Source of the DNA: Candidatus Andersenbacteria bacterium RIFCSPHIGHO2_02_FULL_45_11
GTDB taxonomy: Bacteria; Patescibacteriota; Andersenbacteria; UBA10190
Direction: 5' to 3'
DNA: 34,223 nt
Assembly: GCA_001817055.1 (NCBI GenBank)
Contig: MHHP01000015.1
Location: 12,020 to 46,242 of the forward strand
Part shown: piece after piece, positions 1-34,223 of the stretch
Position numbering within the stretch: the first letter of the stretch is position 1
Layout of the letters: each line of letters starts with the position of its first letter
Program-made: the position numbers and the translations under genes
Notes under the pieces: generated by a model
What the model saw: the letters and a program-made list of their open reading frames with translations, nothing else
The model's database searches: none
Told to the model about the DNA's origin: nothing

Positions 1-1
1 A

Positions 2-1786
2 GAACTGCTGCGCGTAATGCAACGTCTGGGTGTGCCAGCCCGTTTAGAGGCAGGTGAGAACGTGTTTGATACTATCTGCATTCAACAAATGCTGCTATTG
101 CTTGCATATCTTGCGGATATGAAGCGGGAAGATATGTTGGCGGAGATTTTGCAATTTGATTGGCTCGCCATTCCCGCTCTTGATGTGCTGAAGGTGATTA
201 CGCATGCGGGTACTCATCATGAAAAGCTTCTGAATATGATTGGCGATGAAGTAGCGCTTACGGAAGTGGGTGTGAGTAATCCACTCCTCTTTATTTCTCT
301 GAAAGAAAACCTGGCACGGTGGAAGCACGACGCGGCGAATGTAACGTTGCAAGATTTTCTGCATCAGATATTTTCAGAATCCGGCTGGCTTGAGTATATT
401 TTGAAACAAGGAGACAAGCTGTCGTGCTTACAGAAAATGACGAGGCTTTTACAAGAAGCAAAGCAATTAAACGAGTCTAAGCATACTCTTACGATTACGG
501 AATTTATGCATCGGTTGCAGTTGCTTGCCGAACACGATGTGCCACTGGAAACGCAGGCATGGCAAACTGCACAAAATGCTGTGCATTTGATGACGGCGCA
601 CAAGGCAAAGGGGTTGGAGTTTGAACACGTAGTAATGACGCGGCTGAATAACAAGCACTGGGGGAATAATCCGGAGGTAGGCAAATTGCCCTTGCCGCAC
701 GGGTTTATTCGCCATGATTATATTGTTGCCGGAGAAAACAACGAAGATGAACGGCGCCTATTTTACGTTGCGTTAACCCGTGCAAAACAGACGCTATGGC
801 TCACCCGCGCAACGCATACTGCAACGGGAAGGCCTACGGTGCCATCATTATTTATGGCAGAGTTACCGTCTTCCTGTGTTTCCGTGCACGAACATATAGA
901 GGACGAAGCGCATATTGTGGAGCGTACGGTTACGGGGCTGGGGCCGCTACCGGCTGTACATCAAGACGATATTAGAGGATGGCTCAAGTTTTTACTCAAG
1001 GATCACGTGTTGAGCGTTACGCATATTAATAACTATTTGGAATGTCCGCGGAAGTTCTATATACGGAATGTACTGCGTGTGCCTACGGTGCGCACGCCTC
1101 ACCAAGCGTTAGGATCGGCCGTGCATGGAGCACTCGAATCTTTTTTTGTGGAATATGAACGAAGCAATGCAGTGCCATCTGTTGATGTGCTGACAGTTGC
1201 GTTTGATCGTTTTTTGCAACGTGAAGTGTTAACGCCGGAACAATCCCAGCATGCGCTCGATGTAGGGCGGGGCATCCTTGAAGAATATTATGCGCAGTAC
1301 CGCAATAGCTTTGCTCGTGATACAAAGCGGGAGTATAACTTTAGCAGCCATGGCATTACAGTAGATGGCATTCCGATTACGGGGCTGATTGATAAAATAG
1401 AGCTACTTGATGCATCTGATAAGCAAAAAAATGGCCTATGGCGCGAAGGTGCTGCTGTGAATATTGTAGACTACAAAACCGGCAGGCCAGAAAATGGACT
1501 CAAGAAAATTTCAAAAGGCGGAGACTATTACCGTCAGCTCGTGTTTTATAAACTGCTGTGCGACACGTCTCCGCGGTTTCCGTTCACATTTGCAACTGCA
1601 GAAATTGATTTTGTGCAAAAAAACGACAAGGGTGTCTTCATCAAAAAACAACTAACGATATCGGACGAGGAAGTTGCTGTATTGCGGCAAGAAATCAAAG
1701 ACGTATGGAGCAATATTCAAAACCTCGCATTTTTTGAAGACGGCGCCGGTTGTGGCAAATCTGATTGTGAGTACTGCGCGCACTAA
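2..1786 (+). CDS. UvrD/PcrA-like helicase C-terminal part fused to RecB-family PD-(D/E)XK nuclease (5' truncated by window)
   Basis: Frame is open to the window start. Helicase motif 'MTAHKAKGLEFEHVVM' and 'RRLFYVALTRAK'. Nuclease motifs 'GLIDKIELL', 'VNIVDYKTGRP', 'QLVFYKLL'. Cysteines 'CPRKFY' and C-terminal 'CGKSDCEYC'. Confidence 0.9.
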   Translation, partial: ELLRVMQRLGVPARLEAGENVFDTICIQQMLLLLAYLADMKREDMLAEILQFDWLAIPALDVLKVITHAGTHHEKLLNMIGDEVALTEVGVSNPLLFISLKENLARWKHDAANVTLQDFLHQIFSESGWLEYILKQGDKLSCLQKMTRLLQEAKQLNESKHTLTITEFMHRLQLLAEHDVPLETQAWQTAQNAVHLMTAHKAKGLEFEHVVMTRLNNKHWGNNPEVGKLPLPHGFIRHDYIVAGENNEDERRLFYVALTRAKQTLWLTRATHTATGRPTVPSLFMAELPSSCVSVHEHIEDEAHIVERTVTGLGPLPAVHQDDIRGWLKFLLKDHVLSVTHINNYLECPRKFYIRNVLRVPTVRTPHQALGSAVHGALESFFVEYERSNAVPSVDVLTVAFDRFLQREVLTPEQSQHALDVGRGILEEYYAQYRNSFARDTKREYNFSSHGITVDGIPITGLIDKIELLDASDKQKNGLWREGAAVNIVDYKTGRPENGLKKISKGGDYYRQLVFYKLLCDTSPRFPFTFATAEIDFVQKNDKGVFIKKQLTISDEEVAVLRQEIKDVWSNIQNLAFFEDGAGCGKSDCEYCAH

Positions 1787-1788
1787 CT

Positions 1789-2337
1789 ATGTTTGATGTT
1801 ATTTGTGACCGAGATGGGGTTTTGAATGTAGATGTGGGATATGCTCATCGCATTGAAGATTTTGCTATTCCCGAAGGCGCTGTTGCAGGGCTTACGATAC
1901 TGCGAGATGCAGGAGCAAGGTTCTTCATTGTGACGGGCCAGTCTGGAATTGCACGAAGAATGTACGCCGAAGAGCAGATGCACGCGTTTAATCGGCATTT
2001 GCAGGAACAATATCGGCAGCATGGAATTGAATTTGCGGCTATCGCATTTTGTCCCCACTATCCTGCAGTTTCGGATTGCACATGTCGCAAACCAAAAACG
2101 GGCATGCTAGATCAGATTGAAGCCATGATTGGGCCGATTGATTGGGATTCTGCATGGGGTATTGGCGATAAGCACTCAGATTCTGAAATGATACTATCGA
2201 AAGGCGGACGTGCAGTGCTATTACCCGATACAAGGTATTGGAGTGAGAATGATCCAAAACTAGCGTCTCTTCTGAACAATCCGCGACACTTTGTTGCAAA
2301 CAATGTGCTGGAAGCTGCCCATTGTATTATCCCGTAA
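1789..2337 (+). CDS. HAD-superfamily phosphatase, HisB-N/GmhB-like
   Basis: 'CDRDGVLNVDVGYAHRIEDF', 'IVTGQSGIARRMY', 'CPHYPAVSDCTCRKPKTGML', 'GIGDKHSD'. Starts 2 nt after the previous stop. Confidence 0.85.
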   Translation: MFDVICDRDGVLNVDVGYAHRIEDFAIPEGAVAGLTILRDAGARFFIVTGQSGIARRMYAEEQMHAFNRHLQEQYRQHGIEFAAIAFCPHYPAVSDCTCRKPKTGMLDQIEAMIGPIDWDSAWGIGDKHSDSEMILSKGGRAVLLPDTRYWSENDPKLASLLNNPRHFVANNVLEAAHCIIP

Positions 2338-3922
2338 TGTGCCGCTGTGCCCACTGCCAATCGGCATGCACTTTTTTGCCGGGGTTAAAGATACCCTTTG
2401 GGTCGAAGATATGTTTTGTTTGTTCGAATACCGTCATTATTTCTGGGCCAAACATTTGAGGGAGTGCATGGCTTCGAATTAAGCCATCGTTGTGTTCGGC
2501 CGTAGATGAGCCATGGTACTGGAATACGAGATTGTGAACTTCTTGCATGACGTTCGGAATTTTATCTCGCTGTCGACGGTCTTTGAGATTCATGAGTGGA
2601 ATAATATGGAAGTTGCCGTCGCCAGCATGGCCCGCAATAGTATAGTTTAATTTGTGCCTCTCTAAAATACCTGCCAGTTTCGGTAAAAACTCGGGGAGAT
2701 GTTGGGGCAGAACGATAAAATCATCAATAAACGGAGCCGGCTTTTTTTCTTCATGGGCATGCCGAAGCAGGTTAAAGCTCTCTCGCCGTATGTGCCAGTA
2801 TTTTTCTCGGTCTTTGGCATTGCGCGCAATGCGGGAGCGAAGTGAATATTTTTCGAGCGCAGCCCGAGCTGCACGCAGCCGAGATGTAACTTCTCCCTGT
2901 GCACTGCCGGTGAATTCTGCAATAAGAACGAGTTTTGGTATGCCACCAATTAGGAGCATTCGAAATTCTGGTAAGAATTGGATTGCAAGGGAAGGGCTCC
3001 GAGGCATGATTTTGGTTGCCAGGAATAATGTGTGATCATCGTACGATTCTATGCTTTCTGGGCGATATTTTTTCAGGTCGTTAATGATGTCTCCAAGCCG
3101 TGCAAGGTCATCAAGGAATACGATGAGCATTTCTGCATGCTGCTGAGGCTGTATTAGGCGGAACGTAATATTCGTAGTAATCCCCAGTGTGCCCTGGGAT
3201 CCGCAAAAAAGCTTCGTAAGATCAAACCGCTTTCTATCCCATACATCCCATAATGCATATCCTGCTGAATTTTTAGAAACCTTAGGCCTTGCGGCATGAA
3301 TTACTTTGTAGTTTTTTTCCAACAGATCATATGTGGCTCGATATGCCTTTCCTAAGAATGTTTTTTCTTGCATTGCTTCTTTGAGCTCCGGTAGAGAGAG
3401 TGGGCGCAGTTCATATTCTTGTGCGTCTGCTAGTACCACACGGAGCGACTCAATATACTTCTCTGTTTTGCCGTATTGTAAATTTTTTTCTCCTCCCGCG
3501 TTATTATTCACCATACCACCTACGGTGCAGATGTTTTTTGATGCTGGGTACGATGGCATTAAAAGATTTTTTGCTGATGTTTTCTTTTCCATATCCTTAT
3601 AAAACGCACCAGGTTCAATCTCAAGCGAGTTTCCGTGAATTTCTCCTATCCTATTAATATGGGAGGCCATATCTACTACAACAGAATCTGTAAGCGCTCC
3701 GCCAGACATATCTGTGCCACCGCTTCGCACGGTGAGGGAGATGCCATCATTGCGTGTCGCGTATTTCACGATTGCTTGTACATCGTCAATGTTTAACGGA
3801 TGCACAACCGCCTTTGGGCGTACGGAAAAAATACTGGCATCGCGGCTTGCGTGTGTGAGCGATGCATCGTCCACGTCTACTTCTCCGTGGACGAGAGGTT
3901 GAAGGTCTTGTTTAATCGACAT
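2327..3922 (-). CDS. FAD-binding oxidoreductase, GlcD/D-lactate dehydrogenase-like
   Basis: FAD_binding_4-like 'TVRSGGTDMSGGALTDSVVVDM', 'CTVGGMVNNNAGGEKNLQYGKT'; C-term 'HAGDGNFHIIPLM', 'IFDPKGIFNPGKK'. Start moved from 4063 to the ATG at 3922, because upstream residues are translated repeat and a TGC-TATACT box lies 7 nt upstream. Confidence 0.88.
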   Translation of the reverse strand: MSIKQDLQPLVHGEVDVDDASLTHASRDASIFSVRPKAVVHPLNIDDVQAIVKYATRNDGISLTVRSGGTDMSGGALTDSVVVDMASHINRIGEIHGNSLEIEPGAFYKDMEKKTSAKNLLMPSYPASKNICTVGGMVNNNAGGEKNLQYGKTEKYIESLRVVLADAQEYELRPLSLPELKEAMQEKTFLGKAYRATYDLLEKNYKVIHAARPKVSKNSAGYALWDVWDRKRFDLTKLFCGSQGTLGITTNITFRLIQPQQHAEMLIVFLDDLARLGDIINDLKKYRPESIESYDDHTLFLATKIMPRSPSLAIQFLPEFRMLLIGGIPKLVLIAEFTGSAQGEVTSRLRAARAALEKYSLRSRIARNAKDREKYWHIRRESFNLLRHAHEEKKPAPFIDDFIVLPQHLPEFLPKLAGILERHKLNYTIAGHAGDGNFHIIPLMNLKDRRQRDKIPNVMQEVHNLVFQYHGSSTAEHNDGLIRSHALPQMFGPEIMTVFEQTKHIFDPKGIFNPGKKVHADWQWAQRHITG

Positions 3923-3929
3923 TGCGTAA

Positions 3930-3938
3930 AGTATAGCA
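3930..3938 (-). promoter_or_regulatory. Extended -10 box TGC-TATACT, 7 nt before the ATG at 3922
   Basis: Reverse complement reads TGCTATACT-ttacgca-ATG. Confidence 0.55.
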
Positions 3939-3953
3939 CGTCGCGAACGCGCT

Positions 3954-4092
3954 CCCTTCTCCCGTTTTGGGAGAAGGTTAGCTCCGCCTTTGAGCGGAGC
4001 GCGGATGAGGGGAACGTAGTCGCAACGTCGACCCCTCACCCCCTTGCCTAACAACGTAGGCAAGGCACCCTCTCCCAGAATTGGGAGAGGGG
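3954..4092. repeat. Compound intergenic palindromic repeat
   Basis: Hairpins CCTTCTCCCgttttGGGAGAAGG, GCTCCGCctttgaGCGGAGC, GAGGGG...CCCCTC, CTTGCCTAacaacgTAGGCAAG, CCCTCTCCCagaattGGGAGAGGG. Confidence 0.75.
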
Positions 4093-4132
4093 AACGTTTG
4101 TTCTGTGGAATCTATTGAGTTATGATGGAGGT

Positions 4133-4609
4133 ATGAAAAACTCACTCTCTATAATAGGCGGAATTATTATTATCGTTGCAGTTGCATGGTTTGCCATGCG
4201 AGGGGATAGCGACGATGCTATCGTACCTGCGCCCACAGCAACACCAACTGTTGCACCGTCTGTAGGCGGACTTATTCAATTAGCGCCAACAGATATTCCG
4301 GCAGTTTCTCCATCGCCTGAAGCGTCTGTTGCGCCGGCGGCTGTTACGGTTTCAATCGATGACGAAGGATTTACACCGGCAACAGTGACAGTAAAAGCTG
4401 GAACAACGGTTACATTTGTTAATAACGGACAGGCACTTCACTGGCCAGCGTCTAACCCGCATCCAATCCATACCGGCCTTTCCGGATTCGATGCACGCAA
4501 AGGCTTGGCAACAGGTGAAACATTTTCGTTCACGTTCACAAAAGCCGGCACGTTCGGCATGCATGATCATTTAAATACAGCCCTCGTAGGTACAATCGTC
4601 GTACAATAA
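4133..4609 (+). CDS. Exported/membrane-anchored cupredoxin-like protein
   Basis: N-terminal TM, P/T/A-rich linker, beta domain 'TVSIDDEGFTPATVTVKAGTTVTFVNNGQALHW...AGTFGMHDHLNTALVGTIVV'. Start 4133 chosen because ggaggt lies just upstream. Confidence 0.8.
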   Translation: MKNSLSIIGGIIIIVAVAWFAMRGDSDDAIVPAPTATPTVAPSVGGLIQLAPTDIPAVSPSPEASVAPAAVTVSIDDEGFTPATVTVKAGTTVTFVNNGQALHWPASNPHPIHTGLSGFDARKGLATGETFSFTFTKAGTFGMHDHLNTALVGTIVVQ

Positions 4610-4621
4610 AATCGTTTCTGC

Positions 4622-4627
4622 TATACT
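4622..4627 (+). promoter_or_regulatory. -10 box TATACT (preceded by TGC), 7 nt before pilB ATG
   Basis: tgcTATACTgaagggcATG. Confidence 0.55.
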
Positions 4628-4634
4628 GAAGGGC

Positions 4635-6365
4635 ATGGTTGATCGCATCAGCGAAACTATCCTTCAAACATTAGTTGCATCGGGCGAACTTGCGCTTGCT
4701 GATAGTACTGCAGTCCGCGAGCAAATCGATACAGGGAAGGGCGCAATTTATTCATTGCTTGTTACGGGAAGTAAGGTAACGGAGGAGCAATATACTAAAG
4801 CATATGCTGCCGCGCTTGGCATGCCATATATTGATGTGCGCGATAAGCAGATTGAATCCAAGGTTCTCGATATTATTCCTGAATCAACTGCACGCGAACA
4901 TATGATTATTGCCTATGAGCAGACGGATGAAGTGGTGAAGCTTGCCATGGCAAACCCCAACGATCGGCAGATTGTGGAGTTTATTCACAAGAAGGTGGAT
5001 AAGCCGGTAGAGGTTGCGCTTGCAAGTGTTACCAGTATCCGCGAAACACTGGCGAAATATGAAGGAACTCTGGAGGCAGATTTGCAACAAGTTATAGATG
5101 AAGCGAAGAAGGCGAATGAGGAAGGAAAAGATTTGTCGAAGGCTGCAGAGGATTTGCCGATCATTAAGATCGCCGACTCTATTTTGAGGCATGCAATTTT
5201 AAAGGGCTCGTCTGATATTCACATTGAACCTACGGAAGAAAAAGTGGTGGTGCGGTACCGGATCGACGGAATTTTGCACGATATGATGGTGTTGCCGAAG
5301 ACCGTGCTTGCGGGCGTTGTAGCGCGTATAAAAATATTGAGTAATTTAAAGATTGACGAACACAGGTTGCCACAAGATGGCCGATTTAAATTAGAGAGCG
5401 ATGACTATAATGTCGCATTTCGTGTTTCTACGTTACCCGTGTTTGATGGAGAAAAGATTGTCATGCGTTTGTTGGACGAATCGGGTAAGGGGGTGAGCTT
5501 AGATAATGTGGGCATGGACGAGAAAAGCTTGAAGATGTTCCGTGACAATATTGCAAAGCCAAATGGGATGATACTCGTTACGGGGCCTACCGGATCTGGT
5601 AAAACAACCACGCTATATTCTGCAATGCGGGAGTTAAATACTTCGGAAGTAAATATTAGTACAATTGAAGACCCTATTGAATATCGCATGCAGCGAGTGA
5701 ATCAAACGCAAGTGCAGCCGAAAATTGGACTTACATTTTCTAATGGATTGCGGGCGCTGGTGCGGCAAGATCCGGATATTATTATGGTAGGTGAAATCCG
5801 TGACGAAGAAACTGCGTCGCTTGCCGTGAACGCAGCACTTACCGGGCACTTGGTACTGTCGACGTTGCATACAAATAGCGCCGCAGGCGCGGTGCCGCGG
5901 CTTATGGATATGAAGGTGGAGCCGTTCTTAATTGCGTCTACGTTGAACCTGGTGATGGCACAGCGCTTGGTACGTAAGCTTTGTGAATCGTGTCGTACTC
6001 AAGTACCGATTGACCAGGCAATGATGGACAGTATTGCGGATATTGTGAAGCTTGATCGGATGCTTGAAGTGCTCAAGCAGCAGGAGGTTATTGCAAAAGA
6101 TGCAGATTGGAAAGGCGTGCAAATGTTTGCTGCGCCCGGGTGTATAAAGTGTCATAATGGGTACAAAGGAAGAATGGGAATTTATGAAATGTTTGAGATG
6201 ACTCCTAGCATGCAACGGCTGTTATCTGCTACTATTACCACAGACGCGCTTGAAACTGCTGCAAAGAAAGAGCAGGGGATGGTAACGATGCTTGAGGATG
6301 GAGTGGTAAAAGTTGTGCGTGGGCTTACGAACATAGAAGAAGTTCTTCGAGTAGCAAAAGAATAA
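4635..6365 (+). CDS. pilB: Type IV pilus assembly ATPase PilB (GspE family)
   Basis: Walker A 'GPTGSGKTTTLYSAM', Asp box 'STIEDPIEYRM', 'RALVRQDPDIIMVGEIRDEETA', His box 'TGHLVLSTLHTNSA', tetracysteine 'CESC...CIKC'. Confidence 0.96.
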   Translation: MVDRISETILQTLVASGELALADSTAVREQIDTGKGAIYSLLVTGSKVTEEQYTKAYAAALGMPYIDVRDKQIESKVLDIIPESTAREHMIIAYEQTDEVVKLAMANPNDRQIVEFIHKKVDKPVEVALASVTSIRETLAKYEGTLEADLQQVIDEAKKANEEGKDLSKAAEDLPIIKIADSILRHAILKGSSDIHIEPTEEKVVVRYRIDGILHDMMVLPKTVLAGVVARIKILSNLKIDEHRLPQDGRFKLESDDYNVAFRVSTLPVFDGEKIVMRLLDESGKGVSLDNVGMDEKSLKMFRDNIAKPNGMILVTGPTGSGKTTTLYSAMRELNTSEVNISTIEDPIEYRMQRVNQTQVQPKIGLTFSNGLRALVRQDPDIIMVGEIRDEETASLAVNAALTGHLVLSTLHTNSAAGAVPRLMDMKVEPFLIASTLNLVMAQRLVRKLCESCRTQVPIDQAMMDSIADIVKLDRMLEVLKQQEVIAKDADWKGVQMFAAPGCIKCHNGYKGRMGIYEMFEMTPSMQRLLSATITTDALETAAKKEQGMVTMLEDGVVKVVRGLTNIEEVLRVAKE

Positions 6366-6366
6366 T

Positions 6367-7581
6367 ATGCCAACATATACATTTACAGGAAGGAACGAAC
6401 AGACAGGCGCACTTGTTACGGGTACGCGTGAAGTGGCATCGCATGCCGTGTTGGGGCAAGACTTGTTAGGCGAAGGCGTGTTGCTTACATCGTTTGAAGC
6501 GAAAAAGGAGCGTAATCATGCGTCGGTTATGAGTTTTTTTGTATCGCGAGTACCCGTACTGGAACGGGTATTGTTTGCGCGATACTTTGCATTAATGTTG
6601 CGTGCGGGTCTTGATTTAAAAAGTTCTCTTGCAACACTTCAGAAACAAACAAAAAATGGTGCACTGTCTCACGCCATAACACAAGTGTACCAAGGAGTGG
6701 AGCGAGGGCAATCGCTTGCAGATAGTATGCGTCCGTATCCGTACGCCTTCCCTGATATGTTTGTAGGGTTTATTGGCGTAGGAGAAACAACAGGAAAGCT
6801 GCAAGAAACATTAGAAGTGTTGGCGGCTCAATTACAAAAGGAATTCGAATTGAAGCGCGCAGTTCGAGGTGGAATGTTGTATCCGATTGTTATTTTAGCT
6901 GCACTATTTGCAGTGGGGGTTGCTATGATGGTATTTGTTGTGCCTAAGCTGGTTGAGATTTTTGAAGGATTTGATGTTGAGTTGCCCCTCATGACACGCG
7001 TGTTAATCGGTACAAGTAAATTTTTATCGGAATATTGGTATGTGGTGCTTGTGCTTGTGCTCATTTGCGCAAGCGTTGCGTGGTGGCTGATGCGAATCCC
7101 CAAAGTAAAAAAAGCGGTGATGGGTGCATTACTATTGTTCCCTATTGTGGGCCCGATTATAAAAGATGTAAACGTTGCGCGATTTGCCCGGAACTTAAGT
7201 TCGCTCTTATCGAGCGGCGTTGCATTTGCCGAAGCACTTTCTATTTTGGGGAACAACACGCCACACCCTATATATGCGCAGGTGTTTCATGAAGCTGAGG
7301 GGTATGTAAAGCAAGGTAAATCCTTAAGTGAATTTTTTGGGAAACAAGAAAAATTGTTTCCGCCCCTTGTAGTGAATATTATGGGAGTTGGTGAGCAAAC
7401 CGGAGAACTGTCTGCGGTGCTTCAGGAAGTTGCTTCCTTTTACGAGGGAGAAGTTGATCAAACAATGAAAAACCTTACGTCTATTATGGAGCCTGTGCTT
7501 ATGATTGCCATCGGGCTTGCGGTAGGTGCGCTTGCAATCTCTGTGATCTCACCTATTTACGGACTTGTAAATGTTATCTAA
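6367..7581 (+). CDS. pilC: Type IV pilus inner-membrane platform protein PilC (GspF family)
   Basis: 'FARYFALMLRAGLDLKSSLATL', duplicated T2SSF domain, 'VGEQTGELSAVLQEVASFYEGEVDQTMKNLTSIMEPVLMIAIG'. Confidence 0.95.
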   Translation: MPTYTFTGRNEQTGALVTGTREVASHAVLGQDLLGEGVLLTSFEAKKERNHASVMSFFVSRVPVLERVLFARYFALMLRAGLDLKSSLATLQKQTKNGALSHAITQVYQGVERGQSLADSMRPYPYAFPDMFVGFIGVGETTGKLQETLEVLAAQLQKEFELKRAVRGGMLYPIVILAALFAVGVAMMVFVVPKLVEIFEGFDVELPLMTRVLIGTSKFLSEYWYVVLVLVLICASVAWWLMRIPKVKKAVMGALLLFPIVGPIIKDVNVARFARNLSSLLSSGVAFAEALSILGNNTPHPIYAQVFHEAEGYVKQGKSLSEFFGKQEKLFPPLVVNIMGVGEQTGELSAVLQEVASFYEGEVDQTMKNLTSIMEPVLMIAIGLAVGALAISVISPIYGLVNVI

Positions 7582-8890
7582 AGGCTTCGGTATTCTCGAA
7601 GTAGTAATTACAACATTTGTTATTGGTGTTGTGGCGGTTGGGGTATTTTCGCTGATTACGCTTACGCTCAAATCTTCTCACGATGGTCAGCGGCGAATTA
7701 TTGCAACGGCACTTGCAAATGAAACAATGGAAAAGATTCGTAATTTGCCGTACGACAATGTGGGTACAGTTGGCGGGGTGCCTTCCGGGCCCATTGTGCA
7801 AAGTCAACAGGTTACTAGAAATGGCAGTGAGTATACTATTGCAACGGATATTCGGTACATTGATGATCCGTACGACGGTACGGCTGAGGGCAATCCCCCT
7901 GATGCGCTGAATACGGACTATAAACAAGCCCGCGTAGAAGTTTCGTGGCAATCAAATGTGTCTGCACGCCCCGTGTTATTAATCACACAGATTACACCCA
8001 AGGGTATTGAGGGGGGAAGTTCTTTAGGTACGCTTGTATTTCAAGCGTTGAATGCTGCAGGTGCCGGGGTAGCAGGGGCAACAGTTCATCTCTCAAACTC
8101 CGAAGTGAGTCCACTTGTCGACCTTACTACCGCAACAAACGACGAAGGAAGGGTTGTGATTCCTGGATTGCTCGCAGCAAGTGGCACGTACCAACTCACA
8201 GTTTCGAAAGCAGGGCATACTACAGAGCAAACATATACTCCTGCTGGTGTTTTTACCCCAGATACGGACCATTCCCATCTAACTGCAATTGCAGGGCAAG
8301 TGATAAATAAAACATTTTCACTTGATGCAGTAGCGTCTCTTGTAGTGCAAACGGTAGATGCGCTTACTAGTGCGCCTATCCCAGATGTTGCATATCGTAT
8401 AACAGGAACAAAAAAGATTGGTACCGATGAAAATGCGCAGCCGGTGTATGTGCTGGATGCAAATGATACAACGGATAGCAGTGGATCTCATGAGTATCAA
8501 AGTATGGTATGGGATTCGTATGCAATTTCGATAGACGGTACTGTTACTGGGTATGATATTGAAGATACAAGCCTGCCGTTGCCGCTCGTGATAAATCCGG
8601 GCGCAGAGGAAACGGTACTAATGAAGCTCGCTGCGCATACGCCGTTATCGTTGCATGTCACCGTTCTACCTTCCTCTCAAGAGCCAATCGAAAACGCATC
8701 GGTACATGTTACAAAAAGTGGATATGACGAAACGAAGCAAACAACTGTTAATGGGCAAGCGTTTTTTGCTGATATGCCTGAAAATTCTGAGTATACGATA
8801 ACGGTTGATGCGGCGGGCTATCAGCAATCAGTCCAACAAGTAACAGTCGATGGAACTGTGCGTACTCAAGTAACATTAGTAGCACTATGA
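7571..8890 (+). CDS. Prepilin-like protein (GspI/PilV-type N-term) with repeated Ig/carboxypeptidase-regulatory-like beta domains
   Basis: 'SKG/FGILEVVITTFVIGVVAVGVFSL' with Glu at +5; repeats such as 'LVFQALNAAGAGVAGATVHLSNS...', 'LHVTVLPSSQEPIENASVHVTKSGYDETKQTTVNGQAFFADMPENSEYTITVDAAGY'. Confidence 0.8.
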   Translation: MLSKGFGILEVVITTFVIGVVAVGVFSLITLTLKSSHDGQRRIIATALANETMEKIRNLPYDNVGTVGGVPSGPIVQSQQVTRNGSEYTIATDIRYIDDPYDGTAEGNPPDALNTDYKQARVEVSWQSNVSARPVLLITQITPKGIEGGSSLGTLVFQALNAAGAGVAGATVHLSNSEVSPLVDLTTATNDEGRVVIPGLLAASGTYQLTVSKAGHTTEQTYTPAGVFTPDTDHSHLTAIAGQVINKTFSLDAVASLVVQTVDALTSAPIPDVAYRITGTKKIGTDENAQPVYVLDANDTTDSSGSHEYQSMVWDSYAISIDGTVTGYDIEDTSLPLPLVINPGAEETVLMKLAAHTPLSLHVTVLPSSQEPIENASVHVTKSGYDETKQTTVNGQAFFADMPENSEYTITVDAAGYQQSVQQVTVDGTVRTQVTLVAL

Positions 8891-9369
8891 GAGGTTTTAC
8901 GCTGATTGAAATTCTTGTTGCAATTAGTATCTCCAGTATTATTCTTGTCGCACTTGTGCGGCTTATGGGTATATCTATTCCAGTGTATCGTTCATTATTT
9001 TTACAAACGCTTGCGGATGATACGGCTCGAGTGCAGTTGAAGAGAATTGCGCATCAGCTTCGAGAAGCTCGCCCTTCTGATACAGGAGCGTATCCTATAG
9101 TGGAAGCAACGGCGCAAAAACTCATATTTTATGCAGATATTGACGGCGACATAGCCACGGAACGAGTGCGCTATGAACTCGTGGGTACGGATTTAGTGCG
9201 AGGAGTTATTGAGCCATCGGGCAATCCCATTGTGTATGACGTAGTGGGCGAAGTTTCTTCAATTGTTGCACGCTCTATATACAATGGCTCAACTCCACTT
9301 TTTACGTACTACGGAAGCAATTACCCCACAGATCCGAATCCGCTTATATTGCCCACCCCCACCCCATGA
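8887..9369 (+). CDS. Prepilin-like minor pilin (GspJ/PilW-type)
   Basis: 'MRG/FTLIEILVAISISSIILVALV'; ATGA overlap with previous gene. Confidence 0.85.
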   Translation: MRGFTLIEILVAISISSIILVALVRLMGISIPVYRSLFLQTLADDTARVQLKRIAHQLREARPSDTGAYPIVEATAQKLIFYADIDGDIATERVRYELVGTDLVRGVIEPSGNPIVYDVVGEVSSIVARSIYNGSTPLFTYYGSNYPTDPNPLILPTPTP

Positions 9370-10415
9370 AAAAATCACTGACCATACGAGGGCTCATAGG
9401 GTATATTATCGTGAGTGTTATATGTGGAGTACTACCATTTCCGGTGAGTGCTGCACGTACGGTAGTGTTTGCTACTTTGAATGGGTTGCTTTCCGTGGTT
9501 GTTGCTCCATCAGCTTTTATCACTGCCCAGTTAGCAGTTACTACGTCTGGTTCGGGTTCAAATAACGATTGGGAGTCTACATATTGGCAAGTTGGCAACG
9601 AAGTATCTGGATGTGTGGACCATTCTGACCATACGAATCCTGGAACGTTTTCAGAAAGTTTTACCATTACTGCGCCGAGTAGTCCGGGTACTTATAGTGT
9701 TTCATTTGTTGCGTATAAGGATGATGGTTGCAGTCAAGATGGAAGCCTTACGTTTACCATGACCAACAGTGTTACCGTGATTGGCCCCTCATCTTCGCCT
9801 ACTCCTCCTATTCCCACACCTAGTCCGTCGCCGTCTCCTACACCTACCCCTACACCGTTTCCTACACCTACCCCTACACCGTTTCCTACACCTACACCTA
9901 CACCTATAGATTATGAAATTTCAACGTGTGACGAGACATGGGACGTAACGTTTGAGCAGACTTCGGGAAGTGCTGTAAGGAACGGGCAAGTAGGGTTTAA
10001 GGTTACGTTGCCAGGCCTAAGTTATGGACGAATGAAGAATAACCCGAGTATTTATCATGCGTATCAATATCCGGATGATACCTTTGTTACTGACCCAGAA
10101 ATGGTTATAACGAGCTTTGATAGCCCCGACCCTGGGTACGAGGGGGTTATATATATGAAAAGTGCAGACGTTGTCTTGGTAAAGTTTGATTTGTGGTGTA
10201 TGGATACGGGCGATTCTTTTACAGTATTCAAGACGTTTTACTGGCCTCTTCCTACATCCGTAGCACCAACTCCAACTCCAACGCCCACTGGCAGTGTTTC
10301 TGATATTCGGTATGTTGATTTTGAGATGGTTTTGGATGTTGATTCCGCAAGTTCTTCTGATGGGCTCATTTTAAACTCACAGGTGCAATTACGAAATTTA
10401 AAAGAAAATTTATAG
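9366..10415 (+). CDS. Secreted protein with Pro/Thr-rich tandem-repeat linker
   Basis: Hydrophobic N-term signal-like segment, Ig-like region 'GTFSESFTITAPSSPGTYSVSFVAYKDDGCSQDGS', linker 'PTPTPTPFPTPTPTPFPTPTPTP'; ATGA overlap. Confidence 0.7.
   Translation: MKKSLTIRGLIGYIIVSVICGVLPFPVSAARTVVFATLNGLLSVVVAPSAFITAQLAVTTSGSGSNNDWESTYWQVGNEVSGCVDHSDHTNPGTFSESFTITAPSSPGTYSVSFVAYKDDGCSQDGSLTFTMTNSVTVIGPSSSPTPPIPTPSPSPSPTPTPTPFPTPTPTPFPTPTPTPIDYEISTCDETWDVTFEQTSGSAVRNGQVGFKVTLPGLSYGRMKNNPSIYHAYQYPDDTFVTDPEMVITSFDSPDPGYEGVIYMKSADVVLVKFDLWCMDTGDSFTVFKTFYWPLPTSVAPTPTPTPTGSVSDIRYVDFEMVLDVDSASSSDGLILNSQVQLRNLKENL
9837..9906 (+). repeat. In-frame tandem repeat, 24-bp unit (2 exact copies plus a degenerate one) coding PTPTPTPF
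   Basis: cctacacctacccctacaccgttt at 9837-9860 and 9861-9884, then cctacacctacacctacaccta. Confidence 0.9.
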
Positions 10416-10450
10416 TAATGGGTGTATAGTATTTCGTATATTCATGATTC

Positions 10451-10591
10451 ATACCAACTTAACCTAATCTATGCGATGTCATGCTGGACCTGCCTACCGA
10501 GCAGGCAGGCTTGATCCGGCATCCAGACGTAGTCTACGTGGATTCCGGGTCAAGCTCAGACAGACTAGAACGGATAGGGTTAAGTTGGTAT
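10451..10591. mobile_element. MITE-like non-coding element with terminal inverted repeats
   Basis: Left end ATACCAACTTAACC (10451-10464), right end GGTTAAGTTGGTAT (10578-10591); internal hairpin CCTGCCTaccgagcAGGCAGG. Confidence 0.7.
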
Positions 10592-10670
10592 TACCTACCC
10601 CATGCGTAACCCCCAACAACTCAATTTCTACAAGCTAATGCAGCTATAAGCTAAAGAAGCTTAGTGGGTG

Positions 10671-10676
10671 TATAAT
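10671..10676 (+). promoter_or_regulatory. -10 box TATAAT, 6 nt before ATG of next pilin gene
   Basis: gTATAATtaccctATG; no convincing -35 found. Confidence 0.45.
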
Positions 10677-10682
10677 TACCCT

Positions 10683-11615
10683 ATGCAGAATGGGTTTACC
10701 TTGATAGAGGTTTTAATAGCGATGTTTTTATTTGCAGTTGCAACGATTGCGATTGTGGGTGTTTCGGTATTGGTTTCCAAAACAACATTTAAGGTTGAAA
10801 AACAGGTTGTCGCACAAGCAATTGCGAACGACGCTATAGAAAAGCTCCATGGATTGCCGTACACTAAAATTGGTATTATCCCGAGCGGCGCAACTGGAGG
10901 ATTGAAGCCAGACGGTTCACTTGAATATATACAATCAATTCAGCAAGACCAGCAAGAATATGTTCTTATAACAAATATATTCCCCGTTGATGATTCGGCA
11001 AATGGTTCTGTCTCAGGTATTTTAAGTCTTGCAAATGCGGACTATGTAACAGTTCGAGTTCAGGTAAGTCCTACGGTAGGTGGGGTTGCATCTGGATCTG
11101 CGAGTAGTAGCGTTGTTTCAGCGGCAACCACAGTTGCAAATTGGCCCCCCGGAGCGTGTAGTCCCGGTGAAGTAACCTGTTCGGTTGAGTTTCCTGCGTT
11201 ACCCTCTACGTTTGTATTTTCCAGCAGTATTCAAATACGGACGTTTGTAAATAGCCTTGGGTTGTTTTCCAAAATCCCAGATGGAACAGGAACTAGTGAT
11301 GGCAGATTTCGCGACAATATCGCAACAAGACGCAAGCTTTGTAATCTCAAGGGCTATGCCATTGCGGCATCTACAAATGGCAGCGCTTCTCCGATTGATA
11401 ACTATCAGTGGAACGGTAGCGCTTTTCAAAGTACTGGCAATACTACATATATCGCAACGCTTACGTGTAGTAGCCCCGTATCAACCGCTTCATGTTCTTA
11501 TATGGCAGCTTGTCCCTCAAGTGGAAATTGTGCCGATGCAACAGTCCCGCGTGGATATACACCAAGCGGTGCTTTGTATCTGGGCCAAGGTGACCCTGCT
11601 TGGGTATGTTCGTAA
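10683..11615 (+). CDS. Prepilin-like minor pilin (GspI/PilV-type)
   Basis: 'MQNG/FTLIEVLIAMFLFAVATIAIVGVSVLV' with Glu +5; 'AIANDAIEKLHGLPYTKIG' resembles 'ALANETMEKIRNLPYDNVG' in the 7571 gene. Confidence 0.85.
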   Translation: MQNGFTLIEVLIAMFLFAVATIAIVGVSVLVSKTTFKVEKQVVAQAIANDAIEKLHGLPYTKIGIIPSGATGGLKPDGSLEYIQSIQQDQQEYVLITNIFPVDDSANGSVSGILSLANADYVTVRVQVSPTVGGVASGSASSSVVSAATTVANWPPGACSPGEVTCSVEFPALPSTFVFSSSIQIRTFVNSLGLFSKIPDGTGTSDGRFRDNIATRRKLCNLKGYAIAASTNGSASPIDNYQWNGSAFQSTGNTTYIATLTCSSPVSTASCSYMAACPSSGNCADATVPRGYTPSGALYLGQGDPAWVCS

Positions 11616-11618
11616 TCT

Positions 11619-13790
11619 ATGAATGAATTATCTAGGAGTAACGGGGGAATACTACTGATGGTGATGGTGATTGTTTCTATGTTGACAGTTATGTTTATAG
11701 GCTCTGTGGGAATTGTGTCCCGCGAATTGCATATTACGTCTGACGCAACACAGAAAGAGCGTATATATCAGGTTGCGGAATCAGGAGTGCAGCGTATCTT
11801 ATTTTTGGTAGAAAATGCTGATTATACATTAGATCAGCTAGTTGCGTTGTCTGGAATTCCTACATCAATTGCTGACCCGGTAGCAAATACAGCTGTTGGC
11901 ACGTATACGTTGTCTGTGGTAAAGCAGGGTAGTGGTCAGGCGGTTGATGTTATTTCGCTTGCGCGCAGTCCTGATGATCGCTTTTGTTCTAAAGTGAGTG
12001 CCACTATCAAAAGTCCGTCCGGAAGTGCTGTGGGGCCATATTTTGCATATAAATGGAACCGTTCTGTATGCCCAGTGGATACCGTAGCACCAAATTCACC
12101 TACTGCCCTACCTGCGGGAGGGGTTTATAACGAGACTAAAAATGTTTCGTTATCGGCAGAAGCAAATGCGACTATCTACTACACAATAGATAGCACTGAT
12201 CCAACTACGAGTTCAACGGTGTATACAAGTCCTATCTCTATTTCTGCAACGGTTACGCTGCGCGCCATTGCGGTAGATGCTGCGGGGAATGTAAGCACTA
12301 TAATGGTTGAGGTATATACAATAGATACAACGCCTCCGGCAGCGCCCGTAGCATCTCCTGCTGGTGGAAGCTATACATCTGCACAATCCATTTCGTTATC
12401 AGCAGAATCTGGCGCGGCAATTCGATATACGCTGGATGGTTCTACGCCTACCGTTGCCTCAGCCCTCTATTCTTCTGTAATTGCAATTAGCTCTTCAAAA
12501 ACTCTGAAGGCTATTGCACTAGATGCCGCAGGAAATGTAAGTCCGATTATGTCGGAAGTGTATACGTTCGCGTTTGCAAATGGTGCACCTGCAATTGACT
12601 TGATTGGACAGTATGTTAATCGAACAGATAATCCTTTACAGGCTTTATACGCAAAAGGATATGCAAACGATGCAAATGGGAGCGGTCCAATTCCTGTTAA
12701 TCGGTATGGTTTGTATCATCCCTGGAATGGAATTGCGCTTGATGGTCTGGGGCATAGATTGTTTATTGGTGATTCGTATAATAGTCGAGTTCTTGTGTAT
12801 AATCTAAATTTGGATAATACGTTGCCAGATCCTATTCCTGATAACGTTATTGGGAAAACTAACTATACTAACGCAGGAGGATTGCCACCTTTGCAGTCAA
12901 GAGTTGGTCGTCCTATTGCTCTTGCGTATGACAGTACCAATAAGCGTCTTTTTGTTGCATCTGACGGCACTCATAGAATACTTGTTTTTGATGTCGTTTC
13001 TATTACTGATGGTGAGCCTGCCATTAATATCATTGGGCAATCAACATATGCTGCTACAACCCCGTCCTCGTGTGCTCAGAATGGTCTGAACAACCCTAAT
13101 GGACTTGAGTATGATAGTATCAATAATAGACTGTTTGTTGCCGATACGAACAATAGACGAATGATGATATTTGATGTAAGGCCAGTTAGCTCCAGTGATC
13201 CACGCCTTTTATCTGGAGACAAGCCCAATGCTATCAATGTTCTTGGTAAATCTAGCTTCACTCCTTGCGGCGCTGGTGTGGATCTTGGCTCTCAGGCAAA
13301 TCTTGAGCAACCAATAGCGGTGTTGTATGACGGTACTACTGGACGCTTATTGATTTCAGATATGCAAGATGATCGTGTAATGGTATTTGATGGTAGGCCC
13401 CTAAGTTCTTCTGATCTTCGTCTTGCAGTCGGGGATGGGGCACAAGCTATCAATGTTCTTGGGCGAGGCGATTGGGGTACGAATGCGGATGGGGCGGTTA
13501 GCATAAATCGTTTGGATAATCCAGGTTCTCTTGCACTTGATCTTCCCAGGCAACGTCTTTTTGTTGCAGATAAGAGTAATAATCGTGTAGTTGTTTTTGA
13601 TATTACCGATATTTCAAACGGAGAGAATGCAATCGGCGTTCTTGGTCAACTAAGTTTTGACTCTTCGGGTGGCGGACTTACGCAGTCAACATTTGCCGCG
13701 CCATCTGGACTCTTATACGATAACACTAATAGTCGTCTGTTTGTTTCTGATTGGGGTAATAATCGTGTCATGATATTTTCTGTACCCTAA
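11619..13790 (+). CDS. PilX/GspK-like minor pilin with two chitobiase C-terminal-like beta domains and C-terminal NHL-type repeats (predicted beta-propeller)
   Basis: N-term 'SNGGILLMVMVIVSMLTVMFIGSVG...QVAESGVQRILFLVE'; two repeats of 'PAGGxYxxxxxxSLSAEsxAtIyYTlDgsxPT...LrAIAxDAAGNVS'; repeats 'GLEYDSINNRLFVADTNNRRMMIFDV', 'RLFVSDWGNNRVMIFSVP'. Confidence 0.85.
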   Translation: MNELSRSNGGILLMVMVIVSMLTVMFIGSVGIVSRELHITSDATQKERIYQVAESGVQRILFLVENADYTLDQLVALSGIPTSIADPVANTAVGTYTLSVVKQGSGQAVDVISLARSPDDRFCSKVSATIKSPSGSAVGPYFAYKWNRSVCPVDTVAPNSPTALPAGGVYNETKNVSLSAEANATIYYTIDSTDPTTSSTVYTSPISISATVTLRAIAVDAAGNVSTIMVEVYTIDTTPPAAPVASPAGGSYTSAQSISLSAESGAAIRYTLDGSTPTVASALYSSVIAISSSKTLKAIALDAAGNVSPIMSEVYTFAFANGAPAIDLIGQYVNRTDNPLQALYAKGYANDANGSGPIPVNRYGLYHPWNGIALDGLGHRLFIGDSYNSRVLVYNLNLDNTLPDPIPDNVIGKTNYTNAGGLPPLQSRVGRPIALAYDSTNKRLFVASDGTHRILVFDVVSITDGEPAINIIGQSTYAATTPSSCAQNGLNNPNGLEYDSINNRLFVADTNNRRMMIFDVRPVSSSDPRLLSGDKPNAINVLGKSSFTPCGAGVDLGSQANLEQPIAVLYDGTTGRLLISDMQDDRVMVFDGRPLSSSDLRLAVGDGAQAINVLGRGDWGTNADGAVSINRLDNPGSLALDLPRQRLFVADKSNNRVVVFDITDISNGENAIGVLGQLSFDSSGGGLTQSTFAAPSGLLYDNTNSRLFVSDWGNNRVMIFSVP

Positions 13791-13796
13791 TACTCT

Positions 13797-15998
13797 ATGA
13801 TCTCTCATCATAAATCTGGATATACGCTTGTTGAACTCATTGTTGTGATGGCGATTAGCGCCGTGATTATGGGTGCCTTGCTATACTTTTTCTCCGGAAG
13901 TATCACTTCATACAGATCTCAAGTTGGGCATATATTTGCAACTGCGGATGCGCGTAATCAAGTACAGCGTATAACGGACGTTATTCGCAACACTCAAGAT
14001 AATACGAGTAATGATTGGCTGCAGGAAGCAGGGGATAATGCAATTGCCGTATATACCGACATAGAAGGGGACGGTAATCTAGAAAAAGTCGCGTATCGCA
14101 AATCTGGAACTGAGCTGACGCGAGAAGTTACTATTGCTGGGGCTACCACCTCGGGCATCATTATGCGAAACGTTGCAAATACTGACGCAGTGTTTACGTA
14201 CTATGATGCAAGCGGAAACAGTATCTCTGTACCTGAAACTAGAACATCGCTCACGGTAAAAAATATTGGCGTTAGTATTACAGTTAGCTCTACTGATCCG
14301 CAGGATGCTAATAAGCAGACTGTTTCAACTCGCATTACTCCGCGCAGTAAATTACAGGGTGATGTATCTCAAATTGTAGGGCCTGTTGCAGCTCGTGAAG
14401 TGAGTATTCAGCTCCCACGTGGGAATCCGCCGGCAAGTAACGCGAGCGCAAGTGTTGTTATTAAAGATCCGAGTTCCGGAGATACACTGTCTACAAAAAC
14501 TCTCACGTTTTCTGAATTAAATGATGGGCGCTTGAGTGTGTATGCGAATAAGTTGTATGCAATTTTGAATTACAAAACAGATACGGGGTTAGGGAATCCT
14601 GCTGGGTGGTATGTGTGGATTGCAAAAAGTGTGCCCGTGCTAAGTAGCTTGTTTCAAGTCCCTCTTGATTCGTTATATACAAATCAATGTTTGGGCGTGA
14701 GTTGGGCAACAGTACAAGCGTCAACTACCAGTTCTTGTGTGCCGCTTGATACTGCGCTCTATCCAATTACCTCTTCTGAAACATTCCAGCCTATTCTTGC
14801 GTATACGGAAAATGGCAATCGGGATTATGTACGGGACATAACATTTGCCCCCGCTCCCCCATTTGTAAATGGGTCCCCCGCCATAGATTTAATTGGGCAG
14901 TATGTAAGTCAGTCCGATAATCCACTAGTTCCTCTGTATACCAAAAATACAAATAATGATGGACAGGTAGGCGTCAATCGATTTGGATTTAATTCAGTAT
15001 CTCAGGGAATTAGCATTGATACTACCCGACATAGACTCTTTATATCTGATCCAAATAATAATCGTGTATTAGTATATAATCTAAACTCTAATGATACATT
15101 ATCCGATAGAGTTCCTGATTATGTGCTTGGGCAAGCTAACTTCACATCTAACCTAGCAGCTACTACTCAAGCCGGGATGAAATCACCTCGTGGTCTCGCA
15201 TACGACAGTGTCAATAGGAAGTTGTATGTGGGGGATTTTACGAGTGGCCGAGTCCTTATCTACGATGTTTCTACCATTACGAACGGAGAGAATGCAATTA
15301 ACGTTCTTGGGAAGACGGGCTTTGGAGGTATTGGTCCTTCTCCTGCCACCCAAGCAATACTCTATAGTCCAGTTGGTCTTGCATACGATAGTATTCATCG
15401 AAGGTTGTACGTTGCTCAGCAAACGTCTAATCGTGTAAGCGTCTTTGATGTTTCTACTATTACGAACGGAGAGAATGCAATTAATGTGCTTGGTCAATCT
15501 AATTTTTCGATAACATCTCCTTCTGCAACACAGTCCGGTTTGAAGACACCTCAGGGTCTTACGTACGATGGTGTACATAACAGGCTTTTTGTTGCAGATA
15601 GTGGCAACGGGCGTGCTCTTATCTACGATGTTTCTACTATTACGAACGGAGAGAATGCAATTAATGTGCTTGGAAAGACTACGTTTTCAGGCAGCGGTGG
15701 GGTGGCAAGCCAAAGAAATATGGGATCTATAACTGGTTTTGCATACGATAGCTTGCACAATCGTCTGTTTGTTTCAGATAGAAATAACAATCGTATTCTA
15801 GTATTTGATCTTGCTGTAATAACGAATGGTGAAAATGCGATGGGTGTAATAGGAAAAACAACCTACGATAGCAGTAACGCTTCTACTACTCAAGCAACAC
15901 TAAAACAACCAGGCGGTCTCGCATACGATAGCGTCAATAGCCGGTTGTATGTAGGGGATATCGCGAACAATCGCATTATGATATTTTCTACGCCGTAG
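13797..15998 (+). CDS. GspJ/PilW-like minor pilin with C-terminal NHL-type repeats (predicted beta-propeller)
   Basis: 'SG/YTLVELIVVMAISAVIMGALLYFFSG' with Glu +5; repeats 'GLAYDSVNRKLYVGDFTSGRVLIYDVSTITNGENAINVLGK'; C-term 'RLYVGDIANNRIMIFSTP' resembles the previous protein. Confidence 0.88.
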   Translation: MISHHKSGYTLVELIVVMAISAVIMGALLYFFSGSITSYRSQVGHIFATADARNQVQRITDVIRNTQDNTSNDWLQEAGDNAIAVYTDIEGDGNLEKVAYRKSGTELTREVTIAGATTSGIIMRNVANTDAVFTYYDASGNSISVPETRTSLTVKNIGVSITVSSTDPQDANKQTVSTRITPRSKLQGDVSQIVGPVAAREVSIQLPRGNPPASNASASVVIKDPSSGDTLSTKTLTFSELNDGRLSVYANKLYAILNYKTDTGLGNPAGWYVWIAKSVPVLSSLFQVPLDSLYTNQCLGVSWATVQASTTSSCVPLDTALYPITSSETFQPILAYTENGNRDYVRDITFAPAPPFVNGSPAIDLIGQYVSQSDNPLVPLYTKNTNNDGQVGVNRFGFNSVSQGISIDTTRHRLFISDPNNNRVLVYNLNSNDTLSDRVPDYVLGQANFTSNLAATTQAGMKSPRGLAYDSVNRKLYVGDFTSGRVLIYDVSTITNGENAINVLGKTGFGGIGPSPATQAILYSPVGLAYDSIHRRLYVAQQTSNRVSVFDVSTITNGENAINVLGQSNFSITSPSATQSGLKTPQGLTYDGVHNRLFVADSGNGRALIYDVSTITNGENAINVLGKTTFSGSGGVASQRNMGSITGFAYDSLHNRLFVSDRNNNRILVFDLAVITNGENAMGVIGKTTYDSSNASTTQATLKQPGGLAYDSVNSRLYVGDIANNRIMIFSTP
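15264..15673 (+). repeat. Near-identical intragenic NHL repeat segments
   Basis: gatgtttctactattacgaacggagagaatgcaattaatgtgcttgg is exact at 15447-15493 and 15627-15673 (180 bp apart); near-exact at 15264-15310. Confidence 0.9.
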
Positions 15999-16003
15999 AG
16001 AAT

Positions 16004-17323
16004 ATGAATACAAAATTTCTTGGAGGATTAATTATAGTATTTCTTCTCGCGCTTGTTGCGCGTGTGTCGTCGCTTGGTGCAATTAACCAAGTTGTATTTG
16101 ATGAAGTGCATTTTGGAAAGTTTATTTCTTCGTATTGTTGTACGCATGAGCGGTTTTTTGATATTCATCCGCCGATTGGAAAGCTTTTGATCGCCGGCGG
16201 TGCGTATGTTGTAGGGTACGATGGACAGTTCTCGTTCGATCATATTGGGCAACCATACGAGAATGTTCCTATTGCGGAAATTCGTATGGTTCCGGCGATA
16301 TTTGGTGCGCTGTTGCCGGTTATTATTATGATATTACTTGTGCAAGCGGGCGTTTCGCTCGAACTATCGTTTATGGGTGGCATTGCCCTAGCGTTTGAAA
16401 ATGCTCTTATAGTTGAATCTCGCTATATCCTTACGGATAGTATTTTATTGGCTGCAACGTTTGGTTGTGTGAGTGCTGCAATAGCGGCAGTACAAACAAA
16501 GCACAGCTTACGTAGCTGGTATTGGGTTATTCTTGCTGGAATTCTTGCTGGTATTGCGGTTGGAACAAAGTTTACTGGAGCAATTGGGGGGGCTCTTGCA
16601 GGAGTAGTATTACTCGTACAAGCAATTCGAGACGGATATATGAAATCGGGGATTTGGTTTGGGAAGATATCATTACTCGTGGGTACTGTTGGTGCGGTTT
16701 ACATTGCTGGGTGGGCACTGCACTTTTCACTCTTAACGCTTCCAGGATCGGGGGATGTGTGGGGAGTGCCTACGGGGCATTTCTGGCAAGATGTTGTACA
16801 GACGCATCAGAAGATGCTTTCGGCTAACTACAACTTAACAGCCGATCATCCATACGGAAGCAAGTGGTATACGTGGCCATTTATGGTACGGTCTGTATTT
16901 TATTGGCAAGGTGGAGGTAACCAGTTCCTCTACTTGCTCGGTAATCCGATAGTGTGGTGGGGGAGTGCGGCTTTCTCTGCGGTTGGGCTTCTCTATGCAT
17001 TCACACTGATTGCTCGGGGAATATTTACGAAGACGAACGCCGTTGCCTGGGTGTTTTTGCTCGGATACATCCTATCGTTTATTCCGCTTATGCGCGTGCC
17101 TCGCGTGTTATTTTTATACCATTACTTAACTCCACTGTTATTTTCACTCTTGTTTGGAGTGTGGTGGTTTGATAAGGCAGTGGGCCTGAAGCGACGAATA
17201 GTTGCTGCGGCTTGCCTTGTGTTAATTGCAGCTGGGTTTTTGTTTATGAGTTCGCTCACATACGGATTTCCGGTGTCGCAGGAGTTGCAGCATGTGTTAT
17301 TTTATATATCATCATGGCGATGA
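16004..17323 (+). CDS. Dolichyl-phosphate-mannose-protein mannosyltransferase-like (PMT/GT39)
   Basis: 'VVFDEVHFGKFISSYCCTHERFFDIHPPIGKLLIAGGAYV', 'EIRMVPAIFGALLPVIIM', multiple TM segments. Confidence 0.88.
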   Translation: MNTKFLGGLIIVFLLALVARVSSLGAINQVVFDEVHFGKFISSYCCTHERFFDIHPPIGKLLIAGGAYVVGYDGQFSFDHIGQPYENVPIAEIRMVPAIFGALLPVIIMILLVQAGVSLELSFMGGIALAFENALIVESRYILTDSILLAATFGCVSAAIAAVQTKHSLRSWYWVILAGILAGIAVGTKFTGAIGGALAGVVLLVQAIRDGYMKSGIWFGKISLLVGTVGAVYIAGWALHFSLLTLPGSGDVWGVPTGHFWQDVVQTHQKMLSANYNLTADHPYGSKWYTWPFMVRSVFYWQGGGNQFLYLLGNPIVWWGSAAFSAVGLLYAFTLIARGIFTKTNAVAWVFLLGYILSFIPLMRVPRVLFLYHYLTPLLFSLLFGVWWFDKAVGLKRRIVAAACLVLIAAGFLFMSSLTYGFPVSQELQHVLFYISSWR

Positions 17324-18711
17324 TTACTCTACGTGGATTCCGGGTCGGAGCCCGGAATGACAACGAAAACCGCGGGAGTATTTTAATTATGACCGTCATT
17401 ATGGTCATGATGATTGGGATTATGTTCACATCAATTTCTGGTGTTATAAATCTCCAGTATCGCCAAGGAGGATTAGCTGCACAAGATGAAACAGCATTTC
17501 AAATTGCAGAAGCAGGGCTTAATTTTGCTCGTTGGAGGCTTGCGCATAACCCTACAGATTTTAGCGCAGCTGAGCATGAACTTGCCGATCAGTTGCAGGG
17601 GGCGCTTGGTACATATTCATTAACGTTTACTGCCCCTCAAAATGGCAGCACGGTTGTCACTATTACTTCTGTTGGGCACACTGCAAACTCTCCTACACGA
17701 GAAGTTACTCTTACTGCAACGTACGGAATCCCAAGTCTTGCGAAGTACGTCTTTGTTACGAATGAGGACGTTTGGTATGACGAAGAAATTCATGGGCAAG
17801 TACATTCAAACGGCGGAATCCGGATGGATGGTGTGTCTGATGGTGTTATGATGAGCGCAAAAAGTACGTACGTATGCCAAACATCGCATGGGTGTGCAAA
17901 TGAAACGAAGCCCGGTATATGGGGAGATGGGAGTGATAGTGCCCTGTGGCAGTTCCCAGTACCGAGCATTGACTATAGTGGGCTTACGGTAGACCTGTTG
18001 GATATGCAGGCCGCGGCAGTAGCGGCAGGAACCTATTACGGGCCGTCGGGAGCATTGGGGTATCATGTTGTATTTAACACAGATAATACGTATTCCGTAT
18101 TTATAGTGACCGCCACTACTACTGCTATGTCTTCATATGCTCCGGATACGGGGTGGCAAACGGTATCGCACGATATTGCTACGGAAGCATTTCTTACGTC
18201 CGCAGCCGTACCTGATAACGGGGTTATATATGTAGAGGATACATTATGGGTAAACGGCAACATACGCAGCCATGTTACCGTAGCTGCCGGACGGTTTCCG
18301 GATACGCCGAGTACCAATGCTGATATTATTTTGAACGGGAGCATTACATATGACGGTGTGTATGATGGGACGCGTACTTTTGGAGCGATTGCGCAAAAAA
18401 ATATTCTGATTCCGTATTCTGCTGCTCCTGATAATCTTGAGTTGGATGGTGCATACCTTGCACAGCACGGCCGATTTGGAAGGCGATATTATTCTTCGGG
18501 GACATACACGCTGAGAACCTCTATGAATTTGCGTGGGATGATCGCAAGTAACTGGACTCCGGTTACTACGTGGGTTAATGAAAGTGGCACGGTGATAAGC
18601 GGGTATCAGACTGGTGCGAGTACATACGACTCCAATTTATTATATGGGCCGCCTCCATTTTTCCCAACAAGCGGTGAATACCAATTTCTATCGTGGGGCG
18701 AAACACAGTAA
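17320..18711 (+). CDS. PilX-like pilus assembly protein
   Basis: 'RGSILIMTVIMVMMIGIMFTSISG...QIAEAGLNFARWRLAHNP'. Listed ORF begins at 17212 inside the PMT gene; ATG at 17314 or 17320 (ATGA overlap) is more plausible. Confidence 0.75.
   Translation: MITLRGFRVGARNDNENRGSILIMTVIMVMMIGIMFTSISGVINLQYRQGGLAAQDETAFQIAEAGLNFARWRLAHNPTDFSAAEHELADQLQGALGTYSLTFTAPQNGSTVVTITSVGHTANSPTREVTLTATYGIPSLAKYVFVTNEDVWYDEEIHGQVHSNGGIRMDGVSDGVMMSAKSTYVCQTSHGCANETKPGIWGDGSDSALWQFPVPSIDYSGLTVDLLDMQAAAVAAGTYYGPSGALGYHVVFNTDNTYSVFIVTATTTAMSSYAPDTGWQTVSHDIATEAFLTSAAVPDNGVIYVEDTLWVNGNIRSHVTVAAGRFPDTPSTNADIILNGSITYDGVYDGTRTFGAIAQKNILIPYSAAPDNLELDGAYLAQHGRFGRRYYSSGTYTLRTSMNLRGMIASNWTPVTTWVNESGTVISGYQTGASTYDSNLLYGPPPFFPTSGEYQFLSWGETQ
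17328..17361. repeat. Fragment of dispersed repeat inside a coding region
   Basis: tctacgtggattccgggtc is identical to 10533-10551; hairpin TTCCGGGtcggagCCCGGAA. Confidence 0.75.
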
Positions 18712-18720
18712 TATATAGAT

Positions 18721-19752
18721 ATGATAGGCATTGATATATCTGATCAGACTATAAAAATAGTCCAACTCTCTGCCGGAAGGGGTAGGCGCCTGGGGTGCAG
18801 ATACTTACACCTCTTGCCTCCCAAGGTTGTTGTGAATGGAATCGTTGTAGATGCTGCAGCTATGGAGCGCGAAATTGCAAAGGCGCTTGCCTCATGTGGC
18901 GCGATGTACCGGAAAAAAGATCCTGTAGTTGCATCCATTCCGGAGTCCCAATCTTTTTTACGGGTTATTGAGATTCCGAAGATGAATGAAGATGAGATTG
19001 GGGAGGCTGTGCAGTGGGAAATTGCTCAACATATTCCGTTTGGCTTGGAAAATGTATATATAGACTGGCAGCTTCTGGCTGCAAGTGATCATCCTATACA
19101 GCCCAATCATCAAGAGATCCAGGTGGGAGCTGCGCAAAAAAAAGTTGTTGATGCGCTGTACGGTGTTCTGAAGAAGCTGCGCCTTGATGTTGCCGCATTT
19201 GAGCTTGAAAGCCAGGCTATCGTGAGATCCCTTGTTTCTCAAGAGTGGCGTTTGAAGGAAGGGTTATTGATTGTTGATATTGGAAGCAGTGCGACAAACG
19301 TTATCGTATACGAGCATGGTGCAAGTAGATTTACGGCGAGCCTTGCCTGTGGCGTTGCAAGTTTAATATCTTCATTATCGCCTGAAGACACTCATACGGT
19401 GCTTGAGAATCTGCATGCATTGCCGGCTGATATAGTTGAGAAGATGCGAGTAGTTATAATTCCTGGCATTCAGCAACTTGCCACGGATATTAGAGGAATT
19501 GTTGATTTTACTAATACTAGTAATGCCAAGCACGAGGTTACGGAGATTATCCTTACAGGGGGTGGTTCTAATCTTCCGGGACTTGATGATGCGTTTCAAA
19601 AACATTTTGATGATGTGCAAATTCAGCGGGGTAATCCTTGGGTTAACATCTTGACCGGATCAGGCGCTACTCACCCTCCGATGGATTTACAAGAATCGGT
19701 TCGATATACAACCGCATTGGGGTTAGCCCTTCGTGATAGTGTTCCCTTATGA
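18721..19752 (+). CDS. pilM: Type IV pilus assembly protein PilM, copy 1
   Basis: 'MIGIDISDQTIKIVQLS', 'VVASIPESQSFLRVIEIP', 'EAVQWEIAQHIPF', 'FELESQAIVRSLV', 'LLIVDIGSSATNVIVY', 'ILTGGGSNLPGL'. Confidence 0.93.
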   Translation: MIGIDISDQTIKIVQLSAGRGRRLGCRYLHLLPPKVVVNGIVVDAAAMEREIAKALASCGAMYRKKDPVVASIPESQSFLRVIEIPKMNEDEIGEAVQWEIAQHIPFGLENVYIDWQLLAASDHPIQPNHQEIQVGAAQKKVVDALYGVLKKLRLDVAAFELESQAIVRSLVSQEWRLKEGLLIVDIGSSATNVIVYEHGASRFTASLACGVASLISSLSPEDTHTVLENLHALPADIVEKMRVVIIPGIQQLATDIRGIVDFTNTSNAKHEVTEIILTGGGSNLPGLDDAFQKHFDDVQIQRGNPWVNILTGSGATHPPMDLQESVRYTTALGLALRDSVPL

Positions 19753-20294
19753 AGACAGAGATTAATGTACTTTCGCCAGAAGCAAAAAACGATCGTCAAC
19801 ATACGATAGTTGCTCATCGAATTCGCGCAATTATGGATGCGATTCTTGTTTGCGCAGTTATTGCAGTATGTTCCTATGCTGCAGCATACGGAGCGCTTAG
19901 AACAATGAGAAATTCAGTTCAGCAACATGGATTAACCCAAGAGAGTGAGAGGGCTGAAATACATCAAAAAATACAAGATATTAATGCGATTATTGCTATT
20001 GTCGATGATCGCATTACTCAAGAATATCTTTGGACGCCCCTGATACCAGATATAGTGCGCCTTGCATCGCCGGGTATCGCAATAGTAAAAATTGAATTAA
20101 CCGAAAATCCCCAAACCCTTGTTCTTACAGGAAGAGCTTCTCAGGGGTCTGTGGTAGTACAGTATCAACGATCGCTTGAAAAACTGCCGTGGGTAGACCA
20201 TGTTGTAGCACCCTTACAAAATTTTGCGCTTGTACCCGATGCGGCTGCAGTCTTTACAATATTTCCGAAAGCGAAAGGGGACCCTGCCGTATGA
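19749..20294 (+). CDS. PilN-like protein, copy 1
   Basis: 'MKTEINVLSPEAKN', single N-terminal TM, position after pilM; ATGA overlap. Confidence 0.75.
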   Translation: MKTEINVLSPEAKNDRQHTIVAHRIRAIMDAILVCAVIAVCSYAAAYGALRTMRNSVQQHGLTQESERAEIHQKIQDINAIIAIVDDRITQEYLWTPLIPDIVRLASPGIAIVKIELTENPQTLVLTGRASQGSVVVQYQRSLEKLPWVDHVVAPLQNFALVPDAAAVFTIFPKAKGDPAV

Positions 20295-20863
20295 AATCGC
20301 TAATATATTATAGTATTGTCGGTAGCAGTACGGTGCTTTGTATTGTGGCATCATTTTTCCTGCATATGCAGGTACGTGAGATACGCGATACCTTGGCTCT
20401 TTCTATTCGCGAATTAGAGATAGCTCCAACACAAGAGTCACAAGCGCGTATATTGAAAAAAGAGTTAGAGAGTATTGAGCAAAAACTGCAGCAAGTTTCT
20501 TTGATTACTATCTCACAGGATGAGATTGTGGGTGTGATAGATAAGATATTGCTGGCCGGCAAAGAATCTGGTGTTTCTGTGCAAGTGCCTCAGGTACATG
20601 CGGGTACTGCTAAGCCAGGCGTTTTGCAAGATGTTCGTATACGAATGAATGCGATTGGATCACCTTCGGCTCTTGTTGCGTTTATGTATCGTTTAGAACA
20701 TGTACCATATATAATTAGGGTTGCTTCTTGGAACTTGGATACAACACGTCAGAGTGCACCTGGGTCATTTGCGGCCAATGTGCCCGCAGATACTTCCAAA
20801 TCAAAGCCTCCTTCAGGAAGCCTACTAGCCGTAGAAGCGATTATCTCTATTTTGCAAAAATGA
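20291..20863 (+). CDS. PilO-like protein, copy 1
   Basis: N-terminal TM plus coiled coil, position after pilN; start corrected from 20189 to the ATGA-overlapping ATG. Confidence 0.7.
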   Translation: MKSLIYYSIVGSSTVLCIVASFFLHMQVREIRDTLALSIRELEIAPTQESQARILKKELESIEQKLQQVSLITISQDEIVGVIDKILLAGKESGVSVQVPQVHAGTAKPGVLQDVRIRMNAIGSPSALVAFMYRLEHVPYIIRVASWNLDTTRQSAPGSFAANVPADTSKSKPPSGSLLAVEAIISILQK

Positions 20864-21132
20864 AACACATATCAAATATATTTATCTACCATATACGGTC
20901 TATTGCGATAGGCATTATTTTGATTGGCGCCTTGGTGTCGTTTGGTATTATATATTATGCCTTTTCATTTCCTGCTGTGCCCGTAGCGTCTGTTGGGATT
21001 GCTGGAGAAAATGTATCCGCAGCAGGCGATAGATTTGACCGGGTATTTCTATGGTTTGCAGAAAAGGAAAAAGCGACACAATCTGTACCGGTTATACCAA
21101 ATTCAGCCTTCTTTATACCCAGCGGCTTATGA
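20860..21132 (+). CDS. Small single-TM protein of unknown function (after PilO copy 1)
   Basis: 90 aa, one TM, then 'GENVSAAGDRFDRVFLWFAEKEK'; ATGA overlaps at both ends. Confidence 0.7.
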   Translation: MKHISNIFIYHIRSIAIGIILIGALVSFGIIYYAFSFPAVPVASVGIAGENVSAAGDRFDRVFLWFAEKEKATQSVPVIPNSAFFIPSGL

Positions 21133-22682
21133 TTGGTATTGATATCTCTGATCGTTCGGTAAAAATTGCGGAGGTTTCTTCTGCCTCTCGTCCGCAATTT
21201 AAAACTGTATGCTGGTCGCCATTGCCTGCTGGCCTTTTGCGCAGGGGTATTGTTCAAGACGTTCCTACTTTAATAGAACACTTGAAAACCACATGTGGTA
21301 AATGTTCGCCGTTTCCATTATCTCAAGGCCCTATTGTTGCATCTATTCCGGAAACTCGTTCCTTTATTCGCGTGCTCGATGTACCAATATTATCTCAACA
21401 AGAAACTGATGAAGCAGTACAGTGGGCTATTCGCAAAGACCTCCCGTTTGATCTTAAAAGTGTATATGTGGGATGGCAGCCCATTGCATCTTCGTCTAGT
21501 GTAAATATGCGCCAGGTACTTGTGGGGGCTGCTCAGCGAGCAGTCATAGACCCGCTTCTAGCTGCATTGGACGGCGCTGGATTTAGTGTTGTGGCATTAG
21601 AGTTAGAATCACAAGCTATGGTTCGCAGCCTTCTGCCACTTGATTCCGCTTCTATTGAAGGGGTTGTAATTTGTGATTTGGGTGCAAGCACGACTAAGAT
21701 TATATATTTTGATCGGGGTGCGATGCGACTTACGGCAGATGTGCCGAGCGGAGGGGATCGGTTAACGGCAGAGCTGGTTCGGGCATTTTCTATTACTCCT
21801 GAGATTGCCGCAGAGAAAAAGTCTATAATCGGTGTTATTGCCCGTAATGGGGAGGATGGGGCAATTGCTACTACGCTTCGAGGGGCAGTATTGGCATTGG
21901 CGCAAGAAGTGCATAGTACTATTGAATCTGCGTTACCTCAATTACCAGGAGGTGGTAGTGTGCGAGGAATACTTTTATCGGGTGGCGGTGCAAATTTACC
22001 AGGGATCAGAGATATTTTTGGAGAAGTGTTTCCGGGTATTCCGGTGCAGATCGGGAATCCACTCACGAACCTAACGTCACCTGCAATGTCGATCAGTCCT
22101 CAAGATGCTAGTCATTTTGTGACTGCGCTTGGTCTTGCGCTTCGTACGGATGGGTTGAATCTTCTTCCTCCACCTCGACGCCATGCACTTGCGCTCAAGT
22201 CGATGGTAGAGAATACGCATCACTTCCTTTCTAGTATTACGATGGGGCTCGCATTGCTGACGCTTGTGGGGACTCTCAGCCTTGGAATTTTACAAAGTTT
22301 GATTTCTGCAACCCCTCCTGAAAAGTCGGCGCAATTAGATCAGGTGATGTCGCAATATGCTGCTCTTCGTGAATCAGTGAGTTCTCAGAATGTTTTGCTT
22401 TCTGCGATCAGCGGGGTGAGCGATAAACGGCTCTTGTGGAGCGATAAAATACATGAGCTGTTAGGAGTTATTCCGGGAGGTGTGCACATCCAAGCTATTC
22501 GAGCAACGGGGGGCGATGCGCCGTCAATTTCATTCTCTGGGCAAGCTGCAACGCGGAATGCGCTGATTATTTTGGAGCAGCGCCTCAAGAGTATTTCCTG
22601 GGCTACTTCTGTTAAAGCCCCCAACTCCAATTTGATTGATCGTACGAACGCTCCTTATGAGTTTATTATGTTGTTGAAATAG
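21129..22682 (+). CDS. PilM-PilN fusion protein (copy 2)
   Basis: N-terminal PilM 'MIGIDISDRSVKIAEVS...VASIPETRSFIRVLDVP...VVICDLGASTTKIIYF...LLSGGGANLPGI', then TM + coiled coil + C-term 'ISFSGQAATRNALIILEQRLKSISWATSVKAPNSN' typical of PilN. Confidence 0.85.
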   Translation: MIGIDISDRSVKIAEVSSASRPQFKTVCWSPLPAGLLRRGIVQDVPTLIEHLKTTCGKCSPFPLSQGPIVASIPETRSFIRVLDVPILSQQETDEAVQWAIRKDLPFDLKSVYVGWQPIASSSSVNMRQVLVGAAQRAVIDPLLAALDGAGFSVVALELESQAMVRSLLPLDSASIEGVVICDLGASTTKIIYFDRGAMRLTADVPSGGDRLTAELVRAFSITPEIAAEKKSIIGVIARNGEDGAIATTLRGAVLALAQEVHSTIESALPQLPGGGSVRGILLSGGGANLPGIRDIFGEVFPGIPVQIGNPLTNLTSPAMSISPQDASHFVTALGLALRTDGLNLLPPPRRHALALKSMVENTHHFLSSITMGLALLTLVGTLSLGILQSLISATPPEKSAQLDQVMSQYAALRESVSSQNVLLSAISGVSDKRLLWSDKIHELLGVIPGGVHIQAIRATGGDAPSISFSGQAATRNALIILEQRLKSISWATSVKAPNSNLIDRTNAPYEFIMLLK

Positions 22683-22684
22683 AT

Positions 22685-23218
22685 ATGATTTCACTATTTC
22701 GCATTGTTCTTCTGTTCGCTCTGGCTGCACTTCAGCCCTTCTTGTGGGGGTATGTGAGCGATCGTGCTCAGCAATTACACTTGCTGCAAACTAATGAGGA
22801 GCAATTTGCGTTACTCTCCCAGAAAATGATTGAATCTCAGCAAGCGTTTTCTGATGCGCAGCCTCGATTACTCAAGCTTGGCGATGTATTTCCAGCTTCA
22901 AGCGCTTTATCTCAAGTAGTTGGTCGTATTGAAGCTCTTGCTGATACTAAGCAGTTGGGTATTGAGCTTAAAAGTATTGAAGATACGATTTCCATAGAGG
23001 CTGGGAGTGGCACTATAAGGCCCAAGCGTATCACTGCTGAAGTTACGGGTTCAGTTGAGGCGCTATTCTCGTTTTTAGAAGCCATGGAAAATCAAAATGA
23101 ATTTCTCTCTATCGAATCGTGGGATATTATAGCTGCTGGATTACCCGAGAAAGCGTCGCAGCCAGTGTTTCAAATGACGTTACATACGATATATTATTTC
23201 TATGATGCGCCTATCTAG
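22685..23218 (+). CDS. PilO-like protein, copy 2
   Basis: N-terminal TM, coiled coil, 'EVTGSVEALFSFLEAMENQNEFLSIESWDI'. Confidence 0.75.
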   Translation: MISLFRIVLLFALAALQPFLWGYVSDRAQQLHLLQTNEEQFALLSQKMIESQQAFSDAQPRLLKLGDVFPASSALSQVVGRIEALADTKQLGIELKSIEDTISIEAGSGTIRPKRITAEVTGSVEALFSFLEAMENQNEFLSIESWDIIAAGLPEKASQPVFQMTLHTIYYFYDAPI

Positions 23219-23504
23219 TAGTAATGATGGAGTACGTGCAGTAATGGGAACCCTGGGTGGCCCCATTATTCGCCTTATAACCATCGCGGTTTTTCTCGTG
23301 TTCTCGCTATATCTTGGATATCGTCATGCGTACGCACCCTTATTTGATGACGTGCAATTGCCTGCTGCTGCGGCGGCACAGAGTGTTCGTATTGATACGA
23401 AGATTCTGGACGCAATTGATGCCTCTACTGCAGGCAGGCGCAGCCATGTTCCGCATACGTACGATCAATACCGCACACTATTTGCATCTGTTAGTGATGA
23501 ATAG
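23202..23504 (+). CDS. Small single-TM protein of unknown function (after PilO copy 2)
   Basis: 100 aa, TM 'LITIAVFLVFSLYLGY' then 'QSVRIDTKILDAIDAS'; overlaps the upstream gene. Confidence 0.65.
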   Translation: MMRLSSSNDGVRAVMGTLGGPIIRLITIAVFLVFSLYLGYRHAYAPLFDDVQLPAAAAAQSVRIDTKILDAIDASTAGRRSHVPHTYDQYRTLFASVSDE

Positions 23505-23913
23505 CTCTTTGCGTGTACTGGTGTTTGGCACATTTGACCCTCTGCATGCAGGGCATCGTGATTTATTCGAGCAGGCAGCGTCGCTTGGAGGCTACCTCGC
23601 GGTTGTAGTGGCGAGAGACACAGCTATTAATTCTCAAAAAGGCAGGTCTCCTGCGGTGCCAGAACACGAACGTCTTGCGGCGGTTGCACACGAAAGCGTA
23701 GTAGATGAGGCAATGCTCGGAGATGCGGACCCGTTTTCATACTCGTTACTTGCCACTTTTGCATTTGATATTCTTGCATTGGGATATGACCAAGCACCTT
23801 CGGATACCGAAGTGAGAAAAATTCTTGAGGCCTTGCATAAATCGCATGTGAAAATAGTTCGCCTTGCGCCACATCGGCCGGATATATATAAGTCATCGCT
23901 CCTGAGGACGTGA
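23497..23913 (+). CDS. Cytidylyltransferase-like nucleotidyltransferase (TagD/RibL-like)
   Basis: 'RVLVFGTFDPLHAGHRDLFEQA' HxGH motif, 'KSSLLRT' C-term. Listed start at 23314 is upstream of a better ATG at 23497. Confidence 0.8.
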   Translation: MNSSLRVLVFGTFDPLHAGHRDLFEQAASLGGYLAVVVARDTAINSQKGRSPAVPEHERLAAVAHESVVDEAMLGDADPFSYSLLATFAFDILALGYDQAPSDTEVRKILEALHKSHVKIVRLAPHRPDIYKSSLLRT

Positions 23914-23919
23914 TATACT
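23914..23919 (+). promoter_or_regulatory. Extended -10 box TGA-TATACT, 7 nt before ATG of PrsW-like gene
   Basis: tgaTATACTtgaatgcATG. Confidence 0.55.
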
Positions 23920-23926
23920 TGAATGC

Positions 23927-24874
23927 ATGGTGAATGCCCCTATTTTTCTTCCCGTTGGAGTGTCTATAGGGATTGTAGCGTTTTTGCTGAGCCTGTTGCC
24001 CGCAGTGTTTTTCTTATGGATGTGGTATTTGCGCAATCGGGACCGAAGCTTACCCGCAGCTTCTATTGCGCTGGCGTTTGCCGTGGGTGCAATTATCGTG
24101 TTACCCGCGTTTTGGCTAGAGCGTGGTGCGGATAGTGTATGGAACATAGTATCTCCTCAAACAGCGCATTATTATGCTGGTGCGTCATTGCCCCTGCTCC
24201 GTATTCAAGATATTCTGCTTCCGGCCTTTGCAACATTCCTTATTGTTGCGCTTGTAGAAGAGGGGCTTCGGTATGGTGCGATGCGGATATGGATGAGGCG
24301 GAGCCGTACGATTGACCAAGTATTTGATGGCCTACTAATTGGTGTTGCGATTGGGCTTGGGTTCTCCACGTTTGAAAATACCTTATATTTTAAAGATCTG
24401 CTGCACGGACAAGATTACGATACGTTAGTATTTGTATTCTTTTTGCGATTCTTAATTTCAACACTTGCGCATATTAGCTTCTCGGGGATTATGGGCGTAC
24501 TTATAGCACAAGGCACATTTCATATGTTTCGGTCGCGCTCATATATGATACTAGCATTTTTGGTACCATGGTTTTTACACGGGCTTTTTGATCTACTTTT
24601 GGGCGTAGGCCATGGATTGTATGCTGTACTTGTTCTGATTCCCGCACTATTAACGTTGGTTTCGTGGACGTTTAATCGCCAGCTTTTTATCATTCATAAA
24701 AAAGATGGGAAATTCTTAGCACAAGAAAAAACTCCCGAGTCGCCTATGATGCACGCCCTGGAGAAGGCTTTGAAGGTGGAAAATTCCCCTTGGAATATTC
24801 ATGCTTCGTACTTGAATGAGAACAAGTCGTATCGAGCTATCTTTAATGCGATGGGAAGTAAGCGATATGAATAG
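23927..24874 (+). CDS. PrsW-family intramembrane protease
   Basis: 'FLIVALVEEGLRYGAMRIW', 'FDGLLIGVAIGLGFSTFENTLYF', 'ISTLAHISFSGIMGV', 'WFLHGLFDLLL'. Confidence 0.88.
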   Translation: MVNAPIFLPVGVSIGIVAFLLSLLPAVFFLWMWYLRNRDRSLPAASIALAFAVGAIIVLPAFWLERGADSVWNIVSPQTAHYYAGASLPLLRIQDILLPAFATFLIVALVEEGLRYGAMRIWMRRSRTIDQVFDGLLIGVAIGLGFSTFENTLYFKDLLHGQDYDTLVFVFFLRFLISTLAHISFSGIMGVLIAQGTFHMFRSRSYMILAFLVPWFLHGLFDLLLGVGHGLYAVLVLIPALLTLVSWTFNRQLFIIHKKDGKFLAQEKTPESPMMHALEKALKVENSPWNIHASYLNENKSYRAIFNAMGSKRYE

Positions 24875-25274
24875 GCAGTTTGGAATAGGGTTGTTAGTTG
24901 TAGGGTGTTTGGGGCTTGTGGGTGTGGGAGCGCTTATTGATGCAATCGGCGGCGTAACGGTGCGTACGAATGTTGCGCCAGACACTACGGCGCTTACGGT
25001 ATTTGATCCGCTACTTCCCGGAACATTCGTAAAGCCGACATGGACGGTTGGTAAAGATTCTTCGAATAAAGAAGTGGAGCTTATGCTTACTACAGAAGCA
25101 AAAGACTATTCTCTTGTGCATACGAAATTTATATTCGGAGGTGCTCGTATTCAAGTTCCGTGCGATGTGGCTGCCGGAAGTGCACGGCTGGAACTTGTGG
25201 GGCAGCAAGACCGTGATGTTATTTCGTCTGTTGCAGTTGAAATTCTTCCACCCGGCCCGGATTGCGTACGGTAG
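24867..25274 (+). CDS. Small membrane-anchored/secreted protein, unknown function
   Basis: N-terminal TM 'IGLLVVGCLGLVGVGALIDAIGG' then a beta-rich region; overlaps the upstream gene. Confidence 0.65.
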   Translation: MNRQFGIGLLVVGCLGLVGVGALIDAIGGVTVRTNVAPDTTALTVFDPLLPGTFVKPTWTVGKDSSNKEVELMLTTEAKDYSLVHTKFIFGGARIQVPCDVAAGSARLELVGQQDRDVISSVAVEILPPGPDCVR

Positions 25275-25275
25275 T

Positions 25276-25323
25276 GTCATTCCGGGCCTGCCTACCGGCC
25301 AGGCAGGCTTGACCCTGAATCCA
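25276..25323. repeat. Dispersed repeat related to the interior of 10451-10591
   Basis: gtcattccgggCCTGCCTaccggccAGGCAGGcttgaccctgaatcc; compare gtcatgctggaCCTGCCTaccgagcAGGCAGGcttgatccggcatcc at ~10479. Confidence 0.8.
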
Positions 25324-25341
25324 CATAAGATTTAGGCAAAA

Positions 25342-25368
25342 GAAAAACCCGCTCGGAAACCGAACGGG
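25342..25368 (-). terminator. Rho-independent terminator
   Basis: Minus strand CCCGTTCGG ttt CCGAGCGGG then TTTTTCTTTT. Confidence 0.85.
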
Positions 25369-25381
25369 GTTGTGAATTTGA

Positions 25382-25585
25382 TTATGCCGAAGATCTCCGA
25401 AGTCTCGACGTTGTGTTTTGAGTTGGTGATCGCGTACGCGCCGATCTTTCTAGCTTCACATCCACATAACCAGCTGCAGCGCGCTCCATTTCTTGCAACT
25501 GCGTTTTTGTCAAAGTCCCGGCATCGTAGATGTGCAGCGACGTATTATCAAGCACAGGATTAAAAGCACTTGGCTCACCAAACAT
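25382..25585 (-). CDS. Small orphan protein (67 aa), unknown function
   Basis: Shine-Dalgarno GGAGGTG 5 nt before ATG; terminator immediately downstream. Confidence 0.6.
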   Translation of the reverse strand: MFGEPSAFNPVLDNTSLHIYDAGTLTKTQLQEMERAAAGYVDVKLERSARTRSPTQNTTSRLRRSSA

Positions 25586-25800
25586 TGTTCACCTCCGTTT
25601 AAAGTGCAATCAGAGCGATCAAGTACTCACCTAAACTAGCCTTCTTTTATGCCGCAGTCAATCTTAGCTCTTTAATATTCATATTCAACCCTTACCTTTG
25701 AAGTAGCAATATAATGCATCTAAAAGCCGAAAGAACGCAATTCTAAGGAAACTCCTTGGAATTTGACCTTGGAATTTGAATGATCCGAAATGACAGCGCC

Positions 25801-25891
25801 ACTAACCTCACCTAGCCTCTCCTTCGTAAGGAGAGGAAACGTTCGCGACTCCCTTCTCTTTACGAAGGAGAAGGGTTGGGGATGAGGTTAG
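25801..25891. repeat. Palindromic REP/MITE-like repeat
   Basis: Outer inverted repeat ACTAACCTCA...TGAGGTTAGT; inner hairpins CCTCTCCTtcgtAAGGAGAGG and CCCTTCTCtttacgaagGAGAAGGG. Confidence 0.75.
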
Positions 25892-25892
25892 T

Positions 25893-26822
25893 TTACAGTC
25901 CCTTAAAATATTCGATAGTTTTCGTAAGCCCTTCTTCTAGTTCAATAGTTGGCTGCCAGTTTAAAAGTTTTTTGGCTAGTGTAATATCTGGTTGGCGTTG
26001 CTTGGGGTCGTCTTGTGGAAGCGGTTTATATTCGAGCGTAGAAGAAGTGCCGGTTAATGAGATAACTTTTTCCGCTAATTCTTTCATAGAAAATTCGTTT
26101 GGATTACCAAGATTTACCGGCCCGATAGATTCTTCTTGGTCCATCATGGTCATCATTCCTCGTACTAAATCGTCAACATAGCAGAATGAACGCGTTTGGC
26201 ATCCCGTACCGTAGATGGTGATAGGCTCGCCTGCAAGTGCTTGTACAATGAAGTTGCTTACAACTCGGCCGTCTTGCGGGTGCATGCGAGGGCCGTAGGT
26301 ATTAAAAATACGAATGATCCGAATATCTACCTTGTGTTCGCGGTGATAATCCATGCAGAGTGTCTCAGCTACTCGTTTGCCTTCGTCGTAACAACTGCGT
26401 GGGCCGATGGTGTTTACGTTGCCCCAATAGCTTTCCGTTTGAGGATGAACGGCAGGGTCGCCGTATACTTCTGATGTTGATGCTTGAAGGATTCGAGCGC
26501 CGCATCGCTTTGCAAGCCCCAGCATGTTAATCATGCCAGTTGTAGATGTCTTCACTGTCTTAATCGGGTTGTACTGGTAATGAATAGGCGATGCTGGGCA
26601 TGCCAAATTATACACTTGGTCAACGTCAACGCCCATAAGAGGGTGAACAATATCATGCTCAAGAAGTGTAAAATTTGGATTATCCAAATGGCGCTCAATA
26701 TTTTTCTTTTGTCCAGTAAAAAAGTTATCGACACAAATAACAGTGTCGCCACGCTCTAAGAGGCGTTCGATTAAATGGCTACCGATAAATCCTGCCCCTC
26801 CAGTTACGAGGATTTTCGCCAT
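25893..26822 (-). CDS. NAD-dependent epimerase, UDP-glucuronate decarboxylase-like
   Basis: '[34 protein letters not shown]', '[23 protein letters not shown]', '[10 protein letters not shown]', '[16 protein letters not shown]', '[10 protein letters not shown]'. Confidence 0.92.
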
Positions 26823-26825
26823 GGT

Positions 26826-27173
26826 CTACTTCTTTACCTGGTCTGTGATCTTCTCGAAGATGTCTGCGTGTTCTTGTGCCAGCTGAGAGAGAGCTTTGCG
26901 ATCCAGTGCAATGTTGTGTTTGCGAAGTCCGAATATGAATTTGGAATAGCTAAGACCGTGTTTTCGAACCGCTGCGTTAATCGTTACTTGCCATGCAGCG
27001 CGGAAGATAGCCTTTTTCTTTCGGCGATCACGGAAGGCATATTGACCAGCCTTCATTACAGCTTCTTTGGCTAGCTTAAATACTTTGCTTCTTCGGTTTC
27101 GGTATCCTTTTGCTCGTTTGATCCACTTTTTGTGGCGGGCTCGTTTAGGAACGCTTCGTGGTGCTCGTGGCAT
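26826..27173 (-). CDS. rplT: 50S ribosomal protein L20
   Basis: '[65 protein letters not shown]'. Confidence 0.96.
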
Positions 27174-27187
27174 AGAAAAAAGAAATA

Positions 27188-27382
27188 TTATGCGTAAGGA
27201 AGAAGACGCTGAATGCGTCCAAGGTCAGTTTTGTCGACTTGATGATCATTGTGTTTGCGACGCGTTTCGTTTCCGGTATCAAGGCCGTTAAAATGGGCGA
27301 TTTTTGTGCTGCGGCGCTGAACCTTCCCTGTAGAGGATAAGAAAAATCGTTTTTTTGCTGCCTTTTTCGTCTTTTGCTTCAT
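27188..27382 (-). CDS. rpmI: 50S ribosomal protein L35
   Basis: 'MKQKTKKAAKKRFFLSSTGKVQRRS...HFNGLDTGNETRRKHNDHQVDKTDLGRIQRLLPYA'; sits between infC and rplT. Confidence 0.93.
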   Translation of the reverse strand: MKQKTKKAAKKRFFLSSTGKVQRRSTKIAHFNGLDTGNETRRKHNDHQVDKTDLGRIQRLLPYA

Positions 27383-27401
27383 AAGAGTCAATCCTACAGC
27401 C

Positions 27402-27953
27402 TCATACTATTTTCGTCAATAAGACCGTGAGGCCGTGTTGCGAGCGTCCAAATGAGTCTTCTTGTTTTGCTCCGCTCGGCACCCCCTGGATGAATTCTCG
27501 GAGTTTTTGTTCCGCTAAGTCAAACCGTTGCTTTTCTCGCCCCCTAAGGCGGATTTCCAACTTTACTTTATGGCCCTGCCCAAGGAAGTCAGCAGCTTGG
27601 TTTAGGCGCAGGTTCCAGTCATGGTCATCGGTTTTCAGGCCAATACGAATACCTTTAATGTCTTTCCCTTTGCTTTTTGCTTTTTGCTTGGCATCCTTCT
27701 TGCGTTTTTCGTAAATATGCTTGCCAAGGTCAAGGATACGGACAACAGGAGGATTGGTCTTGTCTGCAACCATAACGAGATCAGAGCCTTCATCATGGGC
27801 TTTTGCAATTGCGTCTACGGTTGACATCACGCCCAGTTGAGACCCGTCACTGCCAATTAATCGCACTTCAAGTGCGGTAATTTCATCATTGGCAGGAGGC
27901 TTTTTAATCTCCTGTTTTGGGCGATGGCGATATCGTCTTCGTCTGCTAGGCAT
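27402..27953 (-). CDS. infC: Translation initiation factor IF-3
   Basis: 'NDEITALEVRLIGSDGSQLGVMSTVDAIAKAHDEGSDLVMVADKTNPPVVRILDLGKHIYEKRKK'. Confidence 0.96.
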   Translation of the reverse strand: MPSRRRRYRHRPKQEIKKPPANDEITALEVRLIGSDGSQLGVMSTVDAIAKAHDEGSDLVMVADKTNPPVVRILDLGKHIYEKRKKDAKQKAKSKGKDIKGIRIGLKTDDHDWNLRLNQAADFLGQGHKVKLEIRLRGREKQRFDLAEQKLREFIQGVPSGAKQEDSFGRSQHGLTVLLTKIV

Positions 27954-28098
27954 AGGGACTATACTACTATTTTAGGGTGATAAAAGCAATATTTTGACAT
28001 ATTCGCTATTCTTGATATTCTGAAATCCGCACTCCAACTACATAGTATCGAAGAAGAGGGGTGTTTTTTGTTTGTTCTTTACCAGGAGGAATGAAAGT

Positions 28099-28392
28099 AT
28101 GTGCCTTGTTCGTATACCCAGCCCAGGTGAGTTTCTGAATATTGCAGACGTGCTGCTCGTGAGCCGTAACGAGTTTGGCAGTGCTACCATTACGGTACTT
28201 GCAACAAGCGATCCGGGAGCTATCGATCCGGGGTACATGATTGTGAAGCTACTCAATGAATTTGTAGATACAGGGACGTTTCATCTGTTGAGAGTGATAT
28301 CATGTGAACACGTTCACGTGTTTGCGCACCCCTCCAGTCCACATCTGCAAGAATTGGCGAGGCTTCTTGCTCAGGCTGCGCTATTCCTGTAG
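28099..28392 (+). CDS. Small orphan protein, possible HypC-like/OB-like fold (tentative)
   Basis: AGGAGG upstream of ATG 28099; 'MCLVRIPSPGEFLNIADVLLVSRNEFGSATITVLATSDPGAIDPGYMIVKLLNEFVD'; terminator follows. Confidence 0.5.
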   Translation: MCLVRIPSPGEFLNIADVLLVSRNEFGSATITVLATSDPGAIDPGYMIVKLLNEFVDTGTFHLLRVISCEHVHVFAHPSSPHLQELARLLAQAALFL

Positions 28393-28404
28393 CCGTTGCT
28401 TATT

Positions 28405-28435
28405 GGTCCGTTGCTTTGCTTCGGACCATTTTTTT
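28405..28435 (+). terminator. Rho-independent terminator
   Basis: GGTCCGttgctttgcttCGGACC then a T-run. Confidence 0.8.
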
Positions 28436-28440
28436 ACTAT

Positions 28441-28469
28441 AAAAAAGACCGAGTAGATTTTGCTCGGTC
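28441..28469 (-). terminator. Rho-independent terminator, opposite strand
   Basis: Minus strand GACCGAGcaaaatctaCTCGGTC then TTTTTT. Confidence 0.85.
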
Positions 28470-28480
28470 GAGAAAGTTTT

Positions 28481-28831
28481 TCATAGCTCTAGCATGGGTC
28501 CTTTGCGTAACCAATCGTTTTCTTCTGGCGGTGAGCTACTTTCTTTCTGCGGTTTTTGGGGTGGTGCGAGAAAGTTTGTGAATTGCAGCATCTCGCTTAC
28601 TTTCATGTTTTCGTCTAGTTCTTGCATTGCCTGGTGTATGAGTCGTTTGTCTATCGTGTAACTGCGCAATAGCCATCGCAGCTTCGCGATTGGGGCAGTG
28701 TTTTCAGATCCTTTTTCGGCCTGATCTAGATCATCCCTAGTTAGGAATGCTGTATGAAACAGGCGGGCTAGAACGCATGCAGCCGTTTCTTGATACTGAG
28801 CGTCCAGGTCTTGAATGCTGAGAAGTGACAT
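28481..28831 (-). CDS. Small orphan protein (116 aa), unknown function
   Basis: GGAG upstream of ATG, consensus sigma70 promoter upstream and terminator downstream. Confidence 0.65.
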   Translation of the reverse strand: MSLLSIQDLDAQYQETAACVLARLFHTAFLTRDDLDQAEKGSENTAPIAKLRWLLRSYTIDKRLIHQAMQELDENMKVSEMLQFTNFLAPPQKPQKESSSPPEENDWLRKGPMLEL

Positions 28832-28925
28832 GGCTAGTCTCCAAAAGAAGTGGGCGAAGATGTGAACTTTTGAAAGGGCATCAAGAGCGAACGCTCCAGC
28901 TTAGCCGCTACGGACTAAACGCCCT

Positions 28926-28955
28926 ATTATACACACCCCTTTGCGAGATTGTCAA
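28926..28955 (-). promoter_or_regulatory. Consensus sigma70-type promoter
   Basis: Minus strand TTGACA-N18-TATAAT. Confidence 0.85.
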
Positions 28956-29007
28956 TTATCAATTTTTTCTTCTTGCGAATAACTTTGTATATGGGAATGC
29001 TAGTAGT

Positions 29008-29244
29008 ATGAACACATCAACTCGCGTTCACACAAACACCAAACAAATATTGAACCTTCTTGATAAGCGGCCGTTGTCGTTTCAAGAGCTCGCGAGGAGG
29101 GTACATGAAAGCGACGAAGTGCTTTCAGAAGATATTAACGAATTAGTGCATGAAGGCGTGGTCGCCATGCGCTTTCATAATCATCATGTCACGTATAGGG
29201 TAAAGAAAATCCCGCCTCTCAAGAAAACTTGGGGCGGGGGTTAG
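29008..29244 (+). CDS. Small winged-helix-like putative DNA-binding protein (78 aa)
   Basis: 'NTKQILNLLDKRPLSFQELARRVHESDEVLSEDINELVHEGVVAMRFHNHHVTYRVKK' has HTH plus wing pattern; start 29008 preferred over 28825. Confidence 0.55.
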   Translation: MNTSTRVHTNTKQILNLLDKRPLSFQELARRVHESDEVLSEDINELVHEGVVAMRFHNHHVTYRVKKIPPLKKTWGGG

Positions 29245-29717
29245 GTTGCGATGAAGCACGGACGCGTTTCTTCCTGCTGTATTGTGAGTTCTTGAAGGAA
29301 GAGCGGGCGATGATTGCAGTTCTGGAATACCACTTCGTGGTATTGCGAAATCTGTGTTAGCTCGAGTTCGTTTCTTGCATCCTTAAGTGCGAGCCCGGTA
29401 TGCGGTGCCAATACGTAATGGTACGGATGTCGAGCGAAGGTTTTTCGTAGACGTCCCAAGTTGTCGTATTGCCGGTGCACAATCAGTTCTTCGATTTCGA
29501 ACAAGGTTGCACGCACTGTGGGCTCCCTACAAAAAAGGCCGACTTCCTCAACGAGTGTTGCTCGGGCGCATTCCCATTGTGATTTATTAGAAGGTGCCAA
29601 GTGATTCAGGGTTTTCTGGCACTGGGCGATTGCTTGTTGCGTGTTTCGAGCGCTGATAAAAGTTACCAGGTTACCGTTGAAATAGTTCAGATGAAATCGA
29701 TATGCATGCAAAGACAT
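29241..29717 (-). CDS. Orphan protein (158 aa), unknown function
   Basis: Shine-Dalgarno AAAGGAGGTGG before ATG 29717; promoter upstream. Confidence 0.65.
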   Translation of the reverse strand: MSLHAYRFHLNYFNGNLVTFISARNTQQAIAQCQKTLNHLAPSNKSQWECARATLVEEVGLFCREPTVRATLFEIEELIVHRQYDNLGRLRKTFARHPYHYVLAPHTGLALKDARNELELTQISQYHEVVFQNCNHRPLFLQELTIQQEETRPCFIAT

Positions 29718-29794
29718 TATCCACCTCCTTTCTAGGTTCTTACTTGATGTGAAAGGTGCAATAGGTATCAAGCGTTCAAGCTTGATTTGCGCCT

Positions 29795-29823
29795 ACTATA
29801 TACCCAGTAGAATTGTGTGTAAA
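29795..29823 (-). promoter_or_regulatory. Sigma70-type promoter for the 29717 gene
   Basis: Minus strand TTTACA-N17-TATAGT. Confidence 0.75.
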
Positions 29824-29842
29824 TAATGCCTGGACGCTAATG

Positions 29843-30239
29843 TGGATATGGGCGGAATTGAACCGCCGTGGCAAACGCTATTCCATCATCTTCTCCGTGT
29901 GCAGCTGTTTTAAAGTACGTATGAGTGTGCAAGAAACAGCAAAGACACATTCATCCGCGCAGTGAAGTGCAGTTCGTATTTCCCTATCACTACAGTAGAG
30001 AAATTATATCCGTCTGAATTGCACCGAACGAACATCCGACGGATGACGTAAGTCGATGGCACTGGAATTTACGCCAATGCTGTCGCAAATGAAGGTGCGA
30101 ATGCGTTAGCAAAAGCAGTCTTCACGCGAGATACGAAGTTTGCACGTAACTAGTGAATTGAAGAGTTTTGCGTGTGCCCAATTCAACACACGACACGCTA
30201 ATAGATGGAAGGAACACTTGCTCGAGGCCTAGCATACCC
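29843..30239 (-). ncRNA. ssrA: tmRNA (one-piece, CCA not encoded)
   Basis: Acceptor stem GGGTATG (30239-30233) pairs with CATATCC (29850-29844); T-arm GGCGG-TTCAATT-CCGCC; 5' GGCCTCGA; tag frame 30143-30069 reads ANFVSRVKTAFANAFAPSFATALA*. Confidence 0.9.
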
Positions 30240-30247
30240 GAATCCCT

Positions 30248-30276
30248 ACTGTACTGTATATTGACAAATTATGCAA
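30248..30276 (-). promoter_or_regulatory. tmRNA promoter
   Basis: Minus strand TTGCAT-N17-TACAGT, about 8 nt before the inferred tmRNA 5' end. Confidence 0.65.
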
Positions 30277-30297
30277 GTTTTATTCCGCATACTGTGC

Positions 30298-30303
30298 TAG
30301 TAT
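30298..30303 (+). promoter_or_regulatory. Extended -10 box TGC-TAGTAT, 6 nt before obg ATG
   Basis: tgcTAGTATgtcttcATG. Confidence 0.5.
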
Positions 30304-30309
30304 GTCTTC

Positions 30310-31287
30310 ATGTTAATAGATGAAGTAACGGTGCATTTTAAGGCAGGTGCGGGTGGGCGCGGTGCTGTTGAGTTTAATCGGACAAAGATGGCGCTGGGCC
30401 CTGTGGGAGGTTCTGGTGGTAATGGTGCATCTATTTATTTGGAAGGGGCTTCTGATATTACGGCGTTGGCGTATCTTGCAGGCCGTAAAATAGTGCAAGC
30501 GGAAGATGGCGTCCGTGGCCATGGGCAATTAACCGATGGACCTGATGGAAAAGATGTGATCATTCAGGTGCCGAATAGTACGCGTGTGATTACTGTTGAA
30601 ACGGGAGAGGCTCGTGAGATTACCGGTATTGGTGAGCGACTGTTAATAGCCGCAGGCGGTAGGGGAGGCCGTGGGAACTATAAGTTTAGGTCATCTATTC
30701 ATACGTCGCCCGTTAAATACGAAGAAGGGCGAGCTGGTGAAGAAGTAACGCTTCGCTTAGAGCTGCGCCTGATCGCGAGTATCGGATTAGTGGGGCTGCC
30801 GAATGCGGGCAAGTCGAGTTTGCTCAATCAACTCACCGCTGCGCACTCTAAGGTTGGCAATTATCCGTTCACGACACTCGAGCCAAGTCTTGGTTCATAC
30901 TACGGACTCGTCATTGCAGATATTCCGGGGCTCATTGAAGGCGCGGCTACGGGCAAGGGGCTTGGCGTGAAGTTCTTGAAACACATTGAGCGTACAAAAA
31001 CGCTGTTTCATTTAGTGTCTGCGGAATCTGATGATGTGGTGCGTGATTACAATATTATTCGCAGCGAGCTTGGGAAATATAATCCGGAACTTTTGGAGAA
31101 GCGTGAATACGTATTCTTGTCCCACTCCGATATGGTTGATGCGGATGTACTGAAAGAGAGGCTGAGGCAGTTAAAAAAAGTCAGCAAAAGCGTTGCGCCA
31201 TTATCTATTATTGACGACAGCACTTTGAAAGAAGTGAAGAAAATATTAAATGAAATTAAAACGAACGAAGGAATCCTTGACGCATAA
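30310..31287 (+). CDS. obg: Obg-family GTPase
   Basis: Obg Gly-rich N-term 'FKAGAGGRGAVEFNRTKMALGPVGGSGGNGASIYLEG', 'LLIAAGGRGGRGNYKF', G1 'GLPNAGKSS', G3 'DIPGLIEGA'. Confidence 0.94.
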   Translation: MLIDEVTVHFKAGAGGRGAVEFNRTKMALGPVGGSGGNGASIYLEGASDITALAYLAGRKIVQAEDGVRGHGQLTDGPDGKDVIIQVPNSTRVITVETGEAREITGIGERLLIAAGGRGGRGNYKFRSSIHTSPVKYEEGRAGEEVTLRLELRLIASIGLVGLPNAGKSSLLNQLTAAHSKVGNYPFTTLEPSLGSYYGLVIADIPGLIEGAATGKGLGVKFLKHIERTKTLFHLVSAESDDVVRDYNIIRSELGKYNPELLEKREYVFLSHSDMVDADVLKERLRQLKKVSKSVAPLSIIDDSTLKEVKKILNEIKTNEGILDA

Positions 31288-31355
31288 AAATAGTCCGAGC
31301 GTCAATACCCCCTCATCTTGACCCTATATATATAAGGGAGTACCGTAAAGAGGTT

Positions 31356-31379
31356 CACTCGCTGTTCGCGAGTGTTTTT
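31356..31379 (+). terminator. Rho-independent terminator after obg
   Basis: CACTCGC tgttc GCGAGTG TTTTT. Confidence 0.85.
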
Positions 31380-31401
31380 AATGAATGGATAGTTGTGCAT
31401 T

Positions 31402-31740
31402 ATGACCATGATGAAAAAAACGTTGCTCGATAGCGTGCGAGAAGTTGAGAAGGAAGCTGCACACCTGCTTCAGCGTGCAAAGGAAGCTGCTGACGAGGAA
31501 ATTGCCGAGATTAGAAAAAAGGCAGACTTAGAGCGTAGCGCAGTAGAAGAGCGAGCGGCGCAAACTACCCTAAATGTTATAGATGAACGTGTGCGTATGG
31601 CCGAAGAAGAAGCAAACCGAATTCGGGAAAACGCATCGAAGGCAGTGAATGAAATTCATATCGTTGCACGTAGAAATCGAGACAAGGCGATTGCAAAGGC
31701 AAAAGAGTTTTTGCGCAGTGAGTACGGCATATCCCTATAG
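31402..31740 (+). CDS. V/A-type ATPase peripheral stalk subunit (G/H-like coiled coil)
   Basis: 'SVREVEKEAAHLLQRAKEAADEEIAEIRKKADLERSAVEERAAQ', adjacent to subunit I. Listed start 31393 is TTG; ATG at 31402. Confidence 0.75.
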   Translation: MTMMKKTLLDSVREVEKEAAHLLQRAKEAADEEIAEIRKKADLERSAVEERAAQTTLNVIDERVRMAEEEANRIRENASKAVNEIHIVARRNRDKAIAKAKEFLRSEYGISL

Positions 31741-31746
31741 ATACCT

Positions 31747-33750
31747 ATGATTGCAGAAATGAGTAAGACTACTATCGCAATTCCTCGCTCACAGCGGGAG
31801 GGTCTCTTACAGTTTTTGCAAGAAGAATCGGTACTGCACATTATTGAGCATGATGAGGTGCTTCGCGATCAAGTACAAGAGTCAACGGACACTTCGTATC
31901 ATTTAGCGCAGCTGCAGCTTACGCTTGAGTTTATTGCGCGTATGAAAAAAGAGTTGGAGATACACGCTTCGCGCAGCTTGAAAAATTTGTTTGCAAGAAA
32001 GCCACTTGCATCCCTTGTTGATTTAGAGAGGGTTGCAATAGATGTTGAAATTCCAAGTTTGATTCAAACCGTGCAGCACATCAACGATGAGCTGGTATCG
32101 CTCGACGCTCGTATGGTGGAGGTGAGAGATTCTTTGCGCTGCCTTGATCCATGGGCTTCGCTGCTATTGTATGCGCAAGACGCTGATATGTTGCATACAA
32201 CACTGATCCATCACTTATTGATCGTATCCGCTAGGGATGAGCGTGAAGTTTTGGATGCGCTAGAGACGATTCCTACTGCGATATGGCAAGTAGTGCACCG
32301 CGATTCATCAAAGAACAGAGTGACTGTATATCTTGAATTCGTTGCACATAGTAATGATGCTGCGTTTGTCGAAGAGGTTGAGCAGCGCCTTGATGCAACG
32401 CTTGTGACTCTCCCCGTTGCGCAAGAAGAATCCATCGCAGGAAAGCATGCTGCGCTTGTGCGCGAGGAACAGATGCTCATGAAGAAACGCGTAGCAGTGC
32501 TTGCACAGGCGCGGGGCATTGTTGCTCGTGAACGTGATATTTTGTTTGCGTATGATGCTGTATTGCACCGAGAAGAGCGTGAACGAGTATCTTCCGCAGC
32601 CTGGCATTCATCCTATACTGTGGTTATATCCGGATGGGTTCCAACTACGTGGGCAGCACTTTTTACCAAGCGCCTCGCTGACGTCTTCCCTGATGCTGCG
32701 GTTGAGATGAGTAGTCCTGAGGCGCAGGATAAGGCGCCGATATTATTTCAGAACAATTCGTTGGTGCGACCATTTGAAGTTGTGACGGATTTATATGGTA
32801 AACCCGCGTATCATGAGCTGGACCCTACGGGGCCGCTCGCATTATTCTTTTTGATTTCGTTTGCATTGGCGCTTACCGATGCCGGGTATGGCGTATTGAT
32901 TATGATTGCAACACTTATTGCAGAAAAGTTTTTTCGTCTTAAGCGCGATATGCAGAAGATGATGCGCCTTCTCTTTTTCGGTGGAGCAATGACAGTTGTT
33001 ATGGGCGCGCTTACGGGCGGGTGGTTCAGTATTAATTTGGACATGCTTTCCGATGGTGTTGCGAAGGACGTACTTTTGGGAGTTAAGTTGCTAGATCCGC
33101 TCAAGCAGCCGATGTTGTTTTTGGGCATCATCTTTGGTTTTGGAGTAGTGCAGCTTCTGTATGCGTGGATTGTGCGTGGGCTGTATCATTGGAAGAGAGG
33201 CGAGAAAAACATTGCCATCATGGATGATTTTTCGTGGGTCGTACTTGTTATCACTATTATTCTTTCGATTGCATCTTCAAAAGGTTTCTTATTTGAATCT
33301 CTTGCGCTTGAATTGCAATGGCTTATGTATGCAGCATTTGCGTTCATCGTTATAACACAGGGGCGAGCGAGCAAAAACATTTTTCTACGTATCGGCGTTG
33401 GATTACTTAGTTTGAATGGACTCATTGCGTTTGTAAGTGATATGTTAAGCTATTCACGCCTTCTGGCACTGGGCCTGGCTACCGGTATTATTGGCCTTGT
33501 GGTCAATCTTATTGCATCTATGGTGCATGAGAGTATTCCGGTTGTGGGAGTAGTGCTGGCAGGCGTTGTTCTTATAGTTGGACATGTGTTCAACTTGGGT
33601 ATCAATGCGCTTGGAGCGTTTATTCACTCCGGCCGCCTTCAGTTTGTGGAGTTCTTCCCCAAATTTTTGGAAGGGGGCGGAGTGGCGTTTCGGCCATTCG
33701 GACGAGTCGGCAAGCATGTTGATGATCCGAGAGATTTTAGCAGGGTGTAG
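31747..33750 (+). CDS. V/A-type ATPase subunit I (a-subunit)
   Basis: Soluble N-term plus multi-TM C-term 'ELDPTGPLALFFLISFALALTDAGYGVLIM', 'MLSYSRLLALGLATGIIGLVVN', 'VFNLGINALGAFIHSGRLQFVEFFPKFLEGGGVAFRPF'. Confidence 0.94.
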   Translation: MIAEMSKTTIAIPRSQREGLLQFLQEESVLHIIEHDEVLRDQVQESTDTSYHLAQLQLTLEFIARMKKELEIHASRSLKNLFARKPLASLVDLERVAIDVEIPSLIQTVQHINDELVSLDARMVEVRDSLRCLDPWASLLLYAQDADMLHTTLIHHLLIVSARDEREVLDALETIPTAIWQVVHRDSSKNRVTVYLEFVAHSNDAAFVEEVEQRLDATLVTLPVAQEESIAGKHAALVREEQMLMKKRVAVLAQARGIVARERDILFAYDAVLHREERERVSSAAWHSSYTVVISGWVPTTWAALFTKRLADVFPDAAVEMSSPEAQDKAPILFQNNSLVRPFEVVTDLYGKPAYHELDPTGPLALFFLISFALALTDAGYGVLIMIATLIAEKFFRLKRDMQKMMRLLFFGGAMTVVMGALTGGWFSINLDMLSDGVAKDVLLGVKLLDPLKQPMLFLGIIFGFGVVQLLYAWIVRGLYHWKRGEKNIAIMDDFSWVVLVITIILSIASSKGFLFESLALELQWLMYAAFAFIVITQGRASKNIFLRIGVGLLSLNGLIAFVSDMLSYSRLLALGLATGIIGLVVNLIASMVHESIPVVGVVLAGVVLIVGHVFNLGINALGAFIHSGRLQFVEFFPKFLEGGGVAFRPFGRVGKHVDDPRDFSRV

Positions 33751-33793
33751 TAAAGAGTATGTTTATTTCATTTATTATTAATTTCATTATTCT

Positions 33794-34223
33794 ATGATCG
33801 AGTATGGTCTTATGATCGCAATCGTTAGTGCTGCAATGGCGGCTATTCTTGCCGGTATCGGCTCTATTATAGGTGTTCGTACCGTAGGGCAGGCAAGCGC
33901 AGGTATTGTGTCTGAGGATCCGGACAAGTTTGGTAAAGTATTAATTTTAACGGCACTGCCGGGCTCCCAGGGTATTTACGGGTTCCTTGCAGCAGTTATT
34001 ATCGCAAGTAAAATTGGAATTTTGAGCGGTGCGCCAATTGATATTTCTGTTGCCCAAGGGTTTCAGATTCTTCTTGCTACCCTGCCGGTTGGTTTGCTGG
34101 GTATGTTGTCTGCAATATTCCAGGGGCGTTTGGCTGCGGCAGGTGTAAATATTGTTGCTAAAAAGCCTGATGCGGGCGGAAAAGGAGTTATTCTTGCGGC
34201 AATTGAAGAAACATATGCCGTGC
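33794..34223 (+). CDS. V/A-type ATPase subunit K (proteolipid), 3' truncated by window
   Basis: Not in the ORF track; translated by hand: MIEYGLMIAIVSAAMAAILAGIGSIIGVRTVGQASAGIVSEDPDKFGKVLILTALPGSQGIYGFLAAVIIASK...GLLGMLSAIFQGRLAAAGVNIVAKKPDAGGKGVILAAIEETYAV. Confidence 0.93.
   Translation, partial: MIEYGLMIAIVSAAMAAILAGIGSIIGVRTVGQASAGIVSEDPDKFGKVLILTALPGSQGIYGFLAAVIIASKIGILSGAPIDISVAQGFQILLATLPVGLLGMLSAIFQGRLAAAGVNIVAKKPDAGGKGVILAAIEETYAV

Follow-up and report, generated by a model that had tools for sequence, protein, structure and literature searches.

Two adjacent minor pilins of different classes end in related NHL-type modules, predicted propellers, in a pilus operon of a Candidatus Andersenbacteria bacterium

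Host choice by ultrasmall, host-dependent bacteria is largely an open question, and host binding has so far been tied to one propeller-bearing pilin, in Saccharibacteria. A beta-propeller at the pilus tip is also familiar from PilC/PilY1, the tip adhesin of T4aP, which is carried on the minor pilin complex. In TM7x (Nanosynbacter lyticus) the pilus system T4P-2 has no retraction ATPase. Its PilX2 carries a propeller, and host binding is normal only when this pilin is present: deletion of pilX2 lowered the host-bound cells from 10.6% to 4.6%, while PilW2 and PilV2 are not needed (PMC12206443). Grafted domains of another kind are found in S. sanguinis, where an I-like pilin, PilA, goes together with the modular pilins PilB (vWA) and PilC (lectin) (PMC8179133, PMC10191384). 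As reviewed in PMC10191384, pilins of the I, J and K classes assemble into a single tip complex both in T4aP and in type II secretion, and the tip complex is capped by a subunit without Glu5. The locus described here may be a second case, of different build and from another lineage of Patescibacteria, in which there are two propellers and a slot that can be recognised and whose content is replaced.

The window, by which we mean the whole stretch of 34,223 nt that was analyzed, covers positions 12,020 to 46,242 (forward strand) of contig MHHP01000015.1 from Candidatus Andersenbacteria bacterium RIFCSPHIGHO2_02_FULL_45_11 (assembly GCA_001817055.1). The genome is fragmented (0.88 Mb, 40 contigs, 96% complete), and its small size, together with knowledge of cultivated Patescibacteria, makes it probable that the organism is host-dependent. 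The window contains a pilus operon (Table 1) that follows the gene order of its family: PilB, PilC, core PilV, core PilW, a slot, a mannosyltransferase (PMT), core PilX, PilM, PilN and PilO. In the window genome (G000) an extra V-X-W trio, the cassette, occupies the slot between core PilW and PMT. No graft was recognised on its first member, the V-like pilin; the two larger ORFs that follow are both intact and are separated by 6 nt.

Table 1. Coordinates of the operon genes and protein domains in the window
Feature	Position	Strand	Evidence
PilB extension ATPase	4635-6365	+	
PilC platform protein	6367-7581	+	
Core PilV-like pilin with CarboxypepD_reg domains	7571-8890	+	42-62% identical to full-length orthologues in family
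Core PilW-like pilin, N-terminal part	8887-9369	+	48-67% identical to orthologues
Cassette PilV/GspI-like minor pilin, likely start ATG 10683	10668-11615	+	N_methyl E 3e-7; TIGR02523/TIGR01707 below cut-off
Cassette PilX/GspK-like modular minor pilin, 723 aa (head, two Ig/CHB_HEX_C_1-like stalk domains, predicted NHL propeller)	11619-13790	+	Missing Glu5, position, similarity to core PilX
Two CHB_HEX_C_1/Fn3_assoc (Ig-like) stalk domains of the 11619 product	12111-12572	+	Pfam CHB_HEX_C_1 E 1.1e-39, two stretches
NHL module 1, six blade motifs, C-terminus of PilX-like protein	12573-13787	+	Pfam NHL E 3e-17; 42% identical to module 2; PDB NHL propellers by sequence
Cassette PilW/GspJ-like modular minor pilin, 733 aa	13797-15998	+	N_methyl E 3e-7; TIGR02532; long N-terminal helix
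PilW-like head plus collar, to residue 355	13797-14861	+	Alignable with L031:9990-12569 up to residue ~351
NHL module 2, predicted six-bladed propeller, C-terminus of PilW-like protein	14862-15995	+	Pfam NHL; PDB sequence matches; AlphaFold2; Foldseek
Protein O-mannosyltransferase (PMT family), conserved, just after cassette slot	16004-17323	+	Pfam PMT E 2e-45
Core PilX-like pilin; start uncertain, probably near 17320	17311-18711	+	52-66% identical to orthologues
PilM, PilN-like, PilO-like, second PilM-domain protein (21051-22682), T2SSM_b/PilO-like protein	18721-23218	+	

The initial annotation, made from the sequence, had assigned these two proteins to different pilin classes with pilin-type N-termini, and this is supported, with a qualification on the class of the PilX-like one. 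The PilW-like protein carries the canonical prepilin motif SG/YTLVE with Glu5 and a Pfam N_methyl match, and an AlphaFold2 model places an N-terminal helix of 57 residues at positions 11-67. Its head resembles the core PilW-like pilins of its own family, and a profile of this head matched short PilW-like pilins in 75 of 380 genomes sampled across the phylum. Various large C-termini also occur on other PilW-class pilins in the phylum. The PilX-like protein begins with GG/ILLMV; as Glu5 is absent and Pfam N_methyl is silent, it was called PilX/GspK-like, the class lacking Glu5, and not a canonical pilin. Its head aligns with the core PilX of sister genera at 36% identity over 102 aa (E ~2e-10; 1.5e-10). 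The missing Glu5, the place between V and W and the similarity to core PilX all argue for the PilX/GspK-like class that had been proposed, whereas Pfam PilX_N does not match this protein and gives a weak match in 2 of 7 relatives. No similarity was detected when the two heads were compared with each other. Between head and NHL module of the PilX-like protein, Pfam places a CHB_HEX_C_1/Fn3-like pair that the initial annotation did not mention; its best stretch covers residues 165-228, and the boundary of the second domain is approximate.

At their C-termini, both proteins carry the same module, as had been claimed. Modules 1 and 2 align over 405 columns with an E value of 2e-106, and their local alignment score of 804 compares with 44 +/- 7 (maximum 67) for 200 shuffles. 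Pfam NHL was found in both products (62 and 69 bits, gathering cut-off 20), the consensus sequences quoted earlier agree with the ORF translations, and six blade motifs are visible in each module. Both modules match the solved NHL propellers SOQ1 and NHLRC2 by sequence (best E 1e-12 and 4e-14; profile E 1e-17). The AlphaFold2 model of the PilW-like protein, built from a 64-row alignment, contains six closed NHL blades with a pLDDT of mostly 95-98, and this run superseded a single-sequence prediction with a mean pLDDT of 33.5. The pilin head is poorly modelled (pLDDT mostly 25-60 for residues 30-350). When the model was searched with Foldseek, the NHL domains of SOQ1 and NHLRC2 ranked at the top, with structures 7djj and 6g7w among the top matches. 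The propeller fold predicted for the shared module is borne out by these results: according to the model module 2 is a six-bladed NHL propeller, and by homology to it module 1 should be a propeller as well. NHL propellers are also carried by enzymes and regulators, so that the fold alone is no proof of binding.

Comparison of the operon among relatives showed that related bacteria, among them several sister genera, keep the gene slot and fill it with different end pieces. Three congeners (G002, G003 and G004) have nothing in the slot, and there the last part of core PilW overlaps directly with the PMT gene. In the sister genera G005, G007 and G009 a V-X-W trio is present with C-termini unrelated to NHL, the grafts being an LTD domain on V (G005), a PPC domain on X (G007) and Cys-rich repeats on V (G009). 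G008 has a related set in another gene order, and in G001 a large PilW is in place at the end of a contig. Between genomes, identity is 38-67% for the core V, W and X pilins and the PMT and does not exceed 36% for the V and W heads of the cassettes; the X head of the cassette resembles core X proteins more than it does the X proteins of other cassettes. The head of the PilW-like protein could be aligned with its G005 counterpart up to residue ~351 (NGNRDYVRDI and NGQLDYVRDI, respectively), beyond which the one carries the NHL module and the other proline-linked domains. As the alignment stops here and the C-termini beyond are unrelated, this point marks the graft junction, which agrees with the view that the module was grafted onto the pilin.

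The same genome contains the module in four more places, as full or partial copies, all within giant secreted proteins that are not pilins: contig C7 has two, and contig C37 has one full and one shorter copy. Since these giant genes reach the contig ends on C7 and C37 and the metagenome-derived assembly consists of 40 contigs with several NHL genes, we considered whether the fusions are an assembly artefact. We regard this as very improbable: both ORFs are uninterrupted, synteny with other genera is seen on either side of them, the composition is even (GC 0.42-0.47), and about half of the residues of the modules are different in every other copy, so that reads could not have been merged. Module 2 scores best against the secreted-protein copies of its own genome (48%), and module 1 scores best against module 2 (45%). 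The best free tree places modules 1 and 2 apart, but forcing them together is not rejected (p-AU 0.37), and a constraint grouping all five own modules has a better likelihood than the free tree. For these two reasons the tree gives no decision, and it supports neither a local duplication inside the cassette nor two separate acquisitions over the other. The initial annotation had taken the sharing to imply transfer or duplication between the two pilins; with four other copies or partial copies in the genome, module 2 scoring best against those and the pair not resolved as sisters in the tree, this is not supported in the form given. The composition of the modules gave no clear foreign signal (GC3 0.29-0.32 compared to 0.34-0.47 around them).

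We also investigated how widely the module is distributed. It is absent from all 12 other genomes of the order, and across the phylum it was found in 15 of 380 sampled genomes, including this one; no further pilin-NHL pair was seen in that sample, where those module ORFs that were read code for secreted proteins or are incomplete. When one genome per species was scanned for 84,980 species, 74 module loci came up, many of them in Patescibacteria. Of the module ORFs in the fetched loci, 99 are complete at the 5' end, some of them occurring twice, and pilin heads are confined to the two ORFs of the window; the scan was seeded with two peptide patterns, and distant NHL pilins can therefore be missed. 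The expectation that neighbouring pilin-NHL pairs recur in related pilus loci was thus not borne out, as the propeller pair is missing from the 12 other genomes of the order while the V-X-W slot itself recurs. From this absence we conclude that the pair is a lineage-specific graft and not a conserved two-propeller pilus. Literature searches for NHL together with pilins in Patescibacteria found nothing, and so far the propeller pair has been seen in this genome alone.

In the 99 ORFs a median of 39 aa precedes the module, in keeping with a signal peptide. The module relatives across Patescibacteria are secreted proteins, two of those scanned having S-layer domains, and in the scanned ones Fn3, SLH or other repeats follow the module. 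These relatives lend themselves to a reading in which the cassette is a pseudopilus-like or spacer assembly with C-terminal domains for contacts to the cell envelope or biofilm matrix, the propellers being generic surface spacers as in the giant secreted NHL proteins. Such a role would fit the giant proteins of this genome, which hold two modules or nearly so, and the lack of a dedicated major pilin among the genes found. However, both modules sit C-terminally on pilin heads and point away from the filament, the trio fits the I-J-K class of the tip, and the exchange of end modules from one genus to another speaks for ligands that vary; we therefore consider the spacer role unlikely.

The genome encodes four PF00437 proteins, of which only one is PilT-like. 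It lies at a second locus, C21, which comprises PilN/O, PilB, PilT, PilC, PilA and PilD together with minor pilins of its own; a third PilB-like PF00437 protein is found on C11. In the window operon PilB and PilC are present and neither PilT nor PilD is, so that it represents assembly machinery without a retraction ATPase, as in T4P-2 of the TM7x type. We found no small major pilin in this operon, and in the genome no small N_methyl pilins beyond those at C21, although at 96% completeness a major-pilin gene may have been missed. The operon may therefore use the PilA encoded at C21, or its product may be a short pseudopilus.

Taken together, we think it reasonably probable that both proteins act as modular minor pilins in a second T4P system without a retraction ATPase of its own, in which an I-J-K-like trio at the tip shows two NHL propellers as a paired binding head. 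What speaks for this reading is the order of the genes, the two pilin-type heads, the propeller modules common to both proteins and the C-terminal replacement in the same slot of sister genera. The three cassette products would form an extra I-J-K-like trio; as in known systems, this trio would initiate the filament or sit on its end, where the PilX-like subunit, lacking Glu5, would be the cap; the two six-bladed propellers would be displayed together as a head for a partner cell surface or another ligand. Joint assembly at the tip and simultaneous display are what we infer here, and adhesion to a host cell may be the outcome, for which TM7x PilX2 offers a helpful precedent (PMC12206443). The propellers could instead be unpaired, if the trio displays just a single pilin at any one time or if the two serve as alternative tips. 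The two pilins indeed differ in class and stalk length, and TM7x requires PilX2 and not its PilW2 or PilV2 for host binding (PMC12206443), but the genes are adjacent and, given the short gap, probably co-transcribed, and I, J and K belong to a single tip complex elsewhere (PMC10191384), so that an unpaired display seems distinctly improbable to us. Beyond the paired head, we tentatively raise the possibility, more doubtful than the head itself, that Patescibacteria of this family reserve the fixed slot of a retraction-ATPase-less operon for a V-X-W tip cassette, that the C-terminal binding modules of the cassette are exchanged over evolutionary time, partly from the cell's own secreted propeller proteins, and that the cassette determines the partner cell; in the present case both grafted pilins would then have received propellers of one subfamily, giving a two-headed tip. 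The slot yields concrete candidate recognition modules, and in other genomes the place to look is between core PilW and the mannosyltransferase.

PilC/PilY1 was also considered as a relative and was rejected, as neither protein has a PilY1-type Pfam match; PilY1 is a separate non-pilin with a propeller family of its own, whereas the propellers described here are fused to pilins. The secreted patescibacterial NHL proteins (e.g. L073, L074, L009 and L010) contain the same six-blade subfamily at 45-50% identity, often as tandem modules, but in them the module follows a signal peptide and there is no pilin head. The PilX-like protein is close in architecture to TM7x PilX2, likewise a patescibacterial PilX-class minor pilin with a C-terminal beta-propeller and no predicted canonical PilD signal, in a second T4P system that lacks a retraction ATPase (PMC12206443). 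The two differ in that the propeller of PilX2 is a seven-bladed RCC1 and the modules here are predicted six-bladed NHL; in addition, TM7x has the propeller on PilX only, whereas here the PilW-class neighbour bears a related one too, and T4P-2 has its own major pilin, in contrast to what we found for the window operon. In S. sanguinis two modular pilins likewise accompany one non-modular I-like pilin, and domains not specific to pili are grafted C-terminally, but the grafts of PilB and PilC are mutually unrelated, whereas both of ours come from one propeller subfamily. The C-terminal domains of our two proteins are not pilus-specific (NHL in both, CHB_HEX_C_1 in the PilX-like one), and the pair belongs to the known kind of modular pilins (PMC8179133); NHL goes unmentioned in the main text of that study, and an NHL pilin may be among its 264 architectures. 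What is new in the present case is that two pilin classes carry propellers of a single subfamily at the same time, and that they do so in a slot which has other end modules in other genera.

The core PilW-like pilin of the pilus operon is encoded in the window by two ORFs (see table), of which the second terminates in QVQLRNLKENL, the conserved C-terminus of the undivided PilW in relatives. A likewise split core PilW was observed in G004, a congener with an empty cassette slot (L037:10226-10696 and 10614-11411). A REP/MITE-like repeat, with 14 more partial matches elsewhere in the source genome, separates core PilW from the V-X-W cassette, the minor pilin trio with two NHL propellers, and is possibly the trace of an insertion. 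Two PilM-domain proteins are encoded by this single operon, and the layout of the two genes upstream of pilB recurs in several relatives.

Features in the window and on its contig
Feature	Position	Strand	Remarks
FAD-linked oxidase	2330-4063	-	divergent, upstream of pilB
Small cupredoxin-like protein	4115-4609	+	upstream of pilB
Core PilW-like pilin, first ORF	8887-9369		stops early
Core PilW-like pilin, second ORF	9366-10415		own signal-peptide-like start; P/T-rich linkers
REP/MITE-like repeat	about 10448-10605		terminal inverted repeats ATACCAACTTAACC...GGTTAAGTTGGTAT
PilM-domain protein, first	18721-19752
PilM-domain protein, second	21051-22682		followed by T2SSM_b/PilO-like protein
Giant repeat/Fn3 protein, C-terminal part	L011:1-3753		on C15, upstream of the window by about 8 kb

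The giant repeat/Fn3 protein is cut off by the start of contig C15. Since this piece is a C-terminal part and the giant NHL proteins at the ends of contigs C7 and C37 lack their C-termini, the pieces may belong together.

Elsewhere in the phylum (L180-L188), PilW-class pilins carry other large C-termini with Ig-like, bacterial-repeat-like or Ca-binding-like repeats, or alternatively sit behind another fused open frame.
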